From Tetrahymena thermophila SB210 (taxonomy: Eukaryota; Ciliophora; Oligohymenophorea; Hymenostomatida; Tetrahymenidae), in assembly GCF_000189635.1 (NCBI RefSeq), contig NW_002476258.1, forward strand, positions 62,001 to 126,000: a DNA stretch of 64,000 nucleotides, written 5' to 3'. The position numbers and the translations under genes are program-made. The notes under the pieces were generated by a model. It saw only the letters and a program-made list of their open reading frames with translations, had not been told where the DNA came from and ran no database searches. Numbering within the stretch: position 1 is the stretch's first letter; every line of letters begins with the position of its first letter. Shown here piece after piece: positions 1-64,000 of the stretch.

Positions 1-514
1 TTAAAAGAATTTTTATCAAAGCGTGGTTTAAAAAATGTACACCTAATGTGTAGCTTTAAATATAAATGAGGCTTTTAGTACCTAAATGAGATTAAGAAAC
101 CCTAAAGATTAAAGTAAATAACAATATTTAATGATGATATCAGGAAAGCATAATGAGACATTTTTTTAGAGAGATTATGATGGACAAATTGAAATAAAAC
201 TAAATTTCTAAATGCTTTAACACTTCGATTTGTTTTATAATAAATCAGCTGTGCCGTTTTATAACTAAAATACAATTTTTTTCTATGATTTTATAGATAA
301 AAAAAGGTTAAAAACTATTCCTATATCTTGCCAAACTTTGTAGGGGCAATAGCAAGCTTAAAATCACTTTGAAATTTATTTAAATTATCCGAATATTTCG
401 TTCTAAATATAATATGATTTTTAGATTTTAACATCATAGAATATTAGATATTAAGCTTTTTAAACAAATAATTAACAATAAAATTCTTTAAATTTGACAA
501 GAAGAACTAGCAGC
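1..514. other. AT-rich stretch, no gene recognised
   Basis: No frame gives a convincing protein in the ciliate code, and no RNA gene motif is visible. It may be the 3' flank of a gene beyond the left edge or the promoter of the ORF starting at 515. Confidence 0.4.
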
Positions 515-952
515 ATGCAAAGTGAATTTAACAATCAAAATGTTTAGACTTTGTTTTCATCATAAAATTTATCCAACTAGAATAGACCAAGTAGTCAACA
601 GAACAATATTTCATAATAAAATAACTCTTTTTCTCAAACATGGGATTAACAGCTCTAAATATTTTAACAGAGTCAAAGAAACATAAGTTAAACTCCATTT
701 TACCAAAATAATAGATAAAATTCAAACTATTTAAACAACACAAGGTCTTTTGATAGTAATTTATTCTAAGTTATGAACTAACAAACTAACTAAAATAATC
801 AATAAAGTAATGTATCAAGTGAAAATTAAGAATTTAAAGTAAATAACACAATTAAAAATAAACAAATGGATGTATGTCCTGTTGCAATAATAAACTGCTT
901 TGAATATATCATTTTAATATTTCCTAATGGAACAATCTAATATATTAGATGA
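515..952 (+). CDS. short Q/N-rich protein of unknown function
   Basis: A 145-residue ORF in the ciliate code, starting at the ATG at 515 and ending in TGA at 950-952. The first ~100 residues are dominated by Gln, Asn and Ser (N-terminus MQSEFNNQNVQTLF), with many Gln encoded by TAA/TAG, a prion-like low-complexity composition common in ciliates. The last ~35 residues change to a more hydrophobic character (CPVAIINCFEYIILIF), so the tail could be a short exon, intron read-through or a real C-terminus. A GTAAAT at about codon 108 could be an intron donor, in which case the gene would continue downstream. No family recognised. The compositional bias argues that the ORF is real, but only-TGA termination makes chance ORFs long, so confidence is moderate. 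Confidence 0.5.
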
Positions 953-1600
953 ATTCTAAATTAATTTAAAAAATTATTCTTAAATACTGTAAAATTAACA
1001 AAAATGTATAATTTCTTTTTATATTTTATCAATTTGTAATTGATCTTATTTAAATTAAGAAAAAAATTATTTTCTAAATTATCTTTTAATATAAATAAAA
1101 ACGTTTTCCGCAAATTGAAATAAAAATCAAAATAAAATAATTAATTTCAAAATAGCTTAATTAAATTTGAATTTATTTATTAAAATTTAATAACCAACTC
1201 AAAATTATTATTTTTAAACTAATTTTTTGTTTTTTAAATCAAAAAAAATAGTATTTACTTATTTATTTATCATCTTAAATATGATAAAGAAGATAGAATA
1301 AATTAAATAAATAACTTGAAGATTTTAAGAGAGATAAATTAGCTCAAATCTAAGCTTTATGTTGAAATTATACAGATTCTTAATGAAACTATCAAAATTT
1401 CTCCTTTAACTGATCAAAAATATTTATAGAAACAACAAAATAAATTATATAAAGTGTAGTTAAAAGAAATAAAATCAAATAGCATTTTGATTTAATATTT
1501 TACCCTTTATTTTAAGACTGAAAAGATATTTAAGAATAGTTGAAATTTTTAATTTGAGTTTCTTTGTATCTAACTTCAAATTAAAATAAGACAGAAATAA
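953..1600. other. intergenic; 5' flank shared with the next paralog
   Basis: No complete gene. A Lys/Gln/Asn-rich open stretch at about 1270-1530 lacks a clear start. From about 1430 onward the sequence resembles 3985-4127, so the duplication that made the next two genes carried roughly 170 bases of upstream sequence with it. Indels between the two copies here suggest this part is not translated. Confidence 0.4.
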
Positions 1601-3082
1601 ATGAAAAAAATAAGTTGCATAATAAATTCTTTGCTAGTTTTGCTTAGAATTTTGCTTAAATTATCCTAGCTTGTCTCCTACTATCTTCTATTCTAAAAAT
1701 AGTTTTATGTTTCTTTGTTTATTTAAGTAATCTTAAAACTATACGGAAGTCTTATTTTACCAGTTGTTGATATCTTTTTTGTAAACTTTAACAGATAATT
1801 CACTTTACAAAGATTATTATGGGAATTTTTTTACTTCATCCCAGAAGGTGATTTAGAGTAGTTAACTATAAATGTTATTGGAGTTAATATAGGCACTAAA
1901 CTTTTTATTCATGCAATTTCCTTTTTTTGGAATTTGGTTTTCAGCATATTTTATGAGTCTAACATTTTCTGGATTATAACTTTTATTCTGAACTCAATTC
2001 TACTATAGTTTTTGATTAATTGTTCGGATATTGGCTAAAAGGTAGGCGTTATAGATTTAAAATATAGTTTTATAAGGAATTTATGCCTCAGCTATTTATT
2101 GATTTTTGTCTCATAGTTATACGGAATGATATTTTGTATTTCTATAATACTAGCTTGGGTGATATTCTTTAAGTTGAAATTACATTAAACTAAATACTTT
2201 AATTAATTCTATGAGACATATGAAGGAGAAATGAAATAAATAGATGCAGTTTATTTTTAAATATTTAGTCTGCATTTAGGATTTTAAAGATAGTTTGATT
2301 AACAGTTAAGCTAAGGGGAAAATATTAGGGAGAACGAAGTAAGGAACTTGCATTTCTTTTTATAAAATACATTTATAATAATAGCAATGCTATTTGATTT
2401 TTTGGTTGTTAATTAAGGTAGATTTAATAATCTTAGAAATACCCTTTATCTACAAATCTTATTTTTGCTAAATTCTTACTCCTGTTCTATAATTTGGGTA
2501 ACTAAATATTTTAAATATGGTCCTCAATCAAGATAAATAGTTATTAATGAACTCAACAGTGAAAATTTATAATATAAACAAATCATAGAAGAATAATTCA
2601 AAATATTGCCTTATGAGTAGTTTATCTATATAAAAATTGAACAAAAAAGCTACAGCTTTTATAAATAATTGCTTATATTTTTACTTCAACAAAATAAAAA
2701 AATTGTAAATATAATCTTCAAAGTTTCTCGCAGGAATAATATGTTTACCAAAAATGGTAATAGTAAAATAATTGAGATATAAGCTCTTGATATCCCTTTT
2801 GCAATTGTGAGTTTGAAAGTTTTAATAGAAAATTTATATTGTTTGTATAATCATAAACTTTATTTTTTCTGTCATGAAGATACTAAAAAATGTAGGCTAA
2901 TTTTTCAGAATTTAGCAGAAGAATATAGATTACTGGCATATTTGTAGTGGAATGAATGGTTAAAAAGTAGTAATTTAAATTAATTTAGGTAATAAGTTTT
3001 ATAGATACATGCTTTTAACAAGTATGTCTATTCTGATATGATGCTTTCACCATAATAAATTCTATACGACTTGTTTGATTGA
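1601..3082 (+). CDS. multi-spanning membrane protein, unknown family (copy 1)
   Basis: An intronless 493-residue ORF. The first half has about six strongly hydrophobic segments (for example around residues 10-40, 90-115, 125-145, 170-215, and a later pair flanking NQGRFNNLRNTLYLQ). The C-terminal ~200 residues are more polar, with ENLQYKQIIEEQFKILP and a basic/aromatic tail ending YDLFD. The start is chosen because the homologous copy at 4128 begins at the aligned ATG (MKKISC versus MKQISC) and upstream sequence drifts with indels. No diagnostic motif for a transporter, channel or enzyme was recognised. Together with its neighbour it forms a local tandem duplication on the same strand about 2.5 kb apart. 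Function is unknown; membrane location is inferred from hydrophobicity only. Confidence 0.75.
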
Positions 3083-4127
3083 TTGATTGATGGAAACTGT
3101 AAGTTCTCTTTAATAAACCTCAATTTAATTAAATTAAAATTATTTTAAAAATTGTAATGTTCAAAAAATTAACACCAACATTGAGATTAACATTTTTCAT
3201 TTGAGATGGAGTTAATTTAGTATTGTCTCATAATTAGCATAAATGAAAAAAACTATTTTTGAGCTTATTTTAACTAAATAAAGTGAATTTATATATTGTT
3301 TATGTTTTTTGTACATTTTTTAAAACTAATTTTGCAATAATTTCTTCAAAATTATAAATGATAATGTAAGCTAATTACACTTTCTTTATTTAAAAAATCT
3401 CTCTAAAAAAAAGAAAAAGTAAAATTCCTCAAAAATGAAGCCTACTTACTTGCAAATTCTTCCTCAAGAAATAATTCAATAAAGTAGAGGAAAACAAATT
3501 CTCTGTTGTAATAACCAAAACCTTTACTGCACAAAAAGTAGATTTCCTATTACAAATGTAATATGATAACAACTTCGTCAAAATAGAAGCCATTTTCTCT
3601 TTAGATGAATTTGAATTCATATAATAATTACTCCAAAAGATGATATACCATAGTTTCTCATATATAAAGGACATATTCAGATAAAAACTTTTGATCAAAT
3701 TTAGTCCTTGTATGAGAAATTTGTATTTAATTTAAAATAATTTAAGCTAAATAAAATTATACAAATTAAAGTAGTTTGTTAGCAGAATAGCATACATAAT
3801 TATATAGTTAAAAATTAGCTTTATGTATACTTGGTTACCTCTACTAATGTAAATTTCAAAAAGTAATTAAAATTGTATAAATTCTAAGATATTTTGCTCT
3901 TAAATATTATTAAATATTATAAAAATTTTTTCAAATTAGAAAAATCTGATATAATATTTATGCAAACAAATATATAATAAATGAGTAATTAAAAGAAATC
4001 AAATCAAACATTGTTGATTTTAATACATTACCGTTTATTTTACAAATGAATAAATATTAAAGAAAAGTTGAAATTTTTAATTAGAGTGCTTTAAAATACA
4101 AATCAAAATAAGATAGAAATAGTCTAA
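3083..4127. other. intergenic between tandem paralogs
   Basis: Mostly A/T-rich. A 43-codon stretch at about 3434-3566 (starting MKPTYLQILPQEII) looks slightly protein-like but ends quickly and has no recognisable continuation. The last ~150 bases are homologous to the 5' flank of the gene at 1601. Confidence 0.4.
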
Positions 4128-5495
4128 ATGAAATAAATAAGTTGCTAAAAAAAATTTTTGCTAGTTTTTCTAAGAATTTTGCTTAAATGTGTATGGCTTA
4201 TCTCCTGCTTTGCTCTATTTTAAAAATAGTTTTATGTTTCTTTTTATATTTAAGTAGTCTTAAAGCTCTTTGGAAACCTACTTTTACCAATTATTGATAT
4301 CTTTATTGTTAACTTCAACAGATAATTCATTTTACAAAGATTATTATGGGATTTTTTTTACTACATCCCAAATTATGATTCAGAAAAGTTAGCTGCAAAT
4401 GTTGTTGGAGTTAATTCAGGTACTAAACTGTTTATTCATGCTATCTCTTTTTTTTCGTTTTTATATTTTAGCATATTTTATGAGTCTAACCTTTTCTGGA
4501 TTACAACATTTATTCTGAATTCAATGTTTCTATAGTTTTTGATGAATTTTTTAGATTTTGGCAATAAGGTAGGTATAATAGATTTAAAATATAGCTTTAT
4601 AAAGAATCTATGCATCAGCTATATTTTGATTTTTATTTCATACTTATAAGGACAGATATTTTGTATTTCTATAATACTGGCTTGGGTGATATTCTTTAAG
4701 TTGAAATTACATTAAACTAAATATTTTAATTAATACTATGAAACATATGAAGGAGAAATGAAAGAAAAATATGCAGCTTATTTTTAAATATCTCACCTGC
4801 ATTTAGGATTTTAAATATAATTTGATTAAGAGTTAAACTAAGGAGAAAATATTAGGGAGAACGAAGTAAGTAACTTGCATTTCTTTTTATAAAATACATT
4901 TATAATTATAGCAACGCTGTTTGATCTTTTGTTTATAAATTAAGGCAGATTTAATAATCTTAGAAATGCCCTTTATCTACAAATCTTATTTTTAATAAAT
5001 TCTTACTATCGTTCTATAATTTGGGTAACTAAATATTTTAAATACGGTCCCTAATCAAGATAAATAGTTATAAATGATTTCAACTCTGAGGATTTATAAT
5101 ATAAACAAATAATAGAAGAAAAATTCAAGATATTGCCATAAGAGTAGTTTATTTATTTAAAAATATAACAAAAAAGCTATATTTTTTATAAAGATCTACT
5201 TATATTTTTACTTCAACAAAATAAAAAAATCATAAGCATAATTTTCAAAACTTCTCATAGGAATAATATGTTTATTAAAAATAGCAAAAGTAGAATAATA
5301 GAGATATAAGCTATTGATATCCCTTTTGCAGTTGTGAGTTTAAAAATTTTAAGAAAAAACTTATAGTGTTTGTATAAGGGCTTTATTTGGAATAAATCAA
5401 TTTAATTTTTAGATAGTATTATTATAAAATAATTAAGGTATATTAAATTTATGATTTTTTTAATTTATAAATAAATGTTTTTTGTATAATTTTGA
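4128..5495 (+). CDS. multi-spanning membrane protein, copy 2 with replaced C-terminus
   Basis: A 455-residue ORF that is clearly paralogous to 1601-3082 over about 415 residues, including shared stretches such as GENIRENEV and NLHFFLQNTFIII. The same hydrophobic segments are present. Similarity stops abruptly after the motif SLKILRKNLQCLYKG, where copy 1 continues for ~75 residues (CHEDTKKC...). Here about 40 unrelated hydrophobic residues follow before TGA. This looks like the duplicated unit ending inside the gene, so copy 2 reads into what was flanking DNA. The frame is otherwise intact with no internal TGA, so it may still be expressed as a truncated protein. Whether it is functional cannot be told from sequence. 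Confidence 0.65.
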
Positions 5496-5799
5496 AATAA
5501 AATAAAAATTATTTTCATTAAATATAAATCAGCTTTACATTCACAAATATTAAGTAAGTAATTACATATATTAAAATTTAATTAAATAAAATTTTATATT
5601 CTAAATTTAAAATAAATTGATGAAGTAATAGAAATTATTAAATTAAATTATTTTTAAAATTAATAAAAAATGAATATTTTTTTCTTTAAATTTTAAGCTA
5701 AAAAAAATCATTTAAAAATTTTATTAATTTATTTATTTTATTAAATTTTTAATAAATGATGACTGATTTATGCATTCATTTAATATAAAAAATACAATT
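5496..5799. other. short convergent intergenic region
   Basis: About 300 bases of A/T-rich DNA between the 3' end of the plus-strand membrane-protein copy and the 3' end of the minus-strand GPN GTPase gene. Only 3' flanks are expected here; nothing else is seen. Confidence 0.5.
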
Positions 5800-7307
5800 T
5801 CAATAAAAATAATCATCGTCATCTACTTCATCATATAAACTTCCATCATCGTTATCATCCTAATTTACGCCATCTTCTAAAATTTAGTTTTATTCATCAG
5901 ATTTATTTTCATCCAATTCCTACTCTTTATACATAGGTTTAGAAAACTCCTTTGCCCAATCTATATTTTTTTCTTAATCCCCAAATAATTCATTTTCTAA
6001 TAGTACTCTCTCGTTGACTGAATATACCTAGCTTGTTTCTGCAATATCAGCTCTGATTTATTAAAATCTCTCCTAGTTATACTAAATATATGTATGTTTA
6101 AATAATTAATGTGTTATATCTCAATAAAATAAATAAACTTTACTTATTCTGAGTATTAAAAGCCATTAGACTTATCAATCTGATAAACTAAACTTGAAAC
6201 AAGCAACTTATTTTCAATCGAAAGAGGAATAAATGAAATAAGTTTAAATTCATCTATAAGTCTAGCTAGTCTCCTATCTAATCTATAATTTTTTTTTTCA
6301 AAATTACTCAAACTCTTTTTATAACTAATAGAATCATATTTATATGCAAGTGAAACTCCGTAGCCATCTAAATAATGATCTAAAGACATTTTAGGCTTTC
6401 CATACTCCTTCATTAGATCTATTTTGCTTAAAACCTATTTATTTAAAGTCAATTCTTAATTTTTTTTCTTAAAAATAGCATTATAGCAAATACATTTATA
6501 TGAGGCATTTCTAAATTGAGATACGATACTAAAGCTTGCAATGTTAAACTGACATAATTTGAATAGTCGTAGCAATAAGTGCTATCAAACAATTCAACAA
6601 TAGTAAATTCAGCTTCAAAGATGTCATTCTTTTTTAATTTTTCTATGATATTCTTAACATGATCACTTGCCATATACAATTCTATCTATCCTGTTTATTA
6701 TAAATAATTTTATATTTCTACTTAGCATGACTTTATAAATAATTTTGTAGATTTATGTCTACTTTACCTGGTAAATCAAATATCAAGTATTTTCCTTTAA
6801 GCTTAGCTATTCTTTCTTTTAGCCAGTCAATATTATCTTCGATAAATTTCATACAATAAATCAAGCCTCCATTGGGTCTAATATTTTTTTGCAATTTTAA
6901 AAAATTAGCCAAATTAGCTTTAAATTTAATAATATGTTCCTAATAATAAAATATGTAATTTCTATACCCTAAATTAAGCTCTTCCATAACATCTTCTAGA
7001 TTAATAAGATCTTTGATGTCTACAGCATACTATTCAATTAAAAAATATCATTTTAAATTTAATTTTGCTTTGCTAATTTAATTTCTTATACTTAATATTT
7101 CATTGTTTCATTAGCAGGATCTAAATTAATAATTGCATGATCTCTTTCTAATAGTTTGTAAAATTGCTGCAAGCCAGTGCATAAGGTTGTTTTTCCAGAT
7201 CCACTAGGTCCAATTACAAGTGCTCCGTAAAATTCCAACAAATTAGGAACATCTTCTAATTTAAACTCTTGATTTTGAGTCTTTTATTAATTGCTATCTT
7301 TACTCAT
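5800..7307 (-). CDS. GPN2: GPN-loop GTPase 2
   Basis: Six exons (minus order: 7307-7092, 7029-6968, 6877-6768, 6690-6494, 6434-6144, 6072-5800) give 382 residues. The P-loop GPSGSGKTT is at residues 33-41, NLDPAN follows, and the family-defining GPN triad sits in LGPNGGLIYCM near residue 93. The switch-II-like FDLPGQIELY is created by splicing at 6767/6691. Later come LFDSTYC, LPHIN-type MPHINVLSKIDL, SFIPLSIENK and the DKSNGF motif, all in the order known for GPN2. GPN proteins are GTPases implicated in RNA polymerase assembly and nuclear import; that role is family knowledge. The ~75-residue acidic Asp/Glu-rich tail (ending DDDDYFY) goes beyond the usual ~310-residue animal length. It shares a 577-bp divergent upstream region with the PARP gene. 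Confidence 0.93.
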
Positions 7308-7883
7308 ATCTAATTTCTCACTAAAAAATATAGCTTAATTACACTGAAAGTATCTATTTAGAATAATAAAATCTAAATTATTAACAAAACATCAGCAAAA
7401 GAGATCAAAGATTTTTCTTTAAAATTCAACCTTAATTTTTGAATATATCTAAATCTACTTACAATTATATTTTATTTTAACAATATTAATTTTATTATTT
7501 TAATTTTTTTATTAGAGATATTACTCTTTAATTACAATAAAATGCACAACTAGCAATAATTCTTACTTATTAAATAAAAATAAAATAATAAATTATTTAA
7601 TTCAAGAAATTGTATCTCAAAATATTTTGAGAATAAACAGATATCATTTTCAAATTATTTTTTCTATTTATTTGTTTTATTTAACTTAACTTTTAAAGAA
7701 AATATTTTTAAATTTTTAAAAATTAAAACACTTTGAAAAATTACATCAAAATTTAATTATTTATTCTATTAAAAAATATTTATTCAAAATTTTAAAGTAT
7801 TTATTTTAAAATATGATAAATTTTTGATCAAATTTTAATAATAATTATTATTGTAGACGATTATTTTTTTCTTTCTAAATGCT
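7308..7883. promoter_or_regulatory. divergent intergenic region, likely shared promoter
   Basis: The 576 bases separate the start codons of GPN2 (minus) and the PARP gene (plus). It is very A/T-rich with long A and T runs and contains no coding signal. Both 5' flanks must lie here, so promoter elements are inferred from arrangement; no specific site was recognised. Confidence 0.45.
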
Positions 7884-10800
7884 ATGACTGGTAGTTTCTT
7901 ACAAGAAAATCAAAGAATCGCGCGTATAAATTATTCACAGATTTTAATAGAATTTTAATATTTATATCAAGAAAAATAATTAGTTAAGATATTGCAATTA
8001 AGAATTCAACTTTCAAAAGTAAATAGAAATAACTTTATTATAATTTAAAATTGCAAAGATTTTAGGAAGAAGAATCCTAAATAGAGGAGAAATTAGGATT
8101 AATTAAGATTATTGAAATGAAGAGAAAGAGTGATATGGTAAACGAACTTTCAGATGACGAAGAGAGAATTTGTTAGTTAGTTGCTGAGTATGAAAGATAG
8201 GAATAATAATCTTAAAAAAAACCATTAAAAGGTTAATTTTATTTGTAAAAAATGATGAAAAAAAATGATAACAGCGAAGGCTAAAGAAAAATAAATGAAA
8301 TGCCTCCAGTTTAAAATCAAATGATAATGAGAGGAGCTAGCATGAATCATAAGCGTTTTTAAATTATTGAGTTTCAAGATGCTCTAGTTTTGAAGATTTT
8401 GATCAATCAGAATTCCGAAATGCTTAGAAAATTTTGTTCATAAAAAAATATGAATTTCAGAATCCGCCGAGACAAGAAAGTAATTTTTAACTTAGCAATT
8501 CATTCAAACTTAATTCATTTTGATATGTGAAATAAAAACTTATAATTGTTTTATATCATAAAAAGCCAGCCTATATTGAAGTTTTTGGGAACAATTAATA
8601 AGATATGGATGAAAGAGACTTAGAAGAGTTCACAAATTTAGTAATGAGCTGCAAAGTTAGTATACGAAGTGAAATAAAGGAAATAGAATTAAAGTGTAAC
8701 TCTGATGAGTATGCTTATATAAACAAAAAATTAGATGATTACATAGAATAGCTTAATTATACTGAAGTTAAATTTTTAGATCCTGAAGGCAATTAGGATG
8801 AAATAAATCCTGAAATAGTATATAATCCTGACTTAATAAGATCTTATTTAGTAAAGTTTTATAGTATTTATTTCTGCAAATATCTAAATATTTTTTATTA
8901 TTCAAATACTTAGATCAATTAAAAATTTATATTGAAGCTGTCCAAGATTGAGAAGCCTTAATTATTAGGCTTTCATAATATAGATTTATTCTTAGTCAAT
9001 ATTGAATCTGATGGAATTTACACTGATCCTTTTGGATACGAATTGATTAACAAAAATAAATCAATCAAAGATTTAATCAAAAAAAACAAGGATAAACTCT
9101 CTTAGGAAGATATTATCTATGATCAAATTTTTAAATATGACAACAAGGTATATATTATTTAGTTATTTATTTTATTATTTTATCAATCCAAATTATTTTG
9201 AATTTGCTTGTTGTTAACTAAATATTTTATTTTTTTAATTTTTAGGAAGTCAACTTAATCATTTAGACATCAAAATCTCAAGAAAAATGCATTGAAAATT
9301 TAAAGAATCTTTTTTAAAAAATTGATAAACAAGAACTGTATAACAAAGGCTTTTTAAATATTTGCATCAGTTTGAACTTAAATTGTGGAAAGAAGTACAT
9401 GCAAGAAATTCTTAAATATCTCAATAAAGTTTCTGATGAAGACACCTATCTTTCATTTCCAAGTGAGATTAATTTGTTTATGTCTGAGGAAAGAGAATCA
9501 ACGATATCTTCTTACTTAAGTGATGTCATCAAAAACAAGAATATTAACCCTGATAAAGTAAAAAAAGGAGGTTAATGGTCTTATGCAATTTGTTATTATG
9601 GATAAAATAGAAATTAAAATTACTTTTTTAACTTTAATGCTAATTTATACCAAAATACACCTACTACTAATTTTAAAGAAAATCCTTCTATCGCCATTGA
9701 AAGAGCTTTTCTCAGAGATGAGAAAAAAGTTTATATTGCTACTGAACAACTAGCTTAAAATGTAAATAAATACTTTTAACTAACATCTTTTTAAAATGTT
9801 AATATTTCCAAAATATTTTAAAAAATAGCCTAATTAAAACCTATTTGGTGGTTATTACAAGAAAGGAAAAAAAATCAACAAAAATAACGAAGTTGAAGAA
9901 GATATGGTTGAAGATGTTGAAGTAAATTTTGAAAATATGACAGAAACTTTTCTTTCTAGTAAACTTGAGAGACCCATATCACAGGATCCTAAAAGAAAGC
10001 AAAAGTGGTAATACATAGACACTATCACTTAGGAATTTGCAGATTTCGAAGATGAATTATGCAAGGTTTTCAAGTCATGTTAAGAAAATGGTCAAAAAAC
10101 ATTCATTTACCAGAGGAATATTATGGATTTTAATCTTTCCTCTCATATAATGAAATGTGACATTAGTAAGAGCATGATGACTGATTTGAAAACAGGTACT
10201 TATTTTTTTATAGTTTTTATTTTTTTACAGAAAATTTAGTTTAGATTTTAGTCATAAAATGTTTGCTAAATCTTAAATTTGTAGAATTTTTTTTTAAATT
10301 AAATTAGGAGTTAATTTTATTTTTTAAATTTTACAAGCAAAATGTTAATTTAATAAATCTAATTTAAAAAATATGTAAATTTAAAGGTGATGTTTTTTTC
10401 ATAAAGAGAGAAGAGAACTCCAAGTTTAATTATCTAGTTGAAGAAGCAGATCCTTCTGCACAATCAGAGCGTATTGACGTACAAGAATAAAAAAAATAAG
10501 TGAACAAAAAAGATAGAGCTAAAGAAAAATAAGAATAATAAGAATTAGAAGAAAAGAAAAAGCTTGGTCCCTAACTGAAAATAAGGGGACTAAAAGATGG
10601 TATAGAAATCGTCAAAAACATTTGTGAAAAAATGAAAAAAGATAAAAGATCAGTTCATATCATTAAATTAGAAAGGAAAATACCTAAAAATAACATAAAA
10701 TTTTTAGAGGAAATATCTTTGTAAAATAATATTGAGATGGAGTATGACGAGAAGAGGGAAGAGTTAATTTTGAAAGGCTACAAAAAGACTATAAACAGAC

Positions 10801-11662
10801 TTAGAAACTAATTTATAAAAGGTAAAAAATTGCTTTTAATTTTTCTGGATTTCACATATTTTATATATAATCTTTTTAGGTTTAAGCATTAAGTTTGATG
10901 ATTTTACAGTACCTGATGACTGGGAATCTCAAGATTAAGATGTGGAAGTTTTTGATGTGAAACTTGATAGTGATTATGCAAAAAATATAATGAAAATAGT
11001 CAAAAAATCTATACCAAATGCCAAGTTTCATAAGTTAGAAAGAATCTAAAACTTAAAGTTATGGAAGAATTTCTGTTTTGAGAGAAAAAAGCTTGAAGAA
11101 AAAGGTGATGCTACAGAAAAGTGGCTATTCCATGGAACCAGAAATACTGATCCTTCAGTTATATACAAAGGTACTTCATTAAATTATATAAATACTTATA
11201 AAATATACTCATCTGTAAAAATTAGGCAGTGAAGAAGGTTTCGATTTTAGAGTGTGCTCAGGAGGTATGTATGGCAGAGGTACATACTTCCATGATATGG
11301 CAAGTTATTCTTATGGTTTTGGTCATAACAAAGGAGGAAAAATATAACTCTTCTGTGCAAAGGTTTTGATCGGAAAATGCTACGCAACAGGACCTAATGG
11401 AAATTTGACCGCTCCTCCATTTATTGCTGGATCGAAAAGTATTCGTTATGATTCCATCCGCTCAAATAATGCAATAGGATAAAATGAATATGTTATCTTC
11501 AACAATAGCAAAGCATACCCTTATTATTTAATAACAATGACTAACTAAGGAGGTGTAGGAAACAATCTAATGTTTAACAATATCAATAACGCCAATTACT
11601 ATAGTGAAGAAGACGAAGAAGAAGACCCTGATTTCTATGATGAAGAAGAAGAGGATTATTGA
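7884..11662 (+). CDS. poly(ADP-ribose) polymerase-like protein with tandem WWE domains
   Basis: Eight exons (7884-8018, 8066-8479, 8566-9147, 9246-9761, 9829-10195, 10387-10821, 10880-11170, 11226-11662) encode 1058 residues. Two WWE-like domains lie near residues 486-550 (GGQWSYAICY ... IERAF) and 605-670 (KWQYIDTITQEF ... FIYQRNIMDFNL). A Lys/Glu-rich linker and a helical segment follow, then a C-terminal PARP catalytic domain. This has LFHGTRN with His901, MYGRGTYFHD with Tyr934 and GQNEYVIF with Glu1001, the complete H-Y-E triad typical of enzymes able to make ADP-ribose chains. WWE domains commonly bind ADP-ribose units; that is family knowledge. An acidic tail (EEDEEEDPDFYDEEEE) ends the protein. 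The 5' ATG at 7884 is preferred over 8117 because a 47-nt intron joins the frames. The N-terminal ~370 residues match nothing I recognise. Confidence 0.9.
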
Positions 11663-12122
11663 GTTTATAACATCATCTTAAAGAATTTTATCTTATCCAT
11701 AGTTTAAGATAGAAATGTGATTATATTAACTAATGAAATTTCGAAATAAAACAAATAAATAAAATTTATTTGAACTACTATGAATAAAATTAATAAATTA
11801 ATAAATAAATTACTTTGATACTAATTAATTAAAAAAATTATAAAACAAATCTAACTTGTAATCAAATTATATATTTTTGCTTCTTTCTAATTTTATGTAC
11901 ACACATTTTAAGATAAGCAAATTTCAGCCAAACATATGTCTTAATTACCAAATTACTAATTTAATTTGATATTATTATTTATATAATTAGTCTTTCAAAG
12001 AATTTTACAGAAACACTAAAAGTAGATTCATTATAAATATCAGAATTTTTCTTTTTCAATAGATTTATTATATACTTGATCTTTATAAAATATAGAAGTA
12101 ATAATAATTAGGGTTAATTAAA
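11663..12122. other. intergenic, same-strand spacing
   Basis: 460 bases of A/T-rich sequence between the PARP stop and the peroxiredoxin start, both on the plus strand. No ORF or RNA gene seen; presumably 3' flank plus promoter. Confidence 0.45.
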
Positions 12123-12855
12123 ATGAGATAAACCAAAAAATCTGGGATTGTTAAAGAAATTACCAAGCAAACTCCAATAGTTTCTTACACGTCACAAGCT
12201 AGAGTAGGAAGACCTGCACCTTAGTTTTGTGCAATGGCATATGATTAGGGCAATTTTAGATAAATAAGATTGGATGACTATTTAGGATAATATGTTTTGC
12301 TATTTTTTTATCCATTTGATTTTACCTTTGTATGTCCTACTGAGATAATTTCTTTTTCTGATGCATAACCACTTTTCAAAAAAATAAATTGCCAAGTCTT
12401 GGGTTGTTCTATTGACTCTCATTTTGTTCATTCAGAATGGGTTTAAACTCCTAAAAAGAGAGGTAATTCTATTTTTTTGAGGACTTTACATTAAATATAT
12501 AAAAAATAAATTAGGAGGATTAGGAAGTATAAATATTCCATTACTATCAGATATGAATAAGTAGATGTCAAAAGATTATGGAGTATTAATAGATGATGGT
12601 GATAATAGAGGAGCAGCGTATAGAGGAACATTTATTATAGATAAAAAAGGAATAATTAGGCATTTATCTATTAATGATTTGCCTGTAGGAAGAAATATTG
12701 ATGAATATTTAAGATTAGTTGAAGCATTTTAATTTACAGATGAGCACGGAGAAGTTTGTCCTGCAAAGTGGAGGCCAGGTGGCAAAGGAATGGTACCAAA
12801 CCATTAGTCTGAAAAGCTTAAAGAATTTTGGGAAAAAGAATTTGACAAGAAATGA
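12123..12855 (+). CDS. typical 2-Cys peroxiredoxin
   Basis: Two exons (12123-12462, 12515-12855) encode 226 residues. The thiol-peroxidase active site [14 protein letters not shown] carries the peroxidatic Cys, and the resolving Cys lies in [25 protein letters not shown], the GGLG motif at the splice junction and [11 protein letters not shown] complete the Prx1/AhpC signature. The enzyme reduces hydrogen peroxide and organic peroxides using thioredoxin-type donors (family knowledge). The C-terminus ends WEKEFDKK and lacks the YF motif that, together with GGLG, makes animal Prx enzymes sensitive to hyperoxidation, so it may be relatively robust (inference). A ~30-residue N-terminal extension precedes the domain. 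It is useful as a local comparison for the Cys-less peroxiredoxin domain at 57.6-58.5 kb. Confidence 0.95.
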
Positions 12856-14183
12856 AAAAATAAATAATAAAAAATAGCCTATTTTCAATTAAAAGATTTG
12901 GGAATATAAGCAGAATACGTTTATGTTCTACTAAAGTAACACAAAATGTTAATAAAATGAATATATACAAGCAAACAAACATTTACATTAAAAATAAAAA
13001 ATTTTGAACACTAGCTACTTACTAACTTATTATTTATATTTTATAACTAAAATATTTAATTTTGTGATTTATATTTATTGAAAACAATTATAATTAATTA
13101 AGTTGAATGTTTTTACTGATCAAAATAATTAAAATTTATATGCTTAACTTGATTGCTATTTGAATAAATTGCATCAAATATATTTTTAACTCATAGTACA
13201 ATATTTTACTTTTTTAATCACAAACAAACTAATAATCGCTTAAAAAAATTAATTATATCTTTGTAAAAAATTTTACAAATAATACACAAAAATTTATGTA
13301 TTATAAAAAAAATCATTTAGAGTATTGACAGAGTGTTTTATGTTCTATGAAAGTAATAGCCAATTTAGAATATTAATTAGAAGGAAAAAAGCATACATAC
13401 CCTAAATCCTCTTTAATCAATACCATTCCTCTACTTAAAAAATAAAATGATAATTAATTGCAAAAAGTACAAAATCTACCTCTTCAAAAAGAAAAAATTT
13501 TCAAACAAAAATTACAATTTACATTAATTAAAATATTTATTTTTAAAATTTTAATTTATGAAAAAAAAAATGAGAAATTTTATTTTTGTTACTAATCAAA
13601 TATATTAAAAATAGAATTATGTATTGCTTACAAATATATTTTATAATGGTTAAGAAATAATCAAGTAATTAATTTTCTGATTAAAAAAATGGAATTTTTT
13701 TCAATAAATTTTAATAGATGTGCATCAATAATCATGAATGATAAAAATATTCAGAAAAAAGTTATATATTTTCAATTAAAATAAATTTAGACTCTACTCT
13801 ATCAAAATAGTAATAATAGAAAATATTCCTAATTTATGTAAAACCAATTCTTTACAATTATTTAAATTAAAATGCTTATGATTAATGATTATTAATATTT
13901 TTAACTAAAGTATTTATAAATTTTTTTTTTATTATATAAAAAAGAATAAATTAACTCATTTACTTATTTTTACTGATGAAAGTTAATGTATAAATAAAAT
14001 TTTTATTAACAAAGATTTTTAAAAATTTTTTGATTTTTTTTGTTGAAAAATAGTTATTTATATTAATAGTAAACAAACAATATTTTGTTTTATGAAATAT
14101 GAAATAAATAGTGAAATTGTTTGAATTTAATTATTCTATTTTTTATGAGATTTAGCCTATCTAATTTAAAATAAATCATAATA
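12856..14183. other. 1.3-kb convergent intergenic region
   Basis: A/T-rich DNA between the 3' end of the peroxiredoxin gene and the 3' end of the minus-strand membrane-protein gene. I see no protein-coding frame, tRNA or structured repeat. Confidence 0.4.
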
Positions 14184-17100
14184 TCAGCTTTCTAAAATGC
14201 TGCGCACTTTTGAAAACTTTTTGCTCATATTTTTTTGTTCAGGCTCTCCTATAATTTAATTATTGGAGTGAGGGATATCATAGATTGACTCATGAGGTGT
14301 CTCTCCTTATCCTTGCACCATTTACTACGCTTAAGGATTAAAAACGTTCATATGCAACCTAGACATCCTATGTCTATTTGGAGACACTTCAGGTGAAATA
14401 TTAGATTGATCAAATGTTTCCATATTGTTAATACTTCCTTCTCTTCTTATTTAAGTGACTGAAGAAAATTTATTTCTTTTAAGTCTCTAAGACTGCAATG
14501 GACTATCGTTTTCATCATTATCTTCTTCTCTAGGCATTTCTTTTACATTTTAAAATACTAAGGTACCTAACTTAGATTAAAAATCTGTTCTCTACTTAGC
14601 ATGTATAGATGGAGAAGCATACTCATTATTGGCTTGTTCATTTTGTTAATTGTCAAAATTAGCAACTTTTGATCTGTTTCTTTTTTACTTAAGTTCTTTA
14701 AGGTATTCATACAAACTGTACAATGAATCATAAATGATTCCTAGAAATTACCACAATATTACAAAAGTAATTAAAGCTATTGCAATCCATCCTAGTGTAA
14801 TACGGTGACTCTCAGGTTGAGATTTAGGATCATCAACTAAAAGGGCAATTATAATTTGAATAGCAATAAGAACAAACTCTGCAGCGGCATTCTTAATATT
14901 TTCGTATTTACTTTCAAAAGGCTAAATTACTATGTAGTAGGCTGCAACTATAACATTCATTAAAGTTATTATGCCTAATTAAATATAGCTGTATTTGTAC
15001 AAGTATACAATGATCAATGCAAATATTATTTTGCGATAGTATAAAATAGCCAAGTTATATTTTGAAAATTTCATGACTAGTTTTTGTCTCCATCCAATTT
15101 ACTAAAGGTTTAACTGAGATTATGATTAACTGCTTTGAAATAAATTATTTGTCTATGGAGGAGTATTGTTTTCATCATCTTTTTGGATTAATGAATCTTT
15201 ATTACTGAAGAGCTTTAAGCCTGAAATTAAAGATGAATATTTAGTTCTCATATATTTATCATCTTTGATATTTGGATTGTTAACAATTACATAAGTTATT
15301 ATTATTGGAGCTCCTAAACAAATTATAATCCATAAGGCAAACATGGAATAATTTAATGGACAAGATGAATCTCCACAATCGAAGATATAAAATTGTAAGA
15401 AAATACCAACAATTATGTAAGTGTAATTGCACCATATCAAGTCGAAAAATCCACCGTATTCCCATGTTTCATAACAAGCTCTTCTACAATAAGCTTAAAC
15501 GAATTTGATTTCTATTCCTGAAAATAGTTTAGCAAAAATGTATAAACAGAAGATAATCAGAACAACACTAATACTTTAGCCTGTACTATTTAAAAAGTAT
15601 GAATCAGTTTATTATTGCATGAATTACGGAGGAGCTTATTATACATAATTCGGATTGATTGCATTTTGAAAGAAATTAGGAATAAAAGCCATTTAGAAAT
15701 TCTAAAAGATTCCATAGAATTAGAATATATTGATTGGGAATCTAACGTTGATAAATAATAGGTAATAAAGGAAACCAGTGAGATCGATAGTATTTATTAG
15801 CACATAAAAATTTCCTAAAAAAGCAATAGGGATTAAACAGCTAATCATTGTTGTAGCTACTGCAGTCCCTCCTGTTTTTAAGTCTTATGCCTACTTTAAA
15901 TCCGTAGGAGATACATAGACAAAAGGATCTAACTCTTAAGAAACAGTAGATGGTTTCATAAGATTCTAAGATAGGAATGTTTTATCAGAAATAGTCACAT
16001 AAATATATTCATTTTTAATATTACCATCACATTGAATATCAACCATTAATGTGTAATTATCCTTTTAACCCATAAACTGGTAAGTGTAGTTTTTAAAATT
16101 AGAAATAGTGATGTTAAGATTACTTTGATTTATGGTAGTTGCTATTAGCTAATTTTAAAATACTAATTCAAGCTTGTAACCGTTAGTATCGACCTTCTAT
16201 TTAATTGTGTAGCTGTTGCTTGAAAAATTTAAAGTTTAGCAGCTTTTAGAAGTGTTATTAAAAATCATTCCTGGTACACAATATGTGCATGAATAAATAT
16301 CTTAACAGCCTATACAGTTCTAAAAAATGCACCTACATTGGTAATCCTAATAGTTATTTTAATTTGATACAATAGCAAGAGTATTTTAAGGACATTAATA
16401 AGTAGTCTAAACATTTATTTAAGAAGGTTATATTAAAATTAGTTATCCTGATAGCCTATCTTGATAATACCCATTCGAACTGAAATTAGTGCAGACTCCA
16501 TCTTAGTTATATTAATCTATTTTGGAATAAATAAATAGCTTAACTTATTTCACATTAAATTAGTAGAAGAATAAATAAAAAATTTGTTAAAAGATCATTT
16601 AAAAATTAATTTTTTAATAAACTGTAACTAAATTAATTATTAAACGAATTACGATACTTTAATAGATAAATTAAAAGGAAGTATGAATCAAAGTTTATTT
16701 TATTAATTAATATTTTTATCAAAATTAATAAAATCTTTATTTAGTGATTTTATTTTACCACCTATTTATTGATCTTTTCTTTATCAAATAAATTAGGTCA
16801 AAGAGAAAATCATTTATTTATTGATTTTAGTTAATTACGTACTTAAATAATAATCTTCAATTAGTTATAACAAAAACCACAAATTTAATTTTAACTTACT
16901 AGTAATAGTTAAGTTTTTAATTCAATATTTGATGAATTATGGTTGGCTGATTGCGTAATATACCAAATTAAGAAGTGATCTTTTAATTTTATTTAAATTT
17001 AATTAAATTTACTTGCTTAACAGGCAACCTGAGGGGCAGGAATGTTAGCGGTACATGTTTGTGATGATGAGTTTAATACAAATCCAGGTTTACACTTCAA

Positions 17101-17903
17101 GCATACTTCTTAATTATTATACTATGCACATGAAAAACAATTACTTGTTTAGCATACTCCTACTTACTCACAAACTTAAGGACCAGAAGGGAAATTATAT
17201 TAATTATATCCATCCTAGCAAGTTAAGCATGATGAATTAGTTGAACAAGTTTTGCAGTTTGGTGTGCAGTTTTTAGATATTCTAATTGATCTCAATAAAG
17301 AAAGATAGCCTGCTGCTTGTATTGAAAATGTTACAATTACATTGGTTCCTAAAGGGAGTTGCTAATTTAGTATAAGAGTAGATGTATAAACGTTTTAAAC
17401 TTGAAATCCTGAGCAAAATAAAGTAGGAGCGTCATCCAAGTAACTTTAAGTTGGTGAAGAAGATAAAGTGATTTAAGCTAGTCCATTTATATCTACATTC
17501 AAGGGATTAGCAGGTCTAACTCCTAAAAAACTAAAATCTACTTGGATATACGAATAAGGCTCTGTAAATTATGTCAAAGGAAAATTAAAAACGGCACCTA
17601 ATCTGCCAATAATTTCTAAAGTAATTGCCACATTATTTCTATCATATTAATCAAAAGAACATCTATAGTCACATCCCATATTATAAGGATCTCCAGTTGT
17701 TAAAAAAACATTATTTTCTATTCCTTCAAGACAGCTCCTTTTCATTAAAAAGTTTCTATCCAAAATAACTTCAAGCCCATGAACATCTAAATTATTAAAT
17801 AGTATGTACAATATAAAAGAGAAGACATAAAAAATTGTATTTATTTACTTCTTAGAAATAAAATCAGGAGCAAGGATTCAAAAAAAATGTGGAGCAGATT
17901 CAT
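14184..17903 (-). CDS. secretory Cys-rich multi-spanning membrane protein (paralog A)
   Basis: Three exons in minus order: 17903-17849 (signal peptide MNLLHIFFESLLLILFLR), 17786-17013 and about 16516-14184, giving about 1053 residues. The ectodomain starts with a beta-rich region (GCDYRCSFDQYD ... TEPYSYIQVDFSFLG). Furin/EGF-like Cys repeats follow (NCTPNCKTCSTNSSCLTCQDGY, GVCQTSNCFSCAQY, VCLKCKPGFVL), plus another Cys cluster in exon 3 (CRCIFQNCIGCQDIYSCTYC). The C-terminal half has about eight or nine hydrophobic segments, for example ILYYRKIIFALIIVYLY, and ends in a polar, Ser/Gln-rich tail. The overall plan resembles the ciliate-expanded surface proteins loosely compared with TRP-like channels; I cannot assign a function. 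The acceptor of the second intron is uncertain: sequence up to about 16621 is open and resembles paralog B's exon. Confidence 0.8.
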
Positions 17904-19784
17904 AAAGTTAAATAATAATTGTTTGGATTGAATTTTAATTTAGTGAATTTATAAAATTTAATTTTTTATATTATTTTAGTTCAAATTGATTACATAAAGA
18001 AAGATAAATCTTTTAAGTCGTCTTTTGAGAAAATAGAGAAGATGTCAAAAAAGAGTATTTTTGATTATAGTTGATTTACCTATTTTGTGATAAGGATTAA
18101 ATTTGGGGATTTAGATTATATTTTGATTTGTCAAAAATAAGAATTTTGTATTTAATTTAATCTAATTTATCATCCACTACTTTTTTTTGCATTTTTATCA
18201 CATAAGATTTAATTGTATTTTTTTATTTAATTTTCACTGTAACTCTCAATTCTCCACTAAATTATATTTATGATATATTTAATTAGATCATCTTTTATTT
18301 TTCAAAAGAAAAATTAAGTAATTAACTCATTATTTTACAGTCATAGATTTATTTTTTAAATTTTTAGTTTTTAAATCTTTAAAATTACCAACAACGATTT
18401 TTTTTTAAATGTATACGGTAATATCTTGAAATATTAATTTATTCATTTATATCTTTTGATTAAGGTCAAAACAATTAGACATCATTTTTGATACTTAATT
18501 GAGGTAAAAAAATAAGCTTTATTAATTTTTCTAATTAAATTATCTTACTTGAACAAAACTTGTCTTGTGATCGTAATTAATTAATTAATTTATTTATTTA
18601 TTTATTTATTTATTTTGAGAATTTGGTTAATTTATGTAAGGTCTATTAAGCACTAGAAAGTGTTAATATGTACCTAAAGTCAACTTTATTATTACCCTTG
18701 TTTTAATTTTAAACGCCACACATAAAAATTAATAATGACCATAAAAAATAATATTGAAAAGACTTAAAGGATTAATTAGACGATCAGAATTTTGATTAAA
18801 CAAAAACATATTTATAATGTAAATTGCTTCATATCTGGAATAGCTGGTCATTTATTTAATTTTTTATTTAAAAAATAGCAAATTTAAATCACTCAAATTT
18901 TTTGAAATAATTTGTTATCCTTTTCCTACATATTTGCTTAATTTTTATTGAATTAATAGTTTAATCAATTTGAATAACTCTTTTATTGCTCATTCTAAAA
19001 GATTTTTACGTTTCAATGAATTTGCTTTCAATTTATTAAATCTTTTATTAATTTTTTTAGACAAAATTAGATAATGTAATAATTTGGAAAGCAATTCAAC
19101 CTAGAATTTTAGATTTTGATTAGAAATTTAATAAAATTTATCAAATTCATCAGATTTATATAAATCTACAGAAACAAATACTTATTTACTGACATTTAAA
19201 ATGCTAAATTTAATCATATTTCTAATTTAATTTCAGAATATTTTACTTGATTAAGTGGGATTATCTTTCAAAAAAAGTATCTTCAAAATTTTTGTAAAAC
19301 TTTAAATTTTAACAATTCAACTTTAAGATTTTTTTTTTGAAAATAAAAATAATTCATTGTAAGTCAATTTTAGAAAAAAGGAAAGAAGATTTGAGCTTAT
19401 GTAAGGTTTTTGAGGCTTAATTCATTTATTAATTCGAAGAAAGAGTTCTTTATAGATACTACCTAAATCGAATTTGACAACAAGAAAAAGAAAATTAAAA
19501 AACATAATAAAAATTGAAAATCTATTTAGTTTGATGATAGAGTTCTATTTAGTAAGTAACCTTATCATTCATTAATTTGTTTGATGCAGTAAAAGAAAAA
19601 AATAACTTTCTTCATAAATAAACATATTAAAAATTAAGCGAGTAAGCTTTTTTCATTGAAAAAGGAACTATACAATGTAATTTAAACTAATCTTTTGAAT
19701 AATAATAACAACATTAAAGAGAATATTGCAGAAATATAAATAAATACTCATTAAAATATTTTTATAATTTATTGTTTTATATAT
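17904..19784. other. 1.9-kb intergenic between tandem membrane-protein paralogs
   Basis: A/T-rich, containing the TTTA microsatellite at 18576-18616. A short open stretch at about 19370-19490 (reading EKRKEDLSLCKVFEAQF) stops at TGA and has no supported start, so it is not called. Both flanking genes are on the minus strand, so this holds the promoter of paralog A and the 3' flank of paralog B. Confidence 0.4.
18576..18616. repeat. TTTA/TTAA microsatellite
   Basis: A run of ATTA and then TTTA tetranucleotides about 41 bases long. A simple-sequence tract in intergenic DNA. Confidence 0.85.
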
Positions 19785-22700
19785 TCAACTTTCTAAAATA
19801 GCTTTGATCTTATTGAACCTTCCTTTCGAAGGTGTTTAAGAATTCGTTCCTATTGGTGATTTTTATGTTTCAGGATTGATTATTTGATAATTAGAATTTG
19901 GTATGTCATAGGCAGACTCACCGGCATTTTCGTTTTACTACACATTTGAAACTTGGGTAGGTTGAGGGATAAAGTTTGTTATTGATAACCTAGATACACG
20001 CTTTCTCTTTGGGGATACTTCAGGAGAAGCATTTGTGTGATCAACAAAAGTTTCTAAGTTATTAACACTTGATTCTTTTCTTAACTAAATTTGAGAGAAC
20101 TTAGCTCTTTTTAATCTTTGAGATTAAACAGGCAGACCATTTTCCTCTTCATCTTCAATAGGTTCTTCTTTGACATTTTAAAATTATTAGTTTTCTAACT
20201 TTTATAGAATAGTTGTTCTCTTTTTAGCTTCGTTTGAAGGAGAGATATCATGGTTATTTTCTTAGCCATGCTCTGCAGCATCGAAGTTAGCAACTTTAGA
20301 TCTGTTTCTTCTGCTTTTTAGAGACTTTAGATAAAGGAACAACTCGTATAACACTTCTACACTCATACTTATAAATGACCACAAAATTACAATACATACC
20401 AATGCTATTCCAATCCATCCTATTAGAATGCGGTTTGCTTCACTTTAAGACTAGGAGTCTTTTACCAAAAAAGCAAACAAAATTTAAATAACAATCATTA
20501 CTATTTCAAAAGCTGCATTCTTATAATTTTCATATTTTTTTTCATATGGCTGGATCAACAAGTAAAATAAAGCGACCACAACATTCATCACTGATATTAT
20601 TGCAATTTATGCATAAGTATATTTATACAAATATACAATTATTAAAAGGAATGCTATTTTGCGGAAGTATAGAAGCACAATATTATATCTAGAGAATCTT
20701 CTTACCATTTATGCTCTCCATCCCTTCTCTTCTTCTTAAACTGAAGATTTTGATTAGGTCAAGTTGGGGAATAAATTATTAGTATCGGGAGGAGTATTAT
20801 TTTCTTCGTCTTTTTCTCTTGTTAAAAAGGAATCCTTATTGCTAAAAAGCTTCAATCCAGCTATTAAAGAAGAACACTTAACTCTCATATATCTGTCATC
20901 TTTTATATTAGGATTTGTTTTTATTAAATAAAAAACTACACAAGGAATAGCTGCGCAGAAAAATGCCCAGCAACCAAACCAGAAATAGTTAAATCCACAA
21001 GAATTATCAGAGCAATCAAATTTGTAAAATTGTATAAACACATAACCTAATACGTAGATATATATGGCCCAAACAGCACTTAATATTCCACCGAATTCCC
21101 ATGTTTAGTAGCATACTCTCTTGCAATAGTCCTAGATATTAGGTAGCTATATTCCAGAGAATATTTTTATCAAAAGATAAACACATATAATTACAATAAA
21201 AAAGCTGATTATGCTTCCTGCTGTATTCAAGAAATATCCATCAAATTATTATTGCATGAATTAGAGGGTAGAATTTTAAAAGTAATTCGAATTCACTGCG
21301 CCGCTAAAGAAATTAGGGAAAAATCCCATTTAAAAGTTTTTTAAAACTTCAGCAAAGTTCTAAATATTGATTGGATAGCGAATGTTCAAGAAAAACAGGA
21401 AATACACAAAACCAATAAAGTCAACAGTGCTTAGTAACGCAAAGAAGCTACCGAATATCGCCATAATTATAAATATGCTCATAGAGGCTTTAGATATTTT
21501 TCCTCCTGTTTTGTTTAAATCTTTCGCAGAGTTAATTTCTGATTAAGAAACAATAACAAATGTCAATAATTAACCTTATACAGAAGGTTAAGTGATCAGG
21601 TTTTTAGCTAAAAAATCAGAATCTGTAATAGTCAAATTGAACATTTTGTTTTTTACATTTTCTGTACATGAGATGTTGATAGCTATGGTGTTATTTTAGA
21701 TTCCTATCAATTAGTAGGAGAAGCTATTAAAGCTAGAAATAGTCAAATTCAAATTATTTTGAGATAATTATTGACTCACTAAATTATTATCAAAAATCAA
21801 TTCTAATAGATATCCGGTTTCTGTAACTTTCTGAACAACTTTGTAAGAATTTTGTGAATATGTTAGCTTAATACATTTCATCTAAGATTAACTAAATTCC
21901 ATTCCAGTAATACATAAATCACAAGTGTCTATGCTTGAACAAGCAGTACAGTTAGCAAACATGCATCTGCACTAATAATTTTGATAATTATTATCTTTCA
22001 GCACAATGGCTAGAGAATTCTAAGGACATTTATAGGTCTTTTGGACATCCACAATTGCACTATTTATAAGCTTGAAAGATCCTGTTTGCCTATCTTAGTA
22101 ATATCCAATAGAACTGAATGGCTAGCATTTACCACCAAATGAATACTAATCTTTATAGATAAAAATACTTAATTAGTTATAAGAATATTAATTAAAACAC
22201 GCATTTTCAATTTTAAAGTCTAAAAAATAAATTAAAATCTATTCATTTTTTCTTCTTGGAATTAAGTAACTTAAAAGTTAGATAATTGATTTTTAATTAG
22301 AAAAAAAGATAAAATTAATTCTCCCTAATCTGTTTCTGATAAGACTGTATCATAAATTAATATAAAACTTAAATCACCATAGAATTTAATTAATTTTAAT
22401 TAGCTTTCAAATAAAGATATTAAAGTATTCTCAAACGTAATATCCACTAAAAAATCAAATTATTTGAATAACTTTACACATTTTTAAGTATGTGTTTTAA
22501 ACATTTTTTTTCCAAATTTAAATTTTCCCACTTTGTAAAAAAATAATTAACTAGCTTTACTTGCTTAACAAGGAGATAGAGGTGCTGGGGAATTTTAATC
22601 ACATTATTTGGAGGAATTTAGATTAAAACCAGAACTGCATTTTAGACAAACTTCCTTTCCACTATACTAAGCACAAGAAAAACAGTTAGCTGTAGAGCAA

Positions 22701-23436
22701 ACTCCAACTTGTTCACATACTGATGGACCTGAATCAAAGCTGTAAAGAGAGTATCCATCATAGCACATACTGCATGAATTTGCACTTTAACATTTTGAGC
22801 AGTTAGGAGTGCAATTTTTAGATACTTTTATTGACCTCAAGTACGTCATCATATTTGATGATGTACCATCAAACTAAACAACAACATTTTAACCTGATGA
22901 AATTTATTAATTTAAAACCAATGAAGTTGTATATAAGACTGTTTATCTTCTGTAGCAAAAAATCTAAGAAGGGTCTGAATAAATGCTTTAAGTTGATGAA
23001 ATTCCTATTTATTTTGATGCTAGCCCATTAATATTCATAAGTAAATCATTTGCTGAGCTTAATATGACATAGCTCACATCTAGCTATATGTAAGAATAAG
23101 GTTCTGTGTAGCTAGCTAATGGAAATGTAAATTGGGCACCAAGTCCTTATATTATTTCAAGCACAGATAAAGGATCACTGTTGTCAAAAGAATCGTTAAA
23201 ACAATTCATTGCACATAATTAATTGTATGGATATCCAGCTAAGTAAGTAACTTAGTTTTAAATATCTTAAAGACAATTTTTTCTCTTTTAGAAATTCAGA
23301 TCGATTAACACTTCTAACGTATAAGTAACTTTTTAATAGGATAATTAAATAAACAAGTATAGAGATATGATAATTTACTTCTTAAAATAGATGAGAGTAG
23401 TATTAAAACTGTGAATATTAGATCTCTATGTTTCAT
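19785..23436 (-). CDS. secretory Cys-rich multi-spanning membrane protein (paralog B)
   Basis: Three exons in minus order: 23436-23379, 23328-22561 and 22219-19785, closing in frame to 1086 residues. The N-terminus MKHRDLIFTVLILLSSILR is a signal peptide. The same ectodomain plan as paralog A follows: TEPYSYIQLDVSYV, then NCTPNCSKCQSANSCSMC, GVCSTANCFSCAQY and CRCMFANCTACSSIDTC. The membrane region shares motifs such as NPNIKDDRYMR and AGLKLFSNKDSF, and both proteins end in ILES. Intron positions and phases match paralog A, so the two arose by tandem duplication. The second intron (22220-22560, 341 nt) is also long, as in A. Likely a surface membrane protein; ligand and function unknown. Confidence 0.85.
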
Positions 23437-25102
23437 GATATTCGTTTGTCTGTTAACAAATTTGAGGGTTTTTTGTTATTAGAATAATAAATAGGTTTTT
23501 TCTTAAATCAAATAATTATAAAAAAATTTAGGAGCTACTATGGTTTTAATATATTTAATTAAAATACATTATAATATAGTGAAAGATTACTAATAAGAAA
23601 TCTTTTAAGATAGTGCATGCCTAATTGGTTTTAGATTTTCCAAAATTTGTAATTAGTTTTGATGTCTTAACATCAAATTAATTAATAAATAAACAAAAAA
23701 ATAAAATTAGATATTAATTAAAAAATACAAATAAACTACCCTTACAAAAGTTTTATTTATAGATTTTCTTAATTAACTAAAGTGTTAGCCACACAATTTG
23801 ATTAGGTAATCTATTAAGCCAGATTTATTTAACAACTATTTCCATCCAAAAAAACTGTTCTATTTAATCTCTACGGGATATGCTGATAATCAAAATTAAT
23901 TTTTTGAGTAAGAAATACAACAAAGATAAAACTCCTTTTAACTAATTAGGCTAATATAATAAAACTAGTATAAAAAACTAAAGATATTTTAATGTAGAGA
24001 AAGTTAAATTTTCATTTCGTTTTATCAATAATTTTGCTATAATTATTGACAATAAAATATATAATAGAGGTAAATTTTGTATTTAATAATTAATTGAATA
24101 TTATCTTTGTTTTATTATTTAAACTCCTGTGTTTCTCCTTTCAAGCTTACCATACAATATAATTCTCTACATTAATTTAATTACAATACACTTGATAAAA
24201 TCTTATATTAAGGATTATATTAAAAAATAACAAAATTTACTTATCTTTTTTTACTTACACTACTAAAAGTATTTGAATTTTTTATTTTAAAGATTTATTT
24301 ATTTAAGAATATTGTCTTCTTTGAAATGTAACTATTATATTTACCTTACAAAATTTATTTGTACTCACTATCACTAATTTTTTAATAATAAAATCAAATA
24401 TTAAGAGCAGTAGTAAACAAAATCAAGGACATCAAGAAATAATTAGCTTAATAAAAAAATATATATAAATATAAAGATTTCCTCTTAAAAAGTTTGTTTT
24501 TTCACTTACTTAAAAAAAAGAAAGTTCAGTTAATAAAATAAATCTTATATTTTTAATTACTAATTTCAGATATTACTACAAAATATCCTTTGTTTTCACT
24601 TAATAATTTTATGAGAATAGGTAGAGAGGTAAAATTACTCTTTAGTAAATCACCTTTGATTATTAAAAATCTCTATTAGTTAAAATAAAACTTTACAGTT
24701 ATGATACTTAAAATATTAATTTAATTGTTTAAATGGGTGTCTTTGAAATAATTTCTTTTGAATGAAAAAAAATTAATAAAAATGATTTATTTTATGAAAA
24801 ACAAAAGAAAATCGAACTGAAAAATATAATAAAAATTTATATTCAAATTCAAATGAAGTAAATGAATTAATTAAAATTTAAAAGCATAAATGGAAAATAT
24901 GAAAAATAAATTTAAAAGAGACTTTCTTTTTGTATTTAATAAAATTTTTTAAGTTAAAATATAATCAGATAATTAATTAAAAAATTTAATGTCCTTTTTT
25001 AAAATCAATCAATGATAAAAATAATTATCAATTGTATAATTGATTTTTTTCTTTTCAAAATTTAATAAAAAAATTTTTAAAAATGTATTAGAATTATATC
25101 TA
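23437..25102. other. 1.7-kb intergenic region upstream of the tRNA cluster
   Basis: A/T-rich DNA with no recognisable coding frame. It should contain the promoter of the minus-strand paralog B near its left end. The right end abuts the first tRNA gene. Confidence 0.4.
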
Positions 25103-25176
25103 GCTCGGGTAGCTCAGTTGGTTAGAGCGTGGGTCTAATAAACCCAAGGTCGAGGGTTCAAGCCCCTCCCGGAGCA
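25103..25176 (+). tRNA. tRNA-Ile(AAT), copy 1
   Basis: 74 bases fold as a complete cloverleaf. The D-arm is GCTC/GAGC and the anticodon stem TGGGT/ACCCA. The loop CTAATAA gives anticodon AAT (Ile, read as IAU). The T-arm is GAGGG/CCCTC with TTCAAGC loop and discriminator A; no CCA is encoded. The acceptor stem GCTCGGG/CCGGAGC pairs except for a G5-G68 mismatch. A T-run from 25178 is the likely RNA polymerase III terminator. Confidence 0.97.
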
Positions 25177-25347
25177 GTTTTTTTACTTTATTTTTATTAA
25201 TAAAATAATAAATTTATTTAAACAATTAGATTATAAAATAGGTTTTTTATATTCTATTTTTTTTAATTATTTTGAAAAATTATTTTCTTTCTTTAAATTT
25301 AAAATTAAAGAAAAATCAATAACTTATTTTATTTATTAATATGTAAT

Positions 25348-25421
25348 GCTCGGGTAGCTCAGTTGGTTAGAGCGTGGGTCTAATAAACCCAAGGTCGAGG
25401 GTTCAAGCCCCTCCCGGAGCA
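25348..25421 (+). tRNA. tRNA-Ile(AAT), copy 2
   Basis: Identical over all 74 bases to the copy at 25103, including the G5-G68 mismatch, while flanking sequence is unrelated. The T-run after the gene is a probable RNA polymerase III terminator. Confidence 0.97.
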
Positions 25422-25614
25422 GTTTTTTATAATGAATTTTACTTATTTTTAATTAAATATTTTTATATTCAAATTAAAATTTATCTTTTTAAAAAAATAA
25501 ATAAATTATAATTAAAATTTAAATAAGCTGATTTAAAAAATATTTTTTAATAAGCATAAAATTTTCATTAAGATTAAATTGAAGATTGACATCTAAATAA
25601 AAATTACATGCAAT

Positions 25615-25688
25615 GCTCGGGTAGCTCAGTTGGTTAGAGCGTGGGTCTAATAAACCCAAGGTCGAGGGTTCAAGCCCCTCCCGGAGCA
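25615..25688 (+). tRNA. tRNA-Ile(AAT), copy 3
   Basis: Identical in the mature region to copies 1 and 2, with unrelated A/T-rich flanks and a downstream T-run from 25690. Confidence 0.97.
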
Positions 25689-26046
25689 GTTTTTTTATAA
25701 ATATTTAATTATTAATATGAATTTTGTTAACTAAAGCATTTGTTTTTTAAAAATTTTGAATAATTTATTTATTCTATTTCTTATATTAAATTTGGAATTA
25801 AAAATGATAATTAGATTTATATTTAAAGATATTAAAAAACAACTATTTTATATAATTTAAAATTATTTCAATTAAAATTTTATACTATCTGAAATCCATT
25901 ATTTAAATAATAATATGAATGTATACTAATTTTGTGTTGAATTACATATAGTTTAATTTTATTTCAATAGTATATTTATTTCTCATAAGCATTTAAACCT
26001 TGAATTTAAAAATAATTCATTATTTCACTCAAAGTTGTCATGAAAT
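25689..26046. other. A/T-rich spacer inside the tRNA cluster
   Basis: No gene recognised. It shares no obvious similarity with the shorter spacers at 25177-25347 and 25422-25614, so the cluster is not a simple tandem repeat of gene plus spacer. Confidence 0.5.
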
Positions 26047-26120
26047 GCTCGGGTAGCTCAGTTGGTTAGAGCGTGGGTCTAATAAACCCAAGGTCGAGGG
26101 TTCAAGCCCCTCCCGGAGCA
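26047..26120 (+). tRNA. tRNA-Ile(AAT), copy 4
   Basis: Fourth identical 74-base copy, on the same strand as the others, followed by a T-run from 26122 that should end RNA polymerase III transcription. Confidence 0.97.
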
Positions 26121-26885
26121 GTTTTTTTAAATTTTTTCTCATGAAAAAAACTTAAATTTCAATAAGCATTAAGCTTTTATTTGGAATTAAATATTTGATC
26201 AAATATTGTCCTAAATAATAAATATTTCCTCCATTTTATTTTAAATTTTCTTTCATAAATTTATTATTTTTTTTTATAGTAATTGGTATTTGATAAAATT
26301 AGATTTTTAGATAAGTTAGTAATATAATAATAAATAAACTTTGATTGTCCACAAATTAAACAAAATTAATAATTACATATCCAATAACAAACAATTATTT
26401 AATTGACTCAAAAATGATTGATTTTAAATATACCCTTTAACGATATTATCAAAAAAAAATCAAAAATTTATAAATCTTAATTGATGGAGTTGAATAAAGA
26501 GCCAAGAGAATTCAAATTTTAGTCACAAAAAAGGAATTAAAATAAGAGAAAAGCTATCTATATATTTAGATAGATAGATAAATAGATTGAATATCCTTAG
26601 AAATGCTTATATTTTAATATAATTGATTGCTAATCCCTTCATTCATTTAAGTTTTGTGTATTATTAAATGAAATCATTTGATTTTAATTTATTGAATGAT
26701 TTAATACATGGATGTTAAAAAATATTTATATTAAAATTAAACAAATCAAAGCTTGATAAATAAATAAAAATCAATAAAGGAGTTGAATTTAGTTGTTAGT
26801 TAATTGCTAATCAAATTTCATTTAAAGCAATAGGAATCTAGATATTATTTAATTATAAAAGCATTAGTGATTATTTCATAAGAGA
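26121..26885. other. intergenic, upstream of dynein heavy chain
   Basis: 765 bases of A/T-rich sequence with a small TAGA microsatellite near 26567-26587. Presumably contains the dynein promoter; no specific site recognised. Confidence 0.4.
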
Positions 26886-29800
26886 ATGAGTCACTTTAGG
26901 ACAAAATCTTTTAAGGTTGCAGCTCATAAAACTCCCTCAAAGGTTTCTTTTTATTTCAGCAATAAATTAATAAATCATAACAATATACTATTTGAATTTG
27001 ATAAGTGGTTTATTTTATTTTTCTTTTAAAATTAAAGTATGAAATTGAAGATGATCCTAATAAGGGACAGGATCAAAATAAGATTAGCAAGTTTAGTAAA
27101 GAAAATTTTATGAGTCCATCTCCTAAAAAATAAAAATTCTCAAAATCTCCTGAGAGATCAAAGGTAAATTAAGATTGTTTCAGAATTATGAAATGATAAA
27201 AATAGCATTTACTTAGCTGATAACTTAAAATAATCTGCAATCTAATTTTTTTGTTTGCTCATAATAAAAAAAAGCCTTTCAAGAAGTATGATTTGACCAA
27301 AATATCACCAGCACCTTAGAAATATGTAGGACCTAAAAAATATAAAGAGTATTGGATGCCATAAATTTTAGAGGAAAGTGTAATTTTAATCTTTTCAAAT
27401 TCAAAACAAATTTTGAGTTTTAGCAAAATAAAAGAAAAAAGTTATCTAAGATTATGGTTTTTAATTAAAAAGGGTATTGATTTTGATTCATGTATTGTAG
27501 AACATAGTTACTTACCACTGAAAACATTCAACAATACAGATTATGACTTTTATTCTAATGAAGAAATCTTCTAAAAACTTCAAGAAAGAGGTGAAATGAG
27601 AGCACAAGTAAATCAGTTTAGAGTTAATTCTGTGAAATTATTTGATTTTTTTATTTAATTTAGGCTATAATTTAAAGAGAAGAGAAAAGGTTTGAGTGGG
27701 AAGAAGTTTTAGTTATAAGTTATGATCAAGAAAAAGAACTCTTCACAGTTTAGACAGAAGATTAGCTGAATTTCTTCTTAAATCGTATTGAGCTTATTTT
27801 TGTTGAGGAAGAGGATCCTTTTTAATACACTCAAAAGCTTATAAATGCCTGGAATATGAGAACATTTATGGATTCTATTCTTAGATATAATTTTTATTTA
27901 GATAACATGCCTTGCCATGATATGGAATATATAGATGAACAAACAGAAAGAAATATTTTAAGTTTAGTTTTTAACAAATCCATTCTCTAATAGGGTGATG
28001 TAACCTAGCTTTTGGAAGAAGTAAATTAATAATATGTAAGAACATAAAATAAGCTCGTATTCAATAAATACTTATCTACTAATGCATCTGACATATTCCC
28101 TACTCCTCTGATATTACCTCCTGTAGAAGAAAAGATAGTAATTAAAATAACTTTATAAATAATAATAAATGAATAATATTAATTTTATTGGTAATTTCAA
28201 TATTTTTTAAATCAGGTCCCTGAAAAAGGTAAACTTATGTTAGAAAGACTAAAAGGAGCTAAAGAATTAGTAGTTTATGAAAGCGGCGTAACATAAAGAT
28301 TCAAAGCAAAAGTTTTTGAAGAAATTAGAAAAGATTTTGCAAATCATTCAATTTACAGCATAAAAGAAGTTATTTAATGTCTTGCAAAGCTTGAGAATGA
28401 ATGCCAATAAATTGAAGGAGAGGAAATATTTGTATATTTCTTTGATAAGCCATAGGAAATTAATGAATTTAGAATTTCATAAGATTCTCATATTGATAGA
28501 AAGCAAGATTTAATTTGCAATAAGTGGCCTGAAAGGTTAGAAAAAGTATTTGAGAGAACCCTCTAAATCTCTAAGAATAAAAGCAGAATAGTTGATGACG
28601 ATAAGTTGGAAAGAGTTATGGCTCTAGTTAGATATAAAATGCAAGACACCATTTATAATATCTGCAACTATTCATTCAACAAACTCTATGAATTCCTTTT
28701 TTCATTTGTTCCAGATTAAGGTAATTGACTAATTAAAATCTTTCGATTATCTTTTTATATTTTTAAATAAATGAAAATTCATATTTTTACAATATTCAGC
28801 TAGCTTGTGTTTAATTTTCTACAATCTTTTTATAAATTTATTTAGTAAAAATTGTTAATTCTGGAGATGTATAAAATATTTACGATTCTAAGACCAATAC
28901 TCTTTAAACATCACCTAGAGTAATTACAATAGAGAGTTAAAATGGAATGAATTCAATGGCTTCTTTAGTTGACTACCAAGAAAAACCTAAAAAAGAATTT
29001 GCTCTTTATAAAATTGCAGTAGTAAGCAAGGATGATACTTTTTAGTATTCTTATGATTCTAATTTCTTCTTAGAAATGCTTTAAGGTTATTTCAAGAATA
29101 CCCTAAACAAATTTCAAAAAATAGCAGGTAATCATTATTATCATGATAAAAAATAATGACTAATATTTTTATATCATTACAATAAATATTAGATATTGAG
29201 TTTAAACTGAATTCTAACTTTTAATTTGTGCATAAAACGAAGCAGTATGTAAAAGCCCCTTAACTTCCTAATTAAGAACCTAGGAGAGCTAACTTAAATG
29301 AGACAGGAGATAATAGAGTTGATGATGAAAATTTATGGGTTTGGGACTTATGGGTAGACTTAACATAGTTAATCAAGAAATGTGTTGATCCACTAGATGA
29401 GTACTTAACTCATTTCAAGAAATTTGAAAATATCCTAAGATTAAACCCTGATACATACTCTAAAGAGTTTGAGGGAACAGAAGAAAATCCTAGAGATATT
29501 TAAGAAATAAAAGAAGAAATTATTTAAACATTAATCAAAGAAGAGGAAACAAAAAAACTTTTACCTGAACTCATAAAGGTGTCTATTTTTGAAATTGACT
29601 TAAAAATTATCAGCAATACTTTGGCTGGAAAATACAAGAAATTATCAAATAATTTGAAGGACATCATTTGTTAGAGAGCAAAGAAATTAACAAATAATAT
29701 AATCACTGAATTCTAAGAAATGCACTTCACAATAAATAAGCAACCCTCAAATATTGAAGAGTTAACTGATATTTAAAATTTTATAAGCAATGTTCCAAGT

Positions 29801-32800
29801 AAATTTAGTCTGTCTTTTTGTAATTTTAAAATTTATTTAAATAAAAAAATTAAGCTGAAATGGAGAAAAAAAAAGTAGAAATTGAAAGAATATTAGAAAT
29901 TTATGATATCTTAGATGAATTTATGTACAGATTAGAGAAAGAGGCAATCAAGAGCAAACAAGAAATGCAATTCCTTCCTAAGAAAACTTTATAAATGCTA
30001 GAAAAGAGAAGTAATCTTCTTGATGATATCAAATCTAATTTCTTGAGAGATTAGTAGAAAGATTAAGATATGTTTAGGAAAGCTATTGATGCTGCCCAAA
30101 AAAAGATTATGACTTTCCATAGCTACACCAATATCAATCAACATGAAGAAGTAGCTCAAAAAGCCACTGAATTATATAATGAATTAGCCAAAATGATTGA
30201 ACAATCTCGTAAATTCAACACAAGAGAACAACTCTTTGGTTAGCAAATGACAGATTATTCCAAAATTATTTAAATGCAAAAGGTATGTTTGTTTTATCAT
30301 TTTTAAAATCAATTTTGAATATTTCAAATTAAAATTTATTAATTTTATAGGACTTCACTCCTTATTATAATTTGTGGACTATATCTAGCAAATGGTTTGA
30401 AAATATTTAAATATGGCTTTATAGCAGTTGGGATAAATTAGATGCTCCTTATTGTGAAAAATTTGTTGAAGATGGATTTAGAACTTTGGGCTAGACAATT
30501 AGATTCTTTAAAGAAAAGAATCTTTCTGCTGTACAAAAAATAGCTGAGAAAGTTAAAAAGGAGTTTGATGAATTCCGTCCAAAAGTCCCTTTGATGGTTG
30601 CACTTAAGAAATAAGGAATGAAAGATGTAAATTTAATTTTTAATTAACTAATTAAATATTTGGATGTATTTAACTAAAATAGAGACATTGGGATGCAATT
30701 ACAAATAAAGTTGGATTCGAGGTTAGACCTGATAATAGTTTCAACTTTTAAAAAGTTTTAGATATGGGCTTGATGACTCATATTGAACAGTGTGTAGAAA
30801 TAGGTGAATAAGCAGCAAAAGAATACACTATCGAAGAAATGTTAAAAAATATGAAATCAAAATGGGCTACTGTGGAATTTGATCTAATGACCTACAAACA
30901 TTTGTTTATCATCAGGGTAAATTTTTGAAATTTAATGTAAATAGATTTTAATCAAAAAATTTATTGAAGGGATCTGATGAGATTTAAGCTCTCTTGGATG
31001 AACATTTAGTAAATACTTAAGCAATGCAGTTTTCTCCTTATAAAAAACCATTCGAAGAAGAAATCATAGAATGGAATAATCAACTTAAATTGATGAGTGA
31101 TATTTTGGAAGAATGGATTAAAGTGCAGCTGTAGTGGATGTATCTTTAACCTATTTTTGACAGCAAAGATATAGCAAAATAACTTCCTCATGAAACAAGA
31201 AAGTTCAAATAAGTTGACGATATTTGGAAAAAAGCTATGATTTAAGCTAGAGATAAAAAATTAGTTATAAGAGTATGTAGTGAGCCTAACTTACTAGAAA
31301 ATCTTCGAAATGCTAATGAAAAATTTGATTAAATACAAAAAGAGCTAAATAATTACCTTGAAAAGAAGAGAGAAAAGTTTGCTCGTTTTTATTTCTTATC
31401 CAATGATGATCTACTCGAAATTCTTTCTTAAACCAAAGAGCCTACTGCTGTCTAGCCTCATTTGAAGAAGGTTTTTGAAAATATTCATTAAATTGAATTC
31501 GATGATTAAAAAATCATTCATGCTATGTTTTCAGCTGAAAAAGAAAAAATTAACTTTGTCAAAACTGTAAACCCTAATCATAAAAATGTAGAAGAGTGGA
31601 TGGGTGAAGTAGAAAATATGATGAAAGCCTCTGTAAGATTTGAGCTCTTTAACTCATATCAAAAGTATCCAGACACACCTAGAACTCGTTGGGTTGTTTC
31701 TCATCCAGGTTAGTGTGTTCTCAATGGTTCTTAGATGCACTGGACTCTAGAAGTAGAATAAGCTTTAAAATAAAATTCTGTTAAGAAATATTGGGATGTC
31801 CTTAGCTCTCAAGTAATTATTAAATAAAATATTTAAAATAAATCTTCAAGCTTTTAAGTTTTCAATAAAATAATTGACAAATACAACTATAAAACCTTAA
31901 GAATTAGAAAATAAAATTTTCTTAGAATAGGATTAATTAAATAAAATGAAATATTTTGAGAATTGTTTATTATTATTGAATGAATATACTCAATTCAATA
32001 AAATATAATTTAATGATAATTTATTTAATTTTATAATTTTTCATGCCATTTTTTAAAAAATAAAATAATAGCTTAATGATTTAGTTGATTTAGTTAGAAC
32101 AAAGCTTACAAAGTAACAGATGGTTACAATTAATGCACTTATTGTCATTGATGTGCATGCAAAGGATGTGACTGAGATTTTGTGGAGAAATGAAATCACT
32201 GACATTAGTGCTTTTGAGTGGATATCGTAGCTAAGATATTATTGGGAAAAAGAAAATTGTATGGTCAAATGTATTTAAACCTCATTCCCTTATGGTTATG
32301 AGTATTTGGGTAATACTCTTAGATTAGTTATTACTCCTCTTACTGATAAGTGTTACATGACTTTGATGGGTGCTCTCAAATTAAATTTAGGAGGTGCCCC
32401 TGCAGGTAAAAAATAAAATTTTCATTTATTTTTCAAATAATTAATTTTATATTATTCAGTTATTTACTAATTAATTAAACAAATTTTATTTTAATTGAAT
32501 ATGAATTATTTTTTTATTGATTGAATCAGTCAGTCACAATTGTTAAATTTAATAGTTAGTTGAGTTATTGAATAATATTTCAAAAGTATTCAATATAATT
32601 ATATAATTAAAATGAATAGGACCTGCCGGTACAGGTAAAACAGAATCGACAAAAGATCTTGCTAAAGCACTTGCAAAGTAGTGTGTAGTATTTAATTGTT
32701 CTGATAGTATGGATTATATTATGCTTGGTAAGTTCTTTAAGGGTTTAGCTAGTGCTGGTGCTTGGTGCTGTTTTGATGAGTTTAATCGTATCAATATTGA

Positions 32801-35800
32801 AGTATTGTCAGTTATTGCATAGTAATTGCTAATTCTATTTGGTGAAAAAGCAAAAGGTTCTTCCTAGTGTGAGTTTGAAGGAAGTATAATAAAAATCTAA
32901 CCTACATTTTGTGTCTTCATCACTATGAATCCAGGTTATGCTGGTCGTACTGAATTGCCAGACAACTTAAAGGCCCTCTTCAGAGCAGTAGCTATGATGG
33001 TTCCTGATTATGCTATGATTGGTGAAATCATGCTTTACAGTTTTGGTTTCAAATAGGGTAGAGATTTAGCTAAGAAAATGGTTGCTACTTTTAAGTTATC
33101 TTCAGAATAATTATCATCTTAAGACCATTATGATTATGGTATGAGAGCAGTTAGAAGTGTCATTAATGCAGCTGGTCTTTTGAAAGCAGCAGAGCCTGAT
33201 ATGAATGAAGAACAACTCTTACTTAGAGCCTTAAGGGATGTTAATGTGCCCAAATTCCTTAAAGATGATCTTCCTCTATTCGAAAATATTATTTTAGATC
33301 TTTTCCCAGGAGTTGAGAAGCCTGTAATTAACTATGGAGAATTGCTTGATGCAATGTCAAAGTAAAGTAAAGTATTAGGATTATAGCCCGTTAAGCCTTT
33401 CCTTGATAAAGTTATTTAGCTTTATGATACAATTTAAGTTAGACATGGTCTCATGCTTGTTGGACCAACAGGAGGTGGTAAAACTTCAAATTACAGAGTT
33501 CTCTAAAAGGTATTTTTTGTCAAATCAATATTCATTCATTCATTAATTATTTTATTTTATTTTATTTTAGGCTATGACTTCATTAGAGAAAAAGGGATAA
33601 GCAAAAGTTAATACTCATATTATGAATCCTAAATCAATCACTATGGGATAGTTATATGGATAGTTTAATGATGCCACTCATGAGTGGTCTGACGGTGTTC
33701 TTGCTTATATTATTAGAGAAACAGTCAAGGATTAATCAAGTGATAGACATTGGATTGTTTTTGATGGTCCAGTTGATGCTATTTGGATTGAATCTATGAA
33801 TACAGTGCTTGATGATAATAAGAAATTATGTTTAAATAGGTAAATAAATTTATCACTAAAATTTTTTAAGAATTAAATTAATTTAATTATTTTAAATTTA
33901 TTAGTGGCTAAATTCTCACACTTACTCCTTACATGACTATGATGTTTGAAGTAGAAGACTTAGCGGTTGCTTCTCCTGCTACAGTTAGTCGTTGTGGAAT
34001 GGTTTATATGGAGCCAAGTACAATGGGTTTAACTCCTTTAGTTAATAGCTGGATGGACTTTAGAATCACTGAGTCTTTCAGAGCAAATAAGCTTTTTGTT
34101 CCTAAATTGCAGTCATTATTTGAAGAATATTTAGAATTTTGCATCGATTTTATTAGAAAAAATTGCATAGAAATAGTTGATTCTATGAACAACAACCTTG
34201 CTTAGTCACTAATGCGTAATCTAAACTGTTTCTTAGTTAATTATGTTGATACAGATTTTAAAAAAATACCTGCTGAAGAAATTGAAAAATTACTTGACCA
34301 TCTTGAATAAATATTTATTTTTAGCTTGATTTGGTCAATAGGATGCACAATCACTTATGAAGGCAGGGTTAAATTTGACAATTATCTTAGAGGTCTTATG
34401 AAATAAAATCAATGCTCTTTTAGTGTAATACTTTTAATTTAAGAATTATATTTTTTTAAAATTAATAACTTGTAATAAAATAGTTCCCTTAAGAAGGCTT
34501 GGTTTATGATTATTAATATATTGAGAAAATTGGTGAATTTTAACATTGGAAGGAGAATTTTAAGGATTTTGCCATTAATGATAAGCTAGGTTACCATGAA
34601 ATTATGATTCCAACAGCAGATTCCACCAGAAATATGTATTTTACTAAAATTCATTTAACTATTGGATAGCACGTTATGTCACCTGGCCCAACTGGTACAG
34701 GTAAGAGTTTAAATCTCTTTTAACTTCTTGGTTCTTAAATGGATGAATAATTCTAATATATTGCTCTTGCTTTTAGTGCTTAGACTAGTGCTAATTAAAC
34801 TTAGGATACAATTGATAGCAAAATGGATAAGAGAAGAAAAGGCTACTATGGCCCACCTATCGGAAAAAAATGCATTATCTTTATTGATGATTTGAACATG
34901 CCTAAAAAGGAAACTTATGGAGCTTAGCCTCCTATTGAACTTATTCGTTAATTCATCGATCATAGAGGTTGGTATAATAGAAAGGATCTCCAGTTTATGA
35001 AATTAGAAGATATTATTCTTCTTACTGCTATGGGCCCTCCTGGTGGTGGTCGTACATTTATAACAAACAGATTTGTCAGACATTTTAACATTCTAGCTTA
35101 CACTGAATTAGATGAAGGAACAATTAAACAAATTTTTGGAACTATGTCCTCCTTTTTCTTAAGTAAATATTTTGAGTTTATTTGATATTTTAATTATTAT
35201 TAAAAAATAAAAATAAAGATAAATTCGAAGAACCTATTAAAAAGTGCATTTAATTGGTTGTTGACACTTCTTATAATGTTTATTAGAGAGTAAGAGAAGA
35301 ATTGCTCCCTACTCCTTCAAAATCTCACTACACATTTAATTTAAGAGACATTAATAAAGTATTAATAAAAAATTTAATTAATTAAAATTATAATTAATTT
35401 CTAAAAATCGAATAGGTCTTTTAAGGTGTTTGCAATGCATCCTCAAAGCATGTTACTGAATGTGCATAATTAGTAAGACTTTGGTTCCATGAAAATATGA
35501 GAGTTTATCATGACCGTTTAACAACAGAAGAAGACAGATAATACTTAAAGAATCTCTTGATTGGATATTTTGAGCAATTCGGCTTGAACTAAAAAGATGT
35601 TTTAGACATGGATAGAATCATTTTTGGTGATTTTGTTTAAGGCAGAGATTCTGATTCACGTCCTTATTAATAAGTAAAAAATAATTTGCAAATTAGAAGT
35701 AGATTTTAATTAATTTTTAATAAAGGTACCTGACTTGAATGAATTACTAACTAAAATGAATGATTTCTAAGATGAATATAACAACGAAGTCGGAGTTCAT

Positions 35801-38800
35801 TCAAAAAAAGCTATGAAACTAGTTATGTTCTTAGATGCCTGTGAACATATTTCCAGAATAGCCCGTATAATTAGATAGCCTCTTGGTAATGCATTACTTC
35901 TTGGTGTTGGAGGTTCAGGACGTCAGTCTCTTTCTAAAATGGCAACCTTCATTTGCAACTATAAGCTTTTCCAAATTGAAGTAATAAAGAACTATTCTAT
36001 GAAAAATTGGAGAGAAGATATCAAGGAAGTATTGAAAATAGCAGGTATTGAAAATGTTCCTGTTACATTCCTTTTCGTAGATACTTAAATTATCAATGAA
36101 TAAATGTGCGAAGACTTGAACTCTATTTTGAATTCTGGAGATGTCACAAATATATATAACGATAAAGATATGGAAGAAATAAGTAATATTTTCTTTAATA
36201 AAAAATAAATAAAGATTAATAAAATAATTTTAAAAAAAAGTGGATGCATGCAAAGGTGAGTGCATTAAAAAGAATTTGTAACCCAACAAAATGAATGTTT
36301 TCACTTAATATCTAGCAAGAGTAAAAAATAATATCCATCTCGTAATAGCTATGTCACCATTAGGTGAAGCTTTTACAACTCGTTTAAGAAGGTAAATTTT
36401 CTAATAAATAAAATTAAAAAAATAAAAATATTTTTTTTAGATTCCCCTCATTTGTAAGTTGTTCAACTATTGACTGGTTTACTGAGTGGCCTGAGGAGGC
36501 CCTTATTGGTGTTGGTCTCGGAGCATTAAGAGAAGTTGACCAAGAACTTGGTATTGAAGAATAAGTAGATTCACTTGTTGATATGTTTAAGATTATTCAC
36601 AAGAGTGTTGAAAAGATAAGTATTAAATATTTAAATGAGTTAAGAAGACACAATTATGTGACACCTACTTCTTACTTGGAGCTTTTACAAATGTATAAGC
36701 AGATACTCAAAGAAAAAAAGACAAAATAAAAGAATGCTATACTTAGACTTTAAAATGGTCTCGATAAATTACACGCAGCTAATTAAGCTACAGTTGAATT
36801 GTAAGTTAAATTGGGAGATATGAAACCGTTGTTGGAAAAAGCGTCTATAGAAACAGAGTAAGTTATGGCAAAATTATCAGTTGACTAAAAGGTAACAAAT
36901 TTCTTTTGAATTTTGAAGAGTTTTTATCAATTATTAGATACAAAATTAATCAAATAAATATAAAATTTATTAATTAATTAAAGGAAGCAGAAGAAGCTGA
37001 GAAACTTGTTGCTGCTGAAGAAAAAATAGCCAAAGCTCAACAGTAAGATGCAACTGATTTAGCTGAAAAAGTAAAAATTTATATTTTAAGTTTTTTATTT
37101 AAATTATATTATTTTAAAGGCTTCTGCTGCAGTCGCTGATGCAAATAAAATTTTGGATGCCACACTCTAAGAAGTACAAAAATTGAAAAAAGATCACTTG
37201 GTTGAAGTTAAAGCTCTACCTAATCCTCCTAAAGCTGTGAAGGTTGTCCTTGGTGGTATTGTGATATTGAATTTAGATTACATCAAAAAATGTGGTGGAA
37301 ATATTATTACAAAGAAAGTAGAAGGTACCTTGAATTAAAAAGAAGAAGATTACTTCGAAACTGCCAAAAAGTAATTCATTTTAAAAGATAAATTCATTTT
37401 TAAAAATATAATTATTAATAAGGTTTTTACTAAATGATCCAGCAGGTTTATTGGATATGCTAAAAGGTTTTGATAAAAATAATATTAATCCAAACAATAT
37501 ATAGAAATTAGAAAAAACTATCATGCCTGATCCTGATTTTACATTAAGCAGAGCACAAACTTGTTCTTATGCTGTGCAGTTCTTATTCTAATGGGTAAAG
37601 GCTATGTATGATTACAATAAAGTATATTTAGAAACTAAACCTCTCCGTGACAAGCTTGATGAGACTTAGAAAATTTTAGATGAGAAAACAAAAGAACTTA
37701 ATGAAAAGAAAGCTAAGCTTGATAAGATTTAACAACAAATCAAAGGTTTAGAAGATTTATATAACTCAAAAGTATAGTTAAAAGAACAGTTAACTAACTA
37801 AATGAATGATTGTTAAATTAAGCTTGAAAGAGCTATTAAATTAACAAGTGGATTATCAGGAGAGTAGAAAAGATGGAATTAAGAAATTCTTAATCTAAAA
37901 GATGGTGAGCTTTATCTTGCAGGTAACTCTGTTATTGGTGCAGCTATGGTTGCTTATTCTGGGCCCTTCACAAGTCATTACAGAACTGAACTAGAATAGC
38001 AGTGGGTTAGACAGTTAACTCTTCATTCTATTATGCACACAGAAAAAATCACAATGCGTCAGTTCTTAGGAGAAGCAGTAAAAATTCAATAGTGGAACAT
38101 TGCAGGTCTTCCAAAAGATGACTCTTCCACTGAAAATGGTATTATAATAGATCAGGTAAATAAATTTTGATTCATTTAACACAATTTTTTAACAAGTTTA
38201 ATAAATCAACTTTTTTTGTCTAAATTATTTTTGCAAAAAAATTAGTCAAGAAGATGGACTCTTATGATAGATCCTTAAACTTAGGCAAATAAATTTATCA
38301 AAAATCTCGGTAAAGACCATGCTGAAGGTTTAGATGTTCTTAAGATTTCCAATCCTTAATTAATGAGAACTTTAGAATTAGCAATATAATTTGGTAAGAG
38401 AGTTCTCCTTGAAAACGTAGGTAGAGACTTGGATCCATCTTTAGAGCCTATCCTTCAACAATAAGTTGTAAAAGTTGGTTCATAGTTAAGCATAACAATC
38501 GGTGAAAAGAATCTAACTTACAACCCTAATTTCAAACTTTATATGACAACTACTATCCCAAATCCTCACTACCCTCCTGAAACATTTGTAAAAGTTACAA
38601 TAATCAACTTTGGTATCACTCCAAGCGGATTAGAAGAATAAATGCTTGCTCAAATTGTAGCTCTAGAAAATCCTCAACTTGAACAGAAAAAATTAGATAT
38701 TGTAATTAAGAATGCAAACGATAAGAGATAGCTATTGAATATCGAAGATTCAATTCTTTAAGAATTATCCAGCATCAAAGGAGGTATTGAAGAAGTACTG

Positions 38801-41800
38801 AAAGATGAAAATTTAATTGAAAAGTTGCAAAACTCCAAGAAGTTTGCTGAAGGTAAATAAAAAATGAAACTAATTAATTAATATATTTAATAAATAATAA
38901 TTTTTTATCAAAAATATAGAAATTAATAAGAGAGTAGAGGAAAGTAAAATCACAGAAGCTTAAATCGACGAGGCAAGAGAAGGATATAGACCAGTTGCTT
39001 TCAGCTCATCTTGGTTATTCTTCTGTATTTTAGATCTTTGCTTAATTGATCCAATGTACTAATATTCTTTATAATGGTTTATGAACCTTTTTGTTATGGC
39101 AGTTGAAAACTCTGAGGTATCTAATATACTTGAAGAACGTCTTGATAACTTAGATAAGTTCTTTACATATTCCCTCTATGAAAACATTTGCAGATCTCTC
39201 TTTGAAAAGCACAAACTTTTATTCTCTTTAATGTTAACTGTCAAGATTTTGCAAGGAAAAGATTTAATGAATAAAGAAGAATGGAGATACTTACTTGCAG
39301 GTCCATCTGGTGATATCAAGGTATTTATTCAATAATATCCAAATTTTGTTAACTTATTTACTAACTTTTATATTTTTTAATATTGAAAATTTCACATTTA
39401 CAAATTTAATTTTTTTTAAGATTAAATTTAAAAATTAAAATAATTTTTTATTTTAGATTTATTTATTTATTTTGTAAGTTGAATTTAATTAAATTTATTA
39501 AATATTTAATATGATTTAAAAAATTTTTCACAAATTATTTAATAGAAGTATTTTGTTTATAAAAATAAAATAGGTACCCGAAAATCCAACTTAATGGATT
39601 AGTGAAAATTCTTGGCCAGATATTTATAGATAAATATTTGGTATGAACCATATTGAAGCTTTCAAAGGCATCGAAGAACATTTTATGAAACGCCCTGATG
39701 ATTTTAAGATATTATTTGATTCATTAACTCCTTAAACTGAACCTTTACCTGGAGACTGGGAGAAGAAACTTAATTAATTTGAGAAAATAATTGTTTTGAA
39801 ATCATTTAGACCTGATAAAGTAGTTCCAGCCATCTAGAATTGGATTGAAAAAATTATGGGTAAATTTAAAATAATTATTTTTTTTCAACAAAATTAAAAC
39901 ACATTTAAATGTTATTAGGTAAAAAATTCATTATGGCTCCTGGCTTTGATCTTCCTAAATGCTTTAAGGATTCAACTTAAGCCACTCCATTAATTTTTGT
40001 TCTCTCAACTGGTTCAGATCCTGTTGCTGATTTTATGAGATTTGCTGAGGAATAAAGTATGTTATAGATGTTTGAATCTATTTCTCTAGGACAAGGATAG
40101 GGTGTCAAAGCAGAAAGAATGATTCGTGAAGCTGTATAAAAAGGTAAAATGGCTTTATTTTAATTCATATTTATTTAAATAAAAATACTTAAAATTCAAA
40201 TAGGCACTTGGGTATTGCTTTAGAATTGTCATTTGGCTTCAAGTTGGATGAGTGAATTAGAAAGATTATGTGAAGAATTAGATGGTGATAATGTCCAAAA
40301 AACATTCAGATTATGGTTAACCAGTATGCCATCTAAGGATTTCCCAATCAGTGTTTTATAAAATGGTGTTAAAATGACTTTAGAACCACCTTAAGGTCTT
40401 AGAAACAATCTGTTAAGAACATACAATAATTTAGATTCTAAAGACTTTGAAGAATGTCAAAAACCACTTGAGTTTAGAAGATTGCTGTTTGGTTTTTGTC
40501 TTTTCCATGCAATTATCTAAGATAGAAGAAAGTTTGGCCCTATTGGTAAATATATCATTCATACATTAAATTAATTAATTTTTAAAAATTTTATCACCAA
40601 AATTTTAAGGTTGGAATATCGCATATGAGTTTACCAACGAAGATTTGACAGTATGTAGAAGGTAATTGAGAATGCTTTTGGATGAATACGAATTAGTTCC
40701 ATATAAAGTGCTCAACTTTTTAGGTGCCGAAATCAATTATGGTGGTAGAGTCACTGATGATAAAGATGTCCGTTTAATAAAAACGATTTTACAAAATTAC
40801 GTCTGCAGCTAAGCATTAGATGAAGGTTATAAGTATTCTAAATCTGGCATTTATTATCAACCAAAAGCAGAAACCATAGACGATTATATTAGGTATATCA
40901 CAGACCTACCTCTAAATCCTGAGCCTGAAGCGTTCGGATTGCATGATAATGCAGAAATCACAAATAGTTAAAATACAACAAGAGAATTACTTGAAACTAT
41001 ATTGAGTGTATAACCTCGTTCAAGTTCATCTGGAGCCAAAAGTAGAGAATAATAGATAGAAGAAATTGCTGACTATGTTTAATCTCGTACTCCAGAAGTG
41101 TTTAATTTCTAAGAGATTTATAAAAAATACCCTACAAAGTATGAAGAAAGTATGAATACTGTACTTGTCCAAGAAATTATTAGGTAACTCTTTCTTTGTT
41201 TTATTAGTTTATTAAAAAATTTTTAATAAAAGATACAATCGTTTACTTGCGATCATGAAAGAAAGCTTGATCAATGTCAAGAAAGCACTGAAAGGTTTAG
41301 TCGTAATGAGTGAAGAATTAGAGTTGTTAGCAAATAGCTTATTCGACAATTAGGTCCCAATAATGTGGGAAGAAAAGGGCTTTTTAAGTCTGAAACCACT
41401 TAGTTCATGGACTCAAGATTTAAATGATAGAGTTAATTTCTTAAATGAATGGATTGAAAACGGTACACCAAAAGTTTTCTGGATTTCAGGTAAAAAAAGC
41501 AAAAAAATTATTAGACATAAAAAAATATTTTAAAATAATTAAAAAAGGATTCTTCTTCCCTCAGGCTTTCATAACAGGAACTTTGTAGAATTTTGCAAGA
41601 TAAGAGATTATTGCTGTTGATAAATTATCATTCGAATTCAAAATTCTTGATAACTTACATTACACAGATATTCAACAAAAACCTAAAAGTGGGTGCTATA
41701 TCTATGGAATTTATCTTGAAGGAGCTAAATGGAATTATAAGACTCATATGATTGATGATCCCTAACCAAAAGAATTATACTCTGATCTACCCTTAATTCA

Positions 41801-42002
41801 TTTAGTGCCTAAAGAAAATAGGTAGGTACCTGAAAATGGAATTTATAACAGTCCTCTTTACAAAGTAGTTTCCAGAAGAGGTACTTTAAGTACTACAGGT
41901 CACTCAACTAATTTCGTTATGTTTTTGGAGCTGCCAACTGATAAAAAATAGGAGGTTTGGATCACTGCAGGTGTTGCTGCCTTTTTATCATTAAGATATT
42001 GA
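26886..42002 (+). CDS. axonemal inner-arm dynein heavy chain, single-headed type
   Basis: 33 exons, all phases closing, give about 4145 residues. Exon 1 is 26886-26942; the last exon is 41548-42002. The short tail has a Lys/Pro-rich N-terminus, then a linker region ([14 protein letters not shown] near 31390). The motor carries AAA1 GPAGTGKTE (about 32619-32645) with [12 protein letters not shown]2 GPTGGGKTS (33462-33488), AAA3 GPTGTGKS (34685-34708) and AAA4 GVGGSGRQS (35902-35928). Next come the coiled stalk and microtubule-binding region (about 36.7-37.9 kb), AAA5-6 and the C-terminal domain ending [11 protein letters not shown]. The length and small tail match the monomeric DNAH3/7/12-type inner-arm dyneins, so it is expected to act in cilia. 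All 4145 codons lack TGA while using many TAA/TAG as Gln. A possible extra intron at 27380-27472 is in frame and may be optional. Confidence 0.96.
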
Positions 42003-42557
42003 TTAATTTGTAAAAAAGAAATAAATAAACAGTAAATAATAAAGTAACCTTAAGAGATAAACCTAATAATAGGAAAAAATTTAAAGATTCCTGCTTCAAT
42101 TTATTAATTCATCTAAATTAATTAGAAAAATAAAATAAAACTAAAATAATCGTATTAATTTGCTTTCATAAAATATAAAATGAAAGATTTATATCAAATT
42201 TAATGTGTATATATATTATTATCATTTTTCTTCCCTTAAAAATTTATTCTTGCCTTACATTAATTTAAAAATTTTTGCAAGATTTTATTTTTAATTTCTT
42301 TAACCAAATAGCAAAAACGTATCTTTTTATAAACTATTTTGATTAGTTTATTTATTTATTTAGATAATATATAATTATTAATTTTAAGAAAATCTTTATT
42401 TTAAATGTTCCTAAGATAGTTTATTAAATAATCTCATTGTTTAAGGTCAATTAGAGTTGGACTCTTAAAGAATTAGACCAAATACCTTATTTCAAATAGA
42501 AATAGATTCTAACATGCATAAATCTTTAAAAATTTATAAAACTTAGCTTGTTTCCGT
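42003..42557. other. intergenic, dynein 3' flank
   Basis: 555 bases of A/T-rich DNA between two plus-strand genes. Nothing coding is seen. Confidence 0.45.
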
Positions 42558-43409
42558 ATGAGCAGTAGCTAATAGCAAAATGATGATGATCAAGAATTAA
42601 TGAAATTTATTAGGCATTAAAAGATGAAATTATAAATGGATATGGAATTCTTAACTTCAACAATAGTGGAAGAAAGATGTTATAACTTATATCCTATTAT
42701 TATTGAAAGTGGTAGTTCATAAGATTGCTTTGAACTTGGGTAAATTATGCACAACTATGTTTAAAAAATGGAATAAAAGTAAGAAGATCAATAAAAGATA
42801 ATCCAAAGCGTCAATCTTAAAACTATTAAGTGTTATGGACACATAATAGTCGCTTTTGGCCATCTCAAAAACGATAACAATGAATTAGCAGATTAAGAAT
42901 TGAGTAAAATGCAAGCTGAATTCTAAAGCTTTGAGTCAAAAATTTAATATCATTAGAAATTTCTAATTGTTTGTCATATAGTTAGTATCTTATCTCTAGC
43001 AGAAAAAGAAGAAAAGTGTCTTTTTTTAGTAAGATATATCTTTAATTAGTTACAAAGTGCTTTCAAAGATTTAGATTTGCTCGATGAAGGTCAGTACGAA
43101 ATAGCTTTTAAAAGCATTCACTTTTATATTTTGAGTTTAATTTAAAAGAAAAAGGATGACATGTTAAAATAAATAATAGAAGAAAGTTAATTTTTAAATA
43201 TTGAATACTTGTATAACAATTCAGTGCCTATTGCATTCTCTTCAGCAGGTCATATATTTAGTTGTATTGGATTCTACTTTTAACAAAATGGAGATAAGCT
43301 AACAGCATACAGATATTTAAAATTCTCAGCTGATATATTTGAATAGATTGAAGGAAAAGACTCTGAAAATTTCAAATACATTAAAAGCTAAATAGATTCT
43401 TTCAAATGA
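42558..43409 (+). CDS. helical protein of unknown function
   Basis: An intronless 283-residue ORF from the ATG at 42558 to TGA at 43407-43409. The N-terminus is Gln/Asp-rich (MSSSQQQNDDDQELM). The rest is predicted mostly helical with regularly spaced hydrophobics, for example HIVSILSLAEKEEKC and YRYLKFSADIFEQIEG, the latter reminiscent of a TPR-like helix pair. No catalytic motif, membrane segment or signal peptide is visible. Codon use (abundant TAA/TAG as Gln, mixed synonymous codons) looks like the neighbouring genes. It lies 555 bases downstream of the dynein gene on the same strand, but ciliates do not usually use operons, so co-function should not be assumed. Confidence 0.75.
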
Positions 43410-44381
43410 TTCCAGATATATATTATTCATACATTCATTCATTATAAGTGTTTTTTATGTTTTTCCTAAATAAATTGAATAATATTCACTAAATGTTAAC
43501 TAAACATAAGATCATCTTTGATTTTTTATAAACTTAAAAAAAGCTACTACTTGTTCTTTTTTTGACAAATTTTTTACTTTAAAGTTTTGTTTTAGCATTA
43601 ATAAAATTAAATTTAATTAATTTGAGTTAAAAAAGATAAATTAATTTTATTTATTAAATTCATGTAAAATAAATTTGTTTTTTGATTTTATTTTAAGTTA
43701 AATTTATTAAAAAATTTAAGATATTTATTTACATCATATATAGGAAGAAAATAATCTAAAGGAACTTCAATTGATACTCAGTCTTCTCACAAAAATATAT
43801 ATGAATAGCTTTTTTACTTTTGTGTTATCATAAAATAAATTGCCTAAAGTTAATAACAGTGTAAAATGTATAAACTAGGTTCCTCGGACAAAATTTGTCT
43901 CAAAATTAATAGGTACCTTACTTTTATTTGATTTTATATAGAAAAAATAAAATTTGGAAATAAAATTGTGCTCATTTTTAATAATTCTTATTTTATAAGG
44001 ATAGGTTTTATTGTTTGTACCTTATTGGTGTTTTATCTTATATACATTATTGAATTATAAATTGATGTATTATTTATTATCTTAAATTAAAGTATAAAAA
44101 AGAATTTTCATAATATAAAAATGATTAATAATAATTTTACTTATCTAAAATGAAAAAAATAAATAAATTATTTTATTTCTGCAATTATAAAATTTAGTAA
44201 TATTTGATAATAAATTAATTCAAATAGCATTTATAAAACCACTCTGAGATCATTTAAAGTTTTTAATGGTAAAAAAAACATGTTTTATTCTGGATGGAAT
44301 AGAGAATTAATTTTTACTCAAACAAATAAGTATTTTTCTTATTTCTTAAAACTAAATAATAAATAAATAACTAGCTAGAGA
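43410..44381. other. intergenic, nothing recognised
   Basis: About 970 bases of A/T-rich sequence between two plus-strand genes, with no supported ORF, RNA gene or repeat. Confidence 0.4.
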
Positions 44382-45470
44382 ATGAATACACTTAAAACAT
44401 TTTTATTTACAATTACAGGCTTTTTTTCAACTGCCTCAGCAAAAAAAAATTTCATCTAAGTAAAAGATGAAGCAAATTATTCATATTTTTAATCCAGTGT
44501 CAATGATCTACTAACATATGATATAATGAGCCTGACTTAATATAAAAAACATTTGTATTAAAAATTTATAGATGCTTTGACTGAATAAGATAAAATGCAA
44601 GTAATTTCCTATTATCGAATCAATAAAGATGCAAAATTTGAGAATGAATATGAAAACCTTTAATAATAAATGTCAATCCATGATACACAAACAAGCTATT
44701 CATATCTACCAAATAAATCAAAGAAGTAATGGCATGTCAATTTTGCAGATCAGCATCTTTTTGGATTTTATAATACTAATTTATTTGCTTAGGATGAAAT
44801 TTAATGTGCTGAGCATCCTCTTTTATCTCATGTCCGATCAGCAGCTCAATACCTAGGAAATAGAGTAGCTCCTTTAACTATAGAAAACGGTCCAACTCCA
44901 ATTTTAATTAAAGATGTCCACAGACTAGGTTTTGTAAACATAATGCCCACAAAGGAAAATAGAAATGGTATTTATGGTAATAACTTTGCCAAAGCAAGTT
45001 TGGACTATATAGATAGAATGAGCTAGTAAATCATAAATGATAAGCCTTTAACTAATTTTATAGCTATGGCTGCTCTTGGTTATGGATCAGGCACTTACCA
45101 AACTTATGAAATTGAATTCTTATTTTAAACAGCTAAAAACTCATTTAGTTTAGCAAAAGAACTGAGTGGAGATATGGAAGTAGAACTTCATACAGGAAAT
45201 TGGGGATGTGGTGCTTTTGGAAATAATAGATAATTAATAGCTAGTATATAGCTATTTGCAGCACATTTAAGTGGTATTGAAAATATTGTCTATCATACTT
45301 TTGATGAGCAAGGAAAAAAAGGTTTTGAGTAGGGCAAGAAGATCTATGAAAATTTTTTAAGAGACATAAAAATAAATAATTGTGAATCGCCTAACTTTTA
45401 ATTAGATTAATAATTCATAATGTATTTGAGTAAATAAAATTTTCAATGGGGATATTCTGATGGAAACTGA
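44382..45470 (+). CDS. secreted PARG-like (poly(ADP-ribose) glycohydrolase-related) protein
   Basis: An intronless 362-residue ORF. The first ~20 residues (MNTLKTFLFTITGFFSTASA) form a signal peptide. The core keeps PARG-family landmarks in order. The FADQHLFGFYNTNLFAQDEI segment corresponds to the catalytic loop. ENGPTPILIKDVHRLGF follows, then the diagnostic HTGNWGCGAFGNN (residues ~270-282), IQLFAAHLSG and VYHTFDE. Known PARGs have a Gly-rich loop leading to Gln-Glu-Glu. Here the Gly run is missing and the triplet is Gln137-Asp138-Glu139, so the key last Glu is kept but the loop has changed. The family cleaves ADP-ribose polymers, normally inside cells. The signal peptide suggests a secreted, lysosomal or surface role. 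Activity cannot be judged from sequence. Confidence 0.82.
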
Positions 45471-48400
45471 GACAAATTTAAAATAAAATTTATTAAAAAT
45501 TTTTTGAATTTAAAATAATTTTAACAATATATATTTTCTAATAATTAAAAAAATTTTTAAAGTATCACTAATTAATGTAAGATATAATAAATGCCTAAAT
45601 TTTAAAAACAATTTTTATTATGTAAAAAAAATAATTTATTTTTTAATAAATTTAACTATTGAAGGCTGGTATAATAAATTATGTAAAAAGCTAAAAAACA
45701 CTAACCAGACCAGATGACATTTTCCTTCACCTTTAAATAGAATATAATAATCAATTAAAAGTATGTTGGTGTTCTTTATAAAAATATTTCAAAAAATAAA
45801 TACACTACACAATTTATTTATTTTAATAAGCTTTTATTTATTATAAAAATTAAACAATAATTTAAAATAAATCAATTAGTAAATCATAAAACAATTTAAT
45901 CAATGACAAAATTTATTAATTATAATTTAGTTTAACATTATAATTAAGGAAATAACAATAGAATTAAAAAATATATATGTATGCTAACTATTATATTCAA
46001 TTAAGAATACATTTTACTATTTGTAATTTATTGAAATTAATATGTCATGTTTATTTAATACAATTTTATACAATCAAATATTTATTTATTAAACACAAAT
46101 GAATTCTAATCTTATGTTTAAAAACTCTAACAGGTCTCCCTAACCAAATTCAATTTGTGTTTGTTCAAATTTAGTGAAGATTTCATAAATCCAGAATATA
46201 CAGAGTAATAAACAGCTTGAAAAATGATGATATTTTTAAAGTTTAAAAACATCAAGCAAAATTTTAATAACAACATAACTTGCTTTTAAAAAAATATGAA
46301 AATGGGATCAGCTCTTGTTTTACCTAGAAATATATATATAGTAATCAATATCCTTGTTCTTGCAAAGACTAACAAACTAAATCAATAATTGAAGATATTC
46401 TTACATTATAAAAAACCTAGATATATACATACATACAGTTTGTTTTTGTTTATCAATGTATAACAAATTTGAAAAATTTCAAATAGCCATTATAAGATGT
46501 ATGAATATTATTGATTGGGTTTTTATATCAAAAATTCTTTTGTAATTTTTTTTTTGTTATTATGCAAGAAAATTAGACAATTTCTCTTAATAAAAAAACT
46601 AAGTTCAATATTTCCTACACTTAATGTAGATAAATTCTAACTTTAACCTGTTTATAAGAGTAATATAGGAATGGTCTCTTCTTTTAATATTTTATGAGTT
46701 ATTTAAAGTCTTTTTAAAATATCTATGATTTGCACTATATTTCCTTGTTTTGTTAGCAATTTTAAGTTGTCAAACATCACAAGAATCAAACTAATTCATA
46801 TAAATTTTACTGATTGCAACATCAATTTCTTTTGTTTTAGTGCAATTTTCTTTATCACTAATCAAAAACTTAGTAAAAAAATTTTTTTCTTAGTAGATTC
46901 ATAGATCTTTAATACCTTGTTTAGCTTATTAGTCTTATAAGAAATTGTTAAAATTTTAACAATTATATAAATATTTTTTAAACCGTAGTTAATAAATTAA
47001 ATTAAACTTCAATTTTAGCTTTAAATAATAATGTATTTTTATAGTTCTTGTTTATTTGTTTAAAAAAATTCTTAAAAGTTAAATATAATTATTAACATTA
47101 TCTGCTAAATTATTAAAAAATTTATTTAATAATTGCTTAATAATTAATCTCTTAAAAAATATTTATTGCAATTTCTATAAAAATTTAATTAAATTATTAT
47201 TAGAAGAGAATAAGATTAAAAAGATAACTTTACTCCCTTTAGAAATAGAAGTATTTGCAATTAAAATATATATATTTGAATAACTTAATATTTTTTGAGT
47301 AAAATACAAATTATACCAAACACAAAATGTATATTTTATGATATTTTATTAATTTTATTTTATTTGCAAGTATCTTGATAGAATGGAATGATTGACTTAT
47401 TTATTATCTTGTCTGAATATTTTTAATTTTGGGATATTCTCAAATTAATTAAAAAAAATATCTATCACTATAAATAGTAATTAAAGTAAAACTCTTAATA
47501 AGATTATAATCCTATTTTGATGTAAGTTCATCTTCAGTATTATTTCTTGTTTTTAATTTTTTTTTTGTCTAAATTAATTACTTCATTTAATTACAATATT
47601 CTATTTAATGCTAAACTTTCTAAAAAATTTATTTAAATAAATTTAAGAAATTAGAAAGAATTAAACTTCACTTTGCAATAGTAAAAATGTATAAATTTAA
47701 TATCCTATTGATAGATAAACTTTCCTCTTTGTTACTTCTTTTTTTCAAAAATAAATTTTTAATTAAGATATAAAATTTTACCAGTGATTTTTATTGATTA
47801 AATCATGTTCTAATTTTAGAAGTTAATAAAACTCCAGTCTAGTTTATACTGCTTGAATATTTTTTCTTTCATAAGTGTGCTTTTTAGTTATAGAAAAGAG
47901 CAGAGAGATTCGAAAAATGACACTATAAGTAAATATTTTAGAGCATTTTGTAAATAATTAATTTGGTAAAAGAGTTTAAAATTTATTTATTTGATAAAGT
48001 GAAATTGATATTTTTAATTAAGAATTATCAAAGATAAAAAAGAAAGAGTTTTTATTAATATAAAAGAATATGTTTTTTTAAATAGAATTAATTAGGAAGA
48101 ATAAATAAATTAAAGTAGCAGATAAATACTAAAATTCTTAATTAATAGATAAAATTGAATAGATAGATTAGAAATTTTAATTGATCTATCTATTACTAGA
48201 ATATAGCCAAATACTATGAAATAGATAATTAATAATAATAATTAAAACTGGCAATTGTTCAATTGCTGAACATACTTTCATATCTATTTATATCTTTATT
48301 TTCTAATTAAATTTTAAAATGAAGATTGCTATTATACGGAAATGAAGCAAATAAAGTATTTTAGTGGCTGTATAATAAATAATATTCTTAATAGATTTTT

Positions 48401-48924
48401 TGTTTAAAAGCAATGTGCAGCAATCGATGAAAAAATTAAAATAGTAAGTAAGTGGATTTATAAGCAATTGTTTAATTTATATTAAAAAATCGTAAAAAAA
48501 GACAAAGAAATTTGATCTTGTTTAAGAAAATTAAATTATTCACTGTAATTACTTCAAAGCATTCATTCATTAATTAATTAAATTGATCAAATTAATAAAA
48601 ATACAAGAAATTTAATATATACTAAGCCAAGATTCCTATTAGAGTTAGCATTTTGGAAATAAAGTAGTAAAATTAAAATAGGCAGCCCTATTGAGTTACT
48701 AGCCAAATTAATGGTAAAGCATGCAATACTAGCATCACAAGTATACGCTTTAAACCTATTTAGAATTTTAAGCGCTTTTTTACAAAAGATTTCATTTAAT
48801 TTGTAGGAATTCATCATTATTTTTATCCTACAATTGAAATGTATTAATTATGTTTGATGAAGATCTTTGATTGAAGCGATTAAATGATAATTAAAAACTG
48901 TATTATGGACTAAAAATTTTATTT
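45471..48924. other. 3.5-kb region with no confident gene
   Basis: Long A/T-rich stretch. An open frame on the plus strand from about 48430 to 48862 (for example reading SPIELLAKLMVKHAILASQ) and a 76-codon minus-strand frame over 48587-48817 overlap. Neither has a supported start or recognisable family, and with TGA as the only stop such frames arise by chance. The right end should hold the promoter of the LRR gene. Confidence 0.35.
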
Positions 48925-51900
48925 ATGCTATAAAAAAGAAGTATATTTCCTCGTAAGTCAATCAGGGATGTGAAGCAAGTTGCAGATATAAGCCTGAAGG
49001 CTAATAATTAGATCAACATATCTGAAATATTTATCACACTCAAGTAAAGAATCATCACTTATATAACAGACTTTATAATACTTTTTATAATATAAAAATA
49101 AAATATGGATACTTCTACTAGCTCATCCTTATAAATTTTAAAATAATTTTATTAATAGAGATTATCTGGGTGACGAATAGCTAATCTTACTATCTTCAAG
49201 TCTAAAAAGATTACATCACCTAAAAGAATTTTTTCTGGATTTATCGTAATATTAATTAATAATAAATACTTTGTTATATTGATTAATAATATACAAAATA
49301 AATATTCACTTATGGAGCAAAATATATATAAAACTTATACTTTTGTTACTTAGCCAATAAAGCATATCTAGTACTTTAACTGAATTTAATATAAACAGAG
49401 AAATTAGGTTAGGAGATGAAGGAATAGGAGCTATCTTTAAAAATCTCAACTCTATAGAAAAAGTTTACACTCTTTACTTGATATTGAGGTATTTTAGCAA
49501 GTTTTTAATATAATTAAATTAGTAATTTCAATATGAATATTATAATAAGATACGACAACATAACTGAGCAAGGAGTATGGTATATGTCCTAAGTTCTTAA
49601 AAAATGTGTGGCAGTAGAAACTTTCTATTTAGATTTAGGGTAAATAATCTTATAAATTTATTAAAATATTCAAAATCAATGTTTTTCAATATTAAAAATA
49701 CTTTTTTGAATTGTAATTTGAAATTCTAATAAACAACTTACCAATAAATTGAACAAATAAAAAGCAATATTTAGATAGATAAGCAAATAAGTTAATTTTA
49801 TTCTATTTTGTTTATTTAATACAAACATATTTAACGAATTTGACCAACATAATTTAAGATTGGAATAAATTGGTAATTAAAAATATTTTGTTAAATAATA
49901 AGGGGAAATTAAATAGGCTCTGGAGGATTAAAGAACTTGACATCAATATTCTAGACTTGCAACAATATTTTTAGTCTCTCTTTGAATCTTTAGTAACTTT
50001 ACTTATTTACAGTATTAATTTTAAATCTTTTTAAATAATTAGTTGGAATGATATTGGTTAGTAAGGAGCTGAGATTTTCAGCTAATCTTTTAGATGGTTC
50101 AGAAATCTTTAGCATTTATTCTTAAACTTTAAGTAAAATTTATTTCATTATAAAATAATATTTATCTAAATTAAATAAATAAATAAGTCGAAATGAAATT
50201 GGCGACTATGGAGTGTATCATATTTCTGAAGTGATTGCTAGAATGCCTACAATCAGAATAATGCACTTAAATTTAGGGTAAATAGACACCTTAAATTTAC
50301 CATTTATTAAAAAATTAATTTAAATAACAGCCTGAATTTAATTACAGATGACGGAGCTAATTTCCTTAACTAATCTATTTACAATAGCTCGAACGCTACT
50401 GAGATAGTACTTAATTATAAGTAAGTATTTTTATAAAAAATATTATTATTTCTAAAACAATTTCACAGTTAAAACTTAATAGGAAGAAATATTGACCTTG
50501 AAATTCTGTCTATTTATAGTGCATTAAAAATACTTCAGAAAGTAGAAACATTTTCCATTTCAATGACGTAAAAATTTCACTTTGTTAAATGCTTATTTAT
50601 TTTGCTTGATAACCTTTTTTACTTTTTAGATAAAACTAGATTAAAAGCATTGATCTCTTCGAGTTTAAGAAGTTTGTTTAATATTTTAAAGTTCTTTGTT
50701 GCTCTAAAAAACAAAAATTTTACAATTTGAAGAACTTTTCTCTTGATTTAAGGTAATATTTTTAATTTTATAATTTTAAAGTATAAATTTGTTTTATTTT
50801 TTTAGTTAAAATATGATTGACGACAGGCTAATGAAAGGGATTTCACACTAAATTTCTAAGCACGAAAACATTTAATTTTTGGACCTTAATTTCATGTAAA
50901 GTTATAAAACTGTCTAACTTAATTAATGATAAATATTTTTTTGAAAGGGGAAACACATTTTCTTATATAGGAGTTAAGGCCCTTTGTGAGAGCATCAAGG
51001 ATCTATATTAGATTAATAAATTAAAACTAACTTTAGAGTAAAATTAAATTTACTAAATAATCTTTTTGAATTTTTTCTTTACTCAATAGCGAAAATAAAA
51101 TTGAAGCTAAAGGTGTCTATTTATTAGGAGAGACTTTGAAATGCTTTAATAATTTGATATATCTCCATTTAAGAATTGGGTATTTTTAATTTGATTTAAT
51201 ATGATATCATAAACCCTTTTCGTATAATTAAGGTTGACATTTATAAACGATTAAGTAACATAACAGCTGTTTTTATAACTTAAAGAATGTAACAAAATAA
51301 AAAATTTGTTTCTGTCTCTCACGTAAAAAAATTAATTATTCAAAATTAATTTCTGGTGAAAAAAATGTTTTTTTAAATAAAAAGCCACAATTAACTAACA
51401 GATCAGTCACTTATAAATCTTAATGTGTTTCTTGATAGCTTACCAAAATTAGATAGTTTTGAGATAGATATAAGGTAATTCTTATTTCAACTTAGCAACA
51501 AAATAACAAATATAAATATCAATTATTTTATAAAATTTTTGAATAATAATTAAGAAATTAAAATTCTAATTTTATAATTAATTTAGTAATAATCTATTTC
51601 AAGAAAAAGGATTTGCCTTTCTTTTAAGATGTCTGTCAAAATGTTAAGGAATGATTCAACTGATAATCAACTTAAGGTAAAATTATTCTCAAAAAGATTT
51701 TAAAGTAAACAAATAAATAGAAAAAATAAAATAGACGATATTGACACATCTTATTTTGTAAAATATGCCAAAAAATGGTAAAAACTCAAATATTTTTTGC
51801 TCAATATGAAGTAATTATTTTTAATTAATTTTATTACATAACTTAACTAAAATTTGTATAAAGGTCTAACAATCTCTCATCATACTTAAAAAAAGAAGTT

Positions 51901-51954
51901 TCAATCCCTATAAAAAAGTTACCAGAACTAGTATACTATTAATTTCAGTGTTGA
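48925..51954 (+). CDS. leucine-rich-repeat protein, one repeat per exon
   Basis: 18 exons give 562 residues. Exon 1 is 48925-49043. Exons 2-17 start at 49159, 49399, 49550, 49903, 50043, 50188, 50331, 50469, 50630, 50806, 50948, 51090, 51233, 51385, 51587 and 51721, and exon 18 is 51864-51954. Thirteen of the sixteen internal exons are exactly 90 nt (others 87, 99, 123). Every one begins after the second base of a codon and ends the same way, so each exon is one 30-residue LRR. The consensus resembles the ribonuclease-inhibitor type: x-x-N-x-I-x-D-x-G ... L ... L-x-L-x-L. Examples are YDNITEQGVWYMSQVL and RNEIGDYGVYHISEV. Such proteins are protein-interaction scaffolds. No kinase, membrane or signal segment is seen. 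The start is the first ATG after an in-frame TGA; an additional upstream exon cannot be excluded. Confidence 0.85.
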
Positions 51955-53245
51955 TTAATTTAATCAAACAAATAAACAAACAAACAAAACATAATAATTA
52001 GACTCTCTTTAATCTTTTATTTGAACCCAAATATCTTTAAATAGTGATTAAATTTCTTTTTAGAGTAAATAAAGCTTAAATTATATACTAAAAAAGCTAA
52101 TCGATCATTAATATGAATTTAATTAACTCACTCAAATAATCTCTCCTACTCTCCTTTAGTTTAAATAATTTAAAGATTTTATAATTAGAATAAATTTTCC
52201 ATACAAAATTCTTAATCTCCTCTTAAACAATCAATATAATAAACTTAAACTTAAATGAAACCACGTACATACAAACAAACAACTAACTAACTAAATAAAT
52301 AAATAAATAAATTACTAACTAATAAATTAAGTAATTATTTAATTAATTCAGCCTGGTTTAAATTTAAATAAATAAATAAATAATTTAATTATTCAATTTG
52401 TATATTCTTCTTTAGTAAATAAATATAACTTAAATAATAGTTTTGTTTACATGTTTTCAATTCAAAGAATGTATATTTTTTTGTTTTCAATACTGACTGA
52501 ATGCTTTTAAAGTAAATATTTCAACAAATAATTTTATAGTTTTTACATAAAATATTAAATAGTTTCAAAATAATTGGAATTCAATTTATTTATTTATTAA
52601 AATTAATTAATCCTAAAATAAATAATTTAATGATTTAATTTTTAAATATTAATTTAGTAATAAAATACAGCTTAATTAATTTTATTACTCCCTTTCATTT
52701 TAAAAATTTTGATTTCTTCTTTTCGATTTTTTCAAAAAAATATAAAAATTCAAAAATTAGAAATCTGAGATTATTTTTAATGCATTAAAGTAAATATTTT
52801 AAAGGTTAATTTAGTATTTTTTATAAAAATGTTAAAGATTTGAAAATGATAATAATTCAATTAATTTGTTTTGCTTAACAATAAATAAATAATTTAATTA
52901 TTCAATTAGTATATTTTTTTAATGAAATATAACTTGATTAATTTTTTAACTCCTTCTCATTTTAAAAAATGTTGATTTTTTTTTTTTTTGCTTTTCAATA
53001 CATTATTGAACATTTAATGCATTAAAGTAAATATTTTAATAAATAATTTAGTAGTTTTTATATACAATATTAAAGGATTTCAAAATGGTCATAATTCAAT
53101 TTATCTATTTATTTATTAGATATTTTATTTCTTTTTAAAGAAGCTATTTATTAGTTTTTTTTGAAAGAGGTTTTCATGAGTTTTTTAATTTTAATTTTTT
53201 ATATAAAAGATTTTTTTTTTTTTCAGTGAATTTTAGTTAAATTTT
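51955..53245. other. A/T-rich convergent intergenic region with degenerate repeats
   Basis: Contains TAAC/TAAA simple-sequence tracts near 52275-52345 and three related ~250-base units described separately. No coding frame recognised. Confidence 0.45.
52370..53115. repeat. three degenerate tandem repeats of ~250 bases
   Basis: Units begin near 52370, 52618 and 52882. Each opens with an AAATAAATAATTTAAT-type block, continues through a CTCCCTTTCATTTTAAAAA-like segment in two of them, then a block like TGCATTAAAGTAAATATTTT, and closes with AATAATTCAATTTATT. Order and spacing are conserved while individual bases vary, indicating an old local tandem duplication in noncoding DNA. Confidence 0.6.
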
Positions 53246-55168
53246 TCATTACTTTTTAGGAGCTAGTTTATAGTAAACGAAGCTAGCAGCCACAACTCCT
53301 GCTCCTATAATTAAACTTGAGTAGATCGAATTCGACTTCTGCCTGCTATGAATAGCTTTTGATTTTCTTTCCTTAACATCTGAGTTATAACCTGACTTGG
53401 TATTACTAATATTTGAAGAACCTTAAAGTGATGCAGCACATCTCATTCTTTAAGTAACTTCTGATGAATTATTAAATTATTTAACTTTTTTAGGAGTGTC
53501 CTCTAAACTCTCTGGCTTTTCATGAATATTCTAGCTTTCATAGATAGTTTAAAGGCCCTTCTAATATTTAGAGCTTGATTCATATTTTTATAAAGGATTT
53601 AATGATTGAGGCTCTTCGTTTTAATAAGTAGTAATTGCTCTGTTTCTTTATATATTTTTATTGATTTATTATATTATTTGCTATTTGTTTGGAGCTTGGT
53701 GCTTTGGAGGAAGCTCTTGAAATTACTTTTAAGTCTAAAAAGATTATTATTGTTAAACTTACTGTTTTTATTACAAATATTCTGGTTACTATTATGACTT
53801 CTACTAGACATTTAACTTTTACTAAATCAAATTTTATTAATTAAATTCTTATTATGTTTAAGAATAAAGAGGACTTTATTAGCTCTTTCCTAAAGTCTAT
53901 TGCTAATTATATTATGATTTACCATTTTCGTTTCTTTATTATTACAACTAACTTTATCCTTAACCTTACTAGCTAATTTATGATTACGGATACTTATTAT
54001 TATCAGACAGGTATTATTTTTGAATCTAAGGTTGTTCTTTTTATTTATTGAACTAATTTTTATCTTTGGAATTTTACTCATTTAATAAATTTGAATTACT
54101 CACATTCTATTTATTTGAAATGTTAATGCTTTGTAAATTTAAATTGCTTAAGCTTTTCTAATTGGAATTATTCAATGAGTTATCATTTTGGTTGAAAGGA
54201 TTCTTGTTAGACATAGCCAAATTAGATGTTTATTATTATGGCTATTATGAATATTTGAGTGAAATAAATGACCTAGAGTCACTTTCATTATCAGGAATAT
54301 TATTAGAGTTGAAATCAGACACCTTAATTTTATTCATAAAAGAACTCTCTTGAAAAAGATGAAAGGTCTTGCAAGATGTTTCTGATAACTCTTAATTATA
54401 TTTAGGCTTACGATCAAAGTCTTCAGGAGTTAAAATTTATGCAATTTGAGCAAGTGTGTGCTACTTTCGAGGCTCCTTATTTGCTTTGACATCTTACTTT
54501 ACCTAACAATAGCTAGCTTGCATTTCTTTTACCTAGCTTTATAGCATAGAATTCTACACAGAGAGATTTTAAACTTGCTTATTATATTTACTCTTTTCTT
54601 TATCCAAACACTGCTAAAGTTCCTTAATATTCTTTTCATTCATTTTTAATTGCTAATATTTCTTCAGCAAAGCCTCCAATCTTTCTTTAGAAAACTGTAT
54701 TTCAGTATCTATCTTTTAAATTTTTATATTATTTTGTTCCATTTGCTTTTTATAATCTTCGTTTGTTTATTCCATTAAACTAGCATTCTCCAAGCTATTG
54801 GAGTGAATGTTGTTCATATTTTCTAAGTTCTTTTTAATGTCTTGCAAATAATTTAGTTTTCTATTCATCTACTAAATTATGAGCATATTTTATTGCTACT
54901 CTGACTCAGACTCTTCAATCTACTTTTGTAAATAGCTGTTTCTTAAAAAAGATTCATTTGCAGACATTTGTAATTCTTCATTTTAGCTTTTTATCATTTA
55001 CAGCTTATTCTTAATTCTTTCCATTTCATTTTCGCGATCTTCCTACTCCTTTTATCTTTCATAGTTAAGCTGGCTGGATTCCTTATACTCCTTTTCAATT
55101 TAAAAGACGAGCTCTTGAATTTTTTGTTTTTAGAGCTCATACTTTTTCTATATTTATGATGCATTCAT
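53246..55168 (-). CDS. coiled-coil, Q/N-rich tail-anchored membrane protein
   Basis: An intronless 640-residue ORF, ATG at 55168-55166 and TGA at 53248-53246. Residues ~1-230 are a long charged coiled coil (for example MERIKNKLQMIKSQNEELQ). The middle is Ser/Asn-rich (SLNNSNQKSLSNLNLQSINI), then a strongly Gln-rich tract made almost entirely of TAA/TAG codons. The last ~25 residues hold the only membrane segment, SSLIIGAGVVAASFVYYKL, followed by APKKQ and the stop, which is the layout of a tail-anchored protein facing the cytosol. Such proteins often act as tethers or SNARE-like factors on organelles, but no SNARE layer motif was recognised. Glycine/alanine content and basic flanks would fit mitochondrion or ER. 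Function unknown. Confidence 0.82.
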
Positions 55169-57327
55169 TCCTAGTGCTACCCTAACAATTAATTTAATCT
55201 ATTTATTTATTTTTAGAATTAACTGAGTATATTAATTTATATGATTTATCGCCTAGTTACTAAAGATAATACTAAAAAAATCTATTATAATTTTTGGTTT
55301 ATATATTATGAAGTATTTTGAATGAAAAGAAACGATTTTTAATTTGCTATCTTGTTAGATTTTAATATTCTTTTAAATATTTAGAATATGATAAATAACT
55401 AACTAGAATCAATTTTATGAAAGAAACTAGAAGAAATTCTTAATTTCAATATTAATTTTCTATCTCAAATTTTCTTTCAAAGCTTAAAATTCATAATCGT
55501 GGATTCTTAGTGCATTTACATGCAAATTAATTTGCTTCCAAACTGATTTGTATATTGCAAAATTAACAAGAAAATTTATTGGTCAGTATAAATCCAAATT
55601 AAAAATAATTTAAATTATCATCTTTAATTAGCTAATTAATTTTTTACAAATCAATTACATAATCAAAAATAAAATGCTACTTTCTCATTTTATCTCTTTA
55701 TTCAAATAAATTGTCAAGATATTTATATAAATTATCAATAGTGAAATTATTTGTTGAGATAAGCTCTACTCAGTCAGACTTATTATTTACCTCTAGTTTT
55801 TTTATTTAAAATTTCAAAATTAGAAGTAAGATAAATTAATTATATTTAATTCTCAATTTAAAAAAAATTAAAAAAATATTTGTTGAAGAACAAAATAAAT
55901 GTTATTTAATATTTTTAATTTTCAAAAATAAAGGATTGCTTACTATCAAAGTTATCATTTAGATTAAAAAAATTAAAAAAATTGGTGAGGCTGATTGTAT
56001 GCTCATTTATAAATAATTTATATTTATTTTATGCTTTTTATTATTTATGCTTATTTTAGATTAATTTACAGTTAGTTTAATTTATTTTATAATTTACCTA
56101 TTATTTTTTTATAATGAATTTTAGAAATTAACTGTAATTCCTCAGTTTAAAATAAAAAGCCCTTAACTGAAGAATGAACAAAATTTCTCAAATAAACTTC
56201 TGAAATCTTGTTGATCATAAATGATAAGTAAAAAAGGTAAGGGTGTGAGGAATTAAGGTATAAACTATATGAAATTTAATTCTATCGTTTCATTTTTATG
56301 GAATATTATCAATACCTCTTTCATAAGCTGTTAATATTCATTTATAAAATTGAATGATTAGTTAAATTTTATAAATTTTAGTTTTATTCAGGCTTTAATT
56401 ACATTTGATGTTTATTCATACAAAGTTTTATTATTTAAATTAATTTTAAGAATAATATCATAATATTTTTTAATAAAATAATTTAATTTTATTTATTAAG
56501 AGTGATAAATTTAAATATTTTTTTAGCAATAATAAAAATATTATTATAAGAACATAATAGAATTCTAATATTAGTTTACAATATCTTTCACTAAACTCAG
56601 TAATAATTTTGGTATTTTAAATGCCTTGTAAAGCAATTACATCAGTTCTTGTTTGATTAAAATATAGATAATAAATTAATTTATAAATTATAAACATGTA
56701 TTTAAATTAAGTAAGTTGAGGGAATAAATCGATAAATTAATAAATATTTATTATATATTTTGTATTTGTAATTAATTTTTTATATAAATTAAAAATTGAA
56801 ATCATAGAAAAACCTGATATTGATTGATAGATTGCTGTTTGTATTTAATAAATTAGTAGAAAATAAAGGTTGAAAAACATAAATTCAAATAAGAATGAGG
56901 AATTTAATTATTTATTAATGCTATTGATTGTTTTTTGAATGTGTTAGTTAAATAATAAATACTAATTAATACATATTTACATGCAATAATAATAGTAATT
57001 GTTGTAGGTTAGCTTTTATTTGTATTAAAAGTTAGTTAAAAAACAAATTTTTATATTTTAAAGATAATTTGTTCTTTGATTTTTAAAAAAAAGCAAAAGG
57101 AAGAAACAAAGTGATAACAAAAATTTTAGAGAGTTATTTTAGGAGCTTGTAAATTGTTTAAGTGCTAAAAGGAGTAAGAATACCAAAAAAAAATAAAAAA
57201 ACTTAAACTTTTAGAGAAGAATAAATATTATAGATTGCTTATTGTATTAATAAGTTGATTGATTGACTAATAAAACATTTATAACTTGACAATTACTACT
57301 TTCAAATTATAATTATCATTTACAAAA
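55169..57327. other. 2.2-kb divergent intergenic region
   Basis: A/T-rich DNA between the starts of two divergently transcribed genes, so it should contain both promoters. No coding frame, tRNA or clear repeat is visible. Confidence 0.4.
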
Positions 57328-60300
57328 ATGGGTCAATGCTAATAGTCACATATGAATGGATATGATGATAAGAACACTTTTGATTCTCAAGATATGCCTA
57401 AGCCTTAGGAAAAGAGTAACTTTTTTTCATTATTCTATATATATTCTTAGCATATTAATATGATTTTTGATACAAATCATCTTTTTTAGGTACTTGAATG
57501 TTTATTGCATTAAACTAATATAAAAATTCATTTTGTTAAATTCACAATTATGAAAGATAGACAAAATTTTTAGCTGAATCATTCAATTTATTTATATTTT
57601 TACTTAAAATTAGAGTATCATAACTATAATCCACAGAGCAAGAAGTCTAAAAATGACATACCTACTTTTACTAACATTAATTAGGAAGACAATTATAAAT
57701 AAGCTGTTAAATCTGAAAATAAACTTGAAAATAAAGACAGTGCTAGAGAAAGCGCAAAACAAAACTATCAATCTGCTGATTATCAATACACATTTATCAA
57801 GCGTCCTGCTCCCAACTTCTCAGGGATGGCATATTTCAACAAGGGATTCAAGAAAATATCACTAAGAGATTATAAGGGTCAATACGTAGTGCTATTTTTC
57901 TTTCCATATGATTTCTCTGAATTAAGTAGAAAAGAGATATTAGCTTTCTCTTAATTGAATGACAAGTTTGTAAAAGCAGCCTGTCAAGTTATTGGTTGCT
58001 CTTAAGATAGCTAATTCGCTCACATGAATTACTGTTAAAAGCCTTAATCAGAGGGTGGCTTAGGAAACTTAGAAATTCCTCTGTTATCTGATGTAGACAA
58101 GTAGATTTCAACAAGTTATGGAGTAGTTATAGAAGATGGGGAAGCAGGAGAGAAAGGTGAGTGTATAACAAAATTTTAATTTAGATTTTTTAAATATTTT
58201 AGAATTGCTTCAAACATGTTTTATAAATTTTAAAAAATAGGTGCAGCATTCAAGTCTACATTTATTATTGACAGCAATTAAATTTTAAGACATATGAGTA
58301 TTAACGATATTTCTATTAGTATTAATCCAGAAGAGATTCTTAGACTTGTTCATACTTTCTAATAGCATGATAGAGAAAATCCATTAAAGTAGCAAATGAC
58401 AGGAGGTTGTCCATTTAATCACAATGCTAAAGAAGATATTGATACTTTCTCCAGGTACTAGAGAAAGAAATCAGGTATAGATATTAATATGCTTTTTCAC
58501 TCTCACTCACTAAATATAATTCTTAATTCAAATATATAGCCGACGATCAAAGCAATAAAAACGAAAGTGCCAAGTAAAGCAATCAAAGCAAAAGGTCCCA
58601 TTCTAATTAAAATAATGATGGAAAAAATGAAGAAAAATAAATACCTTTAATAATAAGACTTGGAGGTGAAGAAGTTGTCCAAGATATAGCAGATAGATTT
58701 GTCAATGAAATTTATGGCGATTAAGATTTAAAAAAACTATTTTTGAATAAAACAAGCTAGAGTAAATAAAAAAAAGTTATCGGCCAATTCCTTAAAACTT
58801 ACTTTGGTAGTAGATAAATGTAATTTTTATTTAATCTTTATTCTAAATTAAATTATATCATTTAAAAAGTAAATCTTTTTCCAAACAAAAAAGAAAAACT
58901 CATATTTTAATTAAAATATTTATTCAAGCAAAATTTAATGAATTTAAATATTTTAAATATAAACTAAATGAATTAAGAAATATATCTATTTAAATTAAAA
59001 ATTTGATTTAAACAGTTTATTCAAGTAAATTTGTTGATTAGAAATATTTATTCAAGCAAAATTTAATGAATTTAATTAATTTTTAAAATAAACTAAAAGA
59101 ATTAAGATATTTTTTTATTAAAATAAAAAATTTGATTTAAACAGTTTATTCAAGTAAATTTGTTGATTAGAAATATTTATTCAAATAAATTTATTGAATT
59201 TAATTAATTTTTAAAATAAACTAATAGAATTAAGATATTTATTTATTTAAATTAATCATTTGATTTAAACAGTTTATTAAAGTAAATTTGTTGATTGATT
59301 AGAAATATTTATTCAAATAAATTTATTGAATTTAATTAATTTTTAAAATAAAAGAATTAAGATATTTTTTTATTAAAATAAAAAATTTGATTTAAATAGT
59401 TTATTATAGTTAATTTATCGAATTTAAATATTTTTAACAATTAATTTATTGATTTGAAACACTTAAACAAATAGATTTAAAGTATTTATCAAAATAAATT
59501 TTTTGATTTGAAATGCTTTTAAAAAAAATAAAATTTCAAAAATTAAATATGTAAATAATAATTGATAAAAATTTAAAATGAAATTAAAGGTATTAAGGAA
59601 GAAATATGTAAGAAGCACATAAAGATTTAGGATTAAATGATGACCATTTCAATAAGGCCTCAGAATTTTTCAAGAGGATCCTAAAGGAGGATTTAAAGGT
59701 AAAACCACAACTTGTATAGGAGGTTATGATGCTGATTGAACCATTACGTTCATAAATTACTTAAAAACCATCTGAATCACTCTATAACAGAGTAAATAAA
59801 GAAGAAGGTATCAGAAAGGCTGTTAAATATTATTTTAACAAGATACTTCAGATTAATGAAATAAAACCTATTTTTAGTAAAGTAGATACTAATTAGGTCT
59901 AGGAATAATATGTCTAATATTTATCATTAGTATTTGGTGGTCCATCAAAGTAAAATTTAGTTTTATGTTTTACTTGATTTATAGCATATTTTTTAAATTA
60001 AAGATATAAAGGTAAATAAATGAGAGAAGCTCATTCTCACGCACACATTTCGGAGAAGGTGTTCACTTTTTGTTGCGCTTAAATCCAATAAGGGTTCAAA
60101 GAAAATGGAGTTGATACTCATTCAATAAATGAAATTGGAAGACTCTTAGAGTGTTTGAGAAGTGAAATCCCCAAGAAAAACAATACTTTATATGATAGAC
60201 TAGGAGGAATTGTAGTTATTGAAAAGGCTGTGAAAAAATTGTATGAAGAAAAATTAATGAATATCCATCAATTAAAAGATTTCTTCAATAAAGTTGACAT

Positions 60301-61016
60301 GAAATAGTTAGGTTAAAAGATGACAGATTATTATATTATGATTTGCGGAGGACCAAACAGGTAAATTTTTATTCTTTTAGAGAAAAAAAATGAGTAAATA
60401 AATTATCTTTTAAAAATAGATATAAAGGAAAAAGTGCAAAAGAAGCACATAGTAGATTTACTATTATGTCAAGCTAATTCGAGATATATAAGAACTTACT
60501 CAAAGAGTCTTTTACAGAATGTGGTTCTACTAAAGAGAGTATCATAGAATTCATGAACTTAATTGATACTATTAAAGTAGATATTGTAGGAGGTAAGCCA
60601 CCTTCTTTGTTCGAAAGAATTGGAGGTGATGACTTCCTCACTTTATTTACTGAAAAATTCTTTGATAAGATTATGGAAGAAAAAAGAATTAGACATTACT
60701 TCATTAATGTAGAGCTGGCTCAAGTTAAAAAACATTTTAAGGATTATCTGAACATGGCCAGTGGTGGTTCAACAAAGTAAATTAAATTTTTTTCAATTAT
60801 TCTTTATATTAAATCTAAATCCTTAATAACAGATATTCAGGCCAAAATGTAAGAGATCATCATGAATAAATGGATATAAGCGAAAAAGATTTCAATGTTT
60901 TCATGGAAGTATTGAAAAAGACTTTAGAACAAATGTAATTAAAATAAGAATTAGGAGTAGAATTTTTGAATTTCTTTGAAAATATGCGTAACATGATAGT
61001 TTCTGAGTATGATTGA
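57328..61016 (+). CDS. peroxiredoxin-like domain fused to four truncated globins, MGQC N-terminus
   Basis: Eight exons (57328-57415, 57614-58156, 58241-58474, 58540-58819, 59590-59949, 60004-60360, 60420-60776, 60833-61016) give 800 residues. MGQC at the N-terminus fits myristoylation plus palmitoylation. Residues ~86-270 are a Prx1-type fold (FIKRPAPNFSGMAYF, GCSQDSQFAHM, GGLGNLEIPLLSDVDK, STFIIDSNQILRHMSIND). The active-site motif reads PYDFSELS, so Ser134 stands where the peroxidatic Cys should be. A Cys-Pro at 267 aligns with the resolving Cys. Four truncated-hemoglobin domains follow, starting near 323, 445, 563 and 683 (for example SLFERIGGDDFL). Each has the post-E-helix GGP-Y-x-G region and the proximal His in EAH-type motifs at 392, 512, 631 and 750. 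Exons 5-7 are 360, 357 and 357 nt with identical phase. Heme and ligand binding near membranes is inferred. Confidence 0.9.
58914..59420. repeat. intronic tandem repeat, four ~125-base copies
   Basis: Inside the 770-nt intron 58820-59589 of the globin fusion gene. Copies begin at about 58914, 59042, 59171 and 59303, each starting AAATATTTATTCAA and ending GTTTATTxAAGTAAATTTGT or similar; copies 2 and 3 are closest. It explains why this intron is ten times longer than its neighbours. Confidence 0.85.
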
Positions 61017-62440
61017 GTAATTAATACTAAATAACTAACTAACTTCCTTACTAACTAAATATTAACTAGCTTTGTTTGAATATAACCTTGATCTTAAAGT
61101 AGTAATAAATAAATAAATAAATATATGGTCGGTTTATCCATCTACAGCTATTCTGAAAATAAAAGAAAATATTTTTAATGAATTTTTCCAACATTAAATA
61201 GATTTAGTAAAATAATTAAATAAACTGATAAATAATACACACACATAAACTAATAAATATTAATTATAAAATTATAAATTAAATAAATAAATAAACAATC
61301 TAATAAATAAGTAACTATCTAATATAGTCCTATCTATTATTTAGACTTCATCCAATGATTCATTATATTTATCAATTATCATACTATTAATTAAATTTTA
61401 AAGCTATTTATGATGTATCAATCTTATTTTAGCTCAAATGTATTTATCTGTGTTCTTTTTTATATAATTATATTGTATTAATTAATCACTTTTTCATTTT
61501 TTAATATGTTTTTTCTTAATAAAAGTGCTTAATTATAAATAAATAAATAACTATATTTCTGTTATTTAGACTTTATTCAATCGTTATTAGATTAGTAATA
61601 ATGCTACTATTAATTATATTTTTTCTTTCTTATATTTATAAAATGAAATATGAATTTTCATTGAGTTTAATTTCTATTTGTCTCTCTTTCTTTTTTATAA
61701 TTATATTTTTATATATATAGTAATGTAAGGTACTGCCTTTTTCAAGGCTACAAAGTGAATGATAACAAGTTATATTATTTAATAATTTATTACTAAAATT
61801 TTTTAAATATGACTAACTAACTGGCCTTCTCTAATTCCTACTATATTTTTAAGTATATGTTTTAAATACAAATATTAAGATTAAATAATTAATGTTAAAT
61901 AAATTTTTCTCTGATATCTCATCATAAAAGCAAATTTATAAATTAATATTTGATAATTAATTATTAAATTTTATTTGTTTTATTTATCCATTTATAATTA
62001 ATTAATTAAATTCCATAAATTGCTATTCATTATTTTTGAAAAAAAAAATAAATGATATTATAGATTAAATAATACAATAGATTAGAAGAAGTAATTATTT
62101 ATTGTTTTATTAATATCCTTTAAATTTATATTTATTAATAAAAATAGTTTATAAACTCTTCACTTTTATCTCATTAGGTTTTCCATATTCATCTCAAGTA
62201 TATTTTATTAATAAATATTATTTTTATTATTATTAATATTTTTATATATTTAGCTTACAATTTATTTAAATAAATAATTTTTTTTATAGAAATTATCATC
62301 ATTATTCATTGATTTTTATTAAAAATAAAACTTTTTTAGCTATTTTAACTTAATTTTTAATTCAATTTTGAATTATTTATTATTCATTTTTTATTATTTG
62401 ATATTTTTTCTTCATTTTTTGCTATTAAAACTTACACTTA
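61017..62440. other. 1.4-kb A/T-rich region, no gene recognised
   Basis: Contains TAAC/TAAA simple-sequence tracts near 61040-61330 and long T-rich stretches. No LRR exon or other coding frame could be supported before the repeat array that follows. Confidence 0.4.
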
Positions 62441-62714
62441 ATAAAAGCAATTTATTAGTTTTGGATTGTAATATTTTTAATTATAAAAGTTAATTTAAAA
62501 CATTAAAGCTCATTTAATTTATTTGGTTTATTTTCCTTTTTCTTTTGATTGTGATTTCATTTTTTTTCATTCTTTTTTAAATTTATTAATAATTAATTAA
62601 TCTTATTATTTATTTCATATTTTTTCTTCATTTTTTCCTTCTAATTAACTAGAGTGAAATGCCAATTTAATTTACAAAAGGCAAAATGTAATATATCTTA
62701 ATAACATAATAAAT

Positions 62715-62731
62715 AAAGCTAAATTAGCTTT
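62715..62731. repeat. 17-base inverted repeat
   Basis: AAAGCTAAATTAGCTTT is a near-perfect palindrome (8-base arms around one A) within sequence inserted between two array units. Its role is unknown. Confidence 0.6.
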
Positions 62732-63200
62732 AAACAGCTTTATTTTTGAGTTTTTAGAAACCTTTAAATTCACAAAATGTAAATTTTGAAATCATATTTA
62801 CCGTGCATTCTTATAACAAATCATTTTTTTTTGAAAAATTTTAAGAATTCAAAAATCAAGAGTACTTTTTAGCTTCGTTTTTTTCGAATCTAATTTAAAG
62901 TTTTTAAAATTGGTGATGAAGGTGCATCATAGTAAAAACATTTTATTTGTTTTGGATTGTGATATTTTTAATTATAAAAACTAATTAACTAATTTAAAAC
63001 AATAAAGCTCTTTTTTACTTTTCTTTTTCAGTTATTTGTGCTTACTTTTTTTTTGTTCTTTCTTTGTTAATTTAACTCATCATTTTATTTTCAACTTTTG
63101 CTTTTAATTTTTAATTAATCCTATTATTTCATATTTTTTCTTCATTTTTTCCTTCTAATTAACTATTTAATGATATATATTTTCTTCAATATTAAAAAAG

Positions 63201-64000
63201 TTCTAATGAAATTGGTGAAGAAAGTGCATCAGGCTTAGGTTCTGCTTTAGCAAAGTGCATTAATCTCTCAAATTTGACACTTGAGATTTAGTAAAAACAG
63301 TTTATTTGTTTTGGATTGCGATAATTTTAATTATAAAAATTATTTTAAAACAATAAAGCTCATTTTTCTTTTTCTTTTTATTGTGCTTGCTTTTTTTTTG
63401 AACTTTATTTGTTAATTTAACTCATCATTTTATTTTCAACTTTTGCTTTTATTATAAATTAATCTTATATTACATATTTTTCCTTCATTTTTTCCTTCTA
63501 ATTAACTATTTAATGATATATTTTTTCTTCAATATTTAAAAAGGTGCAATTAAATTGGTAAAAAGGGTGCATCCAGCTTAGTTTCTGGTTTAGAAAAGTG
63601 CATTAATCTCTCAAATTTGACACTTGAGTTTTAGTAAAAACAGTTTATTTGTTTTGGATTGTGATATTTTTAATTATAAAACTAATTTAAAACAAAAAAA
63701 CTCTTTTTTTTTTCTTCTTTTTATTGTGCTTGCTTTTTTTTGTTATTTGATTGTTAATTTAACTCATCATTTAATTTTCAACTTTTAATTTTATTATTAA
63801 TTAATCTTATTATTTCATATTTTTTCTTCATTATTTAAAAAGTTCTAATTAAATTGGTGACGAAGGTGCATCAGGCTTAGGTTTTGGTTTAGTAAATTGC
63901 ATTAAACTCTCAAATTTGATACTTGGTCTTTCGTAAAATCAGTTATTTGTATTGGATTGTGATATTTTTAATTAAAAAACTAATTTAAAACAATAAAGCT
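63201..64000 (+). CDS. second leucine-rich-repeat gene, partial, exon array running off the window
   Basis: Three intact exons, 63201-63290, 63544-63633 and 63843-63932, are each exactly 90 nt, start after the second base of a codon and end the same way. This is the phase used in the LRR gene at 48.9-52.0 kb. Translations read SNEIGEESASGLGSALAKC, CNQIGKKGASSLVSGLEKC and SNQIGDEGASGLGFGLVNC, each followed by INLSNLTL-type LRR strands. All have GT donors and AG acceptors. No start exon was identified to the left, so the gene either begins with eroded repeats or its 5' end lies in the unassigned region. The last visible exon is followed by the start of another repeat intron. Likely an LRR scaffold; whether expressed or a decaying array cannot be told without the rest. 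Confidence 0.7.

Follow-up and report, generated by a model that had tools for sequence, protein, structure and literature searches.

Does a single ciliate gene join a peroxiredoxin fold to a row of truncated globins, and if so, what could the resulting protein do? The locus that raises this question lies in a 64-kb window (the whole stretch of DNA that was analyzed) in which TAA and TAG are read as glutamine and the A+T content is 76%, both of which point to Tetrahymena-like ciliate DNA. A preliminary description of this DNA had proposed one continuous gene with a Prx1-type fold and four truncated hemoglobin domains, and had suggested that its product senses or scavenges peroxide, NO, or oxygen.

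RESULTS

One gene is the simplest reading of the locus

The eight exons and the coordinates given in the preliminary description proved correct. In our reconstructed splice model the gene runs from 57328 to 61016 on the forward strand, contains seven GT..AG introns, and ends in a TGA stop, closing as a frame of 800 amino acids under NCBI table 6, with a predicted mass of 93 kDa. Splice sites were set by hand with the domains as a guide. The GC content is 26 to 34% in the exons and 11 to 22% in the introns.

Exon 1 of the splice model (57328 to 57415) supplies the start codon, in the context AAAAATGG, and a 29-residue N-terminal peptide beginning MGQC, and it ends in phase 1. We do not claim N-myristoylation at this MGQC, as residue 6 is Gln and falls outside the S/T/A/G/C/N that the PROSITE pattern presumably needs at that position. 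Intron 1 (57416 to 57613; 198 nt, phase 1, 17.7% GC) has an acceptor that was picked by eye, with six in-frame acceptors over a wider range. Exon 2 (57614 to 58156) encodes a low-complexity stretch and most of the peroxiredoxin domain, including the altered active-site loop DFSELSRKE (Ser134). After intron 2 (58157 to 58240; 84 nt, phase 1, 15.5% GC), the remainder of that domain follows in exon 3 (58241 to 58474), with AFKST (Lys215) and with Cys267 in a GGCPF tail. Intron 3 (58475 to 58539; 65 nt, phase 1) is the entire gap between the peroxiredoxin and globin coding exons.

The globin part begins with exon 4 (58540 to 58819), which encodes a polar linker (ADDQSNKNESAKQSNQSKRSHSNQ...) and the first half of globin 1, including Gln365 at E7. 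Intron 4 (58820 to 59589; 770 nt, phase 2, 11% GC) is filled for much of its length by four tandem copies of a 128-nt repeat (58910 to 59416). Each of the next three exons closes one globin with its second half and opens another with its first: exon 5 (59590 to 59949; 360 nt, phase 2-2) closes globin 1 (proximal His392) and opens globin 2; exon 6 (60004 to 60360; 357 nt, phase 2-2) closes globin 2 (proximal His512) and opens globin 3 (Tyr B10 and Lys607 at E10); and exon 7 (60420 to 60776; 357 nt, phase 2-2) closes globin 3 (proximal His631) and opens globin 4 (His726 at E10). Exon 8 (60833 to 61016) completes globin 4 (proximal His750) and contains the stop.

For every junction, we evaluated alternative GT/AG pairs up to 30 nt away, one intron at a time. 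Within that range intron 1 had no alternative, and introns 2 to 7 had between 1 and 12 each that still left the frame open (seven pairs for intron 4), giving products of 784 to 803 amino acids, so individual junctions are not fixed by frame closure alone. Retention of intron 3, 4, 5, 6, or 7 breaks the frame. Introns 1 and 2 can each be retained without a stop, and their support is therefore their low GC content (18% and 16%) and, for intron 2, its interruption of the domain. The 801 codons of the spliced frame include 1 TGA, 29 TAA, and 12 TAG, and the other five frames hold 15 to 39 TGA, with about 17 predicted from base composition. The probability of finding zero TGA is 3.7e-8, but this is an unfair test because the junctions were selected for openness.

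Several features tie the two parts together. Only 65 nt separate the last peroxiredoxin exon from the first globin exon, and the peroxiredoxin frame, when read on, meets its first stop at 58744, within exon 4. Exon 4 and its open frame, which is open only from 58443, contain no ATG from which the half of globin 1 encoded there could start independently. Globin 1 itself is complete only when exon 4 is spliced to exon 5 over the 770-nt intron 4, and none of the alternative junctions found within 30 nt splits the peroxiredoxin from the globins. The simplest reading is a single gene with the splicing that we infer, and the fusion in one frame of a Prx1-type fold with four truncated globins is borne out as far as sequence allows.

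The peroxiredoxin fold is kept and its catalytic residues are replaced

The proposed Prx1-type fold was confirmed by sequence, both in Pfam (AhpC-TSA, PF00578; residues 92 to 229, E = 5e-31) and in a sequence search of the PDB (peroxiredoxin-2; residues 91 to 285, E = 3.7e-42). AhpC-TSA, Redoxin, and Bac_globin were the only families to reach the Pfam cut-offs in the fusion protein; the 10 NCBIfam matches, every one under its cut-off, were used only as class support.

For comparison, the fused domain was aligned with Prx2 and with the product of another peroxiredoxin gene in the same window. The latter gene (12123 to 12853, forward strand) encodes 226 amino acids and has one 52-nt intron (12463 to 12514), for which three acceptors preserve the frame and the one restoring GGLG was used. 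Its product matches Prx2 with an E value of 2.4e-78, is 46% identical to the fused domain, and has an intact active site (FVCPTE, AYRGTF, and an HGEVCP tail). We take the PxxxT/SxxC loop to be the peroxidatic Cys motif, and we likewise assume an active-site role for the Arg in the Prx1/AhpC class. In the fused domain, the peroxidatic Cys is replaced by Ser134 (PYDFSELSRKE, against the corresponding 11-residue loops of the two comparators), and the active-site Arg is replaced by Lys215 (AFKST versus AYRGT/AYRGL). The GGLG of the fused domain is common to both comparators and its RHxSIND to the second window gene. Cysteine is found at four positions within the fused domain or shortly beyond its end (Cys153, Cys158, Cys170, and Cys267). 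The last of these precedes a Pro (GGCPF), as a resolving Cys does, but by hand count it is 7 residues farther from the FQ pair than the Cys of HGEVCP.

The loss of Cys to Ser134 and of Arg to Lys215 marks the fused domain, on this alignment, as a pseudo-peroxiredoxin that would be no scavenger by the usual chemistry; peroxide reduction by the chemistry of the family is not expected. Peroxide scavenging by this part, as the preliminary description had it, is thus not supported; the second peroxiredoxin of the window, by contrast, keeps both residues.

Four truncated globins share proximal residues and differ on the distal side

The four truncated globins held up in the protein-family search: Pfam Bac_globin was found past its curated cut-off in all four hand-cut segments of about 120 residues (E = 4.4e-9, 1.1e-10, 1.2e-11, and 2.2e-12 for globins 1 to 4). 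Searching the PDB by sequence returned group-1 truncated hemoglobins, with 3aq5 at the top (E = 3.4e-15). We take 3aq5 to be from Tetrahymena pyriformis and 2ksc, used below, to be from Synechococcus, and we use the position names F8, CD1, B10, E7, E10, and E11 in what we understand to be their globin sense.

Aligned with 3aq5, to which they are 25 to 32% identical, all four globins retain His F8 and Phe CD1. The distal polar set is incomplete in each. In globins 1 to 4, respectively, B10 is Val, Phe, Tyr, and Phe; E7 is Gln, Val, Leu, and Val; and E11 is Ile, Tyr, Met, and Phe, which leaves Tyr B10 in one of the four, Gln E7 in one, and Gln E11 in none. These three assignments agree with the three substitutions between 3aq5 and 3aq7, 3aq8, and 3aq9. 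At E10 the residues are Val, Gln, Lys, and His. The first GG motif is present in three globins (NK in globin 2) and the second also in three (GS in globin 1), losses that hint at drift. The truncated-globin family is variable at E7 and E11 (PMC4720485), so the incomplete distal set speaks to function more than to membership. With B10, E7, and E11 incomplete in every domain, canonical O2 binding or NO dioxygenation by these globins appears doubtful.

In pairwise comparison, Lys E10 of globin 3 falls opposite a Lys of THB1 (4xdi) and His E10 of globin 4 opposite a His of 2ksc. LysE10 has been described as the sixth heme-iron ligand in THB1, THB2, and THB4 (PMC7082302), and the distal residue as His in GlbN and Lys in THB1 (PMC11904497). 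LysE10 is no guarantee of hexacoordination, since in the THB11 structure it is directed away from the heme (PMC7082302). A basic E10 is reported to be a general heme-supporting feature of truncated globins (PMC4720485), and distal ligation is considered not inferable from sequence (PMC4304232).

The suggestion of peroxide, NO, or oxygen sensing or scavenging therefore survives in part: scavenging of peroxide by the peroxiredoxin is not supported, and the heme domains may have a sensing or redox function. The layout is not that of a globin-coupled sensor, in which a globin at the N terminus is described as usually preceding a transmitter domain (PMC1457004); here the globins are C terminal, and no transmitter domain reached its Pfam cut-off.

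Phase-symmetric exons suggest how the globin array could grow

At the chosen junctions, introns 4 to 7, all in phase 2, interrupt the four globins at the same spot, immediately ahead of the Y-x-G turn. Intron 6 allows only phase 2 within 30 nt, whereas phase-1 alternatives exist for introns 4, 5, and 7, so the regularity is partly due to our choosing domain-preserving junctions. With these junctions, exons 5, 6, and 7 are phase-symmetric units, each of which joins the latter half of a globin to the opening half of its successor; duplicating one would add a globin and leave the frame unbroken. The frame also survives skipping of exons 5 to 7, and, with introns 1 to 3 all in phase 1, skipping of exon 2, exon 3, or both. 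Since identity among the four globins is only 20 to 32%, the duplications are probably old. The gene suggests a route by which a repeat hemoprotein may grow, namely, duplication of phase-symmetric exons.

DISCUSSION

We propose, with a probability of roughly 0.45, that a peroxiredoxin without its catalytic cysteine serves as an oligomerizing or docking platform for a four-heme array sensitive to gas or redox state. The gene structure, the domains, the loss of catalytic residues, and the distal residues are what this proposal reads from the sequence. The peroxiredoxin sequence has been kept while catalysis has been lost, so assembly is probably what it still serves. Proteins of the Prx1 type associate into dimers and rings, and their isoforms are able to mix. 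By analogy, ring formation is assumed for the fused domain, which would most likely act as an assembly module, either forming Prx-type dimers and rings with itself or docking into the rings that an active peroxiredoxin builds; the product of the gene at 12123 to 12853 is a possible partner of this kind. The polar linker would join this module to the four globins, and the assembly would gather many of them, up to 40 hemes if all ten ring subunits were the fusion. Given the loss of the distal set and a possible sixth ligand at E10 in globins 3 (Lys) and 4 (His), the four hemes would differ in ligand binding and redox behavior. Placed beside a peroxidase, such a device would be responsive to O2, NO, or redox state or would shuttle electrons, and would not itself scavenge peroxide. 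Splicing, heme binding, oligomerization, the partner, and the signal are the steps that we infer. A bolder form, which we consider unlikely, has the dead peroxiredoxin enter active rings with its four differently ligated globins; a single particle of up to about a megadalton would then bring O2, NO, or redox state to bear on a thiol peroxidase.

Work on engineered peroxiredoxins bears on both forms. Fusions of roGFP2 to yeast Tsa1 or Tsa2 without the two catalytic cysteines (in the Tsa1 construct, Ser takes their place) were described as being oxidized in trans, for which an active partner was required, and cysteine-mutant fusions of human, plant, and Leishmania peroxiredoxins had the same outcome (PMC13038412). 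The pairs described there were 78 to 96% identical, versus 46% for the fused and second peroxiredoxins here. The same source describes destabilization of decamers by an N-terminal GFP tag, most of all for Tsa1, and some isoforms that remain dimeric (PMC13038412), so a fusion as bulky as this one may not form rings.

Other readings of the locus have to be set against the platform proposal. That two adjacent genes, one peroxiredoxin-like and one multiglobin, have been misjoined, or that one gene yields a globin-only product by skipping, would draw on the phase-1 ends of exons 1, 2, and 3, by which exon 1 could also be joined directly to exon 4 in frame. We rejected the two-gene reading, as neither a stop nor a start lies between the two parts: across a 65-nt gap, the first gene would have no stop before exon 4 and the second no start in exon 4 or its open frame. 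We regard this alternative, skipping included, as very improbable. The same low standing falls to the suggestion in the preliminary description of active peroxide scavenging or thiol sensing by the peroxiredoxin part. The strong family match and the four cysteines at 153, 158, 170, and 267 would favor it, but the Ser and Lys at the two catalytic positions led us to reject it, and characterized Prx1/AhpC enzymes are described as having both a peroxidatic and a resolving Cys (PMC13038412).

Readings that place the function in the globins, or that see little or no heme chemistry, carry more weight than these two. The globins could do the work, binding O2 in the ordinary way or acting as NO dioxygenases, with the peroxiredoxin as a mere tether; His F8 and Phe CD1 in all four, Tyr B10 in globin 3, and Gln E7 in globin 1 speak for this, as does a review that treats NO dioxygenation as a common and ancient globin function (PMC3820574). 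Against it, none of the four has a complete B10-E7-E11 set, and no reductase domain was found in the fusion chain by the Pfam and NCBIfam searches. The title of Igarashi 2011 calls the B10-E7-E11 network of the Tetrahymena pyriformis protein critical, both for bound oxygen and for the detoxification of NO. In group N, hydrophobic residues at E7 and E11 are said to accompany low O2 affinity (PMC4720485). We judge this reading unlikely. A structural protein, perhaps of cilia or cortex, in which both folds are building blocks with little or no heme chemistry, would fit the lost catalytic residues, the drifted distal residues, and an identity among the globins of just 20 to 32%, yet the proximal His and Phe CD1 persist in all four despite this divergence, which points to a heme that has been kept. 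Nor did a ciliary-named molecule appear in the PDB matches, among the best 60 of 145 for the peroxiredoxin part and all 33 for the globin part; we consider a structural role slightly less likely than the reading of working globins.

We found no description of a peroxiredoxin-globin fusion among the titles and abstract openings listed by literature searches, which for hit sets of 2,341, 483, and 2,654 were 20, 15, and 15 entries; this is in keeping with the preliminary description, which knew of no protein of such architecture. Absence from print is not established by this, and the same gene may already be among predicted database proteins. The whole fusion protein gave no pattern match in a viral contig collection, and its peroxiredoxin part (203 of 800 amino acids) gave 79 pattern matches in prokaryote genome contigs, with no relative by tblastn; as viral and prokaryote collections, these have little bearing on ciliates. 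The combination is unusual, and it may gather several heme groups into a device for gas or redox functions. If the platform proposal is true, two redox systems, thiol peroxidases and globins, are linked in one chain.

The fusion resembles several known systems in part. With typical 2-Cys peroxiredoxins (Prx2 and yeast Tsa1/Tsa2) it shares a full domain and the GGLG motif, and it differs from them in having Ser for the peroxidatic Cys, Lys for Arg, a tail Cys at a different spacing, and globins attached. With group-1 truncated hemoglobins (3aq5, THB1 4xdi, and the cyanoglobin 2ksc) it shares length, His F8, Phe CD1, and the Y-x-G turn, but it has four such domains per chain, incomplete distal sets, and an attached pseudo-peroxiredoxin. 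Multidomain group-1 globins, with several truncated globins per chain as here, have reportedly been described in ciliates and green algae by Vinogradov et al. in 2013, and we know of no peroxiredoxin partner for them. Raphidophyte algae, likewise microbial eukaryotes, have a truncated hemoglobin linked covalently to a redox protein, nitrate reductase, but the partner there is an active enzyme of another family and not a peroxiredoxin (PMC3820574). The roGFP2-peroxiredoxin probes combine, as this protein does, a peroxiredoxin without catalytic Cys and a redox-responsive cargo (PMC13038412). Those probes are engineered and carry a fluorescent protein, whereas the fusion is natural and carries heme domains at its C terminus; if our reading is true, it would be their natural counterpart.

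Other genes and repeats in the window.

The window holds a second peroxiredoxin gene, an intact one of the typical 2-Cys type (12123-12853, + strand; a single 52-nt intron), which lies ∼44 kb upstream of the predicted gene joining a peroxiredoxin domain to four truncated globins. When the fused peroxiredoxin domain was compared with this intact neighbor, the two shared 46% identity. Within intron 4 of the fusion gene, an AT-rich tandem repeat comprising four copies of a 128-nt unit (58910-59416) accounts for much of the intron's 770-nt length.

Tandem repeats with a unit of ∼343 nt were also observed at the window's end (62425-63997), in AT-rich surroundings. Some of these repeats can be read as a leucine-rich-repeat-like sequence, SASGLGSALAKCINLSNLTLE, and they are perhaps leucine-rich-repeat mini-exons continuing past the window edge, or remnants of such mini-exons.

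Two pairs of related, neighboring long frames, at 1544-3082 and 4050-5495 (+ strand; 77% mutual identity over 424 aligned residues) and at 14184-16718 and 19785-22349 (− strand; 50% over 809), gave no Pfam match for either pair. Elsewhere on the + strand, we found a poly(ADP-ribose) glycohydrolase catalytic domain (44208-45470; Pfam E value, 2e-13) and axonemal dynein heavy chain exons (30883-33671, probably extending more widely), whose top PDB match was DNAH1.
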